64,000 nucleotides of DNA from Nonlabens spongiae (GTDB lineage Bacteria; Bacteroidota; Bacteroidia; Flavobacteriales; Flavobacteriaceae). Location: contig NZ_CP019344.1 in the NCBI RefSeq assembly GCF_002117125.1, forward strand, positions 2,880,501 to 2,944,500, written 5' to 3'. Each line of letters opens with the position of its first letter. Within the stretch, counting starts at the first letter, position 1. Both the position numbers and the translations under genes were made by a program. Below are positions 1 to 64,000 of this stretch, piece after piece. The notes beneath the pieces are model-generated. The model worked only from the letters and a program-made list of their open reading frames with translations. It was not told the DNA's origin and searched no databases.

Positions 1-32
1 CTGTTTTTATGGTAGGAAAATGAAGATGATCT

Positions 33-48
33 CGCTTTCGCGAAAGCG
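33..48. repeat. CGCTTTCGCGAAAGCG palindrome, copy 1
   Basis: Perfect 16-bp palindrome in the short stretch before the first complete gene. The same core recurs at 1168, 2995, 4609, 9177 and 29315. No complete gene can be assigned to bases 1-136; they may hold the 3' end of a plus-strand gene that begins before the window. Confidence 0.85.
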
Positions 49-136
49 GAATCCATCAAGACAGAGCTCAGTCATTTATAAGCTGTATTAAGGGTATATT
101 TGTCAGCTAACTTATTGAACCATTATTTATTAAACT

Positions 137-168
137 AAAAGGAGAGCTCTGCAAAGCTCTCCTTTTTT
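137..168. terminator. Rho-independent terminator, probably bidirectional
   Basis: Stem AAGGAGAGCT / AGCTCTCCTT around a short loop, with an A-run on one side and a T-run on the other. It lies just past the 3' end of the minus-strand hemN gene, so it can end hemN transcripts and any plus-strand transcript entering the window. Confidence 0.75.
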
Positions 169-210
169 GTTCAAGAAATTAAATCAATGGTTGGTAAGCT
201 TACTTTTAAA

Positions 211-1581
211 TCAAACCGTCATGGAGAACAGTTGTACTTTGGGCAATTTGCGTTGCAACCTTAAGTCAAAAGGCATACAAATGTTCCGGATGAAGGGTTT
301 ACCGCTTTCGGTCACGATAATGCGATCGTGAAATAGCTCAACCAGACCGTCTTTTTCCAGTTCCTTTAATTGAATAAGTACATCTGGGATTTGTGGAAAG
401 CGTAGGTTTTGATCAGACCAGGATGTTTCAAACCGGCACATGAGGTTCAAGATGTGCTTGCGTATGATCAAATCTTCCTCGTTGAGTAAATGCCCGCGCA
501 ACAAGGGCAGCTTATCATTTCTAAGCGCAGCATAATATTCTTTCAAGGTTTTTACATTTTGTGCAAAACCGTACCAACTATCGCCTATGGCAGAAACGCC
601 TAACCCCAGCATCACCTCAGTTTTTGAAGAGGTGTAGCCCATAAAATTGCGGTGTAAAGAACCATTCAGCATAGAATCGTGTAGCTCATCTGTCGGTAAG
701 GCAAAATGATCCATACCTATCTCAACATATCCCGCCTCGAGAAGAAGCTGTTTGCCTATCTCATATTGCTTTCTTTTAACAGCCGCGGTCGGGAGGTCTT
801 TTTCATCGTAGCCGCGCTGACCATTCCCTTTTATCCAAGGTACGTGTGCGTAACTATAAAATGCGATGCGATCAGGACGCAGGCGTATCGTTTGATTAAT
901 AGTGTGGATGACGTGATCTAGGTTCTGAAATGGCAATCCATAAATCACATCATGCCCTACCGATTCATAGCCGGCATCTCGTGCCATTTGAGTGGCTTGT
1001 TGAACATGCTCAAAAGGCTGGATGCGATTAATGGCTTTTTGCACCGTCTCGTTATAATCCTGAACGCCGTAGCATACTCTATTAAAACCGTATGATTTTA
1101 AAAGTTCCAAATGTTCCTTGCTGGTGCTGTTAGGATGTCCCTCAAAACTAAAGGCTGTTTGTGATGACGCTTTCGCGAAAGCAAATACACCATCAAGCAA
1201 TTTACCCAAATTCTCAGCTGAGAAAAAAGTAGGAGTTCCACCCCCCAGATGAATTTGTTTTACGACTGGCTGAAAAGTGAGTTGGTTTAAATAAAGTTGA
1301 AATTCTTTCAGAACCGCATTGATATAGGGAATCTCGAGTGTATGGTTTTTTGTGATGCGTTTAGTACATCCACAAAAAGTACACATGCTTTCACAAAAAG
1401 GTAAATGAATATAAAGGCTGATTTCATTTGAGGAATCTTGGCTGGCGTGTAAATTCAAACTATTTATCCATCCTTCTTCTGAAAACGTAGTGTTGTCCCA
1501 GTAAGGAACCGTAGGGTAACTGGTATATCTAGGTCCAGCGACATTATACTTGGCAACCAATTGCGGATCAAATGCTTTCAT
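211..1581 (-). CDS. hemN: Oxygen-independent coproporphyrinogen III oxidase
   Basis: This is a radical-SAM enzyme of the HemN family, which decarboxylates coproporphyrinogen III to protoporphyrinogen IX in anaerobic heme synthesis in the cytosol. Seen: the N-terminal PRYTSYPT motif, the Cys cluster C63-x3-C67-x2-C70 that binds the 4Fe-4S centre and SAM, and the HLGGGTPT motif. The length of 456 aa is usual for the family. The gene stands alone on the minus strand and ends at a terminator. A CGCTTTCGCGAAAGC palindrome lies inside the frame at 1168 and is translated as AFAKA, a tolerated insertion outside the motifs. Confidence 0.95.
   Translation of the reverse strand: MKAFDPQLVAKYNVAGPRYTSYPTVPYWDNTTFSEEGWINSLNLHASQDSSNEISLYIHLPFCESMCTFCGCTKRITKNHTLEIPYINAVLKEFQLYLNQLTFQPVVKQIHLGGGTPTFFSAENLGKLLDGVFAFAKASSQTAFSFEGHPNSTSKEHLELLKSYGFNRVCYGVQDYNETVQKAINRIQPFEHVQQATQMARDAGYESVGHDVIYGLPFQNLDHVIHTINQTIRLRPDRIAFYSYAHVPWIKGNGQRGYDEKDLPTAAVKRKQYEIGKQLLLEAGYVEIGMDHFALPTDELHDSMLNGSLHRNFMGYTSSKTEVMLGLGVSAIGDSWYGFAQNVKTLKEYYAALRNDKLPLLRGHLLNEEDLIIRKHILNLMCRFETSWSDQNLRFPQIPDVLIQLKELEKDGLVELFHDRIIVTESGKPFIRNICMPFDLRLQRKLPKVQLFSMTV
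1168..1182. repeat. CGCTTTCGCGAAAGC palindrome, copy 2 (inside hemN)
   Basis: Fifteen bases of the palindrome occur in frame in hemN and encode AFAKA on the minus strand. Confidence 0.8.
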
Positions 1582-1667
1582 AACTTCTTTGAAATCAAGT
1601 TACAAAACTAAAGGAGGCAGAGAGCGTAATTTGATGACTTTTGTCAGTCTTAGTTAATTTCATAAGC

Positions 1668-1700
1668 AGACCTCTGAGATTTTTAAAACCTCAGAGGTCT
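1668..1700. terminator. Hairpin between hemN and the DUF2306 gene
   Basis: Eleven-bp perfect arms AGACCTCTGAG / CTCAGAGGTCT around an 11-nt loop. No T-run follows directly on the minus strand, so it is either a weak terminator of the DUF2306 gene or a stable 3' hairpin. Confidence 0.45.
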
Positions 1701-1718
1701 CAATACTAGTTCTTTTTT

Positions 1719-2225
1719 TCAAGTAGACACTTTTGAAAAGGTACGCTCCCACACCCGCTTCTTCCTTTTGAAATAAAAACTTCCCACAAATCCCACAGCC
1801 CCAGCAGACAATCCTACCAGAGCATAAAAGATTCCGTAGGAATTTGGGATATCAAGTATCAATGGGAGTCGGGTGAAAACCTCTGCCGCAAAGGCGCAAT
1901 ATAATCCTATGACGGACCAATACATCCACGACAAATGCTGGACTATGTAATCAGCTTTACGTTTTATGAGTAAGGGAGTCATTCCTAAGAAAAGCGTGAT
2001 TGTACTGATGACCGCAAAGAAGTGAAGAATTCCGAAACGGCCATGAACTTTATAAATCATAAAAGCCGTGGCGCAAACGATCAACATGCTCACAGCATAA
2101 ATATAGCCGATAATTTTGTGTAATTTGTTTCCTTTAGTTTTGGCTAAGACTAAGCTACCAGTAATAAGTGCTATTATCGCGGCGATGGTATGAAACCAGC
2201 CTATGAAATCTTGTGGCATGATCAT
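1719..2225 (-). CDS. DUF2306 family integral membrane protein
   Basis: This small membrane protein of 168 aa has about four to five hydrophobic segments. It has an early His in the first helix (about residue 12) and the pattern GNKLHKIIGYIY near residue 35, both typical of DUF2306. The biochemical role of the family is not established. The first codons read MIMPQ, so the start could be at 2225 or two codons later at 2219. It is a single gene with no clear operon partner. Confidence 0.75.
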   Translation of the reverse strand: MIMPQDFIGWFHTIAAIIALITGSLVLAKTKGNKLHKIIGYIYAVSMLIVCATAFMIYKVHGRFGILHFFAVISTITLFLGMTPLLIKRKADYIVQHLSWMYWSVIGLYCAFAAEVFTRLPLILDIPNSYGIFYALVGLSAGAVGFVGSFYFKRKKRVWERTFSKVST

Positions 2226-2350
2226 GTTTTAATGTGAAAATGCATCTACTGGTACTTTATTCAAATATTATCTGACTGAGTTGTCAAAATATAGCACTCA
2301 ACTGAAAATTATGTCATTTCTATGTAAGTCGTCAGGTGTCCAGCTCTCTA

Positions 2351-2378
2351 GTAAGGGCAGGTTTAAACCTGCCCTTAC
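2351..2378. repeat. 28-bp perfect palindrome
   Basis: The two halves are GTAAGGGCAGGTTT and its exact reverse complement, meeting at GTTTAAAC. It lies alone in the 230-bp gap between two divergent genes. It could fold as a hairpin or bind a dimeric protein, and it may be a dispersed repeat. The rest of the gap (2226-2455) holds nothing recognisable. Confidence 0.7.
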
Positions 2379-2455
2379 CGAAAAGCAACTCATGTTCTAT
2401 TAATCAAGAAAGCTTTCCAAGCTAAACCCCTTAACTTTACACCAAAACTCGTGGT

Positions 2456-2629
2456 ATGATACCTTCTTGGTTTTGGCGGTTGTTAATTGTGATGTGTGTG
2501 ATCTGTCTTGGGATCATAGGTTATAAAATTGCGATGGGAGAGCGCAATCGGGCTTTTATCTGGTATTCGTTTTTGTTTTTGATGGCGATTTGGTTTGCGA
2601 TCCGGCAGAATAAGGCAACAAAAAAGTAA
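2456..2629 (+). CDS. Small two-helix membrane protein (57 aa)
   Basis: An ATG at 2456 opens a 57-codon frame ending in TAA at 2629. The product has two hydrophobic stretches (about residues 5-22 and 34-50) joined by a short basic loop (KIAMGERNR) and ends in a Lys-rich tail. It lies 21 bp upstream of the phosphatase gene on the same strand, so the two are probably co-transcribed. The family is not recognised. The main reasons to believe it are the clean membrane-protein pattern and the tight spacing. Confidence 0.55.
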   Translation: MIPSWFWRLLIVMCVICLGIIGYKIAMGERNRAFIWYSFLFLMAIWFAIRQNKATKK

Positions 2630-2650
2630 ATCATTACCTTTCAAGACTAG

Positions 2651-3679
2651 ATGGCACTTTTTAAACGAGATCCTTGGATTCTGGATGTGTATCGCACCTA
2701 CAGCGGCAAGCACCACTTGTACATAAGGGGTCGCGCCCTTGAAGATCAGCCACTCAAACATTTTGAACAGCAAACCCTCTATCAAACCATACGCAACACC
2801 TGGCGCACCTTTGCCACAGACGAGATACGCAATGCGCTGGTCGTCCTCACGCTCAAAAACGGAAAAAAGTTTGAGACTAAGGCTGATCATGAAGGTTATT
2901 TCTTGTTTGATATTCCCGTAGATCAAGACCTGGTTAAACAGACTGATGATGAGGGCTACTTGCCGTTTCATGTGGGATTTGATGAAGATAATTCCGCTTT
3001 CGCGAAAGCGAAAAAACAAAAACGCATCTCCCTAAATAAATTCCCTGGAGAATCCCTCATACCTCCCGATACCGCTGAGTATGGCGTGATAAGCGACATA
3101 GACGACACGATTATGCATACCGGCGTGACGAGTTTTCTCAAATTGCGCGTGGCGTTCAACACATTTTTCAAAAATTACGACCGCAGGTTGCCACTGAAGG
3201 GTGCGGCGAGTTTTTACCAGTTGCTGCACAGAGGAAAGTCTGGTGCCGCGCAAAATCCCATGTTTTATTTGAGTAACAGCCCGTGGAACTTGTACAAGTA
3301 CTTGGAAAAGTTTCTCGATTTTCACGGATTTCCCAAAGGGCCAATTTTACTTCGGGATTTTCCCACGCCATGGGACCGCACGCCCAAACTCAAGAAGCCG
3401 CATAAAGAAAAACAGCTGCTCAACATTATTAAACACTATCCCGAAATGAAGTTTATTCTGATAGGCGATAGCGGCGAGCACGACGCCGATTATTACATGG
3501 CGGTGGCAGAGCAGTATCCAGATAGAATTTTAGCAATTTATCTAAGGTCGGTGAAGCACAAGAAAAAAGTGCTCCGCATCAAATCCCTCGCCGATGGCTT
3601 TACTATTTGTCCCATGCTGCTGGTTAATGAATCCAAGTTTGCCGTTGACCATGCTAGGGAAAATGGGTGGATCATTTGA
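2651..3679 (+). CDS. App1-like phosphatase (DUF2183 domain)
   Basis: This is a HAD-like phosphatase with an App1 catalytic domain. Eukaryotic App1 dephosphorylates phosphatidate; the bacterial substrate is not known. Seen: the DxDxT nucleophile motif D149-x-D151-x-T153 in YGVISDIDDT, a later SNSPWN segment, and a GDSGEHD motif near the C-terminus as in this family. The N-terminal 110 residues look like a beta-rich accessory domain. There is no signal peptide. The CGCTTTCGCGAAAGCG palindrome at 2995 sits in frame in the linker before the catalytic domain and encodes SAFAKA. Confidence 0.85.
   Translation: MALFKRDPWILDVYRTYSGKHHLYIRGRALEDQPLKHFEQQTLYQTIRNTWRTFATDEIRNALVVLTLKNGKKFETKADHEGYFLFDIPVDQDLVKQTDDEGYLPFHVGFDEDNSAFAKAKKQKRISLNKFPGESLIPPDTAEYGVISDIDDTIMHTGVTSFLKLRVAFNTFFKNYDRRLPLKGAASFYQLLHRGKSGAAQNPMFYLSNSPWNLYKYLEKFLDFHGFPKGPILLRDFPTPWDRTPKLKKPHKEKQLLNIIKHYPEMKFILIGDSGEHDADYYMAVAEQYPDRILAIYLRSVKHKKKVLRIKSLADGFTICPMLLVNESKFAVDHARENGWII
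2995..3010. repeat. CGCTTTCGCGAAAGCG palindrome, copy 3 (inside phosphatase gene)
   Basis: Perfect 16-bp copy in frame in the interdomain linker, translated as SAFAKA. Confidence 0.85.
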
Positions 3680-3785
3680 AAAATTCCAAACCTCAAACAT
3701 TCAAATTCCAAAATACAAGATTGCTGAAATATTATTGAATCTTTAGCGAGCCCCCTCGAGGGGGTTGGGGGTGTTACTGGTATAA

Positions 3786-3842
3786 ACTCCAAGCTCCTAG
3801 CTCCAAGCTCCAAGCTCCAAGCTCCAAGCTCCAAGCTCCAAA
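3786..3842. repeat. Tandem heptamer repeat, unit AGCTCCA
   Basis: About seven units of period 7, with one variant unit (CTCCTAG) near the left end. It lies in the 293-bp convergent gap between the phosphatase and DUF4407 genes. A GC-rich inverted segment (CCCCCTCGAGGGGG, near 3752) precedes it. Confidence 0.9.
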
Positions 3843-3936
3843 TTAAATAAAGAAATATCGCTTGCTGATAGTGAAGAGTGTATTTTGGAAAAAAAATTCA
3901 AATGCCTTGGAACTTGGTATTAGAAAAAATCGATTT

Positions 3937-3975
3937 CCTAACTCCTAACTCCTAACTCCTAACTCCTAACTCCTA
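3937..3975. repeat. Tandem heptamer repeat, unit CTAACTC
   Basis: About five units of period 7, a second and different heptamer array 95 bp after the first. Its right end supplies the stop codon of the minus-strand DUF4407 gene, so unit gain or loss could touch that C-terminus. Confidence 0.9.
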
Positions 3976-5070
3976 AAGCACCCCACGCTGCTTTTCATAA
4001 AACGCATCGGCCTGTTGTTGCATGAGTTCGCGGGCAATTTTTCTTTTGTAATTATATAATTCCTGTTCTTCTGCGATGTCGGCATAGACGCGGTTGTTGA
4101 CGTCACGATCTGTGGTGAGCAGAATCTCACGTTGTGCTTTTTGCTGGGCGACCCAACTGCGCACGCGGCCTTCACGTTCGGCAAGTTTTAAGTCATACTC
4201 ACCGGCTGGAGCGATGAGTTTGGCTAGGATGGGGCTGGTCTCAATGGCTAGAAACAGCAAGAAAATGAAAAACGAGGTGAAAAATGGCAACTTGTTGAGC
4301 GCGGTAATGCGCGCCATGAGTCCATCGAAGTTGTCGATGATGGGCTGACTGCTTGCGATTTGCTGGTCTTGGGCGATTTTGGACTGGGCGATCTGAGCCT
4401 CGAGAGCAGCGATTTTATCAGCATTGGTAGCTTTTAGGGCTTGAAGTTCTGCTAATGCGGCGTCGTGTTTCTCACGTTTTTCTTGATACACGGGTCCTTT
4501 GCCCAGTTTTTTGGTGCCTGCCGTGCCTTCGGCCTCTGCGATGTAGGTAGCGTAGAGTGCGTTGACCTCGGCTTCCTTGATTGCTATTTCTTCTTTGAGT
4601 TGTTGTATCGCTTTCGCGAAAGCGGACTGATCACTAGCATACAGCGCTGCCACTTGCTCCTGATTATCGAGCGTCATGGCGTTTTTCTCCTCGAGCAACA
4701 CTTGGTCGATTTCCTTTTCAAAAATCTTAAGTTCCAAAGGTTTTGAGATGACCACGGCAATGATGATAGCCAGCAACAATCTGGGAACGGCCTGAAGGAT
4801 TTCACGCCAGCGACTGCCGCTTTTCTTGAGCGTACTCACGATATACCGATCCAGATTGAAGATCAAAAGTCCCCAAACCAGCCCAAAAGCTACAGCCGTC
4901 CAAATATTATCAAAAACGGTGTACAGCGCATGACCCGAAGCAATAAACGCCATGAACGCGGTAAAGAAAACGGTGGCGCCTATGCCGGCGTGCTTGTGGC
5001 GCTCGCTGGCACCGCACTCCTTGAGTAGGGAGGCATCTGCACCGCTGCACATGATAAAAAAGGACTGCAT
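3973..5070 (-). CDS. DUF4407 family membrane protein with coiled coil
   Basis: The 365-aa protein has three hydrophobic segments in the first 110 residues and one near residue 265-285. Between them lies a long Ala/Glu/Lys-rich coiled coil (about 125-245). This is the layout of DUF4407, whose function is not known. The C-terminal tail is charged. The start is the ATG at 5070. The stop codon lies in the edge of a heptamer tandem repeat. A CGCTTTCGCGAAAGCG palindrome at 4609 is translated in frame as SAFAKA within the coiled coil. Confidence 0.8.
   Translation of the reverse strand: MQSFFIMCSGADASLLKECGASERHKHAGIGATVFFTAFMAFIASGHALYTVFDNIWTAVAFGLVWGLLIFNLDRYIVSTLKKSGSRWREILQAVPRLLLAIIIAVVISKPLELKIFEKEIDQVLLEEKNAMTLDNQEQVAALYASDQSAFAKAIQQLKEEIAIKEAEVNALYATYIAEAEGTAGTKKLGKGPVYQEKREKHDAALAELQALKATNADKIAALEAQIAQSKIAQDQQIASSQPIIDNFDGLMARITALNKLPFFTSFFIFLLFLAIETSPILAKLIAPAGEYDLKLAEREGRVRSWVAQQKAQREILLTTDRDVNNRVYADIAEEQELYNYKRKIARELMQQQADAFYEKQRGVL
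4609..4624. repeat. CGCTTTCGCGAAAGCG palindrome, copy 4 (inside DUF4407 gene)
   Basis: Perfect 16-bp copy, in frame, encoding SAFAKA in the coiled-coil region. Confidence 0.85.
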
Positions 5071-5184
5071 AACGTGGATTTTAATACTAACGCTGGATTA
5101 CGTATTATGTTATGCAAGGTAGTGAAATGATTATTCACCTCTCCTTTCTTTTAAGCATTTGGTATCTCAAATAAACTAAACCAA

Positions 5185-7365
5185 TTATTTTCTTGTAGAT
5201 CCTGTTGCATCAAAGATCACATACTCTTTTTGGTTAGCGCGATCTTCAATTCCAGCAACGAGTTTACCATACATGGGTTGTAATTCTTCCATAGTGTGGG
5301 GTAGGTCTTTAGCGGCAAATAAAGCAGGTCTTCCATCTTCACTCTTTCCAACCTTAAAACCGAGTGTAAGCTCATTAGACGCTTCTAGCATTATAGTAGC
5401 GGGAAGAGTTTCCAATCCATCTAAGAAGTAAGCAGCTTCATTCCCATATCTTAATTTCATCGCTCTGAGGATAGTTGCGGCAACTGGATTTTTTTGCATT
5501 TGATCAGCATAATCTCTTGTGACCTTTATAACAGGAACTTTTACGTCTTTCTTATTTAAATCTTTAATGTAGGTAATGGTATCAGGGTACTTTTTGTTAT
5601 TGGCAATTGAATTGTCCTTATTTTGTTGGAAATACTTCGTATTCTTCCAATCCTCTTTACCACGAGCTCGCAAATCATAGAAATAATAATTATTGATTCC
5701 GTTTTCTTTTTTCACTCGTAACGAATCTGAAACGAAATTTACCATTTTACGATACTGCGATGGGGCAAGTTCTTTTCCATTGTTATAGATCTTAGAGCCA
5801 TTTTTAAGTGCCTGACCTATGTCTAGATTGTCCATCTCGGTTTTAGTGGGGACTACCAGCCTTTCACGGATGTCCCAGCCTTTTTCGTACCAGTTGATTT
5901 CCTCGCCATTTTGGTCAAAAATTTTGATGCCAGATTCGTCATTTGTGTAGCTATAAGTTTTTCCCTGTATCGTGATCTTGCCACTCGGGCTATTGTTATC
6001 AATATAAATTATATCATTCTTAGAGGGGGCAGATAATGAAATAATGTCCATAATATTGATATACTCGACACCATTTTCAAAGTATTTGGACAATAAGATT
6101 TTTTCGGGATCGATTTTTTTCAACTGATCCAAACTCATAGTATCTTTCGTGAGAATCTTCAATGTAGTACTCGTGGTGTCCATGGCTTTTACAGACTGTT
6201 GTACGATAAGCTTTTTATCATTGATTGCTTTTTCAGTCTTTTCTGGATTTCTAAGGAGTCGATCGAACTCTTTCTTAGGGTCCCATTTCATGAACGGTTC
6301 CATTTTATTTAGTTTCTGATCAATTTCCTTTCCGTTCAAAGTGAAAAGGCGTACAGTAAAATCATCTTGGATTTCATATTTATATTTAACTTGATTGTAT
6401 ACTGTAATACCTTTTTTTTGATATGGATTAACATCATAACCGAAGACATGATTCTCCTGATTTTCTGGAGCAACTTTGATCGAGTGATCAATAATCACAG
6501 CCTCCTCCTTTTCCTGACCACAAGAGTAAACGAGTGCTGCAACTACCGGAATTAATATCAAAATTCTAAGTATTCCCAGGTATGTTTGAGTAGTGGTTTT
6601 CATAATTGTAAATCGTTTTTTAATGATTGGAAAATTGTAAGTGTGAACTAAAGCGCTTGCTTTGGATCTTTCTAAATAAGAAAGTAAGCTCTGCTGATAA
6701 ACTTTTAGGTCAAAGCCATTTTTCAACACAGCTTGATCTGCTAAGAACTCATGATTGAGCTTAATGGAATATTTATAGAGGTAGAGTAGAGGATGGAACC
6801 ATAACACAATTAATAGGGTCTCAATAAACAATATGTCCCAACTGTGTCGCTGATCAATGTGCGCCTTCTCATGATTCAAAATATGCTCTGGCACATTAAT
6901 TCCCTCAGGAATATAAATTCTATTTAGAAAAGAGCAGGGAACATCCAGCTCTTTTTTGCGGACTATTTTAATTGAATTCCATGTATTTATCGTGTCGTTT
7001 TTAGATACTTTTAAACTCATTAAATTTTTGAGAAATCTATAGATCATCAAAATAACTCCCACGCCATAAAGTACCCAGACTATATGTATCCACTCAAAGT
7101 GCGATTCATTTGAGGTTTCAATACTTGATGCATGTATCAGGTCTTGAGTGTTCTGTGGGGTTGAAGAAATGAATGGATCTAAGGGAAGATTAGGAATCTC
7201 AACCTGAGTGATGCGTACCACAATCACAGGAATAATCGCTGAAACAACTAAACTTCCCAAAAGATAAAACCGCTTAAAATGATGCCAGCTTATATTCTCT
7301 AAAGCGAGTTTGTAAAACAGCCAAAGGCTAAATAAAACAATTGAAAACTTGATGAGATATTCCAT
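5185..7365 (-). CDS. BlaR1/MecR1-like M56 metallopeptidase
   Basis: This is a membrane sensor-protease of peptidase family M56. Hydrophobic segments lie at about residues 5-20, 35-50, 93-110 and 265-282, and the zinc site HEKAH (H165-E166-H169) lies between the third and fourth. The remaining 440 residues are a periplasmic domain with no penicillin-binding motif recognised, so the signal is unknown. In BlaR1/MecR1 systems the sensor triggers cleavage of the cognate BlaI-type repressor. The repressor gene ends 1 bp upstream on the same strand, so the two form an operon. Confidence 0.85.
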   Translation of the reverse strand: MEYLIKFSIVLFSLWLFYKLALENISWHHFKRFYLLGSLVVSAIIPVIVVRITQVEIPNLPLDPFISSTPQNTQDLIHASSIETSNESHFEWIHIVWVLYGVGVILMIYRFLKNLMSLKVSKNDTINTWNSIKIVRKKELDVPCSFLNRIYIPEGINVPEHILNHEKAHIDQRHSWDILFIETLLIVLWFHPLLYLYKYSIKLNHEFLADQAVLKNGFDLKVYQQSLLSYLERSKASALVHTYNFPIIKKRFTIMKTTTQTYLGILRILILIPVVAALVYSCGQEKEEAVIIDHSIKVAPENQENHVFGYDVNPYQKKGITVYNQVKYKYEIQDDFTVRLFTLNGKEIDQKLNKMEPFMKWDPKKEFDRLLRNPEKTEKAINDKKLIVQQSVKAMDTTSTTLKILTKDTMSLDQLKKIDPEKILLSKYFENGVEYINIMDIISLSAPSKNDIIYIDNNSPSGKITIQGKTYSYTNDESGIKIFDQNGEEINWYEKGWDIRERLVVPTKTEMDNLDIGQALKNGSKIYNNGKELAPSQYRKMVNFVSDSLRVKKENGINNYYFYDLRARGKEDWKNTKYFQQNKDNSIANNKKYPDTITYIKDLNKKDVKVPVIKVTRDYADQMQKNPVAATILRAMKLRYGNEAAYFLDGLETLPATIMLEASNELTLGFKVGKSEDGRPALFAAKDLPHTMEELQPMYGKLVAGIEDRANQKEYVIFDATGSTRK

Positions 7366-7366
7366 A

Positions 7367-7732
7367 TCATTCCTTTTCTATCTGTTCATCAATAATCTTA
7401 CGCAGCTCTTTCAACTCTTCTTGACTGAGTTCTGTTTCTTTTGTAAAAAATGAGGCAAACTGGCTGGCGCTGTCGTTGAAAAAGTTTTTGATGAGTCCAT
7501 TTACCTGCTTTGAGAAATAGCGGTTTTTATCAATTAATGGATAATACTCTCTACTCTTACCATAAGTTTTGTATGCGATAAATCCCTTATCGGTCATGCG
7601 TTTGAGCAAGGTGGCAATGGTAGTGTTTGCCGGTTTGGGATCGGGATAACACTCCAGTAGGTCCTTCATAAATGCACGCTTCTGCTTCCAGAGGTGATTC
7701 ATGAGTTCTTCTTCACTTTTTGATAATTTCAT
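7367..7732 (-). CDS. BlaI/MecI family transcriptional repressor
   Basis: This is a winged-helix repressor of 121 aa. The motif PANTTIATLLKRMTDKGF is the BlaI recognition-helix region. The start is placed at the ATG at 7732 (MKLSKSEEEL), which fits the family. The frame stays open to 7837 but that part overlaps the operator dyads and is not family-like. It is co-transcribed with the M56 peptidase gene that follows. Autoregulation is likely because three TACA-type dyads lie directly upstream of this start. Confidence 0.88.
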   Translation of the reverse strand: MKLSKSEEELMNHLWKQKRAFMKDLLECYPDPKPANTTIATLLKRMTDKGFIAYKTYGKSREYYPLIDKNRYFSKQVNGLIKNFFNDSASQFASFFTKETELSQEELKELRKIIDEQIEKE

Positions 7733-7733
7733 C

Positions 7734-7794
7734 TCTACAGATATAGAATTACATCTACAAATGTAGAATAAAATTTGAATTCTACAAGTGTAGA
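7734..7794. promoter_or_regulatory. Triple BlaI-type operator
   Basis: Three 14-bp dyads of the form TCTACAnnTGTAGA: 7781-7794 (TCTACAAGTGTAGA), 7754-7767 (TCTACAAATGTAGA) and 7734-7747 (TCTACAGATATAGA, imperfect). They match the TACA-TGTA half-sites bound by BlaI/MecI. The last dyad abuts the repressor start codon, so binding would block the promoter and leader. Confidence 0.8.
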
Positions 7795-7867
7795 ATGAAT
7801 TCATTTTTACTTTTAAGCAGGAACGATCAGATAGCAAAGGTTTAAAGCCGTTGGTTTTTCTATATCA

Positions 7868-9115
7868 TCATCGATTGTAAGGAGTCTCATTGACCCACCT
7901 GAAGCCTCTAGAAATTAGTGGGAACTTTTTGAGGTCTAGTCGCTGCATCTTAAACTTCAAGCTGTCTTGCCCGATTTTTCCTTTGAGTCTATAAGTTATA
8001 CTCTCTAGTTTTTGGATGGCAAAATTCGGCGGTATGGAATCCGCATCTTTATGGTAGATGGTAGCTTTTTGAATATTCTCATCTATAATTAGATGGTAGG
8101 CGCTCACGCTGTCTCTGAATTTGATGTTGGCCTTATTTTTCTGCTCTATAATAACATATCGCCAATCCTGGCTAGAGCTTACTTCATCATTGTCACCTTC
8201 CTTTTCAAAATCAGATATTTCATAAATACCGTAAAAACGATATTTTTTCTGCTGGCGATCGATTTTGGGTTTTAAAATGAAAAAGCCCACAAACGTGATT
8301 AAGAATAAAAATAAGGCTGTGAATATCCCTTTTATTTTACCAATGTTGTGGTAAACCGCTGTGTGTTGAAGAGCGTGATATTTGACTTTGGGAAGAGCTC
8401 TGTTTGAACCAAAGAAAACATGAGACAACGATCTCCAGTCTTCGCTTAATAAAACCAGACTCATTAATACCAGATGCAAAGAAAAAATCTTCACGGGAAT
8501 ATCAAAACACAGGTTCATGACTGCGACATGTCCCATAACACCCAGAGTGAGTAGAGCGCCTAGTGTTTTAGTCCTCCTGAAGATAAGAAACAGCCCAGCA
8601 AAAACTTCAAGCAATCCCGTGAAAATGGTGTAAACTGGGTTGAACCCCATAAAGGTCCACGCCAGTCCCATGGGAGACATCTCGCCTACTTGTTGTACGA
8701 GTAAGGTAAGGCTAGGAGTTTGAAACTGAATCAAAAATACTTTTGCAAAACCGTACACCAGCATGACCGCCGCGACAAATAACCGCAACAAGCTCATGAA
8801 CCAAAACCTCAGTTTTCTATGCGAATTTCTCTTGCGACCTATTAAACTCCATGCAATCACACCTGTAACCGCAAGAATGGCTTGCAGGAACACGGCAAGG
8901 TAGTCCATCGTGCGATCCCCACTACCACTGGAAACCCTACTCAAGTTTTCAGATAGACCGAATATCGATTCTCCTATCCACGCCAGCAATGGATCGATCA
9001 ACCATCTTAAAAATAAAAAGGTTATAAACAGTGAGATAAATAAAAACAAAAACCTGAAGGCAAGTTTTGATAAGAGATTCCACTCTTCCGCTTGTTCAGG
9101 TTTTTGTTCTTGCAT
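7868..9115 (-). CDS. DoxX-like membrane protein
   Basis: This 415-aa integral membrane protein has about seven to eight hydrophobic segments. The central part (about residues 105-225) shows a DoxX-like arrangement of four helices, including a glycine-rich FTGLLEVFAGLFL segment. The C-terminal 120 residues after the last helix are soluble and probably outside the membrane. The exact function is unknown. The start at 9115 gives a short charged N-terminus before the first helix. It reads towards the BlaI operon but is separated from it by about 70 bp. Confidence 0.65.
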   Translation of the reverse strand: MQEQKPEQAEEWNLLSKLAFRFLFLFISLFITFLFLRWLIDPLLAWIGESIFGLSENLSRVSSGSGDRTMDYLAVFLQAILAVTGVIAWSLIGRKRNSHRKLRFWFMSLLRLFVAAVMLVYGFAKVFLIQFQTPSLTLLVQQVGEMSPMGLAWTFMGFNPVYTIFTGLLEVFAGLFLIFRRTKTLGALLTLGVMGHVAVMNLCFDIPVKIFSLHLVLMSLVLLSEDWRSLSHVFFGSNRALPKVKYHALQHTAVYHNIGKIKGIFTALFLFLITFVGFFILKPKIDRQQKKYRFYGIYEISDFEKEGDNDEVSSSQDWRYVIIEQKNKANIKFRDSVSAYHLIIDENIQKATIYHKDADSIPPNFAIQKLESITYRLKGKIGQDSLKFKMQRLDLKKFPLISRGFRWVNETPYNR

Positions 9116-9176
9116 GGTATTCTATTAATTCCCTAGTAAGACCTGAAAATTAACAAAATGTTTCAAAATATGGTCT

Positions 9177-9192
9177 CGCTTTCGCGAAAGCG
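9177..9192. repeat. CGCTTTCGCGAAAGCG palindrome, copy 5
   Basis: Perfect copy flanked by CT and AG, giving an even longer dyad. It sits between the dipeptidase 3' end and the DoxX-like gene and could fold as a hairpin in the transcript. Confidence 0.85.
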
Positions 9193-9233
9193 AGATCAAG
9201 ACAAGAATAACTCTTGCTAGCTGGCTACATCTC

Positions 9234-10619
9234 CTAGCTATTCATCGCAGCAAAATGTTTGTAAAAATGCGGTATGGTCTCAATCCCCTTTAGGTAATTC
9301 CAGATCCCGAAATGCTCGTTAGGGGAGTGGATCGCATCGCTGTCCAGTCCAAAGCCCATGAGAATGGATTTTGAGTGCAATTCCTTCTCAAATAATGCCA
9401 CGATAGGTATGGATCCACCGCTGCGCTGAGGAATAGGAGTCTTTCCAAAAGTATCTTCATAAGCCTTGCTTGCCGCTTGATAACCTACAAAATCAATAGG
9501 TGTCACGTAGGCCGTACCGCCGTGGTGAGGTTTTACTTTTACCGTGACGCTCTCTGGAGCCAAGTACTCAAAATGCTGCTTGAACAACTGGGTGATCTCT
9601 TTCCAATCTTGATCAGGTACGAGGCGCATGGATATTTTGGCAAATGCTTTACTTGGGATCACGGTTTTAGCTCCTTCACCCGTGTAGCCTCCCCAAATAC
9701 CGTTTACATCTAGGGTAGGGCGTATGCTGTTGCGCTCGTTTGTAGTGTAACCACTTTCACCATGTTCTTTGTTAATGTCAAGCGCTTTATTGTAGGCCTC
9801 TTGGTTGAATGGTGCTTTAGCCATTTCTGCGCGCTCCTCCTTGCTCAGTTCCTCAACCTTATCGTAAAATCCTGGAATGGTGATATGATTGTTCTCGTCG
9901 TGGAGCTGTGCAATCATATCGCATAGAATGTTGATAGGGTTTGCCACTGCACCGCCGTAAAGTCCAGAATGGAGGTCGCGGTTAGGTCCGGTAACTTCTA
10001 CTTCTACATAGCTCAACCCTCGTAATCCAGTCGTAATGCTGGGAACATCTTTTGAGATCATGCCCGTATCTGAAATGAGGATGACATCATTTGCCAATTT
10101 TTCTCGATTGCGCTCTAGGAACCAGCCCAGTGACTCGCTACCCACTTCTTCCTCGCCCTCGATCATGAATTTGATGTTGCAGGGGAGTTCATCGTTTTGA
10201 GTCATGTACTCCAGAGCTTTGACGTGCATATACATTTGCCCTTTATCGTCACAGGCTCCTCTCGCAAAAATGGCTCCATCGGGATGGGTTTCTGTTTCTT
10301 TAATCACGGGCTCAAAAGGAGGGCTGTCCCATAAGTTGATAGGATCTGGCGGTTGTACATCATAATGACCATAAACCAAAACCGTAGGCAACTTCTCGTC
10401 CACTATTCTCTCTCCATAAACAATCGGATAACCGGGCGTCTCACAAATTTCAACCTTATCGCAACCCGCTTTTTCAAGAGCCTCCTTGACTTTGTCAGCG
10501 GTAAGAATTACATCTTCTTTATAAGCTGGATCGGCACTGATGGATGGAATTTTGAGCAAGTCAATGAGCTCTTGGATGAATCGGTCTTTGTGTTGTTCTA
10601 CGTATGGTTTTGTATTCAT
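9234..10619 (-). CDS. M20 family metallo-dipeptidase
   Basis: This is a cytosolic two-zinc peptidase of the M20 family (carnosine dipeptidase/CNDP-like branch), which hydrolyses short peptides. Seen: the zinc-ligand motif GHYDVQP with H85 and D87, GACDDKGQMYMH with its bridging Asp, the EGEEEVGS motif carrying the catalytic Glu, and a late SGGSIPI segment. The 461-aa length is typical and there is no signal peptide. It is monocistronic and divergent from the tRNA-Leu transcription unit. Confidence 0.92.
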   Translation of the reverse strand: MNTKPYVEQHKDRFIQELIDLLKIPSISADPAYKEDVILTADKVKEALEKAGCDKVEICETPGYPIVYGERIVDEKLPTVLVYGHYDVQPPDPINLWDSPPFEPVIKETETHPDGAIFARGACDDKGQMYMHVKALEYMTQNDELPCNIKFMIEGEEEVGSESLGWFLERNREKLANDVILISDTGMISKDVPSITTGLRGLSYVEVEVTGPNRDLHSGLYGGAVANPINILCDMIAQLHDENNHITIPGFYDKVEELSKEERAEMAKAPFNQEAYNKALDINKEHGESGYTTNERNSIRPTLDVNGIWGGYTGEGAKTVIPSKAFAKISMRLVPDQDWKEITQLFKQHFEYLAPESVTVKVKPHHGGTAYVTPIDFVGYQAASKAYEDTFGKTPIPQRSGGSIPIVALFEKELHSKSILMGFGLDSDAIHSPNEHFGIWNYLKGIETIPHFYKHFAAMNS

Positions 10620-10675
10620 GAAAAGTGATTTGACGTAAAGATAAGAAGCTGCTGATTTTTTTTATGCCTAAGAAT

Positions 10676-10704
10676 TTGTAATAAATGAAAAGTATGTATA
10701 TTTG
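10676..10704 (+). promoter_or_regulatory. Bacteroidota-type promoter of the tRNA-Leu unit
   Basis: TTG at 10676-10678 and TATATTTG at 10697-10704 (consensus TAnnTTTG), separated by 18 nt. The first tRNA-Leu-like sequence begins 26 bp downstream. Confidence 0.6.
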
Positions 10705-10730
10705 CCGTCCCTTAGGGAAAATACCAGTAA

Positions 10731-10785
10731 GCGGATGTGGTGGATCCCGATAGCTATCGGGAGGTAGACACGCTAGACTTAGGAT
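10731..10785 (+). pseudogene. Degenerate tRNA-Leu copy with a palindrome in the D-arm
   Basis: The first 14 bases equal the 5' end of the intact tRNA-Leu at 10820. Then an 18-bp palindrome (10745-10762) replaces three D-loop bases, and similarity resumes with GGTAGACACG and the anticodon-loop bases ACTTAGGAT. After 10785 similarity stops; there is no variable arm, T-arm or 3' acceptor strand. Instead CTTAGG-ATTTAA-CCTAAG (10778-10795) can form a small hairpin. It cannot fold as a cloverleaf and is read as a tRNA remnant. Confidence 0.8.
10745..10762. repeat. 18-bp palindrome TCCCGATAGCTATCGGGA
   Basis: Perfectly self-complementary and placed exactly in the D-loop of the degenerate tRNA-Leu. 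It looks like a dispersed palindromic unit inserted there. Confidence 0.8.
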
Positions 10786-10819
10786 TTAACCTAAGAAAAA
10801 GTGTTAAAATATTTAAAAT

Positions 10820-10901
10820 GCGGATGTGGTGGAACTGGTAGACACGTCAGACTTAGGATCTGATGCCGCGAGGTGTGCAGGTTCGATTCCTGTCATCCGC
10901 A
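10820..10901 (+). tRNA. tRNA-Leu (anticodon UAG)
   Basis: Cloverleaf: acceptor stem GCGGATG / CATCCGC with discriminator A, a D-arm with GGTAGACAC, anticodon stem TCAGA / TCTGA enclosing CTTAGGA (anticodon TAG), a leucine-type long variable region GCCGCGAGGTGT, and T-arm GCAGG-TTCGATT-CCTGT. The 3' CCA is not encoded. The element-like DNA starts right after it, so its 3' end is the probable attachment site. Confidence 0.95.
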
Positions 10902-10902
10902 C

Positions 10903-10931
10903 AAAAGCCGAAGAGAAATCTTCGGCTTTTT
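10903..10931 (+). terminator. Terminator after tRNA-Leu
   Basis: Stem AAAAGCCGAAGA / TCTTCGGCTTTT with loop GAAA, followed by T. It ends the tRNA transcript. Confidence 0.85.
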
Positions 10932-11140
10932 CATTTTAAAAAATGGGATTTTCTTCACGATTTTTGACCTTGGGTACAACATAGGTACAACATTTTACCT
11001 TTTTTCAGAACTGAATTGGCTTTAGTACTATATCCATTCATTTGATAACAAATCCTATTTTCTGTATTGAGGATTAATAAATTTTAGGTTATCTCAACCT
11101 CTGTTCTTCGTTTGAGGGGTTTATTATCATACAATATACA
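10932..11140. other. Left end of the putative ICE, with GGTACAACAT direct repeats
   Basis: No gene is visible. Two direct copies of GGTACAACAT (10973-10982 and 10984-10993) lie 11 bp apart, about 75 bp inside the tRNA end. Closely phased repeats near an att site can be arm-type sites for a tyrosine recombinase. Their role here is inferred from position only. Confidence 0.4.
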
Positions 11141-11279
11141 CGCAAGGTAAACTCGTAAAATACTTCCATCAAAAGACTACGGCATAAAGCCAACGCTTCT
11201 TCCCCTACTCATTTATTCCGTTTCCTTTTGAGCCAAGATTTTATCTTCCGTTTGGTTTCTGCTCAAATATTGTTTAATC
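11141..11279 (+). promoter_or_regulatory. Long conserved leader, copy 1 (before parB-like gene)
   Basis: About 139 bp of non-coding DNA that is strongly similar to 13191-13333. Shared blocks include GTAAACTCGTAAAATAC, CATCAAAAGACTACGGCATA, TCATTTATTCCGTTTCCTTT, and CTCAAATATTGTTTAATC at the 3' end. In both copies the distance from the block end to the ATG is the same, so it is probably a shared 5' UTR or promoter-leader that co-regulates the two genes. Confidence 0.65.
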
Positions 11280-11294
11280 AAAAATTTGAGTATT

Positions 11295-13082
11295 ATGACA
11301 ACAAAAGCGAGTACCAAAATGAAGCGCAGTAGAGCGAAATCTACTGCCAAGAAAGAAGTAAACGGAAAGAAATCCGAAGTACTTCAAATTCAGAACTTAC
11401 CATTGGGTAAAATCAAGCCTGACCTTGAACAGCCCAGAAAAACTTTTAATGATGATGCCTTGCAGCAGCTTTCTGAGAGTATCGAAAAGCACGGTGTGTT
11501 GCAGCCAATCACGGTAAGGCAACTAAATGGCCATTATATCATCGTGATGGGCGAACGCCGATATCGTGCGAGCAAGCTTGCAGGAAAAAAGACCGTACCC
11601 TGTATCGTAAGAACTTATGAGAACAATGATGTTCTGGAAGTTCAAATCATCGAAAACCTGCAAAGACAGGATGTTGAACCGACCGAAGAAGCCGATGCGA
11701 TTGCTTACCTAAGTGAGAAGTATTCACCTACCGAAATTGCGAAGCGATTGGGTAGAACGGATAACTTCATCAGACAGCGTTTGAAACTGGCCGGATTAAT
11801 TGATGGTTTCAAGCATTTTGTACGCAATGGCGAAATGACCATTTCCTTGGGCGTAGGCGTGGCACTTTTTGAACCGGAAGAGCAACAGATGATGTTGGAA
11901 ACGATGGGCGAGGATTTTAATGCACATCAGATAAACAGGATGATTAAAGACCAGACATACTATTTGGAAAAAGCATCTTTTGATGTAGCCGATAAAAAAT
12001 TGGTCCCAAAAGCTGGGTCTTGTGTTGAATGTCCTTTCAATGCCGCAAATCAAGGCAATCTGTTCGGCGAAGGAAAGATGGTCTGTACGAAAGCAGCCTG
12101 TTTTGAAACGAAGAAAAGCAAATCGCTCTTGAACCTGATTGAAAAATCCAAGAAAGAGAATATCCTTCTAATTCCTGAAATACGACAGTATTGGGCAGAT
12201 GACGAAAACAATAAGCTCATTATATCCCAATTGGTAAAGAACGGATTGAAAGTTTATTTACTGGACGATGTTGAAATTATAGAGAATCCGATTGAGCCAA
12301 CAATTGAGGCCATCAAAATAGAATATCAACATTACGATTATTCAGAAGATGAATTAAAAGCTGAATTTAAGGAAGCAATTCAGAACTTCGAAGAAGAATT
12401 GAAAAATTACAATTCAGCAACTGACAATGGATTTGTAAACGGCATCGTGTTCCATCCGGAGACGTACCAACACAAAATTGTCTTCGTCAAGATAATCGAG
12501 AAATCAAAAGATGACTCAACTGAGTATTCAGCACCATTGGCCAATAGGAAAATGGCAGATTGTACACCTGAGGAACAAATCGTTAAAATCAACGAAAGGG
12601 AAATCCGTAAGAAGCAGATTGAGAACAACAAACAGTTCGAGGAAGTAGTTCAGATGATTCGAGAGACTAAATACATCGATACGAAGAAGACACTTTCAAC
12701 AGAAGAAATGGTGGCATTCTCGATATCGCTTTTTGAAAATAATGTGGACTATTTGAGCCAACAAAAGTATTTCACAAAGTTCTTGGGCAACACGTCCAAG
12801 ATGACTAAGGTTGAAATGGTCGAGAATTTCAAGAAGAAATTCAAAAAGGAAACCTTTCACAAATTGATACGGTATATGCTAACCAAGCAAGTTCATTTTG
12901 GCGAAAGCAATCACGTAAATAATTTGACGAATATTTCATTCTACAATGCAATGCAAGGATATTACAAATCCAAGATTGCCAGTATTGAGAAGGAATATGC
13001 CGAAAAACGAGACAAGCGTGAAGCACGTTTGAAAGAGCGTATCGCAATTCTTGAAAAGAAAATTCAGGAACTCAACGATTAG
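11295..13082 (+). CDS. ParB-like partition/DNA-binding protein
   Basis: This 595-aa protein has an N-terminal ParB/RepB/Spo0J domain: GERRYRA, the box NLQRQDVEPTEEA, and a helix-turn-helix TEIAKRLGRTDNFIRQRLKL. A long, charged C-terminal region of about 350 aa has no recognised domain; a Cys group (CVECPF, later CTKAAC) may bind metal. No ParA is nearby, so it may act in element maintenance or as a regulator rather than in classical partition. The ATG at 11295 is preferred over an in-frame TTG at 11286 inside the leader. A strong terminator follows. Confidence 0.85.
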   Translation: MTTKASTKMKRSRAKSTAKKEVNGKKSEVLQIQNLPLGKIKPDLEQPRKTFNDDALQQLSESIEKHGVLQPITVRQLNGHYIIVMGERRYRASKLAGKKTVPCIVRTYENNDVLEVQIIENLQRQDVEPTEEADAIAYLSEKYSPTEIAKRLGRTDNFIRQRLKLAGLIDGFKHFVRNGEMTISLGVGVALFEPEEQQMMLETMGEDFNAHQINRMIKDQTYYLEKASFDVADKKLVPKAGSCVECPFNAANQGNLFGEGKMVCTKAACFETKKSKSLLNLIEKSKKENILLIPEIRQYWADDENNKLIISQLVKNGLKVYLLDDVEIIENPIEPTIEAIKIEYQHYDYSEDELKAEFKEAIQNFEEELKNYNSATDNGFVNGIVFHPETYQHKIVFVKIIEKSKDDSTEYSAPLANRKMADCTPEEQIVKINEREIRKKQIENNKQFEEVVQMIRETKYIDTKKTLSTEEMVAFSISLFENNVDYLSQQKYFTKFLGNTSKMTKVEMVENFKKKFKKETFHKLIRYMLTKQVHFGESNHVNNLTNISFYNAMQGYYKSKIASIEKEYAEKRDKREARLKERIAILEKKIQELND

Positions 13083-13095
13083 CTTTTGTTGTTTT

Positions 13096-13135
13096 GAAGA
13101 AGGGTCGGCATTCGTGCTGGCCCTTCTTCTTTTTT
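13096..13135 (+). terminator. Terminator of the parB-like gene
   Basis: Stem GAAGAAGGGTCGGC / GCTGGCCCTTCTTC (mismatched in the upper part) followed by seven Ts. Confidence 0.85.
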
Positions 13136-13190
13136 ATGATAGTGCCTAAAAAAATGTATTTATCAGGAAGGGGTTATCAATCAATAGTTA

Positions 13191-13333
13191 GCGCAAAGGT
13201 AAACTCGTAAAATACACCCATCAAAAGACTACGGCATAAAGACGTTGCGCACATCCCTCTTCTCATTTATTCCGTTTCCTTTTGAGCTGTGATTTTAGCT
13301 TCCGTTTGGGTACTGCTCAAATATTGTTTAATC
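13191..13333 (+). promoter_or_regulatory. Long conserved leader, copy 2 (before DUF932 gene)
   Basis: Second copy of the leader at 11141. Differences cluster in one internal segment (13241-13262), whereas the flanks are nearly identical. A TTG-initiated open frame runs through it, but the conservation with copy 1, which precedes an unrelated protein, argues for a non-coding leader. Confidence 0.65.
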
Positions 13334-13347
13334 TAAATTCAAAAGCT

Positions 13348-14184
13348 ATGTATTTACAAAATTTGCAACAGGATGAAATCTTTGTTTCATCAGAAATGAA
13401 ATCCTTAAGAACCTTGACCCAGATGGAATCCCGACGAGGGCTTGAAAATGCCATCATCTCAAATGGAAAAATCGTTAACGTGGTATCGAACAGTTACGGG
13501 CACATTCCGAATCAATTGTTCTTCAGGAAAGCTGAAGAAATGTTGACCGATGCACAACTGAACTTCCACAAACGAACTATTAACAAAAATGATAGATCGT
13601 TCATTACAGATTTTATTATTGACGATAAAAGCCAATTTACAGTCAAGAACGACAAGGACTTGATACTGCCGATGCTTCGGTTTAAGAACTCGTATGATGG
13701 TAGCGACAAGACCTCTGGCCATTTCGGGTTTTATAGAGAAGTGTGCTCAAATGGTCTGCACGTCTCTCAGGCAGAAATTGAGTTTTCCATCAAGCATAGT
13801 AAGAATAATACACACCTCATTATGCCAAGGCTAAAAAATCTTTTTGACAAGTTTCTGGACAATGAGTTCTATGCCATTACCAAGAAGTTCGATAAGATGA
13901 AAGATTTTAAAATCATCGACACACAAGAATTTGTAAAAGCAATTCTCGATAAAACAAAACTTTTTAGATACGAATGTAGCGACAAGAACAGCGACCCTTC
14001 AAAGAAGTCTCGTGAGGTTATCGAAATTTTAAATTATGAAGCCTTGTTGCTCAATGAAGAACCGAATCTTTGGCTGGGTTACAATGCATTCAATTCTGTA
14101 CTTCATAATGTATTGAAGAAAAGCTTCGGCCTACAAGAACGGTTGGATAAAAAGCTGTTTGATGAAGTCTATGCTATGGCATAA
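13348..14184 (+). CDS. DUF932 family plasmid/phage-like protein
   Basis: The 278-aa protein carries the DUF932 hallmark: a segment with NSYDGS, then GHFGFYREVCSNGL. The family is common on plasmids, phages and Bacteroidota conjugative elements; its function is not established. The ATG at 13348 is chosen because it sits the same distance after the leader as the parB-like start does, giving MYLQNLQQDE. It is followed by a long GC-richer gap, so it is probably transcribed alone. Confidence 0.8.
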   Translation: MYLQNLQQDEIFVSSEMKSLRTLTQMESRRGLENAIISNGKIVNVVSNSYGHIPNQLFFRKAEEMLTDAQLNFHKRTINKNDRSFITDFIIDDKSQFTVKNDKDLILPMLRFKNSYDGSDKTSGHFGFYREVCSNGLHVSQAEIEFSIKHSKNNTHLIMPRLKNLFDKFLDNEFYAITKKFDKMKDFKIIDTQEFVKAILDKTKLFRYECSDKNSDPSKKSREVIEILNYEALLLNEEPNLWLGYNAFNSVLHNVLKKSFGLQERLDKKLFDEVYAMA

Positions 14185-14974
14185 ATTAAATAAAGGTTTG
14201 TCCAGTACCTTAAACTGGATGACTAAATATATGATAAGCATTTACTTTCCCACTCAGCACATTCCCCTACATTCCACGGTTTCCTGCTGAAAAAGCAGGA
14301 ATCCACTACATTTCGGGAAAAGAGCTTCACTACAGGGGTCTTGGACACCGTACCCGATTTCTACTTTTCATTTCGCTAACCCTGCCCGCTACGCTGGGAA
14401 GGGACGCTTCATTCCCAATCCGAAATAGGGAACGAAGTCCGCTTTTTTCATCGGAAAGCCATCACTTCGGTTTTCTTGACGGGATTTTCGGCGCGGTCTT
14501 CTTGAGCCCTCACTCGAAAATCCTTAAAAACCAAACCGCTGTCTTATACATTTTAAGGGGTTTATAATGGATAAAGCCTTTGTTGTTTTTCGGGGGCATC
14601 GAAAAACAGGCAGTGCATAACCAATTCTACACCTGCCCGTCCGGTCAGGCGGGTTAAACCCAGCCACTCATTTCGCTTAACTGTCGGTACGCTCAAATCG
14701 TAACCGGATTCAAAAGAATTGCTAATGCCCTTATGGAACTTGTCAAGACTGTACAAGTTTTAGTGAAAAATAAGGTATCTACTTCCTTGAATCCGCCTAT
14801 GGCGTGATTACTACGTCGCAGACACACCTGATTTTATCCTAAAAGTCTTGACAAAACCCACTCTATCCATTGTGCGATGCACGAAAGAAAAGAACAAACA
14901 CCCCTTAAAATTTAATCTGAATTGAAAAGGGAAATATTAATCAAGCCTGTAAAGGGCATTTAAAACAATGTATT
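14185..14974. other. GC-richer structured non-coding region
   Basis: There are 790 bp without a credible gene, visibly GC-richer than its neighbours. It holds several inverted repeats: CCTGCTgaaaaAGCAGG near 14283, TTCCC-GGGAA arms near 14412-14432, and a GC-rich element CCTGCCCGTCCGGTCAGGCG at 14632. An origin of replication, a non-coding RNA or decayed coding DNA are all possible; nothing decides between them. Confidence 0.4.
14632..14654. repeat. GC-rich palindromic element, copy 1
   Basis: An imperfect dyad beginning CCTGCCCG. A related element with arms CCTGCC / GGCAGG lies at 30321 between traK and traM. Confidence 0.5.
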
Positions 14975-15319
14975 ATGAGTACTATTAGAAATCACGTACA
15001 GTTGATTGGAAACGTTGGTCAAGAGCCAACCATTACGAACCTTGAAAGCGGTAAGAAAGTAGCCCGCTTCTCACTCGCTACAAACGAGTACTACAAAGAC
15101 GGCAAAGGCGAAAAGCAAACGGACACCAACTGGCATACCGTTGTGGCTTGGGGCAAGACCGCTGAAATCGTTGAGAAATATGTTGAGAAAGGAAAAGAAG
15201 TAGGAATCACGGGCAAACTAAAGACCCGAACTTACACCACGGACGATGGAAACCAACGCTATGTTACCGAAGTGGTAGCCGACGAAATCCTTTTACTCGG
15301 AAGTAAAGGCGATAAGTAA
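14975..15319 (+). CDS. ssb: Single-stranded DNA-binding protein
   Basis: This is an OB-fold SSB: the N-terminus MSTIRNHVQLIGNVGQEP, then GKKVARFSLATNEYY, NWHTVVAWGKTAEIVEKYVEKG and the C-terminal strand RYVTEVVADEILLLG. At 114 aa it is a minimal SSB without the acidic tail that recruits partner proteins in housekeeping SSBs. On conjugative elements such SSBs coat the transferred strand. A terminator follows directly, so it is probably monocistronic. Confidence 0.92.
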   Translation: MSTIRNHVQLIGNVGQEPTITNLESGKKVARFSLATNEYYKDGKGEKQTDTNWHTVVAWGKTAEIVEKYVEKGKEVGITGKLKTRTYTTDDGNQRYVTEVVADEILLLGSKGDK

Positions 15320-15329
15320 TCTTAAAATG

Positions 15330-15367
15330 AAAGAGGGCGTTCCTCTCGAAAGTTGCGCCCTCTTTTT
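15330..15367 (+). terminator. Terminator of ssb
   Basis: Stem AAAGAGGGCG / CGCCCTCTTT around a 16-nt loop, followed by a T-run. The next gene starts about 30 bp further on. Confidence 0.85.
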
Positions 15368-15395
15368 CATTATTCACACATTAAATATATGCACA

Positions 15396-15776
15396 ATGAA
15401 AGCGAAAGTTAACGAATTAAAAGAGCGGTTGCAACATTTTACGGGAACAGAAATGTTCTACCAAATACCGCTATTGAAAACACGATTTACAGACGGTTTG
15501 AAATACCTTTCGGAAGTTGCCGAATGTTTTTGGCTCATTACCGACACATCCGTAATTGCAAAAAGTCTGATGAACCGAAGTGAATTTATCACTATCGATT
15601 TTAAAAGATTGCCCGAAGAAAAACAGGATTATTCGGGTTACGAAGCCGAGATAATTTATAGCGATGGCAACGATACTATTTTGGAAAAACACGGTTATCG
15701 TGCCACCGATTTTCCAATAGATGAGCTGCGGTTGTTTTTTGTAAATGATACGCTGATGTTACTAAGTGAATATTAA
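15396..15776 (+). CDS. DUF6876 family protein
   Basis: The 126-aa protein begins MKAKVNELKERLQHFTGTEMFYQ and has the pattern FTDGLKYLSEVAECFWLITD, as in the DUF6876 family seen on Bacteroidota mobile elements; the function is unknown. The ATG at 15396 is chosen. The frame stays open to 15327, but that part covers the ssb terminator hairpin. It is followed 11 bp later by a small gene, probably in the same transcript. Confidence 0.7.
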   Translation: MKAKVNELKERLQHFTGTEMFYQIPLLKTRFTDGLKYLSEVAECFWLITDTSVIAKSLMNRSEFITIDFKRLPEEKQDYSGYEAEIIYSDGNDTILEKHGYRATDFPIDELRLFFVNDTLMLLSEY

Positions 15777-15787
15777 AATCTTCAGCT

Positions 15788-15985
15788 ATGGTGTATCTTA
15801 ATTTTACAGACTTGAGCGAGGAAGCTCAAAACCGACTTTTGGAAACGTCCAAAGAAGATGTGAAACGAAAATTTGGGGATAGCATTCGCAAATACGTTAA
15901 AGAAAATTATGGCTGTTTTGAAACGATGATAGAGGAAGAAGCACTTCGGAATTTATATTCTTACACCTATGTATTTAACATATGA
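15788..15985 (+). CDS. Small hypothetical protein (65 aa)
   Basis: This short, charged protein (MVYLNFTDLSEEAQNRLLET...) has a Leu/Glu-rich helical N-terminus and an aromatic C-terminus. It is not recognised. The spacing of 11 bp from the DUF6876 gene and the terminator 20 bp after its stop support it as the second gene of a two-gene unit. Confidence 0.6.
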   Translation: MVYLNFTDLSEEAQNRLLETSKEDVKRKFGDSIRKYVKENYGCFETMIEEEALRNLYSYTYVFNI

Positions 15986-16005
15986 AATTTTGAAACAATA
16001 AGGTA

Positions 16006-16036
16006 AACGCCTCTGAATTTTCAGAGGTGTTTTTGT
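16006..16036 (+). terminator. Terminator after the small gene
   Basis: Stem CGCCTCTGA / TCAGAGGTG with loop ATTT, followed by TTTTTG. Confidence 0.85.
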
Positions 16037-16224
16037 TTGTAATTAATCCTACATCAAGAAAAAATCACTATCTTTATTTCGCTGAAATTCAGCATTCAAA
16101 TTAAAGCAGGGTTATCCACTTTTCGACTTTCGCCGATAGCCTTACACATCGAAAAATAACATATCGGAAAATCATTTTCCCTGAAAATGGCAATCGGCTT
16201 TTTAGCCGGATTGTATGGATTTTT

Positions 16225-16409
16225 GTCACGCTTGCGCGTGACGAAAAGGAATAGCAAGAGGGTAACGGGCTGCGCCGCGTTACGTATTCCATTTTCGTTT
16301 TAATCCGTTGATTTTTAAATATTTAAAAACAAACAGGATTTAAAATTTCCAACAATTTACGTCAAATGGTCTTGGAAGACCAGTAAATAGGGATGGATTT
16401 ACGTCAAAT
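16225..16409. other. Candidate oriT / mobilisation operator region
   Basis: The gap 16037-16429 has no gene but has dense symmetry. At 16225-16242 there is a hairpin GTCACGC-TTGC-GCGTGAC, followed by GTAACG / CGTTAC arms near 16262-16282. Then two exact direct repeats ATTTACGTCAAAT (16355-16367 and 16397-16409, 42 bp apart) flank a perfect hairpin TGGTCTT-GG-AAGACCA (16367-16382). The bfmA and relaxase genes start just downstream, the usual place for oriT. The nick site cannot be named from sequence alone. Confidence 0.55.
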
Positions 16410-16429
16410 TTTTAAAAAAGCGGAAGGAA

Positions 16430-16828
16430 ATGGATTCATTCATCACTATCAGGTTCAAACGAAAAACTGCCAAGCGGTTTCAAGAATTTTCAAAAATGCA
16501 CTTTAAAACGCACACCGAAGCGATGGAAAACATCCTCGATTTTTTCCTCTATAACGAGATTTCCCCAAAGGAAAAATTAGGACCAACCGGACGTACTATC
16601 GAAGCTAAATTGCTCAAAAGAATCAATGCGGTCATCGCCATAATGCGTGATGTAGAAAAGACACAAACCAAGCCTACGGTCGCAATGTTGCAATCCCTTT
16701 TTGTGATGGAAGAACCCAACAAAAAACCATTGATAGTTGAAAAGAAATATGCCGAAGAAAAGAAAGAAGTACGCTTTCGCGAAATCGAGTCTATGAGATT
16801 CACGAACGAAGAGAGAGCGAAGCGGTAA
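16430..16828 (+). CDS. BfmA/BtgA-like mobilisation protein
   Basis: This small basic protein of 132 aa has a ribbon-helix-helix-like N-terminus (MDSFITIRFKRKTAKRFQEF). It is the usual first gene of the two-gene Bacteroidota mobilisation cassette, in which it helps the relaxase bind oriT. It lies 20 bp after an ATTTACGTCAAAT repeat that it may bind, and 38 bp before the relaxase gene. Near its 3' end is an imperfect match to the CGCTTTCGCGAAAGCG palindrome (16772). Confidence 0.75.
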   Translation: MDSFITIRFKRKTAKRFQEFSKMHFKTHTEAMENILDFFLYNEISPKEKLGPTGRTIEAKLLKRINAVIAIMRDVEKTQTKPTVAMLQSLFVMEEPNKKPLIVEKKYAEEKKEVRFREIESMRFTNEERAKR

Positions 16829-16866
16829 AAGCGAAACATTAAGAATGAACTATAATTTTTTCAGCT

Positions 16867-17898
16867 ATGTATATCACAATAACACCTCAAAAAATGGGCG
16901 GTAACTTTTCCAAAAGTTCAGCAGATTTTGTTGGGTATTTAGAGAAAGAAAATCAAGGTCTGGAACAACAGGATATGGAACATTTTTTCAATCAATATGG
17001 CGATGAGATTTCTGCTGAGGAAGTCATTAAGGAAATTGATGGGAATACCGCAAAATTGGAAAAACACGAACCAAGATTCTATTCAATTACCGTGAGTCCA
17101 TCAAAATATGAATTACGAAAACTTCAGAACAGTAGCCGAGATTTAAAACGATACACCAGAGAGCTGATGAAAGATTATGTGGCTTCATTCAATAGGGAAA
17201 TCAAAGGGCGACCTGTTAAAATCGATGACATAAAATACTATGTAAAAATAGAGCATCAACGCACCTTTAAGGGAACAGATTTTCAGGTAAAAGAGAACCA
17301 ACCGTATGCTACGAAAATTCTTCAGCTAAAAACCGAAATCCGAAATGTAAAAGAAGGACGAGCTGAGGGGAATTTTAAAAAGATGAAAAAAGAAATAGCA
17401 AAATTGGAACGCCAAGCGCCCCACCAGCAAAATGGTAAACGGATTGTCCAGGGAATGCGAAAAGATGGAAACCAAAGCCATATCCATATTATTGTGAGCC
17501 GTAAGGATGCGTCCAACAGATTCAGTTTATCGCCCGGAAGCAAATACAAAGCATCCGATGTAAAGTTGAATGGGGAAACCGTAAAACGTGGTTTTGACCG
17601 AGACAAGTTTTTTGAAAGAGCAGAAAAATCATTCGATAAGACTTTTGGCTATAAACGAAACTTTGCCGAGACCTACAAAGCCCGAAAGGATTTTGTAAAA
17701 AATCCCAATCTCTATTTCGCCGCCTTGATGAAACTACCAACTAACGAAAAAGCCTTGGCTTTTAAAATGATAGCAAAAACCGGATTGCCCATAGTGCCAA
17801 ATATTCCAGTTAGTCAAACACAGATTGCTCTTCGAGTTCTTAAACGGTTAAGACGTGGTGCTGAAATAGCAATTAAATCGAGTTCCATAGGAATTTAA
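16867..17898 (+). CDS. DUF5712-type relaxase (MobB/BfmB-like)
   Basis: This is the conjugative relaxase candidate, expected to nick oriT and pilot the strand. Seen: the two-histidine motif GNQSHIHIIVSRKD at about residue 200, matching the metal-binding HxH of relaxases, and an N-terminus MYITITPQKMGGNFSKSSADFVGYLEKEN usual for DUF5712 proteins. A Tyr-rich segment (KYYVKIEHQRTF region) precedes it. The length is 343 aa. It is in an operon with bfmA upstream and the coupling-protein gene 5 bp downstream. Confidence 0.82.
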   Translation: MYITITPQKMGGNFSKSSADFVGYLEKENQGLEQQDMEHFFNQYGDEISAEEVIKEIDGNTAKLEKHEPRFYSITVSPSKYELRKLQNSSRDLKRYTRELMKDYVASFNREIKGRPVKIDDIKYYVKIEHQRTFKGTDFQVKENQPYATKILQLKTEIRNVKEGRAEGNFKKMKKEIAKLERQAPHQQNGKRIVQGMRKDGNQSHIHIIVSRKDASNRFSLSPGSKYKASDVKLNGETVKRGFDRDKFFERAEKSFDKTFGYKRNFAETYKARKDFVKNPNLYFAALMKLPTNEKALAFKMIAKTGLPIVPNIPVSQTQIALRVLKRLRRGAEIAIKSSSIGI

Positions 17899-17903
17899 AA
17901 GTT

Positions 17904-19484
17904 ATGCAAATAGATAATCTCATAACGACACTTTCAATTATTGGTCTGGTCAGTATTGTTTTCTATCTGATGTTTCGGGTAAGTAGGTATGCATTCATCT
18001 TCAATTTTCTCGTGCTTGGTACGATGGTATTTTATTTGAACGAGGAAAACACATTGAATCTTATTACCCTCTATCTGGTTTGCCCTCTCATATTAATTAA
18101 CATAGGAATGTATGTGTTCCTGCATAAAACTGACAAGCCGACAAATGGCGATTGCAAATATCAGGTCAGCTTTGCCACCACCAAGGGAATTTTCAAATTG
18201 GATAACATCAAACGGGGTGCATCCATCATCGGTTCTGCCGGAAGTGGAAAGACCGAAAGCGTTGTCTATGGATTTTTGAAACACTTCTGGAAAGAGAACT
18301 TCTGCGGAATCATTCACGACTATAAGGATTTTGAACTTACGGAAATGGCTTACCCGATTTTCAAGGATAGCGATATCCCGTTTAAGGTCATTTCCTTTGA
18401 TAAAATCATCCACAGGGTAAATCCCATTGCGCCACGCTATTTAGAGAATGAGGAAAGCGTAAACGAAGTGTCAAGGGTATTAATCGAAAACCTTTTAGAG
18501 CAAAGAGAAAGTGGTACAACTGGCACGACAAAATTCTTTAACGATGCAGCTGAAGGTTTGATTGGTGGATTGATTTGGAAACTGAAAACCACCTATCCTG
18601 AGTTTTGTACTCTTCCACATTTGATTGCCATTTACCAATATCTGGACACGGATAGCCTTATTCAGTTCTTGGAAACCAATACCACATCGAGGGCAATGGC
18701 AGATGCTTTTATAAGCGGCAAGGATTCGGATAGGCAAACGGCTGGCGTAAAAAGTACTTTGGCCAATGCGCTAAAGCGAATTAGCACACAACGGATTTTT
18801 ATGGCACTATCGGCAGATGAAGTTCCGCTTAATATCAATAGTTCAGAAAATCCAGCAGTAATTTCAATTGTGAACAATCCCAAATTTGAGACGTCCTATT
18901 CACCCGTAATTGCCACAATAATTCACACCATTACCAAGCAAATGAGTGTGCGAAATTCAAAACCATCATTTTTGTTGATGGAAGAAGCGCCTACCATCCG
19001 ATTGTTGAATATGCACCGAATTCCGGCAACGTTACGTAGTTACGATATCGCTACTATTTACGTGATGCAGGACAAAATCCAAAACGATATGATGTATGGT
19101 GATAAGGCGAGCAAAGCGATATTGAGCAATCTGTCCTATCAATTTTTTGGCAAAGTTAACGACCCAGATACCGCTAAATATTACGAACGCTTTTTTGAAA
19201 TTATAAAGAACCCGACCAAGAGTATAAGTCGAGGACATAATCTGGATTTTGATACACGCATTACCACGGGCGAAAAGGAAATTCCAAAGATTCGGGCAGA
19301 TGTGTTTTTTAGATTAAAGCAAGGCGAGTTTATAACCTATGCAGATGGGAAAGATAAAAAGGTGCAATTCAAACTATCTAAAATCAACAGGCAACTACCA
19401 CAAGAAGCCAAACAATATTCAAGTGCTGATATGAATGTTAATTTTGAGCGGGTTTATAATGAAGTGCGGTCGATATTTAGCTGA
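17904..19484 (+). CDS. Type IV coupling protein (TraG/VirD4 type)
   Basis: This membrane-anchored ATPase links the relaxosome to the mating channel. Seen: about three hydrophobic segments in residues 5-75, Walker A GSAGSGKT at 110-117, and a Walker B-type strand FLLMEEAP further on. The length is 526 aa. It follows the relaxase gene with 5 bp between. It is distinct from the VirB4-like TraG at 32.4-34.8 kb. Its stop codon lies 2 bp from the convergent HEPN gene, the left edge of the first cargo block. Confidence 0.85.
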   Translation: MQIDNLITTLSIIGLVSIVFYLMFRVSRYAFIFNFLVLGTMVFYLNEENTLNLITLYLVCPLILINIGMYVFLHKTDKPTNGDCKYQVSFATTKGIFKLDNIKRGASIIGSAGSGKTESVVYGFLKHFWKENFCGIIHDYKDFELTEMAYPIFKDSDIPFKVISFDKIIHRVNPIAPRYLENEESVNEVSRVLIENLLEQRESGTTGTTKFFNDAAEGLIGGLIWKLKTTYPEFCTLPHLIAIYQYLDTDSLIQFLETNTTSRAMADAFISGKDSDRQTAGVKSTLANALKRISTQRIFMALSADEVPLNINSSENPAVISIVNNPKFETSYSPVIATIIHTITKQMSVRNSKPSFLLMEEAPTIRLLNMHRIPATLRSYDIATIYVMQDKIQNDMMYGDKASKAILSNLSYQFFGKVNDPDTAKYYERFFEIIKNPTKSISRGHNLDFDTRITTGEKEIPKIRADVFFRLKQGEFITYADGKDKKVQFKLSKINRQLPQEAKQYSSADMNVNFERVYNEVRSIFS

Positions 19485-19486
19485 TG

Positions 19487-20887
19487 TTATTCTTCCTCGC
19501 CTGACCTGTCAAAATTGATGTTACGAATAGATTTGTACGATTTCCAATAATTTTTATCAGTCATCAATCCTGGAATAATATCATCATAGCCAAACTCATA
19601 AGGATACTCTTCTAAGAGCTCAGTTTTATATTTAGAGATGTGTTTACCGTAAAACTGAATAATATCCTGATGATTTTTTACGATATTAAAAATGGATTGG
19701 GAAAGTAATTTAGCATAACGTTCCTCAGACTTGGACTGTTTGGTGTGGATGATTTCGTTTCGTAAGTTTTCAAGTTCTGTAAAAGACATCCACCAATTTT
19801 CTTGACTTGGATCCGATGTATTTAATATAGGGCGTATTATTTTTTTGAATTTATCACGAAGCGGAAATTTGCGCTCTATGGCTTCTTTAGAGTATATGGT
19901 CTTTACACCATTTGCTTCTGTTTGGTATTCCCATCCAAATGGAATACAGATGTTAGCGAAAGCTTCTAAAGCGGTATAGGCAAAGATTACCGCCTCAATT
20001 ATTATCTCAAAATAATCATAATATTCTTTTTGGATTTCTAAAGACGGGAAGCTACCTGACCATTGCTTATGACGTGGCAGAATTACTTTGTCATAAAATT
20101 CGCGCGCCTGTTTTAAGCATCTTTCAGATATATTAGAATATAGGGCGACGTCATTTGGCTGAATCAACATCGTTTCTAAATGGTCAAAAACAAGTACCCA
20201 ATTAGAATCAAAGATGAAGCGATGAGTAAAGTTATCCTGATTGAGCATTATATGAGGTTTCTTAACACGCCAATCTCTATCTTTTCTGTAGTTTTTAGTA
20301 ATTTCCTTTCCCACTTCTAGTAAAGGATTGAGAACTTTCCAGCTATCTTCTGAAAAGGTTAAATACTTTTTATTGTTTCTTCTTGAGTATGAATTGTGAA
20401 TCGTATTTTTCAACTCGCTCTCTTTTTCTTGATGTAGGTGAGCTATTGTCTCAAAAGCTGATGAAAGCATTGATACATAGTCAATATCCTTAGGTTTTGG
20501 ATGAAATAGGAATTTTAAGACATACTTGTTTTCAAAGTTAAAATAGAGAGCAAAAGGCGCTAATGTCATACCTTCTATTTGTGACATACTTTTGAAAATA
20601 TTTAAGAAGGAATCAAATTTTTCAAGAAAATCGGTGTATGCCTTCGATGTTTGAATCACCTTGTTTTCAATAAAAGGAACAGAGGCATATATATCAAAAA
20701 GTGATGCATTGTAAATCCAGTCTCTGTCTTCAATTTCTATATCATCTGCTGAAACTACATTGACAGATATTTCAACCGGTGCGTCTAATGCTTTCAATTT
20801 TTCAGTTAAGACTTTGTCTATATAAATTTTGAACTCTGGTCTATCTGCACTAAAAAGTAGGTGGCTATCAAAAATAGGAAAATTCAT
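19487..20887 (-). CDS. HEPN-like domain protein
   Basis: The 466-aa protein is soluble. In its C-terminal third is a helical segment TALEAFANICIPFGWEY followed by LRNEIIHTKQ, matching the R-x4-H motif of HEPN ribonucleases. The N-terminal 300 residues have no recognised domain. It is divergent from hipBA, with a shared 54-bp control region. HEPN proteins often act as toxins or abortive-infection nucleases; that role is inferred here. It could also be a non-catalytic HEPN protein. Confidence 0.55.
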   Translation of the reverse strand: MNFPIFDSHLLFSADRPEFKIYIDKVLTEKLKALDAPVEISVNVVSADDIEIEDRDWIYNASLFDIYASVPFIENKVIQTSKAYTDFLEKFDSFLNIFKSMSQIEGMTLAPFALYFNFENKYVLKFLFHPKPKDIDYVSMLSSAFETIAHLHQEKESELKNTIHNSYSRRNNKKYLTFSEDSWKVLNPLLEVGKEITKNYRKDRDWRVKKPHIMLNQDNFTHRFIFDSNWVLVFDHLETMLIQPNDVALYSNISERCLKQAREFYDKVILPRHKQWSGSFPSLEIQKEYYDYFEIIIEAVIFAYTALEAFANICIPFGWEYQTEANGVKTIYSKEAIERKFPLRDKFKKIIRPILNTSDPSQENWWMSFTELENLRNEIIHTKQSKSEERYAKLLSQSIFNIVKNHQDIIQFYGKHISKYKTELLEEYPYEFGYDDIIPGLMTDKNYWKSYKSIRNINFDRSGEEE

Positions 20888-20889
20888 AA

Positions 20890-20940
20890 TTGTTGCATAT
20901 TATCAACAAAAATAGTAAATTTGTGGTAAATATGCAACAA
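20890..20940. promoter_or_regulatory. hipBA promoter and operator shared with the HEPN gene
   Basis: Perfect 12-bp inverted arms TTGTTGCATATT (20890-20901) and AATATGCAACAA (20929-20940). Between and across them lies a promoter for hipBA: TTG at 20893 and TAAATTTG at 20916-20923, spacer 20 nt. One arm overlaps the -33 element and the other the expected start of transcription, and both touch the translation starts of the divergent genes. HipB is the expected binder. Confidence 0.72.
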
Positions 20941-20941
20941 A

Positions 20942-21229
20942 ATGAATTCTAAGAAAACAGTTCTGTTACCAAAATATCAGAAAGTATTTGAGCAATTGGG
21001 CGAGAATATAAAGCTAGCACGAAAGCGAAGAAAGCTCACGGCTGAGCAGGTTTCTGAACGTGCGGGGATTAATCGGACTACGTTGTATAGAATAGAAAAA
21101 GGCGATCCAGCGGTTGCCATAGGTTCTTATTTTAATGTTTTCAGAGTTCTCAACTTGGAAGATGATTTTAAAAAGCTGGCAGTAGATGATGAATTTGGCA
21201 GAAAACTTCAAGACCTTGATTTATTATAA
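20942..21229 (+). CDS. hipB: HipB-like XRE antitoxin/repressor
   Basis: This 95-aa helix-turn-helix protein has the XRE core ENIKLARKRRKLTAEQVSERAGINRTTLYRIEKG. It precedes hipA by 5 bp, the classical HipBA order, in which HipB neutralises HipA and represses the operon. Its start codon lies directly after the right arm of the operator inverted repeat. Confidence 0.88.
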   Translation: MNSKKTVLLPKYQKVFEQLGENIKLARKRRKLTAEQVSERAGINRTTLYRIEKGDPAVAIGSYFNVFRVLNLEDDFKKLAVDDEFGRKLQDLDLL

Positions 21230-21234
21230 GAAAG

Positions 21235-22482
21235 ATGGCAACAGGAAAATTTGACATATATGTTTTTGCTGATTGGGTAGGTCTTAAAGAACCAACACTA
21301 ATAGGAACTTTATCGGCACATTTTGCCAAGGGAAAAAAAGCATTCAGTTTTAAGTATGATAAAGATTGGTTAAAAACCGATGCACAGAGATTGTTAGACC
21401 CGGACATTGATTTTTATTCTGGTCCGCAATATCCAACCAACAAAGAGAATTTCGGAATCTTTTTAGATAGTATGCCAGACACTTGGGGAAAGACTTTAAT
21501 GAAACGTAGGGCTGCTCAAGATGCTAGAGCAAATAATGAAAAGGCTCGTACACTCTATGAAATAGATTATTTGCTTGGGGTTTTTGATGAAAGTAGGATG
21601 GGTGCATTGCGTTTTAAAACCGAACTAGAAGGTCCTTTTTTAGATAATGATGATAGAACGCCAACACCACCTTGGTCATCATTGGGCGATTTACAAGAAG
21701 CCGTCAAACAGTTAGAAAGTGACGAACAAAATGATGATATACGAAAATGGATTGCAGTACTGATTGCGCCAGGTTCTTCATTAGGTGGTGCCAGACCAAA
21801 AGCTAACATTTTTGATACCCAAGGAAATCTATGGATTGCCAAATTTCCGTCAAAAACAGATACAGTTGACAAAGCTGCTTGGGAGTTTTTAGCCTATCAA
21901 TTAGCTACTGCATCGGGTATAGATATGGCAGATTCTACATTAGAGAAGATTAGCGGTCAGTATCACACATTCTTAACAAGACGGTTTGATAGGGACAATG
22001 GAAAACGCATTCACTTTGCATCCGCTATGACAATGACCGGAAATACCGAAGATTCCATTAGAGATTCAGCGCCAAGCTATCTCGAAATTGTAGAATTTAT
22101 AGAAAAATATGGTGTGGATGTTGAGGCCAATTTGCATCAACTTTGGCGGCGTATCGTATTTAATATCGCCATTTCCAACACCGATGACCATTTACGTAAT
22201 CACGGATTTATTCTAACAGAAAAGGGATGGATTTTATCGCCAGCGTATGATTTAAATCCATCCATAGAAAAAGATGGGTTATCTCTTAATATTGATATGG
22301 ATGATAATGCGTTGGATTTTGATTTGGCCAAAAGCGTAGGGCAATATTTTCGCTTAAGCGAAAGCGAAATGGAAACCATTTTAGATAAAGTCCTTTCTGT
22401 TGTTAAGAACTGGAAAGAAGTGGCAAAGAGGATCGGTATTAAAAATGTCGAAATAGAATTGATGGCTGGGGCTTTTAAATAG
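21235..22482 (+). CDS. hipA: HipA-family serine/threonine kinase toxin
   Basis: The 415-aa protein has the HipA fold. Seen: the Gly-rich loop APGSSLGGARPK near residue 180, a KFP lysine motif (LWIAKFPS), the catalytic segment ISNTDDHLRNHGF, and SPAYDLNPS equivalent to the metal-binding DFG motif. HipA kinases phosphorylate tRNA synthetases or other targets to arrest growth. It is full length, with all motifs intact, so probably active. It may be co-transcribed with the next gene 32 bp downstream. Confidence 0.9.
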   Translation: MATGKFDIYVFADWVGLKEPTLIGTLSAHFAKGKKAFSFKYDKDWLKTDAQRLLDPDIDFYSGPQYPTNKENFGIFLDSMPDTWGKTLMKRRAAQDARANNEKARTLYEIDYLLGVFDESRMGALRFKTELEGPFLDNDDRTPTPPWSSLGDLQEAVKQLESDEQNDDIRKWIAVLIAPGSSLGGARPKANIFDTQGNLWIAKFPSKTDTVDKAAWEFLAYQLATASGIDMADSTLEKISGQYHTFLTRRFDRDNGKRIHFASAMTMTGNTEDSIRDSAPSYLEIVEFIEKYGVDVEANLHQLWRRIVFNIAISNTDDHLRNHGFILTEKGWILSPAYDLNPSIEKDGLSLNIDMDDNALDFDLAKSVGQYFRLSESEMETILDKVLSVVKNWKEVAKRIGIKNVEIELMAGAFK

Positions 22483-22514
22483 TACTCATCACTTAAACAA
22501 TATCAAAATTTTGA

Positions 22515-24434
22515 ATGAATTATATTGAAATCAAAAATGAAAAACGACTACACCACGGAATAGTCCGGAAAACAGACCTAAATCTAAGGGCAGAATTTCC
22601 AGAATTACAGACTATAATTTATCAAGTTGAAGATGATTCTTTTGTGATTCAAATAAAGAACAGAAAAGTTGATTATCATAAAATTGAAGCTGAGTTTGAG
22701 AAATCTATCAAACCTATTTTGGTACCTATTAATCTGTCGCGTAAAAAACCAAAAGAAAAGTTTAAAATTCTATCATCCTTAGAAGATGTAGATATACCAA
22801 AAGGACTACAAGGCGTTCTAATGCCCAAATTTAGATGGGCAGATATGTTGATGTCCAAATTTCCTGGAATAAACTTTTATAAAATTAGTGATGAACCAGG
22901 CGTTGTGAATATCCATATCGCAAATTATTGGTATCAAAGTAATTCTATGAAAAAATATCAATTCCTCACTAAAAATCAGAAAGAAGACCTTGTTGAATTT
23001 CTGAAAAATTATAAGAGCGGTATAGATTTTAGAATTTATGTCGATGAGTTAGATAGTGCATCAGATCACAATGGACACTCAAAGGATGGCAGTTCAACGT
23101 ACTACTGTAATCGAGTTGCTAGAAATATCCCAAAATTTGTCCAACGTGATGAGTCCTTATGGTATGATAATGTAGATAGTATCTTTGAAAGTAATTTTAA
23201 GAAAAAACAACTCTTTTTTTATAATCAGAACGAGTATTCGTGTTATGCTGACTTTAGTGTATATCCTAATATAGACTTAAGATATTTCCTTCTGCTTTAC
23301 CAGCGGATTTATCTTTCACCGCCTATAGATAATAACTTAGGTGATTGGTTTAAAGCCCACTCTATGAGTCGAGCAGAATTCATAGAACTGATAATACGAG
23401 AAAGAATAACAATTCTATTAGTTCAGGATGTGTCTAGATACGACACTGATTTTTTAAATGAAGTCTTTTCATTAAAACCCGATGCTATTGTATCGAAGAG
23501 AGCAATAGCTTGTCTTCAACAGTGTGATATTATCGAGACTTCAGACAATTATCTTTTTGGTGATGGTGTTTCTATAAAAGAAATGAAATTTGTTAGCGAA
23601 ATGCTTTCAAAATATATGAAGACTGATGCATCTTCTTTATTTAAAACCTTGGCTTGGCCGGTAGTTGCTAGACGTAAAAGTTTTGATGTATTGCAGATAG
23701 GTGGTGTTCTTAGTGCTTCGGTTTATGGTGTTAACAAGATTATTTCAAATCCACCTGAAACAAATATCAGCGAGGCCAGTGAATTTATGCTCAATGTGTT
23801 TTCCTACGCATCACATCTTTCAAGTTCACTAAATGCAACTTATTTTCCCGTTCGTGGCAAAGACGGATTCACAGATGCCACTTACACCGAACAAATGGGA
23901 ACGCTATTGAACTTCTATAAAAAGGCAACAGTGGAAGGCTTGAAGAATTTTGTAGAAGGTCAACAGTACCTTATTAAAGGAAATACTTTTATTGAACCAA
24001 TACAATTGTTGAAGATAAATGATTATCCACCTATTTTAGAATTTGAAGATGTGCTCAACAAGGAACTTGTCTTCCCAAGCAGTAAGAGACTTATGGAAAC
24101 CTTAGCTAATCTTAATGGCGAGGAACAGCAAAGAAAAATAAAAATGTACAATGACGAAATCAATAAATTTTTAGGTACTCAAGAGAAAACAGGTTTGGTA
24201 TTAGACTTAGGTACACAGACCTTAAATATAGCTATTGGATTGGCTAGTGGTGTTCCGACAGGTCCATTAACATCTCTTCTTAAATTAATGAGCAAAAAGC
24301 CAATGAAACGTTTAAATCCTGTCCGTGGTCTATTAGAGAAAGTTGAGTTAGCTATGAATCAAAATGAAGAAGATACTAGAAATATTCATTTTTTATCGAG
24401 AATTAATCGAGTAGCTAAATTAAAAGAATATTAA
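22515..24434 (+). CDS. Unrecognised 639-aa protein
   Basis: No family is recognised. The protein is mostly soluble; a mildly hydrophobic Gly/Ala-rich segment (LNIAIGLASGVPTGPLTSLLK, broken by charges after it) lies near residue 590, and a basic tail follows. There are three RYF/YYC-type aromatic clusters in the middle. It follows hipA by 32 bp and precedes a 92-aa gene by 3 bp, so it is part of a cargo transcript. A defence or toxin role is possible from location only. Confidence 0.6.
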   Translation: MNYIEIKNEKRLHHGIVRKTDLNLRAEFPELQTIIYQVEDDSFVIQIKNRKVDYHKIEAEFEKSIKPILVPINLSRKKPKEKFKILSSLEDVDIPKGLQGVLMPKFRWADMLMSKFPGINFYKISDEPGVVNIHIANYWYQSNSMKKYQFLTKNQKEDLVEFLKNYKSGIDFRIYVDELDSASDHNGHSKDGSSTYYCNRVARNIPKFVQRDESLWYDNVDSIFESNFKKKQLFFYNQNEYSCYADFSVYPNIDLRYFLLLYQRIYLSPPIDNNLGDWFKAHSMSRAEFIELIIRERITILLVQDVSRYDTDFLNEVFSLKPDAIVSKRAIACLQQCDIIETSDNYLFGDGVSIKEMKFVSEMLSKYMKTDASSLFKTLAWPVVARRKSFDVLQIGGVLSASVYGVNKIISNPPETNISEASEFMLNVFSYASHLSSSLNATYFPVRGKDGFTDATYTEQMGTLLNFYKKATVEGLKNFVEGQQYLIKGNTFIEPIQLLKINDYPPILEFEDVLNKELVFPSSKRLMETLANLNGEEQQRKIKMYNDEINKFLGTQEKTGLVLDLGTQTLNIAIGLASGVPTGPLTSLLKLMSKKPMKRLNPVRGLLEKVELAMNQNEEDTRNIHFLSRINRVAKLKEY

Positions 24435-24437
24435 GAG

Positions 24438-24716
24438 ATGAATAGAGCTGAGCGCATCAAAAAATATCAAGCCTTTATAGCACAAGAGAAAGCAGACAAA
24501 TTGGAAAAGAACAAAACACTAATTGAAGCTTTTATTGGGTATTGTAAACAGTTTGACATTGACTTGAAATCTTCCAATTTTGATTATCTGCAAGGTCTCG
24601 GCATAACCTGTTATCTAGATAAAATCGTCCTTAAATTAAATGAAGATATTGAAGTTGATAAAGAAGGATTAATTGATTTTAATAGGCTTATTTATCAATT
24701 TGAGAGAAAAGTATAA
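24438..24716 (+). CDS. Unrecognised 92-aa protein
   Basis: This small charged helical protein (MNRAERIKKYQAFIAQEKADKLEKNKT...) starts 3 bp after the 639-aa gene with a plausible ribosome site in that gene's end. Its TAA stop is in the same frame as the next open reading frame, which has no ATG. The two might be one longer protein interrupted by a stop, but there is no direct proof. Confidence 0.55.
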   Translation: MNRAERIKKYQAFIAQEKADKLEKNKTLIEAFIGYCKQFDIDLKSSNFDYLQGLGITCYLDKIVLKLNEDIEVDKEGLIDFNRLIYQFERKV

Positions 24717-25472
24717 GCTCAAGGTATTTTATTCAAACAAAATTATATAGTCTATGCAAGTAACTATTTTAGACGTAATTTTTATGAAGGAAATAACTTT
24801 GCGCCAAGATTCATTGACCGCTTTTGGTATCACGACTTCAAAGAAAATGAAGTTGGTATTGCACTAGATTTAAATAGGGTTTGTATCGATGTCGAGGGTT
24901 CAGAAACTATTGAACTCGATACTTGGTACGGTAGTAAATTCTCTGAAGATATTGCATCGATTAAGAATGATGTAGTCCATTTAAGACCACCTCAATATTT
25001 GGACGACTTTGAATTAGATTTCTTTTACGCAAGTGCTTTTGCGTTGGATATCTACTGGTATTCTTACGAAAACATAAAAGTATTCCAAGCATTAGAATTC
25101 AAACAGTCCAATGTCACAACAGAAATAGAGGGGAAATCATACTTTCCAGTCAGGTACGTACACGCAGAATACGATATGGATTCAAAATGCTTTCGTCATT
25201 TTGATGGTGCTCTTCAGTTTTATATCGAAGAAGAATATTATGAACGTAGGACGAACAATTTCAATAGTAAGGTCAAAGGTGAATACCAAGTGAAGAGCAA
25301 GTCTAAAAAATTGTTCAAAATAAATGGTAGGCTTACTGTAGAAGATTGGGTTGCATTTACCATTCATTTTTTTGCTATGAATCCTCTAATTCTTGAATAT
25401 ATTGAAGGTAAAGAACCTGACTTCCTAAAACCCACTCTCGATGCCATAAGGAAAGACAGACAAATCACATAA
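24717..25472 (+). CDS. Unrecognised protein with no ATG start
   Basis: The frame is open from the TAA of the 92-aa gene to 25472, about 250 codons. The residues before the first possible TTG start (24999) look like real protein: IVYASNYFRRNFYEGNN, then FIDRFWYHDFKENEVG and more. No ATG, GTG or TTG occurs in that upstream part, so translation starts at a rare codon, reads through the TAA, or the original start was lost. The family is not recognised; it is rich in Tyr, Phe and acidic residues. Confidence 0.5.
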   Translation, partial: AQGILFKQNYIVYASNYFRRNFYEGNNFAPRFIDRFWYHDFKENEVGIALDLNRVCIDVEGSETIELDTWYGSKFSEDIASIKNDVVHLRPPQYLDDFELDFFYASAFALDIYWYSYENIKVFQALEFKQSNVTTEIEGKSYFPVRYVHAEYDMDSKCFRHFDGALQFYIEEEYYERRTNNFNSKVKGEYQVKSKSKKLFKINGRLTVEDWVAFTIHFFAMNPLILEYIEGKEPDFLKPTLDAIRKDRQIT

Positions 25473-25485
25473 GCATATTTTAACG

Positions 25486-25848
25486 ATGAAATTTGACAAA
25501 GAAGAAAAAACAAACGAAACTAAGGGTATGCTCTACGAAGCATACCTAAACAGAGGCTTATGTTTTGATAGGCGAAAAAGACGCGCCTCAAAGATGGAAC
25601 TGCTCAATCTTATCAATACCGAAAATGGTAAGGGATTCAAGTTTCACGGAAGTGCCAGCAAACAACTTGCAGAATTGAAAAAACGACTTCAAGAATCTAC
25701 ACAGCTGATGATTAAATATCTTGATTTGGATTCCGTAAATGAACAGGCGTTACATAATTTTTTAAAAGAATTGGAATCTGCGAACAATTCTGATGATATC
25801 GTGCGGTTGGTTGATGAAGCGATTTACTTTACACAAGAAAACAAATAA
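25486..25848 (+). CDS. Unrecognised 120-aa helical protein
   Basis: It has a basic N-terminal half (LCFDRRKRRASKMELLNLI) and a helical acidic C-terminal half. It lies 13 bp after the preceding frame and 3 bp before the TIR gene, so it is probably co-translated with the TIR protein. It could be a regulator or partner of the TIR effector, by position only. Confidence 0.55.
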   Translation: MKFDKEEKTNETKGMLYEAYLNRGLCFDRRKRRASKMELLNLINTENGKGFKFHGSASKQLAELKKRLQESTQLMIKYLDLDSVNEQALHNFLKELESANNSDDIVRLVDEAIYFTQENK

Positions 25849-25851
25849 AAT

Positions 25852-26916
25852 ATGGCAAAGAAAACAGACATTTTTATCAGCCATTCAGGCAAAGACAAGC
25901 AGATAGTAGATAATTTCATCGATTTAATATTGCAGGGTGGTTTGGGCGTTCACATAACCAACATATTTTGTACCAGTACGGATGGCACCAAAATAAAGTC
26001 AGGAACAGATTGGCGCAATTCTATTATTGATGCCCTGCAATTGGCAAAAATCAATTTTCTAATTATTACACCAAACTATAAAGAAAGTGAGGTCTGTATG
26101 AACGAGATGGGTGCCGGTTGGGTCACGTCCGCAGAGGTAATTCCATTGATTGTAAAGCCCATCAATTACAAAACGGTTGGTGTAATTCAAGAACCTATTC
26201 AAATTGAAAAATTACTGGATGAAAAAAGCCTTGATAGAGTGCGAGACATCCTTCAGGAGAAACTAAGCATTCCAGTTTCTGAAATTAAAAGTGACCGCTG
26301 GACGGCTAAGAAGAAAGAATTTGTCATAAAGACCAAAACTTACTTAAAGGACAATGAATTTAAGAAACCATTGGACCGAGAAGAATTTGAAGAATTGATT
26401 AAAGAAAAGGATGAACTGGAAACAACTTTGTCCAATCTCATCCAAGAGAAATCTATATTGGAAAGCCAAGTCGAAGAACTGAAAAGAGCCAAAGATAAGA
26501 GTGAAGTTGACAGTATTGTTAGAAAGTATAGTGATACCACCGATTTTGAGGTTTTTGAAGAATTAACGGGGAAAGTAGATAAGGCATTGTCAAGCTTTCA
26601 TCCTATAATTGTCGGAATCATCTTTAAGTCCTACGCTGATAAAGATATCAATATCGAAGCTTTAGCGTATCGTGTTCAATTGGACGAAGCATTGGCCAAT
26701 GATTTTATAAATGAAGAAATGGAAGCAAACTTTGGGAAAACCAAAAAAATGCAAAAGTTGGAAGCGCTCTTGGATGAACTGTCTTCATTTATGCAAAAGG
26801 ATTTGCCGGTTGAGTTCGATGAACAATTTGATGACGAATATGAAGACGCACCTTTCTCTATAGATAACAAACTGTTTTGGGAAGATGTATTGGGGCAGAC
26901 TTTATACTTTGACTAA
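25852..26916 (+). CDS. TIR-domain protein with coiled coil
   Basis: The N-terminal 140 residues form a TIR domain: TDIFISHSGKDKQIV, the middle TDWRNSIIDALQLAKINFLIITPNYKES, and SEVCMNEMGAGW, whose Glu is at the position of the catalytic Glu of NAD-cleaving TIRs. A charged coiled coil (about 175-215) follows, and then an acidic helical C-terminus. Bacterial TIR effectors deplete NAD or make signalling nucleotides during phage defence. No Thoeris ThsA-like partner is seen; the 120-aa gene upstream and an MBL gene downstream are the neighbours. Confidence 0.8.
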   Translation: MAKKTDIFISHSGKDKQIVDNFIDLILQGGLGVHITNIFCTSTDGTKIKSGTDWRNSIIDALQLAKINFLIITPNYKESEVCMNEMGAGWVTSAEVIPLIVKPINYKTVGVIQEPIQIEKLLDEKSLDRVRDILQEKLSIPVSEIKSDRWTAKKKEFVIKTKTYLKDNEFKKPLDREEFEELIKEKDELETTLSNLIQEKSILESQVEELKRAKDKSEVDSIVRKYSDTTDFEVFEELTGKVDKALSSFHPIIVGIIFKSYADKDINIEALAYRVQLDEALANDFINEEMEANFGKTKKMQKLEALLDELSSFMQKDLPVEFDEQFDDEYEDAPFSIDNKLFWEDVLGQTLYFD

Positions 26917-27034
26917 GAGTAAACACTTCAAGCTATTGACTCAAAACACAAGATTATTTTAAGTAAGAATAATTCTGTTAATTTTTTACCCCAAATAATG
27001 CTATATTGTCTATCTAATTATAATTCAGAATTTT

Positions 27035-28126
27035 ATGAAGTTTGAAGTTAATATGATAAATGTTCAGGATGGTGACGCCATAATTCTGATGTTAGAAAAA
27101 GAAAACCGAAATGCATTAATCGTCATCGATGGTGGCTACAATAAGTATTACGGGAAGATAAAACGCAGACTTGAAGAAGTACTACCAAGGTTTGGCAACA
27201 AGATAGATTTACTCGTCTGTACGCACTATGATAATGACCATTTGAGCGGTGTTGAGAACATCATCGAAGATTACCATTCTATTATACGGGAAATCTGGAT
27301 TCATAAAGTTGAACATTCGCTGAGCGAACAAGAAAAATATCTAAACCAGGAAATCTCAAGACTTCAAGAATCAAAAGACGATGAAAAATCCATAAAAGAG
27401 TTCTCAGCGTTCGACAGTATGGATTTCGTATTGGAAGCGTATAAGGATTTAGTACGGGTCGTAGAAAAGATTAGAGCGTACGGACTTGAAGATATTACCA
27501 AGGAAGCAACTCGCGGCGATTTCTTGGCTGGTTTTGAGGAATTTTCAGTCATAAGCCCTACAAAGAAATATTATGATGATTATCTCGAAGAGCTGAAAGA
27601 TGAGACTTACCTTAACGAAACAAAAGCGCTACTCTTAGAACATCAATCAGAGGATAGGTCAGAATTTGCAATGCCCAAGCTAACCGAAATAATGGAAGAA
27701 GAAATCGTTGCCAGTAATCCCTGCGAACATCTTAAAAAAAGTAGTAAGGGTGTATCAGCCACCAATATGGTAAGTATCGTCACACTCTTGAAAATTGATG
27801 ATAGAAAACTGTTGTTCACAGGTGATTCCGGTATCGAGAGCTTTACGGACCAAGGGTTGCTTGACAAAAATATAAAGGATTTAGAATTTCTCGACCTATC
27901 GCATCACGGTAGCAAATATAATACTTCAAAAGAATTATTGGAATATTTTAATCCTGAAACGGTGTTCGTGTCAGCGAAAAACGGAAAGAATAGACCAAGC
28001 AAGAATATCGTTCGTTGCCTAAACGAAAAAAGGACTGGCGATAATGTATTCGTTACAAATAAAAATTTCGATACTTGGTATCTCAAATACACAAATTCTA
28101 AGAATATTTATAGAGTGACTATCTAA
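27035..28126 (+). CDS. MBL-fold hydrolase, ComEC-like metallo-beta-lactamase domain
   Basis: The 363-aa protein begins with a beta-strand region and has the metal-binding motif THYDNDHLSG (H64, D66, D68, H69), then FTGDSG and LSHHGSKY, as in the soluble MBL domains related to ComEC. An acidic helical insertion spans about residues 85-230. There is no signal peptide or membrane segment, so it acts in the cytosol. It lies 118 bp after the TIR gene and on the same strand, with its own possible promoter. The substrate is unknown; nucleic acid or a nucleotide signal is possible. Confidence 0.75.
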   Translation: MKFEVNMINVQDGDAIILMLEKENRNALIVIDGGYNKYYGKIKRRLEEVLPRFGNKIDLLVCTHYDNDHLSGVENIIEDYHSIIREIWIHKVEHSLSEQEKYLNQEISRLQESKDDEKSIKEFSAFDSMDFVLEAYKDLVRVVEKIRAYGLEDITKEATRGDFLAGFEEFSVISPTKKYYDDYLEELKDETYLNETKALLLEHQSEDRSEFAMPKLTEIMEEEIVASNPCEHLKKSSKGVSATNMVSIVTLLKIDDRKLLFTGDSGIESFTDQGLLDKNIKDLEFLDLSHHGSKYNTSKELLEYFNPETVFVSAKNGKNRPSKNIVRCLNEKRTGDNVFVTNKNFDTWYLKYTNSKNIYRVTI

Positions 28127-28158
28127 AGATGATAACTTTTAGATTTGGAAAAACTCAA

Positions 28159-28530
28159 TTAAAAAGGCGATTTATCCTTTGAACCTCTCGCATCTGCCAA
28201 CCATTTTCCATCCTGTTTGACGAGTTTAAAAATACCAGGTGTTTTGTCGTAGGCCGTAGTATATTTTACCCAAGCCACGTCGCCCATAATGGTGTCCTGC
28301 AAAACAGTAAAGTTGGAATCATCCTTTTGTATAACATTGAACATATTCATAGTGTTCATATAGTTAGAATAGGCCTGTGAAGTCGAGTTGGCTTTTAGGG
28401 TTTCTTCATCCTTTTCATAAAAACTTTCGATAACAATCTGGGCTGTAGCACTTGGTCCGGAAACTTTAGTTGTGGATTCGGCACACGAAAGGAACAGCAC
28501 TACGAGCGAGAAAACAACAATTTTTTTCAT
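28159..28530 (-). CDS. Small lipoprotein, DUF4878-like
   Basis: The 123-aa protein has a lipoprotein signal peptide with a cleavage site at LSC-A (residues 14-17), then a compact NTF2-like region ending KLVKQDGKWLADARGS, like DUF4878 proteins. It is the last gene of the tra operon, 7 bp after traN, at the place where traO-Q lie in other conjugative transposons. It is probably an envelope accessory of the mating channel. Confidence 0.6.
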   Translation of the reverse strand: MKKIVVFSLVVLFLSCAESTTKVSGPSATAQIVIESFYEKDEETLKANSTSQAYSNYMNTMNMFNVIQKDDSNFTVLQDTIMGDVAWVKYTTAYDKTPGIFKLVKQDGKWLADARGSKDKSPF

Positions 28531-28537
28531 AACAGTA

Positions 28538-29368
28538 TTAATTTGGGTTATTAATATATCTGTGCGATAGTTTCATTTCAATATTTCGTTCACCATCCTT
28601 TTCATTCAGTTCTAAAATTGTCCTGCGGTCATTGGATAATGAAAACTTGGGCAACACATAAACGAACCGTGCCGTTTGACCTTCTACAATTTTTGAAGGC
28701 AGATTATGTTTATAAATCGGCTCTTGATACAAACGTTGTAGCGATTTTCTTTTTCCTTTCTGTCGTGTTTCAATCGAAAGATTCAAGAAATTCAAATCGT
28801 AATCCAAGGTGGAATTATTCTCAATCTGGATAACGAAGTACAGCTCTTCTTTATCAAAAGCTATATTCTCAACACTTAATACAATGCCTTCATTTCGCTT
28901 TTTGATTCGACCTATGCGCTGTTTTCTATTGAGAAGATACGAGCAGAATTTTTGGTAATAATAGGTTCTGTTATCTACACGCTCTTCAGAGGATTCAGCA
29001 AGAATTGAATCAGTCACAATCGGTTTTTCATTCCCGATACTATTGGATGCCGGAATGAAATAATTGAGCTTAGAAAGCTGTTTTTTATACCTTACAATAT
29101 ACGAAAAAATCGAACCATTTCGGTTAACTACCAGCAAATTACTTTCCTTTCCTGGCTTGGCTTGCAATAGGCCGAAATACTGTTCTTTTTCACGATTGTA
29201 GGTAAAGACAAAATTATCTGAACCAGTTATGCCTTGCCGAATAGGTTCTGGAAAGAATAGTGCAACATTCTTGGTATCGTTGGCATATATGGTATCTAAT
29301 TTTATAGTTGTTTGCGCTTTCGCGAAAGCGAAAATAAATACGGTTAATATGGAAATTGTCACTTTCAT
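28538..29368 (-). CDS. traN: Conjugative transposon protein TraN (DUF4138)
   Basis: The 276-aa exported protein has a signal peptide and a beta-rich body with the IENNSTLDYDLNFLNLSIETR segment typical of DUF4138/TraN. In CTnDOT-type systems TraN is an envelope component of the mating apparatus, thought to correspond to VirB9. Its ATG overlaps the traM stop. The CGCTTTCGCGAAAGCG palindrome lies inside the signal peptide region and encodes FAFAKA just before the cleavage site, an unusual place for it. Confidence 0.85.
   Translation of the reverse strand: MKVTISILTVFIFAFAKAQTTIKLDTIYANDTKNVALFFPEPIRQGITGSDNFVFTYNREKEQYFGLLQAKPGKESNLLVVNRNGSIFSYIVRYKKQLSKLNYFIPASNSIGNEKPIVTDSILAESSEERVDNRTYYYQKFCSYLLNRKQRIGRIKKRNEGIVLSVENIAFDKEELYFVIQIENNSTLDYDLNFLNLSIETRQKGKRKSLQRLYQEPIYKHNLPSKIVEGQTARFVYVLPKFSLSNDRRTILELNEKDGERNIEMKLSHRYINNPN
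29315..29330. repeat. CGCTTTCGCGAAAGCG palindrome, copy 6 (in traN signal peptide)
   Basis: Perfect copy, the only one inside the conjugative element in this window, encoding AFAKA at the end of the TraN signal peptide. Confidence 0.85.
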
Positions 29369-30294
29369 AACTTGGGTTTTAGAATTAATCTGTAATTGTT
29401 CAGTACGGTTACTTTTACCCTTCGGTTAGAGCGCCTGAATACTTGGGTAAGTCCGCCAACTTGTGGGACACTCGGGATATTTATATCACCAATAACATCA
29501 TCGAGCACCTCTCTCGTAGCTTCTTCCCTAAAGTTGTTCTCAACATAGATGCCCTCGCTACCATCTGACAAATCAAAGGCTTTGAGCTTTGTAGGATGGT
29601 GCTGTATGTTTTCAATTTCAATGAGCGCACGATTGGGCTGAAAGCTGATGAAACCGAAAACAGGTGTATTCTTAGGCATTTCTTTACCGTTGATTGTTGC
29701 AGCTTTGGTTAGGCGCATTCGTAATCTGGTATTCGCTTTTACGACTTGGTCGCCATCTACGACCACGTAAATAGTTTCATCTGTATTACCGATTATTGAA
29801 ATTTCATTAGGTTTTGGCGAAGCGGCAAAAAACAATTGATGTTCCAATCCCAATTCTTTAGCTTCAATTTTTTGTTCCCTTTTTACTTCAGTAGAATCAA
29901 TTTTTGATACCGCTTTGCGAACATTTCTTTTCTGTCCTAAGTTTTGGTATCGTTTCGATGAATATTGAATTTTGCCAGCTTCATAGATGCTATCTACAAT
30001 ACGCTCTTTTTCGCGTTCTGGTAAATCTGGGTCGTAGAACCCCAAGGAATCAATGAGCTTTTCATCGTAGATGCTGGGCGCGTTATTTTCACGAACTTTC
30101 TTTAAGTCATTTATAGCATCCAGTTTAGAGTCGTATTCTTTTTGGTTTTCCTCTAAATCTGGTACTAAGGTCTGCTTTAGGTTTTCAGTTTCAGCTTCAT
30201 CATCGCCCATTACCATTATGGAATAGGAAATGAGGAATATGAAAATCACGGCTAATACCGCTGCAAATACTATTTTATTCTTTTCTACTTTCAT
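29365..30294 (-). CDS. traM: Conjugative transposon protein TraM
   Basis: The 309-aa protein has one N-terminal membrane helix (residues 8-28) and a long charged periplasmic linker. Its C-terminal beta-domain includes KANTRLRMRLTKAATINGKEMPKNTPVFGF, as in TraM proteins of CTnDOT-type elements (VirB10-like channel component). It lies between traK and traN, overlapping traN by 4 bp. The traL gene that usually precedes traM is not present. Confidence 0.85.
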   Translation of the reverse strand: MKVEKNKIVFAAVLAVIFIFLISYSIMVMGDDEAETENLKQTLVPDLEENQKEYDSKLDAINDLKKVRENNAPSIYDEKLIDSLGFYDPDLPEREKERIVDSIYEAGKIQYSSKRYQNLGQKRNVRKAVSKIDSTEVKREQKIEAKELGLEHQLFFAASPKPNEISIIGNTDETIYVVVDGDQVVKANTRLRMRLTKAATINGKEMPKNTPVFGFISFQPNRALIEIENIQHHPTKLKAFDLSDGSEGIYVENNFREEATREVLDDVIGDINIPSVPQVGGLTQVFRRSNRRVKVTVLNNYRLILKPKL

Positions 30295-30320
30295 AATCGT
30301 GGTTTTTTAAGTGCCAATTA

Positions 30321-30336
30321 CCTGCCCGACGGCAGG
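30321..30336. repeat. GC-rich palindromic element, copy 2 (between traK and traM)
   Basis: Arms CCTGCC / GGCAGG around CGAC, related to the element at 14632. It occupies the 51-bp gap where traL is found in related operons. Confidence 0.55.
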
Positions 30337-30345
30337 CAAGTCGGC

Positions 30346-30960
30346 TCAATTTTCATCGTTCAGTTTCTTTAAATTGTTCTCGAAATAGTTTGTAATCAAT
30401 AATCCGTGCGGATTGTTGGGAAAGTTTCGGTCAACCATAATCAGGTTTCCGGTAGAAACCAACTCGTAAGTGTCTATTATCGAACCTCTGTTGATTTCAA
30501 AAATGGTGGTCGTTGTGAAACCATACGAGCCTTCATTTTCATTTATCCTTGAATCGATGCTCAATACTTTTTGAACCAAGGAATACTGAAGCAATCTGTT
30601 GTAAACACCATCGGCTTTTTTCTGTCGGTAGAGATTGTCCACGGAACTGTTACCCAACCACAATGCCTTTTCAAGATTACGTTCATAATTACTGGCATCG
30701 ATATTATAGAAGTAGTTGTGGAACAAATCCAAATGTGCGAGAGCTTCAACCCTAAAGTTTTCTTTTTGCGTCACGAGCTTCAGCGGAATGATACTGCCAT
30801 CGGTATTAATGGCAAAAGCACTATTGAGCGCTTTTTGATTGGTGTTGAAAACCATCCAAACCGAAAATGTGCTGGACAGCAATGCACAGACAACGACTGC
30901 CAAAACGATAAACCGATTTAGTTTTAGGACGTTATAAATATTCTTATATGGTGTTTTCAT
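30346..30960 (-). CDS. traK: Conjugative transposon protein TraK
   Basis: The 204-aa protein has an N-terminal membrane helix (residues 17-36) and a VirB8-like periplasmic domain with HLDLFHNYFYNIDASNYERNL and the ending FPNNPHGLLITNYFENNL. It is an inner-membrane scaffold of the mating channel. It lies 11 bp after traJ. The start at 30960 fits the family. Confidence 0.85.
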   Translation of the reverse strand: MKTPYKNIYNVLKLNRFIVLAVVVCALLSSTFSVWMVFNTNQKALNSAFAINTDGSIIPLKLVTQKENFRVEALAHLDLFHNYFYNIDASNYERNLEKALWLGNSSVDNLYRQKKADGVYNRLLQYSLVQKVLSIDSRINENEGSYGFTTTTIFEINRGSIIDTYELVSTGNLIMVDRNFPNNPHGLLITNYFENNLKKLNDEN

Positions 30961-30971
30961 TCTGATTGGAT

Positions 30972-31814
30972 TTAATTGGTAAATAGTCTGAGAGTGAATG
31001 ACGTGGCACGCTTATACAGTTTGAATTTCAAGAAAACGATAAATCCAACCGAACCTAATTGAACCACAGGTGCAAAAAAACCTTGACCTGTATCGGTTCC
31101 GAAAAGGTTTGTCCAAAAATTGGTATTGATTTCCGTATAAATAGCATTGATAAATACATTGACCAGAAAGAAGGCAGGCACCAACATATATACAGCCGCA
31201 TATAATTTGAAAAATGTATAAGCAAGGGAACGGAATTTTTCAAAAACCGCTAAACTTATAACCAATGGAAAAAATGCCTGCATTATTCCCAACAGGAAAA
31301 AGCGTTCGGCTAAAAATAAAGGGTATATAAATAGGTCGAGAATCCAAAGAATGGTGCTTAAGATAAATGCTAATATTTTAAAGCCATACAACGGTGTTAC
31401 CAATGCTTCGTACAAAAGCGTCATCGCTGAACTTGCAGCATCAAAAAGACTTACATCTTCCTCTAAAGGAATATCCTGCATTTGCAATGGAAGTAACGCA
31501 GGTGCTGTTCCCCTGTACTGTCCCTCGATGGCTACCAATATCCCATCAAAGAATCCTAACACCTGCGTTGAAAATATTACTAAAAGGACGATGGCAAAAT
31601 TCTTTGCCAATTCGCTGGGACTCAAGCCCCAAGTATAACCGTCCTTATCGGCAATGCCTTCATTATACTTTTTTAAGATGTTGATCAAAAAGAACAGGAC
31701 AGCAAGTGTTTTCATTCCTGCAATGGTATATTGTGAAAAGTTGCTTGCCTGTATGGTCTGGAACACCGTATCGATGTATTCCAACCCAATCCCTAAAAGT
31801 ATGGTTGCGGTCAT
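30972..31814 (-). CDS. traJ: Conjugative transposon protein TraJ
   Basis: This 280-aa polytopic membrane protein has five to six helices, including the motif WGLSPSELAKNFAIVLLVIF and a long hydrophobic C-terminal half. It corresponds to the VirB6-like inner-membrane pore protein of CTnDOT-type systems. It follows the DUF4141 gene by 2 bp and precedes traK by 11 bp, so translation is tightly coupled. Confidence 0.82.
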   Translation of the reverse strand: MTATILLGIGLEYIDTVFQTIQASNFSQYTIAGMKTLAVLFFLINILKKYNEGIADKDGYTWGLSPSELAKNFAIVLLVIFSTQVLGFFDGILVAIEGQYRGTAPALLPLQMQDIPLEEDVSLFDAASSAMTLLYEALVTPLYGFKILAFILSTILWILDLFIYPLFLAERFFLLGIMQAFFPLVISLAVFEKFRSLAYTFFKLYAAVYMLVPAFFLVNVFINAIYTEINTNFWTNLFGTDTGQGFFAPVVQLGSVGFIVFLKFKLYKRATSFTLRLFTN

Positions 31815-31816
31815 TA

Positions 31817-32398
31817 TTAATAGTCTGTTTCTCGATTATTGACTTTATCCTGCATCTTTCGGAAGGAAATAATATCACGATAGCGTTTGGTTTTGGTTGT
31901 GATGCTGGACACCATTTGCTTTGATTCCTTCTCTTTTTCCTTGAGTACTTTTGCACGTTCGGCATCGCTCATTTTTAGGTAGTCGCTAGACAGAACTTCG
32001 TCAATAAAATCAACCGTTTCCAATGAGTTTTGTACAATGGCATCAAAGGATTCCACCACTCTACTGATTTCATCGGGTTTGATGTAAGGCGAATTCAAAA
32101 TATCCTGCAAATCGGTTTGCATTACATTGATGAGTCGTTGATTGTTGTCTGCAATTTCTTGGACAGCATTAAGCTGTTGTACCACACTCGATACTTTCTC
32201 GATGGCTTCTTTTGCATCTTTCAGAAATTTCACAGACTTGATAAGTTGGCTCGTCTGTTTGGCAGATTCTACCAAGGATTTTACCAAGCTGATAAAGTTG
32301 GTGTTGTCATACACTGGCATTCCTTGGGCAGTAGCTTTGCTTGTCATAAATAAAGTCAGGGCTACGGTCATTACTAAAATTTTGATTTTTGTCTTCAT
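31817..32398 (-). CDS. traI: TraI-position DUF4141 exported protein
   Basis: The 193-aa protein has a clear signal peptide ending ATAQG and a long helical coiled-coil body, as in the VirB5-like DUF4141 family called TraI in CTnDOT nomenclature. It is a periplasmic part of the mating channel or pilus tip. It lies 10 bp after traG. The name refers to position and family, and should not be confused with the F-plasmid relaxase TraI. Confidence 0.8.
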   Translation of the reverse strand: MKTKIKILVMTVALTLFMTSKATAQGMPVYDNTNFISLVKSLVESAKQTSQLIKSVKFLKDAKEAIEKVSSVVQQLNAVQEIADNNQRLINVMQTDLQDILNSPYIKPDEISRVVESFDAIVQNSLETVDFIDEVLSSDYLKMSDAERAKVLKEKEKESKQMVSSITTKTKRYRDIISFRKMQDKVNNRETDY

Positions 32399-32408
32399 AA
32401 TATTTGTT

Positions 32409-34805
32409 TTAAGATGTAAATTGAATTATTGCTTTTTCCATATCGTAATGCTCGTCGTAGAGCTTCATAATTTCCTCATTTTCCTGTCCATCGGTTAAGT
32501 AAGCCGCATAAACTTCTTTTGGCACTTCTAACCGGAAAATGTTGCTTTCCCTACCGATTTTGATGAACATTTCGGTGTATTTCCGTGGGCCGGAAAGATT
32601 GTTTTTAATAGACTTTAGTTGGTTTAAATCGTGACTGGATAGATTGAGCCTTTTTACTAATTCATCATATCCCTTTTCATTATTCAAGCTGTAAATAACC
32701 TGTGTGTTTTCCAAAATACTCGCTGAAGTGGAATTGTTTGGAAGCTGATTGATGGATTGTAGAATAATCCCAATCGCACCGTTTTGTTTACGGATGGCTT
32801 GATAGTAGAACTCCACGCTTTCCAGTACATTTTCAAACTTCAGTTGCTTTGCAAACTCATCAAATAAGATAATGCCTTTTTCAGCACGGTTTTTCCAAAT
32901 GGTTCTTTGGATGGCAGATTTAATCAGCTTCAACATTACGGACAGGATTTCCTTATTGTCCTTGACTTCATCGAGCTCAAAAACAATCAATCGTTTATCT
33001 TCGATTTTATAGGTTTGGTCTTCGCTTACTTCAAAAAGGAAGCTGTATAGACCATCGCCGACATATTCGGACATTACGTGCAAAAAGCTCGTTATGTTGA
33101 AGTAGTCGGGATGGATTTTTAGGGTATCTAAAAGGTCTTTTTGTTTCCTTTCTATAAAGCTGTAAAAACCATCTAACGAATGATTTTCTAAGGTGTTATT
33201 ATAATAGTGACGCAATATCTTTTTAACCGAGACTGATTGTGCTTTTGTAACTTTTAAATCTGAAGCGAACAGTTCAAAAAGGAAAACAGATAGGTCTTCC
33301 AAACGTTCAGGTGTCAAGTCTTTAACATCGCTGATGTAAAATGGATTGATGCCTAAGTTTTTACCGCTTTCATATCTGAGAACCGTATATTTTTCAGGAT
33401 AGAGCTTGGCGAATTTGGTGTAAGAACCACCTAAATCAATAATGACCAACCGTACACCACTTTCAAAATATTGGCGCAGAATATTGTTTGCCAAAAAGGA
33501 TTTGCCTTCGCCTGTTGGTGCAAAAATGGCAAAATTCCGTGCCTTTATCCGTTTCTTTTTTTCATCCCAAACATCTTTTAGCACTGGAATGTTATGTTCT
33601 CTATCATTGAAGATGATTCCGGTGTTATCGGATTTGTAATTGGTATTGTTAATGAACAGACACAGAGCGTGCTTTAAATCTGTTACATATAAATCGTTAT
33701 TTGAAAAGTTGGAAGAAAAGCAGCAGTAACTATTAAGAATATAGTTTTTACGCTCTTCGCCACGTGGATAATATGGGATGATATCCAGTTCCTTAAATTC
33801 GGTCTTGATTTTGGATGTGATTTTGTCCAGTTTTTTGGCTTCCTTTGCCCAATAGACAATATTGAGATGACCACGAATAATCCGTGCATTATCATCGGCA
33901 TTGATTTGGTCAAGAATATGTTGGATTTTACCCAGAATCACTTTGTTCTGCGAACCGAAGTTGGAACTTTTATTCAATTCTTCAACTTTTTTATCGAGCA
34001 GCTTGCGCCACTTTTGTTTGTCATCGAGATATAGAATTTGATTGACAATATGATTTTCGTTAAGCGTAAGCCCTAAGCCATCAATAAACCCTTGATGAAA
34101 CACAAAATCGTCAGAAGTGAATTTCTCATTGGTCTTGCTACTCTGTACACTTTCGCCAAAGCACAGTTCGCTATTGATGGCAAGGGCATCAAAATGGTTT
34201 TCGCCAATATTGACGCTTTTCTTATCCAATAAAATATCGGTGTCAAAACCTTCGTTGAAGCCATTAAAATAGCCACTTGTCAGTTTCTGAATCTCTTCCG
34301 ATTTAAGTGGAAGGAATGCCATTTTTCGGCTATTATTAATGAAGGAAACAGAATCGCTTACCGAGTTGACGAAGCTTTTAATGTTGTCATCCAGTTCCTG
34401 TACAATTCCCTTTGAAACCTTTCGGAACGGATTGACATATTTTGGATTGTTGAGCGCTTTGTTTTTGGTCAAGATGAAAAACAAATAACATTTGTGTTCA
34501 ATATGTCCACGACCTTTAAAATGCTCGTGTGTCGCCTTCTCTAAAAAAGTTTTATTCGGAAGTTGTTCAGAAGAATAGGATTTCTTCAGGTAGATATCTT
34601 GTTTGTGAACTACAGTACCAATCGGTAAAGATTTTAAGGCCTGAAACCAGGCACCGTGCATATCCTCAAAGTCTTTTTCCGATAAGGAATAGATTTCAGG
34701 TAGGTTACCTTCATAACACACTATCACATTACCATTATTGGCAAAAACGATATTGTCTTGAATTTCCACGATGGGTTGATATGCAGAAAGGTTCATCTTA
34801 TTCAT
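32409..34805 (-). CDS. traG: TraG, VirB4-type conjugation ATPase
   Basis: The 798-aa ATPase powers assembly of the mating channel. Seen: Walker A APTGEGKSFLANN at about residue 430, and a Walker B-like strand KGIILFDEFAKQL at about 645. The N-terminal 400 residues match the VirB4/TraG N-terminal domain. Its ATG overlaps the traF stop by 8 bp. In this element the separate coupling protein is at 17.9 kb, so this gene is the channel ATPase and not the coupling protein. Confidence 0.9.
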   Translation of the reverse strand: MNKMNLSAYQPIVEIQDNIVFANNGNVIVCYEGNLPEIYSLSEKDFEDMHGAWFQALKSLPIGTVVHKQDIYLKKSYSSEQLPNKTFLEKATHEHFKGRGHIEHKCYLFFILTKNKALNNPKYVNPFRKVSKGIVQELDDNIKSFVNSVSDSVSFINNSRKMAFLPLKSEEIQKLTSGYFNGFNEGFDTDILLDKKSVNIGENHFDALAINSELCFGESVQSSKTNEKFTSDDFVFHQGFIDGLGLTLNENHIVNQILYLDDKQKWRKLLDKKVEELNKSSNFGSQNKVILGKIQHILDQINADDNARIIRGHLNIVYWAKEAKKLDKITSKIKTEFKELDIIPYYPRGEERKNYILNSYCCFSSNFSNNDLYVTDLKHALCLFINNTNYKSDNTGIIFNDREHNIPVLKDVWDEKKKRIKARNFAIFAPTGEGKSFLANNILRQYFESGVRLVIIDLGGSYTKFAKLYPEKYTVLRYESGKNLGINPFYISDVKDLTPERLEDLSVFLFELFASDLKVTKAQSVSVKKILRHYYNNTLENHSLDGFYSFIERKQKDLLDTLKIHPDYFNITSFLHVMSEYVGDGLYSFLFEVSEDQTYKIEDKRLIVFELDEVKDNKEILSVMLKLIKSAIQRTIWKNRAEKGIILFDEFAKQLKFENVLESVEFYYQAIRKQNGAIGIILQSINQLPNNSTSASILENTQVIYSLNNEKGYDELVKRLNLSSHDLNQLKSIKNNLSGPRKYTEMFIKIGRESNIFRLEVPKEVYAAYLTDGQENEEIMKLYDEHYDMEKAIIQFTS

Positions 34806-35076
34806 AATCGAAGCCAGAATTTCTTTTTTTACTGATGATTTTTGGGAAAGCCTTTGCCATTTGGAATAGCTGTGGATTGTGGGCTATTCGTGTCAGCGCC
34901 ACATAAAGGGAAGCATTGAATACCAATACACCTATTATTATTCCAAAGCTAAAAGAGAATATGATGATGAGCAACGAAGCCAAAATGGAAACCATCATTA
35001 ACGCAAACAGGGAAATGGGCAGCCCAAAAATGACCGCCCGTTTCCTGATGTTTTTATAGACCTCGAACCGTTTCAT
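34798..35076 (-). CDS. traF: Conjugative transposon protein TraF (DUF4133)
   Basis: This 92-aa protein has two adjacent membrane helices (about residues 20-60) and a conserved basic N-terminus, typical of DUF4133/TraF, a VirB3-like membrane partner of the VirB4-type ATPase. It overlaps traG and follows traE by 2 bp. Confidence 0.85.
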   Translation of the reverse strand: MKRFEVYKNIRKRAVIFGLPISLFALMMVSILASLLIIIFSFSFGIIIGVLVFNASLYVALTRIAHNPQLFQMAKAFPKIISKKRNSGFDYE

Positions 35077-35078
35077 CT

Positions 35079-35366
35079 TTAGACTACGATTCCTATTAAG
35101 TATGTGAAGATGCCGACAACTGCGCCAGCAATAAGTACAAAGACCAGAACCCGTGTTATTCCTTTTTTCAGGTCAGCATTTTCGCCAAAGAAGTGTCCCG
35201 CATTAAAAAGGAAGCCAACCAAGAAGATAACACCTAATAGAATTGGAAATATGGTTCTGATGGTGTCGCCCACATCGTTAACTGAATCTTCAATGCCACC
35301 AATTTGAGCAAAAAGCGAAGTGGATAAGAGCGAAAGAATGGATGCTAAATAGTGTGATTTTTTCAT
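35079..35366 (-). CDS. traE: Conjugative transposon protein TraE (DUF4134)
   Basis: This 95-aa protein has a signal peptide (cleavage after FAQ) and two further helices, the layout of VirB2-like DUF4134 pilin candidates. It is the first gene of the tra operon. Its promoter must be in the 189-bp AT-rich gap (35367-35555) before the divergent amidase gene. No exact TTG / TAnnTTTG pair for it is obvious there. Confidence 0.85.
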   Translation of the reverse strand: MKKSHYLASILSLLSTSLFAQIGGIEDSVNDVGDTIRTIFPILLGVIFLVGFLFNAGHFFGENADLKKGITRVLVFVLIAGAVVGIFTYLIGIVV

Positions 35367-35555
35367 AACGGAACAGTTTAAATTTTTGGTTCATTTTCGT
35401 TATTGGAAATTTACATATATTTGAACATAAATAACTGAAAATCAAATATTTGTGAATAAAATAATATTTGATATTGTTTGAATTCCGTTGCTATTATTTG
35501 GCATCAAATCCTATGGATTTTTGAAGGGAAGTTGTTGATAACCTGAAAATTGAAA

Positions 35556-36185
35556 ATGAAAAATCTGCTCAAAAACGTCAGTTTTGTGATTTTACTTCTA
35601 AAAATGTGCCTCATTTTTGGGCAAGAAACGAGTGCTCAAAAACGAATTGTAATTGATGTTGGGCACGGTGGAAAAGATGCTGGTGCAATAGGTGTAAATG
35701 GCATCCAAGAAAAGAATGTGGTTTTGGCTATTGCAAATGCCATTTTGAAGCAGAATGATGATTTGGAAAACCCGCTCGATATTTATCTGACCAGGTATAG
35801 AGATACACTTATTTCTTTATCGGATAGAACGAAGCTAGCAAAAGCTCTAAAAGCTGATTTGTTTGTGTCGTTGCATTGTAATCATTCGGATAACCCTAAT
35901 GCGAGAGGTGTGGAAGTATATGTGAGCAATAAGCAATCAAAATATCAAGATGATTCCATATGGTTTGCTTTTCGAATGCAAGATGCACTCAATACGAAGC
36001 TTGGTTTTGAGAGTAGAGGTGTGAAGTTTGCAAATTTTCAGGTGTTGCAAGAAACAATAGCTGAATGTCCTTCTGTGCTTTTGGAATTGGGTTTTTTGAG
36101 TAATTGGGATGAAGGTCATTACTTATCAAGTTCAAGCCACATAAAACGTCTAGCCTATTTGATTTTTAGAACCTTAAACCAATAA
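35556..36185 (+). CDS. N-acetylmuramoyl-L-alanine amidase
   Basis: This exported zinc amidase of the AmiC/LytC (Amidase_3) family cuts the peptide from muramic acid in peptidoglycan. Seen: a signal peptide ending TSAQ, VIDVGHGGKDAGA with the first zinc His, a Glu in GIQEKN, and SLHCNHSDNP with the second His. The length is 209 aa from the ATG at 35556; a TTG at 35550 is less likely. On conjugative elements such enzymes open the cell wall for the channel. It is divergent from the tra operon. Confidence 0.9.
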   Translation: MKNLLKNVSFVILLLKMCLIFGQETSAQKRIVIDVGHGGKDAGAIGVNGIQEKNVVLAIANAILKQNDDLENPLDIYLTRYRDTLISLSDRTKLAKALKADLFVSLHCNHSDNPNARGVEVYVSNKQSKYQDDSIWFAFRMQDALNTKLGFESRGVKFANFQVLQETIAECPSVLLELGFLSNWDEGHYLSSSSHIKRLAYLIFRTLNQ

Positions 36186-36186
36186 G

Positions 36187-36294
36187 ATGAAAGAACTATT
36201 TAATGAAGTTTTTGTTTGTTTAAAGTCACTATTTCGTTTGTTATATACCGAATTAAAGCTTCTGCTTAACAAAAATGCGAATAACTGTAAATAA
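36187..36294 (+). CDS. Possible 35-aa peptide after the amidase gene
   Basis: An ATG 1 bp after the amidase stop opens a 35-codon frame with a basic amphipathic, Leu-rich sequence. Its TAA stop straddles the left border of the IS; the pre-insertion sequence would also give TAA, so the IS does not change it. It may be a real small gene or chance. Confidence 0.25.
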   Translation: MKELFNEVFVCLKSLFRLLYTELKLLLNKNANNCK

Positions 36295-37310
36295 CCCGTT
36301 GTGCTAGTTAAAATTAAAAAACAGATTAAAAAAAGACCGTGCATTTTGTTGATATTCAGTATATTAATGGTTCCTAATCTGTAATTCTGATACCATGCAC
36401 GATCTACCTGCAATGTACAAAAAACACCTTTCCTACCTCATTGATCTCTACCAAACCGTCACGGTGGACGGAAACTTCATCAAGCGACCGGTCAACACGA
36501 AAATGAATGACCTGGAGGTCATGGCACTCGCCATTACCGGAGAGGCGGCCTCGATCCCCAGCGAGAACCTATTGTTTGCCAAGATAAAGAAGCACTTTCG
36601 CGAGGACTTTCCCATGCTGGTCGACCGCACCAGGTTCAACCGGCGCAGGCGCTCGCTCGAGCCACGCTTCAAGGAGTCCGCGGGACTCTTGGGCGACCGT
36701 ATGGATGATGGCAGATCTGCCCTTCTGGTGGACTCGATGCCCTGTCCCATCGTGCACAACGCCAGGGAGCACCGCATGAAGATCTGTATGGAAGATCTGG
36801 GCACGGCTCCGAGAAAGGGCTACTCGGCGGTTGACCGCCGCTACTACATTGGATACAAGCTCCACCTGCTCATGAGTACGCAGGGCATCTTCCATGACAT
36901 GGCAGTGACCCCAGCAAACGTACACGACATAAAGTTCCTGAAGGAAAGGCAGTACGACGGTAGCGAGGAGAGGCAGATCATCGGCGATCGAGGCTATATA
37001 TCCAGGGAGCTCCAGGCAGATCTGTTCACAAGCTACGGTATAGAACTTCTCACCCCACCCAGGAAAAACCAGCTGGTCAAAAGCGCATTCTCGCCCGAGA
37101 GGAGAAAGAACCGTAAGTTTATAGAGACAAGGTTTTCACAGTTATGCTCCCAGTTCTCCATCAAGATCAACCTGGCAAAGAGCTTCAAGGGCTTCCTGAC
37201 AAGGGTCTCAAGCAAACTGGCCGCAGTTGCCATGCTGCAGATGTTCAATAGGGAAAACAACAGACCAATAAATAGGATCAGGCATGCATGGAACTACTAG
37301 CACAACGGGT
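36294..37310. mobile_element. IS982-family insertion sequence (1017 bp)
   Basis: Perfect 15-bp terminal inverted repeats ACCCGTTGTGCTAGT (left at 36294-36308, right ending at 37310). An 8-bp target duplication TGTAAATA flanks it at 36286-36293 and 37311-37318. It carries one transposase gene and is clearly GC-richer than the surrounding element, which marks it as a later arrival. The clean ends and intact frame indicate a recent insertion, between the amidase gene and jetA. Confidence 0.92.
36395..37300 (+). CDS. IS982-family transposase
   Basis: The 301-aa DDE transposase has LLVDSMPCP with the first Asp, a central VHDIKF segment, and IIGDRGY typical of IS982. It is intact from ATG to stop and fills most of the element. 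No passenger gene is present. Confidence 0.9.
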   Translation: MHDLPAMYKKHLSYLIDLYQTVTVDGNFIKRPVNTKMNDLEVMALAITGEAASIPSENLLFAKIKKHFREDFPMLVDRTRFNRRRRSLEPRFKESAGLLGDRMDDGRSALLVDSMPCPIVHNAREHRMKICMEDLGTAPRKGYSAVDRRYYIGYKLHLLMSTQGIFHDMAVTPANVHDIKFLKERQYDGSEERQIIGDRGYISRELQADLFTSYGIELLTPPRKNQLVKSAFSPERRKNRKFIETRFSQLCSQFSIKINLAKSFKGFLTRVSSKLAAVAMLQMFNRENNRPINRIRHAWNY

Positions 37311-37380
37311 TGTAAATAAGGTAAATTCAATTAATTATATTTATAGGATTTTTCACTAAAAAAACGATTGAATATTAAAA

Positions 37381-38704
37381 TTGAACGAAACAGATAAAAT
37401 AAATTTTGACTTTGTAAAAGAGATTAAAGAACCCGGTGTTTATCAACTGCTTTTTCCTAAGAAAGAAGTAGGGTTGGCAGTTATGGTTTTATTTGAGAAA
37501 ATTGAAAATAAATCACTGCCTGATGGAAAATTCATCGAAAAAGACCTTCACGATGCATTTGCACAGATAAGCAAACCAAATGAAAGGTATCCAAAGGAAA
37601 TTTACAGTGCGCACATTGAAGAGCTTCAGGAATACTTTTTAGACTATAATCAAGAAACCCAAAAAATACTATTTTAAAGATTATGCCTATAGATTTTATA
37701 CTTACGCAAAGGAAACCTTGGAAGGTAATTTTAGTCCTACTCATATCGAAAAGATTTGTAGTTTGCTCACGGCTTCATTAAGGCAAAGGGAAACCTTAGA
37801 GGATTTAAAATTTTGGCTCACATCCGAGTTCAGAAAATATGAACCCGACCTCAGAGAACAGGTAGATTTTTTGGACAGACAGATTATAGAATCGGTAAAT
37901 AAGCTTAAAAATAATCCCACTAATTCCGATAAAAAATTTATTGATCTTCTAAAAGAAGTTGAAAACAACTTGGATAAAGCACAAGAGCAAAGCAGAGAAC
38001 TTGCATCAGCATATAGCGAAACCAAAATTATACGATCAATCCTAGAAAAGCGAGAAGACACCGATTCTGAAACAGACGATTTAATTGCAGAGGTTCATTT
38101 CTTTATAAAATATCTCAACGAAAGGTTAGATTCCATTGATAGAAAACTAGATAGAATTCAACCAAAAATCAGACAGTTGTTCGCTATTTTAAACAGGCCA
38201 CAGTTTAATAGTAAAATTGAAAAATTTCTACATTTCTTATTAGATAAAAGTACAGTCAATGGTAGGAAAGAAACACTTTTGCCAAAAAATATTAATAATC
38301 CTGCTTTGCATATAGATACACCCAACTTTACAATTATTGAGCGTGAAAGAGAATTGTTCCCTTCAAAACCAAAAAAACGAACTATTTACAAAACAAATAA
38401 AGTTAAGATTAAAGAAAATACGCAAGGTATTTTAAGGATACTCAGTCAACAGGATTTGATTAGGAAATGGGAACAACACATTATTGCCGAAATAGAATTG
38501 AGAGGAACTATTGACCTATCTGCAACTTTCTTTAAAATAATGGAAGAGACTAACGATGGACAAATAGCTGTAAGTGCAATTTACAGTTCAATTCAACAAG
38601 CACGTAAATCAAATGATTTTGATTTTAAAATGTACAAAATAAAGCAGACCAATAGTAAAATAGAACACATAAGTTTATGGAAAATGAACATACAGAAGAT
38701 ATAA
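37381..38704 (+). pseudogene. jetA: jetA (Wadjet), split by a +1 frameshift
   Basis: Two overlapping open parts look like one JetA, the kleisin-like subunit of the Wadjet SMC complex. The first (37381-37677, TTG start) has the N-terminal winged-helix-like part: EIKEPGVYQLLFPKKEVG, then ERYPKEIYSAHIEELQEYFL. The second is open in the +1 frame and continues KDYAYRFYTYAKETLEGNF. Skipping one T in TTTT at 37672-37675 (CTA TTT TAA) joins them into about 440 aa, the usual JetA size. This is a base insertion, a sequencing error or programmed +1 frameshifting. The last 28 bp overlap jetB. Confidence 0.72.
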
Positions 38705-39324
38705 GGGTACAATTTTTAAATCATCCGGACACCCAAGAACTATTTGCCTCTCTGGACTATATGTTAAAAGATGGTGTACATTTTCAAAGGGAAGGCAATC
38801 AGGCAAGGTTCTACAATTATATCTATTCAAACATTGATAGTTTAAAGGCATATTATCGATTTTTATTCAATGTTGAATTGACATTTGGTGGTACAGAAGC
38901 GAGTGGTTACTATTTTTTGGATTTTATTGGTTCCTCAAGAGGTAAGATAGATGCAGGACATAGACATCATATGAAAAGTGAGCACGTTATAATCGGGTTT
39001 GTTATTTACAAGATATTTTTCATTGACAACCAAGTTGATGTGGTTTCGGTAAAAGACCTACAAAAAAAGATAAGGATTGATTATGAAGATTTAAAACCTG
39101 GTATTTATAGGTTGATTGCAAAATCAAGGAACACCAATCCTGGTAATTTGAACGATGAAGCTATAGATGCAACCGTAGAATCAGCACTCAGGCAATTTAA
39201 AAAGATAGGTTGGGTAACGCTAAACGATGATGAGTTCGATTTGTTACCTGCTTTTGACAGGTTGATTGCCATTCACGAAGATTTAATAAACAATATGGAC
39301 GAAACACTAAATGAATTGAGATGA
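38677..39324 (+). CDS. jetB: JetB, Wadjet subunit (DUF4194-like)
   Basis: The 215-aa protein corresponds to the KITE-type winged-helix subunit JetB of Wadjet, which binds the kleisin JetA. Seen: a compact alpha/beta pattern with TFGGTEASGYYFLDFIGSS and the helix-rich C-terminus ending DRLIAIHEDLIN. It overlaps jetA by 28 bp and jetC by 4 bp, as in other jet operons. The identification rests on gene order and length more than on single residues. Confidence 0.78.
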   Translation: MENEHTEDIRVQFLNHPDTQELFASLDYMLKDGVHFQREGNQARFYNYIYSNIDSLKAYYRFLFNVELTFGGTEASGYYFLDFIGSSRGKIDAGHRHHMKSEHVIIGFVIYKIFFIDNQVDVVSVKDLQKKIRIDYEDLKPGIYRLIAKSRNTNPGNLNDEAIDATVESALRQFKKIGWVTLNDDEFDLLPAFDRLIAIHEDLINNMDETLNELR

Positions 39325-42300
39325 AACGATACCCTAGAATAAAAAGGCTATCTACTTTGGGCATTGTGCATCATCAATCGTTTGATTATGATTTTAACCC
39401 ATTTAGAACAGACTTTGTTGGCGAAGGCGGTTCTGGTAAGAGTATGATTGCAGATCTTTTGCAACTCATCTTTGTGGGTTCTGGTGCATTTCATTCGCCT
39501 ACGGATAGTAGTGAGCCAAGAAAACCAAAAACAATGGTGCTGAGAACTTCTGGTAAAGGCACAGATATGGGTTATACCTTTATAAATATTGAACTTAAAA
39601 AAGATGCTTTTGTAGTTATAGGAATATATCTTGAAAGCATAGGAAGTTCGCGGTCTTTTATAATTCAACAAGGCGAAAAATTTGAACCAGAGGACGAGTT
39701 AGTTCCATTCAACCATCCTCTTGGTTTTTCAGATTTTTTAAAGGATAACAGTTTGTTGCCTATTGAAGATTTAAAAAATCACATATTCGATACTAAAGGA
39801 TTTGTCTGTGAGTCGTGGACTCGAATGGATACATTTCACAAGCTATTGTTTAAAAATTTTATCATTCCAGTGGACTTATCCATCAACCAAGAATCCTTAA
39901 AAAGTTATGCTAAAATCATTCAAGCATTTTCAAGAGAGTCATTGGACATAAAGAAAAGCGAACGTATTCAAGAATTCCTTTTTGGAAATGAAAAAGAAAA
40001 AGAACTAAAGCACGAGTTTGACAAAGCTGTAGATGAACTGAGTGGCGATATCCGTCAATTTGAATCTAATAAAGATGAGATAGATAGGTTGACACATAAA
40101 CAAACAGAACTGCAAGAACTGCTTAATCTAAAAAAGGAAAGGGATAAAGCTAAAACAGAATTTATAAACACAAAATACCATTATTTAAATTACCAGATAT
40201 CATCATCTTATAATGATATGGTGCAAAGTTTGGATGCTTTTTTTAATAATCGAGATAAGTTGAGCGGACTTAGAAATTTTGCCGAAACCAAAGTTGAAAA
40301 ACTAAAATTGAACACACCTGCTTTGGATGAGGAATTTGAAGAGGCCTCTAAAGAAAAATTATTATGGAAAGGGAAAAGCGACGACTTGAAAAAGTACTTT
40401 TCTTGGATGGAACATTTTGAAAAAAATGGACAAGAACTTTCAGAACATTATAACAACTATCATAAGAACAAACAAGACATTGAGCGAATAGAAGAGTTCA
40501 AATCACTCTTAAAGGAAAATGGTATTTACGTTTTCTTCGGAAAAAATGACAAACTCAACAAAAACACCATTCAAACTATCGCCGAAACCCTAAAAGGATT
40601 TGAGTCTTCACTCGAAGAAAAAAAGAAATTAAAAGTTCTCAATAATTTAGATGACGCTTCTTCGCTTGCACATTGGGCGTTAAACCTTAAAAGAAAATTG
40701 AGCCGGAAAGAAGAAAGTGTTGTACATAAATATCAAAACGATAACATTACCACCAAAGAACCAACAAATGGAATCAATTCACGTTACATTCCAGAACCAA
40801 AACTGTTAATTGAAAATCTACAGGTTACAAAGGATGAGGAAAATGGTTTTTGGTTGGATTTAGGTGGTGTGCGTGAATACATCCCTTATGTAAAAGATCC
40901 TATATTCGATACTGGTAATTCAGATAAAATCAAGGACTATTTTTTAAACCAAAGGATAACGTTAGAAAATGACATCAAAGATTTAGAAAAGGAACTAAAG
41001 AATTGGACAATCTTAAATAAAATGCTGACTGCACTCGAAAATCCATCAGCATATTTTTCGTCTTGGGAATTAAAAGATGTTAATGCCAAGTTTAATAAGC
41101 ACGAGTTGTTTGAGGAAACCTCGGATGCTATTAAACGATATTTAAAACTTCTTGATGAGCACGAAAAGATTGATGACGGTCTAAAAAAGGCGAACAAAGC
41201 ATACAGGCAAATAGACGAAAAGCGTACTGACAATTCTTCTCTAATTAAAGGATTAGAGACGAGCCTAAAAACAATTTCAATTCCTGAAATTAATGCTGAT
41301 GTTCAGCAATTAATTACAAAATATAATTTTGAGACAAAAGATACGGGTGGTTTTAAAAACCTAAAAACTAAACTTAAGAAACAAAAGAATTTATATGATA
41401 CTTTTATTTCTATTCTAACAGAAGAATCAAAAAATGGCATCGCAGTAGAGGACTTGAAAAATGCAGATAGAGAGATAGATGCATTTAAAATTGAATTAGA
41501 AGAATTAACTTCAGGGAGTTCTAAACTTGTTTCAGAAGCTAAAATCCAAGAAGCCAATATTTCATCAGATTTTTTGGAAGAAAAAAGCATATATCATTCC
41601 GAATGTCAAAAACAATATAGTATCAAATATGATTTGGTGGTCAAGGAATTTTTAAAGCAAAAGGAAAACCGTTATTTAGGAACAGATGATTTTAAACAGA
41701 TTTGTTCAGAAATTTTACCACAAGAGATTTTTTCGGAAAAGGATTTAGAAGATGATGAAATAATTCCACGCATCAAAAAATTGCTTGACGATATAAATAT
41801 CAAGAACAAAAAGCTAAACATTAGAAAACTTCAGAAGTTAACAAGTGTCGTTGACAAAGTGAATACCGAAGTAAGTGAACAAATATATTACTCTAAGAAA
41901 ATAAGAGATTTTATTGATGCCGACGATAAAACAATTACAGGTGGCCACAGGGCAAAACTGTCTATTTACTTTGAAGGCAGTTATCCCAGAAGCTGGATGG
42001 AAGATTTTATTGAGAAAATACGTGAAGATATTAAGGTATCGAGCGATAACAACCTTTTTAATGACCTACAGGGCGTTTCTAATGAATTGGAAAAATACAC
42101 GTCTCTCGAAGAAAAAATGCAAGAAGCTTTTTACAGATGTGGTGGCTCTAGGAATCTAAAGCCCAAGGTATGGGAATTGCTTAATCCTAAATCTTACTAT
42201 GGACTCAATTTTACCATTCAGTCTTTACACGGAAAAAGAAACCCAGGAAGCACAAGCCAAACCTATGCAGCAATTGCACTTTTGTGTATTGCTAGACTTT

Positions 42301-42572
42301 CATTAATTAATAGGGATGCAAAAGATAAGGTTAGGGATGGAATACGATTTATGCCAATTGATGAAGCAGCTGGACTTGGAAGCAATTTTGATATGCTCTA
42401 CGATATAGCAAAGGCAAATGATTACCAAATCATATCACTATCAATACAACCTTATAAAGTTGATATGCTAAACCAATACATTTATCTGCTGCATAACAAT
42501 TTGGAAGAATCCGATAAGGTCAATTACGAACCAGTTCCAATTTTTGGCGATTTTGGCAATAACAACAACTAA
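39321..42572 (+). CDS. jetC: JetC, SMC-like ATPase of Wadjet
   Basis: This 1083-aa MukB-like SMC ATPase has Walker A GEGGSGKS at residues 34-41, long coiled-coil arms over about 230-900 with a hinge-like middle, and the C-terminal Walker B segment RFMPIDEAAGLG. In Wadjet the JetABC complex extrudes loops and senses small circular DNA, which JetD then cleaves. The frame is intact. The start overlaps the jetB stop by ATGA. Confidence 0.9.
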   Translation: MKRYPRIKRLSTLGIVHHQSFDYDFNPFRTDFVGEGGSGKSMIADLLQLIFVGSGAFHSPTDSSEPRKPKTMVLRTSGKGTDMGYTFINIELKKDAFVVIGIYLESIGSSRSFIIQQGEKFEPEDELVPFNHPLGFSDFLKDNSLLPIEDLKNHIFDTKGFVCESWTRMDTFHKLLFKNFIIPVDLSINQESLKSYAKIIQAFSRESLDIKKSERIQEFLFGNEKEKELKHEFDKAVDELSGDIRQFESNKDEIDRLTHKQTELQELLNLKKERDKAKTEFINTKYHYLNYQISSSYNDMVQSLDAFFNNRDKLSGLRNFAETKVEKLKLNTPALDEEFEEASKEKLLWKGKSDDLKKYFSWMEHFEKNGQELSEHYNNYHKNKQDIERIEEFKSLLKENGIYVFFGKNDKLNKNTIQTIAETLKGFESSLEEKKKLKVLNNLDDASSLAHWALNLKRKLSRKEESVVHKYQNDNITTKEPTNGINSRYIPEPKLLIENLQVTKDEENGFWLDLGGVREYIPYVKDPIFDTGNSDKIKDYFLNQRITLENDIKDLEKELKNWTILNKMLTALENPSAYFSSWELKDVNAKFNKHELFEETSDAIKRYLKLLDEHEKIDDGLKKANKAYRQIDEKRTDNSSLIKGLETSLKTISIPEINADVQQLITKYNFETKDTGGFKNLKTKLKKQKNLYDTFISILTEESKNGIAVEDLKNADREIDAFKIELEELTSGSSKLVSEAKIQEANISSDFLEEKSIYHSECQKQYSIKYDLVVKEFLKQKENRYLGTDDFKQICSEILPQEIFSEKDLEDDEIIPRIKKLLDDINIKNKKLNIRKLQKLTSVVDKVNTEVSEQIYYSKKIRDFIDADDKTITGGHRAKLSIYFEGSYPRSWMEDFIEKIREDIKVSSDNNLFNDLQGVSNELEKYTSLEEKMQEAFYRCGGSRNLKPKVWELLNPKSYYGLNFTIQSLHGKRNPGSTSQTYAAIALLCIARLSLINRDAKDKVRDGIRFMPIDEAAGLGSNFDMLYDIAKANDYQIISLSIQPYKVDMLNQYIYLLHNNLEESDKVNYEPVPIFGDFGNNNN

Positions 42573-42604
42573 TTTATAAAGAACCTAATTCGCACCTAAC
42601 AAGA

Positions 42605-43561
42605 ATGAGAAAAAACGTTGAATGGAAGTATTTGATTGGTCTTAACCAACTGTATGAAAAAGATAAAACCCATCTAAAAATAGGTAACAATAGCTTTGTT
42701 AAACAAGTTTTGATGAAGCAAAAAAAGTTAATTAAACCTAAGATGGGCAATCCTAAAATTCTGGAAGCCAAGTATGGTTTTAAGGAATATTATGAAAAAG
42801 AGTTTTTGGATTATTTTGAATACTATTCTAATTTTTTTCAAAAAGCAGGTTTAGAAAGTAACGCCCATAAAACGTATAATGAAGACGACTTAAAAAGTTT
42901 AGCTTTCATTTTTTATCAAAAAGACGAACTTAAAAAGAATCTTACAACTGAATATACTTTTTCGGCAAGAGTCTTTAAAGGTAAAGGTGCAAAGTATTTA
43001 ACAAATAGACCGAGTTTACGAAATGCGGTATTACAGCTTCTAGAAATAGACGAGTTCCCAGAAAAAGACCCAAAAAACGCACAATGGCGTTTTGTGGTGG
43101 ATTGCGAAAACTCTAAAATGATTGTTATTTGTGAAAATTTAGCTTGCTTAAAAGTACCTTATGAATACAAGCAGAATAATATAGAACTGTGGCACGTTGG
43201 CGGTAACAATACCAATCCATTAAAAGCTATTCCATCAACAAAACTAAAGCTACCGCTCTTTTATTTTTGTGATTGGGACCACCACGGACTTTCTATTTTT
43301 TCAAGAGTTAAAAGTATCTTTCAAGAAAAAGACAAATCAATTACATTAATTGAGCCTATATCGTTAAGCGAAGCCTTACCTGTAGATTCGCCACATCATT
43401 ATAGCAAATGGCGCAAAAAAGAATTTTCTGGATTAAAAAAAGATGATTTTTCAGAACAACAACAAAATAAAATATGTAGTCTAATTAATGACAATAATTG
43501 GGTTGAGGAAGAATCTATGGATTTATTATCCTCACTACGGAAGTTTGGTTTTATTCAATAA
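42605..43561 (+). CDS. jetD: JetD, Toprim-like nuclease of Wadjet
   Basis: The 318-aa nuclease subunit has a C-terminal Toprim fold: E177 in VICENLAC and the acidic pair D223-x-D225 in FCDWDHHGLS. It is somewhat shorter than some JetD proteins of other Wadjet types. In the studied systems JetD cuts circular DNA held by JetABC. The gene starts 32 bp after jetC. The catalytic residues look intact. Confidence 0.85.
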   Translation: MRKNVEWKYLIGLNQLYEKDKTHLKIGNNSFVKQVLMKQKKLIKPKMGNPKILEAKYGFKEYYEKEFLDYFEYYSNFFQKAGLESNAHKTYNEDDLKSLAFIFYQKDELKKNLTTEYTFSARVFKGKGAKYLTNRPSLRNAVLQLLEIDEFPEKDPKNAQWRFVVDCENSKMIVICENLACLKVPYEYKQNNIELWHVGGNNTNPLKAIPSTKLKLPLFYFCDWDHHGLSIFSRVKSIFQEKDKSITLIEPISLSEALPVDSPHHYSKWRKKEFSGLKKDDFSEQQQNKICSLINDNNWVEEESMDLLSSLRKFGFIQ

Positions 43562-43681
43562 AACATAAAATATATGTTTGTTAAATTTTTATCTTTGGAA
43601 AGATAAACTGTCTTCTACAATGCAAGGTTACTTTTGTTAATAGCATATTTAAGACAATAAATTTGAAATGCCTTTACCTTA

Positions 43682-45439
43682 ATGACATATATATTTATTG
43701 ACGAAATACTAAATAGCTACGCCATTGATTTGGAAATCTTAAGAAGAAACACTAATCTAAACAGTATATCACTATTACAGCATAAAGGTGTTTTTCATTT
43801 TGACGACAATTTTTTTGGAAACCAAAATAGTGAAGCTGAAAGCATAAAGTTTGATGATTTTTTATCTAAAGCAAGAACCAATAATTCCTCATTGGTAATA
43901 ACGCCAGAATATTCTTGTCCTTGGGCAAGTGTGAGAAACATTTTAGACGATGTAAATCGATTTCCCAATAGAGGTAAACTGTGGGTTTTAGGTTGTGAAT
44001 CCATTACACCTGAAGAAGTTGTGACTTTTCAAGAAACTTATAATGGATTAGATAATATTGAGGTAGTTTATAACGATGTCATCGATGATGCACCAGGTGG
44101 TATATTATTAGACCCTTGCTTATATATCTTTAAGGCAAACAATCAGGAAGGACAAGAAAAGCTGATAGTTCTAATGCAATTCAAGACTCAACATATGGGT
44201 GTTTGGAACAACGATTTAGAACAGCAAAAAATTATTTCTGGAGAACATTTATATATACTTCGTAACTCGGAAGATTCAATAAATTTAGCGACAGTAATAT
44301 GTTCAGATGCAATGATTTTTAATGGTGCAGCTATTTTTCCAAATGCACCGGGATTTTGGGATACGAGACCGTTTATAATCCTAAGTATTCAAATGAATCC
44401 AAAACCAAGTCACAGCGTATTCCGAACATTTAGAAATAATATATTAGAAAAATCAAACAAAGATGTTATATCCTTAAATTGGAGTTCTGAGGGAAGTGCA
44501 ACTGGTATTCCTAATTTTTTTGCTCATTATTGTAAATCTAATATTGCTATTACAACAGAGCACATAATCAATGAAAGTCCTCTTGAGGAAAAATTAATTG
44601 ATGATAACCACAATAAAGGTCTTTATTATTTATATAAAAAATCAGGAATACATAACTTCTATTTTACACCTGAAATTGAATTCTTTTATTTGAGGATTCG
44701 TAAGCCGGCAGTTGGGTTAACGCCATTACCAGTAAATCGAAGAAGAGGGCCTAAATTAGAGGAAATTTACACTTACAATGAGCAGTTAGAAATTTTCGAA
44801 CCAATACCTAATACAACCGATGGGTTCCGAGATTTTATAGATAGTATCCAAATTCAAAGTAAAAATATAACAAGTGAGGGTTTAAGTGTTATAGATAAAG
44901 AGCGCCTAATTGCCCTTACTACTGGAGAACTTTCAAAGTTTAAAACAGGTTCAAATTGGCACATAGTAAATAAGCTCAAAAGTTTTTTATTGGAAGATAC
45001 AGAAGCCATAAAAAGATATACAGTAACATTTGATAATGATGGTAAAGAATATCGTACTACTCAGATTGGAAGAGTCGAAGACCTCAATCTAAATATATTG
45101 ACCAATAACGATTTATTCCCTGATATCATAGCATCATTTAAAGACAATTGCAATGAAGTTATGTTCTTTAACAAAAACGGAATGAAGTACAATTATAATT
45201 TAGTCAGTAATGACGACCAAATAGCAACCGTTGCATTTATAGGCCACAAATCAAAGGCTGATGCACAACAAATGTTATATAAACTCACAAAACTATTTCC
45301 AGCCGAAGATTTAACCAATAAAAGAATCGTAGTATGGTACAAGCCAAATATGATTGCCAATAATTATGCTTATGAAGCCACCGATGTACCAAGAATTACT
45401 TTAGAAAAACCAACTAATATTACCTCAATAACAAAATAA
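43682..45439 (+). CDS. Nitrilase-superfamily domain protein
   Basis: The N-terminal 350 residues look like a carbon-nitrogen hydrolase fold with the catalytic triad in order: E76 (LVITPEYSCP), K168 (LMQFKTQ) and C207 (ATVICSDA). The C-terminal 235 residues are an uncharacterised extension. Nitrilases cleave amides or nitriles; here the substrate is unknown. Its stop overlaps the start of the Rad50-like ATPase gene (TAATG), so the two are translationally coupled. It follows jetD by 120 bp, within a defence-gene block, and could be the effector of a two-gene system. Confidence 0.65.
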   Translation: MTYIFIDEILNSYAIDLEILRRNTNLNSISLLQHKGVFHFDDNFFGNQNSEAESIKFDDFLSKARTNNSSLVITPEYSCPWASVRNILDDVNRFPNRGKLWVLGCESITPEEVVTFQETYNGLDNIEVVYNDVIDDAPGGILLDPCLYIFKANNQEGQEKLIVLMQFKTQHMGVWNNDLEQQKIISGEHLYILRNSEDSINLATVICSDAMIFNGAAIFPNAPGFWDTRPFIILSIQMNPKPSHSVFRTFRNNILEKSNKDVISLNWSSEGSATGIPNFFAHYCKSNIAITTEHIINESPLEEKLIDDNHNKGLYYLYKKSGIHNFYFTPEIEFFYLRIRKPAVGLTPLPVNRRRGPKLEEIYTYNEQLEIFEPIPNTTDGFRDFIDSIQIQSKNITSEGLSVIDKERLIALTTGELSKFKTGSNWHIVNKLKSFLLEDTEAIKRYTVTFDNDGKEYRTTQIGRVEDLNLNILTNNDLFPDIIASFKDNCNEVMFFNKNGMKYNYNLVSNDDQIATVAFIGHKSKADAQQMLYKLTKLFPAEDLTNKRIVVWYKPNMIANNYAYEATDVPRITLEKPTNITSITK

Positions 45440-48400
45440 TGACCTTAGAGAATATCAAAGAAATACTTCCTTCAGATTTTACAATCACAAGTTCAAGTGA
45501 AACAGGAAAGCAATTATACCTCAATCAAAAATATAAGGATGATATGGTTGCTAAATACATCTTTGATATCGATTATGAAAATGAAGATATTAATCTTAAC
45601 GAGTTTCAAGAGAAGTACTTGTCTAAAGATTATTTTAATTCAGAAGGAAATCTTCAATGGAATTATTATTTAATCTTTCTAAGAAACGGTTTGCCTTCTG
45701 CAACTAAGAGAGACATTGAAAAAGACGAAACCTACGCCAGAAAATTTGTTTTTACTTTAGATGAACTAAAAGATTACTTAACCTATGAAAAAGCATCTTC
45801 AGCCGCAGAGGAAAATATTGTTGAGAAATGGAAAGCCCAACTAACTGAAGCCGATTTGCAAGAAGTGTTCAGTAATGAAAATTATGTAGATGCTGTGCCA
45901 CGTTATATCGATAATAAAACTAAGGGTGTAGAAGTGCTTCAACCAGTAGATTCTAAACCAGATGAGACTCAAAATTTTGTTTTGGACGAAGTATCATCTT
46001 TAAAATTAAATGATGATTATCGAGATTATCCTGAAAAAAGAAATTTTGAATTCAGTAAAGTGAATCTTATTTCTGGCCCTAATGGTGTTGGGAAAACATC
46101 CTTAATGGAAGCTATTGAATTGGTGATTACAGGAAACAACGCCAGAAATGAAAATGATTTGCCTAATCCTGGCGCAATAGTAGCAAAGTATGATGTAGAT
46201 TTAGATGAAAAAGAGGATGCCTTTGTAAACTCTATTCCAAAATTTAAGGCAAGAGACTACTATTGGTACAATACGCGATACAGCCAACGAGGGTCTAATA
46301 CGCTTCATCATAGTTTTAACAGATACAACTTTTATAATAGCGATAGTGCCTATCATCTTTCCAATAATGCCAGTAGCAATGACTTAACCACTTACCTATC
46401 TGCCATTGCCCTTGGTACAGAGTTTGGCGCAATTAGAGATAGGGTAATTAAATTTAGGGATAGGATTTCAAAAAAGTTAGATAAGTTCAACGATACTACT
46501 AAACGCGAGGAAGCCATTAAGGCAAAAGCCAATGATCAAAAAGAAAGGTTAAAACAAATTTCTGACCCAGAGGAAGTATTTCAAAAATTTTTAACTGAAG
46601 TAAAACAATTAAAGTGGAAGGGATTTCTTCCACAGACTATAAATGATGAAACTAAAAAGTTTGAAGAAGATTATAGCGTTGCTTTTTCACTTCTCAATTC
46701 AATAATACACTCTAAAGCAGTAAAGGAATCTGATGTTTTGAAGAGAATATCCAACTTAGAAACCTTGAAATCTCAATTAAAAACCCTTGCAGTTAATAAA
46801 AAAGAATTGAATGGTAAAATTAAGGAATATCAAAAAATTGTAGTGGAAAGCGAATCAACTCTAACACGTATTGATAATGCGTTATTATATTTAAAAAAAC
46901 CCAAATCTTTTAGAATTGCCACTATTGATGAGGACATCAAAACACTAGAAAAAAAGGTAAATAAAATAGAGACATTCCTTTCTGAAATTGAAGCACTCGA
47001 TATAAGTAAAATAAGTGCTAACAACTCTACTTTTCAAGAGTTCAACAATACTCAAGATAACCTTTTGACTAATAAAAAGAATGAATTAAAGCGCAGTAGA
47101 GAACAGCTTCAAGTTCTAAAAAATGCCTTGGATAAGATAAATGCTTTAATGATAGATATTAAGTATTATGGGAGAGAATATATTGAAGCAAAAGAAAATC
47201 TGGACGCTTGCCCCTTATGTAATACACCACATACCAAGGCAGAATTAGAAGCTAAGGTGCATACTCAATATAATGATAAAGAAAGTGCGAAAAGCATCGA
47301 AATCTTCAATAAAAACATTAGTGAGCTTGAAAAAGAAATATCCGAAATCAATATTAAACTAGAACAGTCAAAAAGCTATGAAAAGTTACTTAAGGGCTAC
47401 TTTACTGAAGAAGACCTGAAAGTAAAAATTTCAGAAGTGCAGCCCTTACTTGATACTGAAAAATCACAATTAGCCATTTCAAAAAAAGAATTAGACCAAC
47501 TGAAGAACTTGTCTTTAGATTTAAGGTTAGAAGGATATAGTTTAGATGATTTTTTAAAACTTAAAAACACACTTTCTTCTAAATACCCAACTTTAGAATT
47601 TAAAGCTGAGAACAAATCAAAATTCGAAGATTTAAAAAACAATGCTCAGAAAAAAATTGATACGAATAGAAGTGAAATTGAAAAGGTAAATGAGCAATTA
47701 TCTAAGCTTGACGAGGCGATTAGAGAGCTATTGGACGATAACTTTAGCCAAGATAGATACAACGAAGAAATTGATTTTCAAATTAAAGAATATCAATCTT
47801 ATAGAGATTATTTTGTAAAACTCAGAACGTACATTGATTTTACTAAAGATGATTTTATAATTGAAATGAGGCATAGTTTAGAGAGTTTAAATAAAACCTT
47901 TTCAACTTTTAAAGAACAAAAAGTCAAGTTTGAAGAACTTACTCTAGCTAATAATCTTATTAAAGAGGCAGACAGTAGAATAGAAAAGCTAAAGCCTAAA
48001 AAGGCCAGGGCAACATCTGCTTTAAAAGTTTTGAATAAGATTATTTTAGAAGACAGTGAAGAAAAAGTATTAGTCGATTTTTTTCAAAAAAATGAAAATG
48101 AAATAAGTGAAATCTTTACAAGCATTCACGCACCAAAAGAATTTTCCAGACTATCATTTAGTTCAAATAAAATAGTTTTATATAAAAAAGACTTAGAGCA
48201 AGAAGTACCAATATCACAGATTAGTACTGGTCAACGAAGTGCGTTGGCACTTTCTATTTTTCTAGCTTTAAATAAAAAGCTCGCTAAAGGACCTAACCTA
48301 ATCATTTTTGATGACCCAGTAACTTATACTGATGACCTAAACATTCTTTCATTTTTAGACTACCTTAGAAGTATGGTGATTAATGAATCTAGGCAGTTGA

Positions 48401-48504
48401 TATTTGCTACAGCAAGCAATAAAATTGCTAGACTGTTTGAGAAAAAATTTGATTTTTTGAAGTCAGACTTCCAAAAGTTCGAGCTTTCAAGAAGTATAAC
48501 TTAA
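45439..48504 (+). CDS. Rad50/SMC-like ATPase with zinc hook
   Basis: The 1021-aa ATPase has Walker A GPNGVGKT at residues 213-220, two long coiled coils, a zinc-hook motif CPLC (C591, C594) at their apex, an ABC signature ISTGQRSALALS and Walker B LIIFDDPV near the C-terminus. The 200-residue N-terminal extension before the ATPase head is unusual for Rad50 and may contact the nitrilase partner. No Mre11 nuclease is encoded nearby. It is coupled to the nitrilase gene by a 1-bp overlap. Confidence 0.85.
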   Translation: MTLENIKEILPSDFTITSSSETGKQLYLNQKYKDDMVAKYIFDIDYENEDINLNEFQEKYLSKDYFNSEGNLQWNYYLIFLRNGLPSATKRDIEKDETYARKFVFTLDELKDYLTYEKASSAAEENIVEKWKAQLTEADLQEVFSNENYVDAVPRYIDNKTKGVEVLQPVDSKPDETQNFVLDEVSSLKLNDDYRDYPEKRNFEFSKVNLISGPNGVGKTSLMEAIELVITGNNARNENDLPNPGAIVAKYDVDLDEKEDAFVNSIPKFKARDYYWYNTRYSQRGSNTLHHSFNRYNFYNSDSAYHLSNNASSNDLTTYLSAIALGTEFGAIRDRVIKFRDRISKKLDKFNDTTKREEAIKAKANDQKERLKQISDPEEVFQKFLTEVKQLKWKGFLPQTINDETKKFEEDYSVAFSLLNSIIHSKAVKESDVLKRISNLETLKSQLKTLAVNKKELNGKIKEYQKIVVESESTLTRIDNALLYLKKPKSFRIATIDEDIKTLEKKVNKIETFLSEIEALDISKISANNSTFQEFNNTQDNLLTNKKNELKRSREQLQVLKNALDKINALMIDIKYYGREYIEAKENLDACPLCNTPHTKAELEAKVHTQYNDKESAKSIEIFNKNISELEKEISEINIKLEQSKSYEKLLKGYFTEEDLKVKISEVQPLLDTEKSQLAISKKELDQLKNLSLDLRLEGYSLDDFLKLKNTLSSKYPTLEFKAENKSKFEDLKNNAQKKIDTNRSEIEKVNEQLSKLDEAIRELLDDNFSQDRYNEEIDFQIKEYQSYRDYFVKLRTYIDFTKDDFIIEMRHSLESLNKTFSTFKEQKVKFEELTLANNLIKEADSRIEKLKPKKARATSALKVLNKIILEDSEEKVLVDFFQKNENEISEIFTSIHAPKEFSRLSFSSNKIVLYKKDLEQEVPISQISTGQRSALALSIFLALNKKLAKGPNLIIFDDPVTYTDDLNILSFLDYLRSMVINESRQLIFATASNKIARLFEKKFDFLKSDFQKFELSRSIT

Positions 48505-48573
48505 TATGGACTTTTTGTGTTTTAGCAAACGACTTATTCAATGCTATCTTTTCCTTTTCTTACCAATCTATTG

Positions 48574-49626
48574 CTAAGTTAAATAGTATATTGCCTTAAA
48601 CCAATAAAAAAACGCTTCAGGGTTGCTCTTTTTCAATTTATTTAGCTTGGTGAATTGAGGGTTCTTAATCAACCAATCTTTAACCTCAAGCGGATTTTTA
48701 AACCTTTCGATTTCGCTATCAATACCAGCCTTAATCAGTTCAGATAGGTATGCAACTTTTGAAGCAGCTGTAATGGCTTCTTCAATATTGAATCTTACCA
48801 ATGTAAAATTGGTAAAATTGCTTATTCCAGTTTGTAGATGTTTAAACTCATTAGATTTAGTGTTACGAGTAGAAAGAACATAACACGCTTCTCGGGTGTC
48901 TTCCAAAACCTGTTCTGAGGTTATGTCTAATTTTCTAAACGCTATTTCCTCTGCAACTACTTTTGTGTAACTGTTACGGACTGTTGCCAAGTCCGAAATA
49001 TTATCCATTAAAAACGCTACGTCGAATAACTGTTTGATAATTTCAACTGGTCTTTCTTTGCTGTATAAAATTCCTGTGGTTTTTGGTGCAAAAGCAGTTA
49101 GTTTATCGCCTAAAATAGCATCAAACGTTGGCATTTTTACTGTTGTGATTTCCTCTTGTGTTTGAAGCCAGTTGTGAGCAATAGGAATTTCAGTAAGTTC
49201 AGGATAAGGATTTGGCGTGTATAGCACATCCAGTAAAATTGGCTCAACCCGTCCATCTACATTGCTTTTGTAGAACATCTTGAAATGATCAACTGGTGCA
49301 TCTGGCGTGTGCTTTCTGTCATTGTCATCTTCCCAATGTATAAACGCTTCGATTTCCTTGCTTATAACTTCAAGGACAGATTCTATTTCGCTTTGGCTTT
49401 GCTCGGTAATAATATCGATGTCGATTGAAAATCTTTTAGGTTCTTCTGTTGCCAACAATAATGCAGTTCCACCTTTAAAAATAAAATCGAGTTTGTTGAT
49501 TTTAAGTTGTTCCAAAAACAATAAGGCATAGACAACCTTTTCAATAAGTTTTGGGTCATACTTTTTACCTAGTCTTTTTTTTACTTCGTAAATCCACTCT
49601 GGTTGATATGTTGTTTCTTTAATCAT
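48574..49626 (-). CDS. abiEii: AbiEii-like nucleotidyltransferase toxin
   Basis: The 350-aa protein begins with FIFKGGTALLL and FSIDIDIIT, the nucleotidyltransferase signature of the AbiEii/AbiGii family. AbiEii toxins halt growth on phage infection, probably by modifying tRNA. It is in an operon with the AbiEi-like gene 24 bp upstream. An inverted repeat TTTGGCAA / TTGCCAAA spans the junction between the two genes. Confidence 0.88.
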   Translation of the reverse strand: MIKETTYQPEWIYEVKKRLGKKYDPKLIEKVVYALLFLEQLKINKLDFIFKGGTALLLATEEPKRFSIDIDIITEQSQSEIESVLEVISKEIEAFIHWEDDNDRKHTPDAPVDHFKMFYKSNVDGRVEPILLDVLYTPNPYPELTEIPIAHNWLQTQEEITTVKMPTFDAILGDKLTAFAPKTTGILYSKERPVEIIKQLFDVAFLMDNISDLATVRNSYTKVVAEEIAFRKLDITSEQVLEDTREACYVLSTRNTKSNEFKHLQTGISNFTNFTLVRFNIEEAITAASKVAYLSELIKAGIDSEIERFKNPLEVKDWLIKNPQFTKLNKLKKSNPEAFFYWFKAIYYLT

Positions 49627-49637
49627 TAAAATTAATG

Positions 49638-49666
49638 TTTGGCAATAAAATTAATTATTTGCCAAA
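49638..49666. promoter_or_regulatory. Inverted repeat TTTGGCAA / TTGCCAAA at the abiEi-abiEii junction
   Basis: Arms at 49638-49645 and 49659-49666. The arm and flank TTGCCAAAGTT recur in the longer inverted repeat at 50397-50436, so both are probably bound by the same regulator, AbiEi. Confidence 0.6.
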
Positions 49667-50487
49667 GTTAAATTGCTTAAGTGTTCAACTTCCATCTCTC
49701 TATTGCGCCTGTGAGCATAGCGTTTCATTTTACTTTTGCTTATCTCAAACTTTTCGAATGCCGATCGGTAAATAAATTCCAATTCACTTTGTTGTGCACC
49801 AAATAAATTAGTGTCTATAAGCATATCGACCAACAATTTTTCAAGGGATGGGATAACGATATTTTCGATTTCGGCTAAAGGTGCTTCGGATACCAATTGT
49901 TTAAGGATTATTACGTCATCACTATTATGAATGTACAGTTCAAATGTTTCAGCATCTGGTTCTATAAAAACGGTTTTACCCTGGTCTTTCAACTTGTAAA
50001 AAATGGACTGTGCCACATCTTTTTCCAATTCAATTATGGTGTAAAACTTAAATGGTTGGTGGCGCATAAATTCGTTTAACCATAAAGTGTTCCATACACA
50101 GAATTCAATGAATGGATAATCTTTTTTTATTTTATTGTACAGTCGTTTTAATTTGGTATCAATAACTGGAATAAATCTATCTTTTCCACTTAAAGTGTAT
50201 TTACCTCTGGATGGGTTTTTTAACACACCTTCTTTTTTAAGTTTAGACAAATACACAGTGATAGAACTTTCCTTTAAGTTTGGAAAATCTTTCTGAATAA
50301 GCTCTACCAGACTGGTTTTTGAAATAGCTTGCTGGTCAACAAAGTATGTTGGTATTTTATCTTTAATAGTTTGTTCCAGAACAATGATATTTTGAGTTAA
50401 ACTTTGGCAAAATACACATTTTTTGCCAAAGTTTAATAGTGAATAGCAATTACTTCCGTTTATCCGTAGCCTTTGTATCAAAAGCAA
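49651..50487 (-). CDS. abiEi: AbiEi-like antitoxin/repressor, start uncertain
   Basis: This is the antitoxin of a type IV AbiE pair. Seen: an N-terminal winged helix (ISKTSLVELIQKDFPNLKESSITVYLSKLKKEGVL) and an antitoxin C-terminal domain of about 170 aa. AbiEi proteins bind inverted repeats and repress their own operon. The only ATG (50487) lies inside the upstream ATPase gene and before the operator, which is unlikely. The protein probably begins around 50379-50388 with a non-ATG codon (CTG, ATT or ATC). Confidence 0.7.
   Translation of the reverse strand: MLLIQRLRINGSNCYSLLNFGKKCVFCQSLTQNIIVLEQTIKDKIPTYFVDQQAISKTSLVELIQKDFPNLKESSITVYLSKLKKEGVLKNPSRGKYTLSGKDRFIPVIDTKLKRLYNKIKKDYPFIEFCVWNTLWLNEFMRHQPFKFYTIIELEKDVAQSIFYKLKDQGKTVFIEPDAETFELYIHNSDDVIILKQLVSEAPLAEIENIVIPSLEKLLVDMLIDTNLFGAQQSELEFIYRSAFEKFEISKSKMKRYAHRRNREMEVEHLSNLTLANN
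50397..50436. promoter_or_regulatory. AbiE operator: 16-bp perfect inverted repeat
   Basis: Left arm TTAAACTTTGGCAAAA (50397-50412), an 8-bp spacer, and the exact reverse complement at 50421-50436. It sits just upstream of the likely abiEi start. It shares the core TTTGGCAA with the second repeat 750 bp away. Confidence 0.78.
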
Positions 50488-51112
50488 TCAAATTAAAAAG
50501 TTCCCGCATTCTGCTACGAACACGGTTTCCGTAGCGTTCTTCCAATTCTTCGGCATTGAGGTTGGTGGTTGCGTGGGTTTTTATTTTACGCTTTGTCTGT
50601 AGGTAAAGCTCGTATCGAGATAAGAGCACTTCGCCCATTACGTTTAAATCCTTTCCATAAAACCGACCAGCTGGCTCTACGCCCAAATCATCAAAACAGA
50701 AAAATTTGGAGTTACCATATTCTTCAATGGTTTTAAAACCGAGATGGTTAAAACTAAACGCTACATTCCGGCAAGGAATCATTTCATAAGGTCGTTGCAT
50801 TGGAACGATATGGCGCAGCAATTTCATCAAGGTGGTTTTTCCACATCCTACAGGTCCAGAAAGTAAAATACCTTTGTCGATATCAATTCCGTTCTTTTCA
50901 CAGTTCTCTTTGTCCTTGATGAAATAATGGCAGAGGTTACGTATGATAGCCGTGTCCTCATCGTAGATTCGGAAATTTTTTCCAAAGAGCATTTTTCCCT
51001 TGGCATTCAGGTAAATCAGGATTTTGTCAAAATCGTAGAGAACACTCTTGCCGTCAAACTTGCCAAGCGAATATTCCACGCCACCTTCGGTGATTTTAGA
51101 GGGGTTGTCCAT
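50450..51112 (-). CDS. DnaC/IstB-like AAA+ ATPase
   Basis: The 220-aa ATPase has Walker A SGPVGCGKTTLM, Walker B KFFCFDDLG and the sensor segment THATTNL, then an arginine-rich C-terminus (RVRSRMREL). It is like helicase loaders. The ATG at 51112 (MDNPSKITEGG) is chosen because it overlaps the previous gene's stop by 17 bp; the frame stays open further upstream but in antisense-like, low-complexity sequence. It belongs to a three-gene replication/regulation operon of the element. Confidence 0.82.
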   Translation of the reverse strand: MDNPSKITEGGVEYSLGKFDGKSVLYDFDKILIYLNAKGKMLFGKNFRIYDEDTAIIRNLCHYFIKDKENCEKNGIDIDKGILLSGPVGCGKTTLMKLLRHIVPMQRPYEMIPCRNVAFSFNHLGFKTIEEYGNSKFFCFDDLGVEPAGRFYGKDLNVMGEVLLSRYELYLQTKRKIKTHATTNLNAEELEERYGNRVRSRMRELFNLIAFDTKATDKRK

Positions 51113-51851
51113 AATCTTTGTTTTTAGTGGTTCGCAAGTTGTCCTTGATTTGGGACGCTTGTTTTTTGTTTGGTTTGTTTTCTTTGGCATATAACTCTGT
51201 CCTGCCCATCCAGTTAGTGGCCAAGGCTCGCCAATCTCGAATTTCTTTTCCATCGCTCGTTTGCCAATTCCGAGTTTCATAATACTCGAAGAATTTTTTT
51301 CCTTCATCAGCATTAAAACCTTTTTCAATAAAAAAATCAATAACGGCCTGCCAGCCCTTTGGTTGTTTTAGATTGTTTACTTGTTTGGTATTGTTTATAG
51401 TAGATACCAATGCTTGTCCACTCACGGGACGGTTTGAGTCCACCACTTGTCCATTTTTGGGACGGTGCTGTCCCACAACAGGTTCACGGATGGGATGGTA
51501 CTCTTCCGCAAGCTGTTCTAATATGGGATCGTACCGTCCCATATCCGGTTCATCACTTGTACCGATAATGGCCATCTTGATTTTGCTTCCTTTGTAAGGG
51601 TTATTAGAAGGAAAATAGGTGAGATAGTTCCAAGAATCAAGGTTTGTCACACATCTATGGTAAGTGGATTTTGAGCCAATCTTGGCTACACGCATTAATT
51701 CTCGACGGTTCACATAAAATTCATCTGCAAATCGGCTACTGTTCCATTCTTGGAACAGTGCCATATAGAGACTTATATGCGTTGGATTGAGGCGGTCATC
51801 AAAAAAGAACTTTTCAAAAGCCGCATTAAGTAGCTTTATGTAGTTCATCAT
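51096..51851 (-). CDS. Winged-helix replication-initiator-like protein
   Basis: The 251-aa protein has an N-terminal winged-helix region (LNPTHISLYMALFQEWN, then NRRELMRVAKIGSKSTYHRCVTNL) and a variable middle. Its C-terminal DnaD-like part has FFEYYETRNWQ and WRALATNWMGR. It sits directly before a DnaC-like ATPase gene, the common arrangement of a replication initiator and a helicase loader on mobile elements. The start could be at 51851 or one codon later. Confidence 0.65.
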   Translation of the reverse strand: MMNYIKLLNAAFEKFFFDDRLNPTHISLYMALFQEWNSSRFADEFYVNRRELMRVAKIGSKSTYHRCVTNLDSWNYLTYFPSNNPYKGSKIKMAIIGTSDEPDMGRYDPILEQLAEEYHPIREPVVGQHRPKNGQVVDSNRPVSGQALVSTINNTKQVNNLKQPKGWQAVIDFFIEKGFNADEGKKFFEYYETRNWQTSDGKEIRDWRALATNWMGRTELYAKENKPNKKQASQIKDNLRTTKNKDYGQPL

Positions 51852-52136
51852 TTAAGAATTTAGCTTATGCTGTACACGATTTGATGTCATCACGTTTTGA
51901 ATTTCCTCGGCATCGTAGTAGATGATGCCCCCAACTTTGGTGTATGGCAATGTTCCGTTGATGCGAAGATTCTGTAATGTTCCTGGACTGACTTGAAGCA
52001 AGTCCATAACTTCGGAAGATTTGAGATATTTTTTGAGTTTTCCAGTGGCTTGTTTGGAAAGAAGGTTTTTAATGTCATCGAGCAATTCTATTTTAAATTC
52101 TCGAAGATCGTCTGTGGTAATAATATTTGCTGGCAT
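51852..52136 (-). CDS. Excisionase-like helix-turn-helix protein
   Basis: This 94-aa protein has a C-terminal MerR/excisionase-type helix-turn-helix: YLKSSEVMDLLQVSPGTLQNLRINGTLPYTKVGGIIYYDAEEI. On Bacteroidota conjugative elements such proteins control excision or transfer gene expression. It is the first gene of the three-gene operon; the next gene begins directly after its stop. Confidence 0.8.
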   Translation of the reverse strand: MPANIITTDDLREFKIELLDDIKNLLSKQATGKLKKYLKSSEVMDLLQVSPGTLQNLRINGTLPYTKVGGIIYYDAEEIQNVMTSNRVQHKLNS

Positions 52137-52483
52137 AATAGAACGGTTTTAAAAGAAAGGGGCTATCATTATCGCTTTCAACTAATTTAATAGCCCCTGA
52201 CTTGATTTAACTCACGAGCTTTAGTATTTTAATAAAAAAGTGTTCGTGAATCTGTCGATTTGACTTTCGTTCTACAAATTTGGGATGATTTATTGGATAT
52301 TAATCCCAAGTCATACCCAAGTTGGGTGTTTTTATATACTCATTTTCAATGGTTTAAATTAGTTTTGTTTAGTGGTTGTCCTGAAAATAGTATAAACCAA
52401 ATGATAATAACTAAAATTAATTTTATTTTTTCCCAAGTAGTACCCAACTTGGGAAGAAATTTAACATTTAAGCGAAATGGATT
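52137..52483. promoter_or_regulatory. Regulatory gap with CCCAAGT repeats, before the excisionase-like gene
   Basis: This 347-bp gap has two related dyad clusters: 52305-52327 (CCCAAGT-CAT-ACCCAAGTTGGG) and 52432-52453 (CCCAAGT-AGT-ACCCAACTTGGG). In each, a CCCAAGT half-site precedes a near-palindrome. A further half-site TTTGGGA is at 52279. They are candidate binding sites for RteC or the excisionase-like protein. An open frame on the plus strand here is a chance shadow. Confidence 0.6.
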
Positions 52484-53335
52484 TTATCCATCCGTTTCCT
52501 CCATTCTCCTTAAAAGTGTTGCTTTCAGTCTATCGATAAACTTGGTTTGGTCAATTTTCCGTTCTCTAATTTCGAGAAAAGTTCTATATACATTTCCAAG
52601 TTTTAGTTCAAAGATGTCTTCACAAGCCGAAGCCATTTCTTTAATCCCAGCCGTACCACTTTTTATCGCTCCTGAAGCCTGTAAGGCATAAATCAATTCA
52701 ATTAGGTCTGTTTTTGAGGCTGTCCATCCAAGTCGCTCGCCATTTGATAAAGTATTCAGCTTATTCGGTACACCGTTTGACAGATCCCTTAAATAACTTA
52801 ACTCTTCTACGTAATGACTGATTAATAAATCGTAGGCCATAATTTTGGCAATTGCATTATCGTGGCTTGTGGAAAATTCTGCATCGGTATAAAAATGAGA
52901 TGTGTTTGACACCAGACTGATTTTATCGTTTCCTCGTAGAAAATAGAATTCATCCAAAAGTTCAGAATCCTCCCTGTAATATTTTATAAAATCTATATTT
53001 CGCCGATTGCTTTCTTGTAGTTTATTTATTTCTAAATCGATAAATTCCTGTTGAGATTTTATGGTGCCGGCAGGTCTGTTTATTAAAAAATTGTAGAGTT
53101 TGGCGTAAAACTTCAATCTGCTATAAACATAAGGTTTGTGCTTTTTAAAGAATATGATTTCATTTTGTTTGTCTTGAAATTCATTTTCCCTTACACAGAT
53201 TCGCAGTTTCTGTAAGTATTGTCTTGAAATGGAAATACCTTGTTCAACATTATTGAAATCGTTGAGATTAGATTCCTCAACTGCTTTTATTTCCTCTTTG
53301 TAATTATCTAATATTTTATGAATCAGCTTATGCAA
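52484..53335 (-). CDS. rteC: RteC-like regulator
   Basis: The 283-aa protein resembles RteC, the activator of excision genes of CTnDOT-type elements. Seen: a helical N-terminal region, HVEELSYLRDL-like helix pairs, and a C-terminal winged-helix-like part LGWTASKTDLIELIYALQASGAI. It lies upstream of the excisionase-like gene on the same strand with dyad repeats between them, the arrangement expected for RteC control of excision. Confidence 0.82.
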   Translation of the reverse strand: MHKLIHKILDNYKEEIKAVEESNLNDFNNVEQGISISRQYLQKLRICVRENEFQDKQNEIIFFKKHKPYVYSRLKFYAKLYNFLINRPAGTIKSQQEFIDLEINKLQESNRRNIDFIKYYREDSELLDEFYFLRGNDKISLVSNTSHFYTDAEFSTSHDNAIAKIMAYDLLISHYVEELSYLRDLSNGVPNKLNTLSNGERLGWTASKTDLIELIYALQASGAIKSGTAGIKEMASACEDIFELKLGNVYRTFLEIRERKIDQTKFIDRLKATLLRRMEETDG

Positions 53336-53395
53336 AATATTTGGGGCTTTAGATTTGGGTTAATTGTCAACAACTATGGTTATGTGCTTATTTTT

Positions 53396-54610
53396 TTATG
53401 GCGGGTTTTTGAAAAAGAATAAAAAACCAATAACAGCCAAAATAATGCTGCCAGCAATTATAAAAGGGTAGTAAAAACCGCCTGAAAGCAACCAAGTCCC
53501 TAAAACAGGCCCTAGAATTTGACCAACACTATTAGTAGAGCTCTGAATAGAAATGTTCCTGCCAGTATTTTGCTTTGATATTAATGAAACCGCAGAAAGT
53601 AAATTTGGGGTTACCATAGCACCTCCAGCAGCGAAAACAACGATTAATACATATACCAAGTATTCATTCTTAAAAAAAGGAAAGACAATTAAGGATAATC
53701 CAGATATAAACAACCCTAATGCAATTTGTTTCTTTGTCGATAAAAACTTCTCTCCATAAGTAGCGAACACAGGTTGTAAAACAGCCATTATTGAACCACA
53801 TAGCATAAAACCAATACCTATTTGGTTACTGTTAAACCCTAATTCATCTTTCCCATATATTGAAAAGACGGTTTCAAACAGCGTTACTACAAATTGGATG
53901 ACAAACGACAGAACCAGTAATACGGCAAAATATTTGGTAAATGTGAATCGCAACCTCACTTTTTGGGTTGTGAACTTATGTACACGTGTAGTGTTTTTTA
54001 ACCATTTCATAACAATAAATAGGACAATCAATCCTAGTAGTGCTGCGAAAAGAAATGGCGTTGAAAATCGGTCTAAATGTAGCAGACCAAAAGAATATTG
54101 TAAATGAAGGTCAGTTTGTGAAAGTAACCCACCAATAACAGGACCAAAAATAACCCCAGAACTTATTGCAACACCAGACCAGGCCATTATCTTTGTTCTT
54201 CGTTTTTCAGAAGTAATGTCGCTCAAATATGCGTTGCTAACTGGAATAACTGATGACGTAAAAATACCACCAAAGATGCGAGCAACATATAGCATCGTTA
54301 ATGATGTAGCAAGACCGGTAAGTAATTGCATAATTACAAAACCAATAAGGCCACAAATGATAATAGGTTTACGACCGTAATTGTCTGATAGCCTTCCCCA
54401 AACCACCACAAATAGTAATTGGAAAAATGGATAAATGCTTGTGAGCAATCCAATATGAAAATTGATAAGGTTTGTATCAAGATTGTCTTTTAATGCTAAT
54501 CTTTCGGTATAGTAAGGAAGGGTTGGCAATAATATACCATAGCCCAACATCACTACAAATAAACTCAACAGGATTAAAAATATCCTGTTGAGTTTTTCTT
54601 TTTTGTCCAT
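53396..54610 (-). CDS. MFS drug/solute exporter
   Basis: The 404-aa transporter has 12 predicted helices and the MFS loop motif GRLSDNYGRKP between helices 2 and 3, plus the motif C-like GPVIGGLLSQ in helix 5. It resembles drug-exporting MFS proteins (TetA-like group); the substrate is unknown. It lies directly after the P-type ATPase gene (no intergenic base) and so is likely co-transcribed. It may export metal chelates or antimicrobials. Confidence 0.85.
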   Translation of the reverse strand: MDKKEKLNRIFLILLSLFVVMLGYGILLPTLPYYTERLALKDNLDTNLINFHIGLLTSIYPFFQLLFVVVWGRLSDNYGRKPIIICGLIGFVIMQLLTGLATSLTMLYVARIFGGIFTSSVIPVSNAYLSDITSEKRRTKIMAWSGVAISSGVIFGPVIGGLLSQTDLHLQYSFGLLHLDRFSTPFLFAALLGLIVLFIVMKWLKNTTRVHKFTTQKVRLRFTFTKYFAVLLVLSFVIQFVVTLFETVFSIYGKDELGFNSNQIGIGFMLCGSIMAVLQPVFATYGEKFLSTKKQIALGLFISGLSLIVFPFFKNEYLVYVLIVVFAAGGAMVTPNLLSAVSLISKQNTGRNISIQSSTNSVGQILGPVLGTWLLSGGFYYPFIIAGSIILAVIGFLFFFKNPP

Positions 54611-56713
54611 TTATTTTTTACCGATTTTTCGCTTTAATAGTTGCGCATTAATGGCCACTATAATCGTACTTAAACTCATAAATACCGCTCCTACAGCTGG
54701 TCCTAAAACAAAGCCTGAAGAATATAATACACCGGCTGCTAAAGGAATAGCCACTACATTATATCCTGTAGCCCAAATCAAATTCTGAATCATTTTATTG
54801 TAGGTGGCTTTTCCAAAGAGAATTAAGTTGGCAATATCCTGTGGGTTACTGTTGACCAGAATGATATCTGCTGTTTCGGCGGCAACGTCAGTACCTGAAC
54901 CAACGGCAATACCAACATCAGCTTTTGCAAGTGCAGGCGCATCGTTCACGCCGTCTCCTGTCATTGCCACAAACTCTCCCTTACTTTCCAATTCTTTTAC
55001 TATTTCCACTTTTTGATGTGGCAAAACTTCGGCGTAGTATCCATCCAAGCCGAGTTTATCGCTAACAGCTTTGGCAGTTCTTTCATTATCACCGGTAGCC
55101 ATTAAAACTTTTATATTATTCTTTTTAAAGACTTTTATAGCCTCGGCAGATTCTGGTCTTATTTCATCGGCAAGTGCAATATATCCTGCCAGTTTTCCAT
55201 CAATCAAGACAAAGACGACAGTTTCAGCGGCGTCACTATAGGCATCTTCGGGAATAGTTATTTTTTCATCCCTTAAATAACCAGGACTAACCACTTTTAC
55301 TTGCTTACCTTCTACATTGGCCTCAACGCCTTTACCTGTAATTGCATTAAAGTTTTCAGGCTTTGGGATGGTCATATTATCTTCTTTGACTTTTTTAATA
55401 ATACCTACGGCGATAGGATGTTCCGAACTTTGTTCCAATGCACTCGAAAGCCTTAAAATTTCTTCAGATGAATAAGTTTCGCTAACAGACTCAATTCGAG
55501 TAACGCCAAAATCGCCTTTGGTCAATGTTCCCGTTTTATCAAACAATAAAGCTGATATTTTTCGGGATTCTTCAAAAGCTGTCCTATTTCGAATTAATAA
55601 CCCGTTTTGAGCTGAAACAGCAGTAGAAATAGCAACCACAAGTGGTATGGCAAGACCTAATGCGTGTGGACAAGCAATGACCATAACGGTAACCATTCTT
55701 TCTAAAGCATAGACAAATGGAAAGCCTAAAATCAGCCATACCGCTAATGTTCCAAAACCAATAGCCAAAGCGATATAGGTTAACCATTTTGCAGCCCTGT
55801 CTGAAAGATTTTGCATCTTGGATTTGGTTTTTTGCGCTTCTTCGACCATTTTGATGACCTTGTTGAGATAGCTATCTTTTCCAGTATGCTCAACCTTTAC
55901 TTTTAAGGTACTGTTACCATTTACCGAACCACCAATAACCTTATCGTTTTCATCTTTTTTTACAGGTTTGGATTCGCCTGTAAGCATAGATTCGTTCAGG
56001 TAACTTGAACCGTCTACTATAATCCCATCAGCAGGAACTTTTTCACCTGGTTTAACCAAAATCACATCATCCTTTAGTAAATCTTCCAGAGGAATATCTT
56101 CAATAGTGTCTCCTTTAACACGATGTGCCTCGGCAGGCATCATGCTTACTAACAGCTGCAAGGCCTTAGAGGCGCCTAGAACGCTTTTCATCTCTATCCA
56201 ATGACCTACAAGCATAATAGCAATAAGCGTAGCCAGTTCCCAGAAAAAATCGACACCTTCTAAACCAAACACCGTTGCCGAACTATAAACGTAAGCCACG
56301 GTAATGGCCATAGAAATAAGGGTCATCATCCCTGGTGCACCTTTTTTGATTTCAGACCAGAATCCTTTTAAAAATGGCCAACCACCATAGAAATATACGA
56401 TTGTGGAAAGTGCAAAAAGGATATATGGATTTCCGGGAAGCAAAAACTCATATCCAAAAAAGTCCTGAATCATCGGCGAGAAGAACAGTATGGGAATAGT
56501 AAGTACAAGGGTTACCCAAAACCGTTTTCTAAAATCGGCAATCATCATTTTATGATGGTCGTGCCCGTGTTCTCCGTGCCCTGGATTGTGGCCAGAATGG
56601 TCTCCACCTTTGTGGTTCATTTTAGAATGGTCTTCTTTTTTGTGTTTCATCTTCGAATGGTCCATTTTAGAATGGTCCATTTCATCGTGATTGTGGTGTT
56701 CGTGATTTTCCAT
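54611..56713 (-). CDS. CopB-like heavy-metal P-type ATPase
   Basis: The 700-aa P1B-type ATPase exports copper or silver ions. Seen: a His/Met/Asp-rich N-terminus (HHNHDEMDHSKMDHSKM) as a metal-binding tail, the TGES motif MTGESKPV, the membrane metal-binding motif CPH in VIACPHALG, the phosphorylation site DKTGTLTKG, and the hinge GDGVNDAPALA. The CPH motif places it in the CopB class. It is part of the cargo and is followed by the MFS gene. Confidence 0.93.
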   Translation of the reverse strand: MENHEHHNHDEMDHSKMDHSKMKHKKEDHSKMNHKGGDHSGHNPGHGEHGHDHHKMMIADFRKRFWVTLVLTIPILFFSPMIQDFFGYEFLLPGNPYILFALSTIVYFYGGWPFLKGFWSEIKKGAPGMMTLISMAITVAYVYSSATVFGLEGVDFFWELATLIAIMLVGHWIEMKSVLGASKALQLLVSMMPAEAHRVKGDTIEDIPLEDLLKDDVILVKPGEKVPADGIIVDGSSYLNESMLTGESKPVKKDENDKVIGGSVNGNSTLKVKVEHTGKDSYLNKVIKMVEEAQKTKSKMQNLSDRAAKWLTYIALAIGFGTLAVWLILGFPFVYALERMVTVMVIACPHALGLAIPLVVAISTAVSAQNGLLIRNRTAFEESRKISALLFDKTGTLTKGDFGVTRIESVSETYSSEEILRLSSALEQSSEHPIAVGIIKKVKEDNMTIPKPENFNAITGKGVEANVEGKQVKVVSPGYLRDEKITIPEDAYSDAAETVVFVLIDGKLAGYIALADEIRPESAEAIKVFKKNNIKVLMATGDNERTAKAVSDKLGLDGYYAEVLPHQKVEIVKELESKGEFVAMTGDGVNDAPALAKADVGIAVGSGTDVAAETADIILVNSNPQDIANLILFGKATYNKMIQNLIWATGYNVVAIPLAAGVLYSSGFVLGPAVGAVFMSLSTIIVAINAQLLKRKIGKK

Positions 56714-56731
56714 TATTGTCTTGTTTAAGTG

Positions 56732-57025
56732 TTATCGTAATTTTTTTCTCATAGCTTCCGAAATGTTTTCGGCATAGACGCCATAGGCATCTACCAAAAG
56801 TCCTTTAATCCCATTTTTTGATGAAATAGCATAAAGCACACTATTATCGTCGGTACTGCTCATACCCTCAAAACGATGCATCTCGTCAACATTAAAATCT
56901 TCTGGGTGTATTTCAATTTTTAGTGAGGCACACTCCAAACATTCTGGTTTTAGGTTAAAATCATATGTATAGCCATTTCCCTGTAAATCGTTTATGGCTT
57001 CAGAAAGTGTATCGTAATTTTTCAT
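56732..57025 (-). CDS. Small conserved protein (97 aa)
   Basis: It begins MKNYDTLSEAINDLQGNGYTYDFNLK and includes IHPEDFNVDEMHRFEGM. Flavobacterial proteins of this type are often carried near PRPP synthetase genes, and some are labelled as PRPP synthetases, but it lacks a PRPP-binding motif and is far too short. It is a hypothetical protein. It lies 18 bp before the CopB gene and 6 bp after the next upstream gene. Confidence 0.6.
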   Translation of the reverse strand: MKNYDTLSEAINDLQGNGYTYDFNLKPECLECASLKIEIHPEDFNVDEMHRFEGMSSTDDNSVLYAISSKNGIKGLLVDAYGVYAENISEAMRKKLR

Positions 57026-57031
57026 CTGTCT

Positions 57032-57676
57032 TTATTTATAGTTTATTGTAAAATAGCTGTTATCTGCTTCTGAAAATTTCTGAAAAGTCAATAAACCTTT
57101 TTCATTTAATTTTTCGATAACGGTATAATTGAGTTGCTTAATGCGAATTCCCCAGGCATAGGCCTTAATATTTATTTTTGATTTAATAGTGTTTTTGCCA
57201 GCTTCTAATTTTCGATCGTAAATTTTTATGATGCTTTTGGAACCAAAAAAGTTTAACAAGCCCGAGTCAAAACTCATTTCCAATTTAATATCTTTCAAGT
57301 TTTGTAAATCGTAGAGCTTTTTAAAATTTTCAGAAATGGTATTAATTTCGGTTTCTTTTGATTTTGGCTTGGAAAACGGAAAAGCCATTATCATTACATT
57401 GGCGTCATCTGGCTCACAACGGTAGGTAGTAGTGTATTTATCGGTTGATTGTTTGTTTTTGTCAAACAATTCTGTAACTACCTTTATTTCATAATATCCA
57501 TTTTCCTTTATTGTTTCTCCAGCTTCAAAAGTTTGTTTATTGAGAAAATCACCTTCTTTATCAAAGTTTTCCCGAATAACAACTCTGCCTGAAATCTGCC
57601 CAATGAGCATTTCAGTTTGTCCAGTCATTGTGATGCTGAATAAAGTGATTAGTACTATAAAGCCTTGTTTTCTCAT
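57032..57676 (-). CDS. Exported hypothetical protein
   Basis: The 214-aa protein has an N-terminal signal peptide (MRKQGFIVLITLFSITMTGQ). The mature part is beta-rich with alternating Lys/Glu and a middle FKKLYDLQNLKDIKLEMSF segment. It is not recognised. Its ATG overlaps the stop codon of prs by ATGA, so it is co-translated with it. Confidence 0.6.
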   Translation of the reverse strand: MRKQGFIVLITLFSITMTGQTEMLIGQISGRVVIRENFDKEGDFLNKQTFEAGETIKENGYYEIKVVTELFDKNKQSTDKYTTTYRCEPDDANVMIMAFPFSKPKSKETEINTISENFKKLYDLQNLKDIKLEMSFDSGLLNFFGSKSIIKIYDRKLEAGKNTIKSKINIKAYAWGIRIKQLNYTVIEKLNEKGLLTFQKFSEADNSYFTINYK

Positions 57677-58566
57677 ATATGGTGCATTAATTTTTTTACC
57701 TCTTTTGCCATAATATCACTTAAATCAATTCCATTTGAAGAGTGTGGGATGGTATTACAAGTCACTATTTTTTCTACTCCGGAATCCAATAAATCTTGAT
57801 AGGCGTTTCCTGAAAAAACGGCGTGAATGCCTACACAAATAGGTGGTTTCATTCCTGCTTTTTTAAGATGTTGTACGGTTTCAATCATTGTTCGGGCTGT
57901 GGAAATAATATCATCTACCAAAATGGGTGTAGCATCTTTATATATATCCACATCGGGAACAGAGACTTCTACATCACGGTCACCGTGACGCACCTTTTGT
58001 AATACCGTAAATGGTGCTCCTGCATTTTTGGCGACTTCTGATACCCATTGTTCACTTTCAGAATCAGGTCCGATAAGTACCGGGTTTTCGATATTTTCTT
58101 TAATCCATTCTGAAATTGCGTCGGCAGCGTGAATCACTTTATTTGGAATTTGATACACTTCTCCCAACGAACTAATTCTGTGCAAGTGAGGGTCAACCGT
58201 GGTAATGCTATCGGCAAAACCTGATATCAATTTTCCGAAGAAACCAGAAGTCACTCCTTCACCTTCATTAAATACTTTGTCCTGCCGCATATACGCCAAA
58301 TAGGGTGCTACCAAACAGGTACACATAGCTCCTAATGATTTGGCTGTGTGGCTTAAAAAATATAGTGACAACAGTTTTTCGTCCGGTTCGTGTAAGGTGC
58401 ATACCAGTACCACACATTTATCTTTAACATCAGATAATATACGTGTGTACGATTCCCCATCAGGAAAATTACGCAAAGTGGCTTTGCCCACTTCAGCATC
58501 CATTTTTGTAGCCATAAGTTCTGTGAGTTCTTCATTTCCGGGAAGACTGAATAATATTGTTTTCAT
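57673..58566 (-). CDS. prs: Ribose-phosphate pyrophosphokinase (PRPP synthetase)
   Basis: This 297-aa cytosolic enzyme makes PRPP from ribose-5-phosphate and ATP. Seen: an N-terminal FPDGESYTRI, a DPHLHRI segment with the ATP-site His, and the PRPP-binding loop VDDIISTART. It is shorter than the housekeeping enzyme and probably an accessory paralogue. It lies 6 bp after the AMP/thymidine phosphorylase gene in one transcript, so it may recycle ribose phosphates from that enzyme. Confidence 0.85.
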   Translation of the reverse strand: MKTILFSLPGNEELTELMATKMDAEVGKATLRNFPDGESYTRILSDVKDKCVVLVCTLHEPDEKLLSLYFLSHTAKSLGAMCTCLVAPYLAYMRQDKVFNEGEGVTSGFFGKLISGFADSITTVDPHLHRISSLGEVYQIPNKVIHAADAISEWIKENIENPVLIGPDSESEQWVSEVAKNAGAPFTVLQKVRHGDRDVEVSVPDVDIYKDATPILVDDIISTARTMIETVQHLKKAGMKPPICVGIHAVFSGNAYQDLLDSGVEKIVTCNTIPHSSNGIDLSDIMAKEVKKLMHHI

Positions 58567-58572
58567 AGTTTT

Positions 58573-60075
58573 TTAAATTATAGTTATGATGTCGTTATGG
58601 TTGTTTTCATATTCCAAGGCATAATTAAGTTCACCTTTGGATTCAGCATATATGGTATAAAGCAGTTGGTTCTCTTCGATTTGTTCTCCCAAATGCACAT
58701 TTAGAAGAATCCCTGCCGATTTAGATTGTGGTGCTCCAGAAAGCTTGGCCAGTTTTGCAATTTTACGGTTATCAATTCGTTGGAAAACGCCTGACTTTTC
58801 AGCTTTAATTTCAATTTTATAAGGTGCTAAAACTGGTTTTGAAAATTGACCTTGCGCCTTACAAATGGCTACGAATTTTTCATATGCTTTTCCAGATTTG
58901 AGAATTTTATGTGCGGTTTCCTGTCCCTTTCCTTTTTCTACTTTTCCAGAAAGTTCTAATAGTTCAGTAGCTAAAAGCAATGCTCTTTCTGTTAAGTCTT
59001 TAGGTGCATCTTCCTCATTTTTCAAAACTTTTAATATATCTATGGCTTCTAAAGTTGGACCGATACCCCTTCCAACAGGCTGCGTGCCATCCGTAACTAC
59101 AACTTTTACATTCAACCCAACAGCAGTTCCAACGGTTTCCATATGATTTTTTAGTTTTTCTGCCATTTCGGTACTGCGAACCTTGGCGGTTTCTCCCACG
59201 GGAATATCAATGACCACGTGAGTAGAACCAGCTGCTGCCTTTTCAGAGAGTACTGAAGCGATGAGCTGACCTTCGCTATCAATATCCAAGGCTTTTTCAA
59301 TTTTAATGAGCACATCATCGGCAGGACTTAACTGCGCTGTACCGCCCCAAACAAAACATCCGCCTTCTTTTTCTACTACGGTCTTTATTTCCTCGGAAGA
59401 GAGCGTAACATTGGTCAGTACTTCCATTGTATCTGCTGTGCCTGCTGGCGAAGTGATTGCCCGTGAGGATGTTTTTGGCATAGTAAGCCCATACGCGGCA
59501 ACAATGGCAACTACCAATGGTGTTGTCCTATTGCCAGGCAATCCGCCAATACAATGTTTGTCGACCACGATATCCTTGTTCCAGTTCAGTTGCTTTCCGG
59601 AAGCAATCATTGCTTTCGTTAGGTCGGATATTTCATCAATATCCATTCGGTCGCCAGCACAGGCAGTAATAAATGCCGAAAGGTGGATGTTGGAATAATC
59701 GCCTTCCACGATATCGGTTATGATGTTGTTATAGGCCTTATAATCCAGTTTTTTGTTATAGATTTTTGCCCTGACGTGGCTTAAGGATTCAATAGGCTCT
59801 AAATGGGAAACATATAATGTATCGTTTGGGGAAACATTGAGTTTTTTCGCAGCAGCATCTGATAGTCCGATTTCATTAGGCAACAGAATATCAGAATTCA
59901 GGACATTAAGACTTGCTACGATTGATGTATTTGCATTGGATATTCTTATTCGGGTAAGTGCCTCAAACCCTTCTGAAATACAGACGTGGCAATCTTCGCG
60001 CATATACACTACATTTTCGTTTTGGGTATAGATTCCGAGATGTTTATATTTTAATATGTTTGAGTGTGTGTCCAT
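58573..60075 (-). CDS. AMP/thymidine phosphorylase family enzyme
   Basis: The 500-aa enzyme has an extra N-terminal domain of about 85 residues and then the phosphorylase core: VDKHCIGGLPGNRTTP, KTSSRAITSPAGTADTMEVLT, and a C-terminal biotinyl-like domain. The GGLPGN loop and length resemble AMP phosphorylase, which turns a nucleoside monophosphate and phosphate into ribose-1,5-bisphosphate and base, rather than classical thymidine phosphorylase. The substrate is inferred. It is followed by prs in the same transcript. Confidence 0.8.
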   Translation of the reverse strand: MDTHSNILKYKHLGIYTQNENVVYMREDCHVCISEGFEALTRIRISNANTSIVASLNVLNSDILLPNEIGLSDAAAKKLNVSPNDTLYVSHLEPIESLSHVRAKIYNKKLDYKAYNNIITDIVEGDYSNIHLSAFITACAGDRMDIDEISDLTKAMIASGKQLNWNKDIVVDKHCIGGLPGNRTTPLVVAIVAAYGLTMPKTSSRAITSPAGTADTMEVLTNVTLSSEEIKTVVEKEGGCFVWGGTAQLSPADDVLIKIEKALDIDSEGQLIASVLSEKAAAGSTHVVIDIPVGETAKVRSTEMAEKLKNHMETVGTAVGLNVKVVVTDGTQPVGRGIGPTLEAIDILKVLKNEEDAPKDLTERALLLATELLELSGKVEKGKGQETAHKILKSGKAYEKFVAICKAQGQFSKPVLAPYKIEIKAEKSGVFQRIDNRKIAKLAKLSGAPQSKSAGILLNVHLGEQIEENQLLYTIYAESKGELNYALEYENNHNDIITII

Positions 60076-60103
60076 ATTTTATTGGTTGTTGTGATTTTTC
60101 GAT

Positions 60104-61480
60104 TTATTCTATTTCTTCGATGGTGTATAATTGCGGAATTTCTGCATCCCACCCATAGGTTTCCTTGATGCCTTTTTGCAATGCTTCTGCACTCTCTTTT
60201 TCACCGTGTACAATGAAAATACGTTCGGGTTTGTTTTTTATCTTATCCATCCAGTCCATAAGTTCTGCGTGGTCTGCGTGTGCTGAAAGACCTTCAATTT
60301 CTGCAACTTCCATATCAAAGGGCACCCATTTTCCATACACTTTAAGTTCCTTATCGCCTTCCAATAATTTTCTGCCTCGCGTACCTTCAGCTTGATAACC
60401 CACAAAAAGCAAGGTGTTGTTGGGGTTTTGTGCCTGTGTTTCAAGGTAGTTTAGCATTCTTCCGCCTGTGAGCATTCCGCTTCCTGCAATCACGATTTTG
60501 GGTTTGTTATCTGTTCTTAATTCCATTGTTTCACGATAGCTGCTAACAACCGTAAAGTGCGAGCACATTTCGTCACATTCATTGTCTTCCAATCTGTGCC
60601 AATCCCGAGTTCTATGAAACAGTTCCAATACGTTGGCACCCATCGGACTGTCCATAATCATTTGTACTCTGGGGATTTTCTTTTCTTTCAATAATTTCCA
60701 AAAGATGAGCATCATTAGCTGGGCACGTTCTACCGAAAAACTTGGGACAAATAAGCTGCCACCTCTGTTGATGGTGTCATTGACCAATTTTTCAATTTGT
60801 GGAAGTGCTTCTACTTCGTCGGGATGAAGCCTTCCTCCGTAGGTGGATTCAATAAATAACACATCCGCTTTCTTTGGCTTTAAGGGTGGAAACAGTAACA
60901 AATCATTTGTTCTGCCTATATCGCCAGAAAACACGAAACGTTTTCCGCGTATATCTAACTCAATGTATGTGGCACCAAGGATGTGTCCGTTGTATTGAAA
61001 CCTCGCTTTCACATCTTTGAGAATGGGTAGCCATTGCGAGGGTGGTACTCCTTTGAAGTAAGGGATTGTTTTTTCTACATCATTTAAATCGTAAAGTGGT
61101 TCCGCAGGACTGTGTTTGGAATAGCCCTCTTTATTGGCACGTTCGGCTTCTTGTTCTTGTATTTTGGCACTATCATTCAATATGATTTTTGCGATGTCCA
61201 AGGTGGGATTGGTACCATAGATGGGCCCTTTGAAACCTTGCTTTACCAATCTCGGCAGATAACCTGTATGGTCCATATGACCGTGGGTGAGCAAAACAGC
61301 GTCAATATCAGCAACATTAACGGGTGGATACTCCCAGTTTTTAAGGCGTAATTCCTTCAATCCCTGAAAAAGACCGCAGTCTATCAGTATCTTTCTATTT
61401 CCTGTATCTACCAGATATTTTGAACCGGTTACTGTGCCTGCTGCTCCTAAAAAATGGATGTTTATTTTGTTGTTTGTCAT
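60104..61480 (-). CDS. Beta-CASP MBL-fold RNase-like protein
   Basis: The 458-aa protein has the MBL core THGHMDHTGYLPRL, a beta-CASP domain, GSGMLTGGRMLNYLE, and a C-terminal RMMBL segment with HADHAELMDW and VHGEKES. Proteins of this family are RNA-processing nucleases (CPSF73-like). There is no signal peptide. It lies 28 bp upstream of the phosphorylase gene in the same run. RNA or nucleotide salvage might link it to that enzyme. Confidence 0.85.
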   Translation of the reverse strand: MTNNKINIHFLGAAGTVTGSKYLVDTGNRKILIDCGLFQGLKELRLKNWEYPPVNVADIDAVLLTHGHMDHTGYLPRLVKQGFKGPIYGTNPTLDIAKIILNDSAKIQEQEAERANKEGYSKHSPAEPLYDLNDVEKTIPYFKGVPPSQWLPILKDVKARFQYNGHILGATYIELDIRGKRFVFSGDIGRTNDLLLFPPLKPKKADVLFIESTYGGRLHPDEVEALPQIEKLVNDTINRGGSLFVPSFSVERAQLMMLIFWKLLKEKKIPRVQMIMDSPMGANVLELFHRTRDWHRLEDNECDEMCSHFTVVSSYRETMELRTDNKPKIVIAGSGMLTGGRMLNYLETQAQNPNNTLLFVGYQAEGTRGRKLLEGDKELKVYGKWVPFDMEVAEIEGLSAHADHAELMDWMDKIKNKPERIFIVHGEKESAEALQKGIKETYGWDAEIPQLYTIEEIE

Positions 61481-61495
61481 CTTTATAGCATTTAA

Positions 61496-61783
61496 TTAGT
61501 GTCCACCACAGCAGGACGGTGTATTGCTTTGGTTTTGGCTCGATTTATATAATTTTGTTATCTCATTATATAGATTTCGTGAATCCTCTTTGATATAAAG
61601 TGCTACCTTCTTAATAGAGTTAGTTTCTAACTCAACCATATCCAATAGAATTTCTATGGCCTCGTCAAGCAATTTCGGGTCGTCTTCGAGAGCTTCGTAA
61701 AACGGCTCAAAATCTAATTGGTTCTGTTGTTGTGAATTTTCTTTTTTCATTTGACTTTTTTTTAGAATTATTGATTGTTGCAT
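61496..61783 (-). CDS. Small acidic protein with C-terminal CCGGH
   Basis: The 95-aa acidic helical protein ends SCCGGH, a possible metal-binding tail. Starts at 61783 or 61750 (MKKENSQQQ) are possible, the latter having no odd N-terminus. The family is not recognised. It lies between the ATP-cone and beta-CASP genes and is probably co-transcribed. Confidence 0.5.
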   Translation of the reverse strand: MQQSIILKKSQMKKENSQQQNQLDFEPFYEALEDDPKLLDEAIEILLDMVELETNSIKKVALYIKEDSRNLYNEITKLYKSSQNQSNTPSCCGGH

Positions 61784-61789
61784 TGTTTT

Positions 61790-62635
61790 TTATTGATGTA
61801 CTGAACATAATTTTTCTGAATCTTCAAGAATCTTTTTATGTCTTTTTTTATCAATTCCTATTTTTTCCAAGAGCTTCGGACTTTCGTGAAGCTCTTTACA
61901 GAGTACGATGCCTTCATCTAATAATTTTGTTTTTTCAGCTTTAGTAAGTGTTGTTAAAGCGGTTAAGGGATGTAGCCCAGATTTATCTATTCTGTCCTTG
62001 AGACCATTTCCTCTTGGATAATCCCAACTGCTTAAAAGCATTCCAACACATTTCCCGTACTGAATGGCATCGGTTGTGAAACGCGTATTGGTGTACACAG
62101 CTCCTTTATGAAGTTTAGCCTCGTGACCTTTTTGGTGTTCCCATTGCTTTTCTACGTCCAAAAACCGTGAATGGATATATAATGGGATTTTTACATTACA
62201 AAACCTGCCTTGGTCGCTATGGTATTTGCATTCAACCATATAGTGTTTGTTTTCTTTTTGGGCGATAACATCAACTTCGTGCTGTACACAATTACCTTGA
62301 ACAATAACTCCCACCTTTGTGCTAAAGCCTTCCATCTCTAAAATCTTACCAACAAATTTTTCAAAAGGAAATCCTGATGGCCCTAATTCCATTATCGCTT
62401 TTTTTAGCTTGTATTTTGAGGCACTTACACGAGATTTACGCTTAAGCATTTTAAATGCCATCTGATAGATTTTTTTTGTGGTAATTCCATTATAGAGTTG
62501 ACCTTCGACTTGTTCAACTATTTGCTGAATTAATTCTTCGCTCGCTTGTGAACGCCTTAAGGAATTGATAAGCTTATCTACATCAAAGGCTACCACATCA
62601 CCTGAATACTTCACTATGTTGATTGGATTTTTCAT
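61790..62635 (-). CDS. ATP-cone and Mrr-like endonuclease fusion
   Basis: The N-terminal 90 residues look like an ATP-cone (VVAFDVDKLINSLRRS...ITTKKIYQMAFKMLKR), the nucleotide-sensing module of ribonucleotide reductases. The middle has the Mrr/restriction fold with HEVDVIAQKENKHYMVECKYH, the Asp and Glu-x-Lys of the PD-(D/E)XK nuclease site. A Lys-rich helical C-terminus follows. A nuclease gated by nucleotide levels is the inference. It overlaps the universal stress gene by 4 bp. Confidence 0.78.
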   Translation of the reverse strand: MKNPINIVKYSGDVVAFDVDKLINSLRRSQASEELIQQIVEQVEGQLYNGITTKKIYQMAFKMLKRKSRVSASKYKLKKAIMELGPSGFPFEKFVGKILEMEGFSTKVGVIVQGNCVQHEVDVIAQKENKHYMVECKYHSDQGRFCNVKIPLYIHSRFLDVEKQWEHQKGHEAKLHKGAVYTNTRFTTDAIQYGKCVGMLLSSWDYPRGNGLKDRIDKSGLHPLTALTTLTKAEKTKLLDEGIVLCKELHESPKLLEKIGIDKKRHKKILEDSEKLCSVHQ

Positions 62636-63468
62636 TTTTTAATATGTATGGTCATTACAGGTAGAGAAGAATGGTTTGTAACACCTTCGGCAATACTTTT
62701 TGAAAATAGGCTCAAAAATCCCGTTTTTCCGTGGGTGCTCATTGCAATTAAATCTGCGGGCTGATGTTTTAAAAATGTATTGATGCCTGCCTCTACGGAA
62801 GACTCATTATGGACGCTCATTGAGAAGTTCTTCAGATTGGGGAATTTTTCAAGAAATTCCTTTACAGGATTTAAGCCAAGCTCTATGCTATTAAAGTCAG
62901 TTACTGTGTTTACTCGTAACAAATGGATTTTAGCATCGCATTTTTTGGCTATTGACAAGACTTCTTGAAATGGATGCGTGACATCCTCTTCAAAAGAAGA
63001 AACAAATAGAATGTCCTTGAAGGGAAACGTGACATCCTCTTCTTTGACAACGATAATGGGCGCATTGGCTTTTCGAACTATTTTTTCAACATTACTACCA
63101 GTAATTTCTCTAATGACACCTTTGGTTCCACTGCTGCCGGTAACGATGAAATCGTCATGGAAATGACCAGAATGTTCTAGAATATCTTTCTGTCCCGAAT
63201 CAAATTGAAGAAAAGTTCGACATTTAAGCCCTTCGTGTTCCGCCTTTTTTTCCAGTTCCCGCAATTTTGATTTAGCGACACCTATTTCCTTTACGGTTTT
63301 GGGATACCTTTTTTCCTTTTGTTTATCCAGCTTTACCCAATCAACAGGTGTGGTCATTTGGTGTAAAAAGTGTATCTCAGCATCGTATAACTTTGCTATT
63401 TTGATACCAAGGTTTGCCGCTTTAGTGCAGTTTTTCGAGAAATCGGTAGGTACGAGTATGTTTTTCAT
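62632..63468 (-). CDS. Universal stress protein, two Usp domains
   Basis: The 278-aa protein has two tandem Usp folds: the first begins MKNILVPTDFSKNC and ends with GSSGTKGVIREITGSNVEKIV; the second ends with MSTHGKTGFLSLFSKSIAEG, which matches the ATP-binding G-x2-G-x9-G pattern. The ATG at 63468 is chosen over an open extension to 63513. Such proteins bind ATP and appear under stress. It is co-transcribed with the ATP-cone gene. Confidence 0.85.
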   Translation of the reverse strand: MKNILVPTDFSKNCTKAANLGIKIAKLYDAEIHFLHQMTTPVDWVKLDKQKEKRYPKTVKEIGVAKSKLRELEKKAEHEGLKCRTFLQFDSGQKDILEHSGHFHDDFIVTGSSGTKGVIREITGSNVEKIVRKANAPIIVVKEEDVTFPFKDILFVSSFEEDVTHPFQEVLSIAKKCDAKIHLLRVNTVTDFNSIELGLNPVKEFLEKFPNLKNFSMSVHNESSVEAGINTFLKHQPADLIAMSTHGKTGFLSLFSKSIAEGVTNHSSLPVMTIHIKK

Positions 63469-63490
63469 AATTTTAGTTTTATTGTTTTTC

Positions 63491-64000
63491 TTATTGGGCG
63501 GTATAGCCACCATCGATAACCAGTTCGGAACCGGTCATAAATTTGGATTCATCAGAGGCCAGATATACAACTCCGTACCCTATATCGTCAGGTTCTCCCA
63601 AATGACCAATTGGATGTAAACTTTCCAGTTGTTTTTTGCCTTCTTCTACATCACCTTGAGCCTTGAGAAAATTCTCTACCATTGGGGTCCAGATATAAGC
63701 AGGATGGATAGAATTGATACGGATGCCATAGCCTTGCTTTGCACAATGTAGGGCGGCAGATTTTGTAAAAATGGTAACGCCGCCTTTACTTGCGTTATAC
63801 GCAGGTAAATTGGGGTCACCGATAAGTCCTTCAATGGAAGAGAAGTTAATGATGGAACCACCTTCATCTGTTTTCCTCATACCTTTTATACCATATTTGG
63901 TGCCTAAAAAAGTGCCATTTAGGTTTATATCTATGAGGTTTTTCCAATCTTCAAGGGTTACATCTTCAACTGTTCCTCCGAGTCCTATTCCAGCAGAATT
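63491..64000 (-). CDS. SDR family dehydrogenase, 5' end beyond the window
   Basis: The visible 169 residues are the C-terminal part of a classical short-chain dehydrogenase: NSAG of the NAD-site region, IINFSSIEG with the catalytic Ser, YNASKGG with the Tyr-x3-Lys pair, and the ending GSELVIDGGYTAQ. The frame continues past base 64000. It precedes the universal stress gene on the minus strand, so it probably belongs to the same cargo operon. Confidence 0.9.
   Translation of the reverse strand, partial: NSAGIGLGGTVEDVTLEDWKNLIDINLNGTFLGTKYGIKGMRKTDEGGSIINFSSIEGLIGDPNLPAYNASKGGVTIFTKSAALHCAKQGYGIRINSIHPAYIWTPMVENFLKAQGDVEEGKKQLESLHPIGHLGEPDDIGYGVVYLASDESKFMTGSELVIDGGYTAQ

Follow-up and report, generated by a model that had tools for sequence, protein, structure and literature searches.

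The window analysed here is a stretch of 64,000 nucleotides from Nonlabens spongiae (contig NZ_CP019344.1). Two adjacent genes on its forward strand encode a putative nitrilase-fold protein and a Rad50/SMC-like ABC ATPase. The features of the locus, in window positions, are:

38677..43561, + strand: Wadjet jetB, jetC and jetD, immediately upstream of the pair (PF21980 MksE for jetB, PF09983 JetD_C for jetD, jetC by position)
43682..45439, + strand: putative nitrilase-fold effector, LmuA-like, 585 aa (open ORF, homologues, predicted model, PDB fold matches)
43745..44755, + strand: predicted nitrilase domain, residues about 22-358 (model residues covered by nitrilase-superfamily matches, VIA-align)
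43907..43909, + strand: E76, proposed catalytic Glu (TPEYSCP), invariant, role assigned from nitrilase order
44183..44185, + strand: K168, proposed catalytic Lys (QFKT), invariant, role assigned likewise
44219..44221, + strand: E180, second invariant Glu, candidate fourth tetrad residue from its spacing
44300..44302, + strand: C207, proposed nucleophile (ICSDA), invariant, at the start of a predicted helix (207-211) that follows a strand (201-206)
44804..45436, + strand: effector residues about 375-585, the C-terminal part outside the nitrilase match, which may serve for docking
45437..45441, + strand: TAATG stop/start overlap of 1 bp, read in the sequence
45439..48504, + strand: Rad50/SMC-like ABC ATPase, LmuB-like, with an N-terminal middle-component-like domain, 1021 aa (open ORF)
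45439..46011, + strand: middle-component-like (MC1) domain, residues 1-191 (MComp1 in relatives, profile match to stand-alone MC1)
46075..46098, + strand: Walker A GPNGVGKT, residues 213-220 (G213, N215, G218, K219 and T220 invariant)
47209..47220, + strand: zinc hook CPLC, residues 591-594, in a loop joining long helices (secondary structure)
48220..48246, + strand: ABC signature ISTGQRSAL, residues 928-936 (motif and alignment)
48298..48315, + strand: Walker B LIIFDD, residues 954-959, with Asp where the catalytic Glu is expected
48574..50487, - strand: AbiEii and AbiEi, convergent, downstream (PADLOC E 3.8e-136 and 1.2e-90, respectively)

Both frames are open on the forward strand at the place given in the preliminary description of this DNA, and the 1-bp overlap it noted is present as TAATG, which makes translational coupling of the two genes probable. 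The residues E76, K168 and C207 of the first product and the Walker A motif of the second also lie where that description had placed them, and the CPLC, signature and Walker B motifs that it named are present. A separate conserved domain at ATPase residues 1-191 was absent from it.

The active site of nitrilases is a catalytic tetrad. The first protein of the window carries Glu, Lys and Cys in what reads as nitrilase order, and E180 has a spacing that would suit the fourth position of the tetrad. E76, K168 and C207 are invariant in 83/83 and 35/35 aligned sequences and in 19/19 divergent bacterial and archaeal copies, and E180 is likewise invariant in all three sets, each of which includes the window's own protein. 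Scoring of 7993 candidates gave 382 homologues at E<=1e-3. The predicted model of the 585-aa protein (pLDDT 91.3) has the alpha-beta-beta-alpha nitrilase fold, and a fold search with it returned nitrilase-superfamily structures in the PDB. These include Lnt, an N-terminal protein amidase and the glutaminase parts of NAD+ synthetase, and the matches all lie within about 2.5 Z units. The nitrilase fold proposed earlier is therefore upheld by the predicted model and the fold search.

Sequence comparisons gave a different result. PF00795 matched 0/83 nitrilase members at E<=0.1 and one of ten divergent relatives at E 0.033, under the cut-off. The nitrilase profile found no PDB sequence at E<=10, and three housekeeping CN-hydrolases from the same genome, compared as single-sequence profiles, gave E 0.04-0.64 and no match; a fourth, L044, was missed by the motif and left out of this comparison. 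Because these comparisons were negative, membership of the superfamily rests on the predicted fold, the motif order and the relatives, and sequence alone gives no link from this family to the classic nitrilases. The C-terminal part of the effector had no convincing Pfam match in 83 members and no profile match to four MBL-type ABC-3C effectors. By analogy with Lamassu LmuA, it is a possible docking module (PMC10586767).

The presence of NAD+ synthetase glutaminase parts, N-terminal protein amidase and Lnt among the fold matches would also suit a regulator, that is, a nitrilase whose task is to produce or remove a signal or to alter a protein and that is not itself toxic. We regard this as unlikely, since the partner of LmuB in Lamassu is the effector (PMC10586767) and the nitrilase of DRT1 works by abortive infection (PMC13275509). 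The nitrilase remains the likely effector by analogy, as the preliminary description had proposed.

The second protein is a Rad50-like ATPase, as described earlier, and its role as a sensor is likely by analogy. C591, P592, C594, D958 and P960 are invariant in 58/58 ATPases, window included, and D959 is conserved in 90% or more of those aligned. The Walker A range of the relatives is 39-50. Ahead of the Walker A motif, residues 1-191 look like a fused ABC-3C middle component, equivalent to LmuC or MC1. The Pfam model PF20289 MComp1 was found in 17/44 ATPase relatives at E<=0.01 (positions within the members not given), and the window ATPase itself had no MComp1 match in the Pfam scan. Profile comparison of residues 1-191 with stand-alone MC1 proteins gave a probability of 92% and E 6.4e-7, over 49 columns only. 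In a Methanosarcina operon, the MC1-like domain is located on a separate protein.

PADLOC LmuB models match 44/44 of the ATPases scanned, with E 1.1e-36 for the window ATPase, and also match 3/3 plasmid copies. The link to LmuA comes through relatives. The LmuA model PDLC03850 matches 4/13 divergent nitrilase relatives (best E 1.2e-6, over residues 73-306), and LmuA models match 4/83 nitrilase family members (A1) weakly, the best at 0.001. The window nitrilase has no PADLOC LmuA match, and neither do three plasmid relatives at E<=0.001. Scans with PDLC03850 gave 0/247, 0/10 genomes and 0/14 control genomes, and one true member was found in 1/398 genomes (E 5.4e-248; L067/L069). In this member, FPE, VQPK and LCFDW take the positions of the catalytic motifs in a profile alignment of E 2.1e-4 and 46% probability, and the next gene encodes an ATPase with extra N-terminal sequence ahead of Walker A. 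The stand-alone MC1 profile did not recognise this extension (E 0.088), and the profile of the window family matched it weakly (E 0.0032). The copy in L069 is interrupted, and transposase-like ORFs are present.

PDLC03850 thus appears, from its motifs, to be a nitrilase. A 2023 review of SMC-based immunity lists C-N hydrolase among the LmuA effector domains (PMC10586767). The motifs and this listing together mean that nitrilase-type Lamassu is already catalogued. The window pair belongs to a distant, mostly unnamed branch, and its nitrilase is invisible to the LmuA models.

The pair shares with Lamassu/ABC-3C systems (LmuA-LmuC-LmuB; DdmABC) a Rad50/SMC-like zinc-hook ATPase, a middle component, a tight operon, a neighbouring effector gene whose product has an enzymatic N-terminal domain and a separate C-terminal part, and a mobile defence setting. 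It differs in that the middle component is fused onto the ATPase N-terminus, the effector is a putative nitrilase and not Cap4 or another nuclease, the ATPase has about 1020 aa compared with about 650 in Lamassu, and the Walker B motif has Asp at the Glu position, where LmuB generally has Gln (PMC10586767). PDLC03850 LmuA resembles the window effector in its nitrilase motifs and in its N-terminally extended ATPase as the next gene, whereas its model misses the window nitrilase. The nearest non-nitrilase relatives of the ATPase on plasmids are in ABC-3C operons composed of an MBL protein, a protease-type effector, MC1 and the ATPase. By profile, the MC1 family is common to both, but in the MBL-type operons MC1 is a separate protein, the effector is trypsin-like (by eye) and an MBL-fold nuclease lies upstream (PMC12799240). 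DRT1 and the UG nitrilase-fused reverse transcriptases likewise use a nitrilase domain as a defence effector, and one relative (L032) weakly matches PADLOC RT_UG5-nitrilase at E 0.016. In contrast, DRT1 is controlled by a reverse transcriptase and DNA adducts, with no ABC ATPase (PMC13275509), and no reverse transcriptase domain was matched in either window protein. Rad50-Mre11 (SbcCD) has the same ABC head and zinc-hook architecture, whereas the partner here is a nitrilase and not an Mre11-type nuclease; L031 stands against a general absence of Mre11 partners.

Could the resemblance to Lamassu be generic, confined to a Rad50/ABC core, and the pair an independent and undescribed two-gene defence system? 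For the window nitrilase, PADLOC and NCBIfam gave no match, and Pfam and PHROG no significant one. Its relatives are named "hypothetical protein" or similar, with one "predicted amidohydrolase", among the 240 matches listed (the best 120 of 382 and the best 120 of 235). "Lamassu" and "nitrilase" occur together nowhere in the literature searched, whose scope excludes the primary ABC-3C and Lamassu papers, and "Lamassu" occurs with "C-N hydrolase" only in the SMC immunity review (PMC10586767). The likeness nevertheless extends to the middle component, the gene order and a PADLOC LmuA with nitrilase motifs, and C-N hydrolase is a Lamassu effector according to that review, so we consider an independent system quite unlikely. 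The "candidate undescribed two-gene system" of the preliminary description therefore fails, and the label of a new system was rejected on the middle-component domain and the LmuB and LmuA links. The alternative it had allowed for, that the pair is already a named system, is largely the case through LmuB (44/44), the MC1-like domain and the nitrilase-motif LmuA, at the level of the superfamily. Judged by its sequence relationships, the pair looks like a divergent member of the Lamassu (ABC-3C) family and not a new kind of system.

Two Methanosarcina operons provide a variant in which the ATPase is fused to a STAND-TPR-like module; the labels STAND, TPR and nitrilase-like stretch were given by eye and not by family search. 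In Methanosarcina sp. KYL-1 (L020), the nitrilase sits between proteins of 1687 aa and 560 aa. In the larger, an N-terminal P-loop (GIAGIGKT) is combined with repeats and with an ABC head (profile match E 2.1e-86) that lacks a CPxC or CxxC motif, and the smaller has an MC1-like domain (E 1.4e-30) followed by repeats. This KYL-1 domain was missed by the stand-alone MC1 profile (E 0.025). A second genome of the genus (L066) has the same gene order, and the nitrilase occurs in 2/30 genomes. The MC1-like protein of L066 has a nitrilase-like stretch at its end, in which Cys is missing from the position where it would be expected. These operons would separate the ABC and MC1 modules naturally, with an apparently NLR-like module grafted on the ABC-3C core.

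The defence setting between jetD and AbiE genes was confirmed for the window copy. jetA and jetC are without significant match and are named by position. The pair is not itself a Wadjet (MukBEF-like SMC, kleisin, KITE and JetD): Wadjet forms a separate upstream operon, and the ATPase gave weak P-loop matches alone to PADLOC JetC models (E 1.1e-5 and weaker). Homologous Wadjet sets also adjoin the pair directly in L002, L003 and L005, and a divergent set does so in L018, as would be expected if the pair and Wadjet formed one six-gene unit. This is very improbable, since the flanks of the other 32/36 loci have no match to the window Wadjet proteins at E<=1e-5 (within flanks that are short in some loci, and at a cut-off that a more divergent Wadjet would escape), the jetA frame is interrupted in the window, and the divergence between the window and L005 differs between Wadjet and the pair. 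Neighbours of the homologues include type I and II restriction components. They were scanned as 114 ORFs of 100 to 1600 aa, at most two per side, from 33 loci, leaving out L001, L002, L003, L020 and L038, and the first 25 of 379 families have at most 3/114 members each. No enrichment of defence neighbours is claimed, because there is no control set and the counts cover those 25 families.

A scan of species genomes found 37 nitrilase loci, of which L038 stops at a contig edge. The ATPase sequence adjoins the nitrilase in all 36/36 assessable loci, and the pair also occurs on four plasmids (matches H9 and H11 not counted), so the pairing expected earlier is constant. The stop-to-start distance is -86 to +9 bp in 33/36 loci; the exceptions are L015 and L025, with split nitrilase frames, and L020, which is rearranged. 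L017, L025 and L034 have a split or cut ATPase frame. Pairwise distances of the two proteins correlate with r = 0.95 over 32 pairs (the maximum of 2000 permutations was 0.31), which fits joint inheritance, does not separate co-evolution from shared descent and does not prove interaction.

The pair is rare and very sporadic. In a sample of the phylum, the nitrilase profile matched 7/395 genomes at E<=1e-3, of which 2 were true, and the ATPase profile (E<=1e-20) matched the same 2 genomes and no others. The remaining five were rejected as chance matches of 57-67 profile positions within long ORFs (E 4e-4 to 1e-3); the three that were read (L049-L051) resemble SecA by eye. The nitrilase was found in 3/397 genomes of the family sample (E<=1e-10) and in 0/3 other genomes of the genus. 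Three of the plasmid copies are haloarchaeal, and the fourth is on Polaromonas pPNAP01, where Hachiman hamA with its helicase neighbour is two genes away. No relative was found in a phage collection, and one was found among viral contigs. L002 and L003 are both near copies of the window, the second of them in Bizionia echini: window positions 37311-55436 are 99.0% identical to a stretch there, and such identity common to two genera points to recent transfer. Given this sporadic occurrence, the location on plasmids and on an element common to different genera, and the proximity to Wadjet and AbiE genes in the window, to Hachiman in Polaromonas and to restriction genes elsewhere, it is hardly credible that the pair is a Rad50-type complex for DNA repair or housekeeping to which an amidase is accessory.

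The reading we consider probable is a two-gene ABC-3C system of the Lamassu superfamily, in which a DNA-sensing ATPase with fused MC1 would release a toxic nitrilase. Two genes would replace three because the middle component appears fused to the ATPase N-terminus. The predicted folds, invariant residues, MC1-like domain, constant pairing, homology to LmuB, link via relatives to a nitrilase-like LmuA and defence genes flanking the window copy form the basis of this reading. Nitrilases are normally active as oligomers, and because of this dependence a nitrilase suits a release-and-assemble scheme. The ATPase would dimerise via the zinc hook and sense aberrant phage or plasmid DNA ends or hairpins. 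At rest, the nitrilase would be docked by its C-terminal part on the ATPase/MC1 core, which would keep the enzyme unassembled; target DNA and ATP would alter the core and free the nitrilase, which would then self-assemble into an oligomer. This trigger, docking, release and oligomerisation are modelled on Cap4-type Lamassu and DRT1. For Lamassu, the proposed triggers are DNA ends or hairpins (PMC12904381, PMC10586767), and its activation frees LmuA to form a homotetramer that switches on the Cap4 nuclease (PMC12409362). The nitrilase of DRT1, the characterised nitrilase effector met in the literature searched, needs its catalytic Cys and acts by assembly-dependent abortive infection (PMC13275509). 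By the same analogy, the target of the Cys-Glu-Lys site may be an amide or nitrile bond in a small molecule or peptide that the cell needs, and growth of the infected cell would stop (abortive infection).

The Lamassu effectors studied in detail to date are mainly nucleases. The putative nitrilase here represents a poorly studied effector class within the known Lamassu/ABC-3C kind, missed by Pfam and mostly by PADLOC in the members scanned. It is possible, and put forward tentatively, that assembly-gated immune effectors include nitrilases as a second widespread class, the Methanosarcina chimera among them, and that a substrate common with the DRT1 nitrilases is a new target. Several hundred mostly unnamed bacterial and archaeal sequence clusters would then join a nitrilase with an ABC sensor that contains its own middle component, and the Methanosarcina sensor would be a STAND-TPR (NLR-like) module on an ABC head, with MC1 moved to the TPR protein. 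In the pair, a second nitrilase effector would be available that is genetically separable from its partner, a putative DNA sensor, and because it adds to DRT1, the question of the nitrilase substrate may be approached through two independent systems.

The 18 kb segment of the window at 37311-55436 is 99.0% identical to its counterpart in Bizionia echini (L003), which belongs to another genus, and 95.6% identical to that in Mesonia aquimarina (L002). These identities point to recent horizontal transfer of the segment. Further cargo adjoining conjugation-like genes was recognized by eye at 21235-34805 of the window, with the following assignments, all made by eye:

21235-22482, HipA-like protein
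25852-26916, TIR-like protein
27035-28126, MBL-fold protein
about 28538-34805, conjugation-like genes

Just upstream of jetA, about 1 kb of the window (36295-37311) is missing from the same site in L002, L003, and a further homologous locus, L005. It contains a transposase-like ORF (36395-37300) and represents a recent insertion. The reading frame of jetA in the window (37382-38704) is interrupted and open only from 37718, leaving 328 amino acids, compared with 440 in L002, L003, and L005. The Wadjet copy of the window may therefore be inactive.

A second case of Wadjet adjoining the pair occurs at L018 (3838-11770), where a divergent Wadjet, with a JetD 34% identical, stops 10 bp upstream of the nitrilase start. 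ORFs identified by eye as Rad50-like and Mre11-like border the pair at L031 (5165-15537). An Mre11-like start was found by eye on either side of the pair, as would be expected had the pair landed in an mre11 gene or close to one. At L012 (8661-17813) and L013 (8661-19394), the pair apparently lies between type I restriction specificity-subunit-like and R-subunit-like genes; these subunits were read by eye, alongside aggregated PADLOC matches. At L069 (5706-12455), the PDLC03850-type nitrilase and its partner ATPase are each interrupted, and transposase-like ORFs occur inside and around the operon.

A three-gene version of the system is present in two Methanosarcina genomes, at 4869-13427 of L020 (Methanosarcina sp. 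KYL-1) and 2604-13925 of L066. The gene order in both is a STAND-TPR-like protein, the nitrilase, and an MC1-like/TPR protein, with STAND and TPR assigned by eye. The STAND-TPR-like protein carries an ABC head at its C-terminus and lacks the zinc-hook motif. In L066, the MC1-like/TPR protein ends in a nitrilase-like stretch without Cys at the expected site.

The Wadjet proteins of L005 are 81-89% identical to those of the window, whereas the counterparts of the pair (window 43682-48504) are just 55% and 47% identical, and the AbiE genes are missing from L005. These differences indicate that, within one and the same element, cargo has been swapped or has evolved at differing rates.
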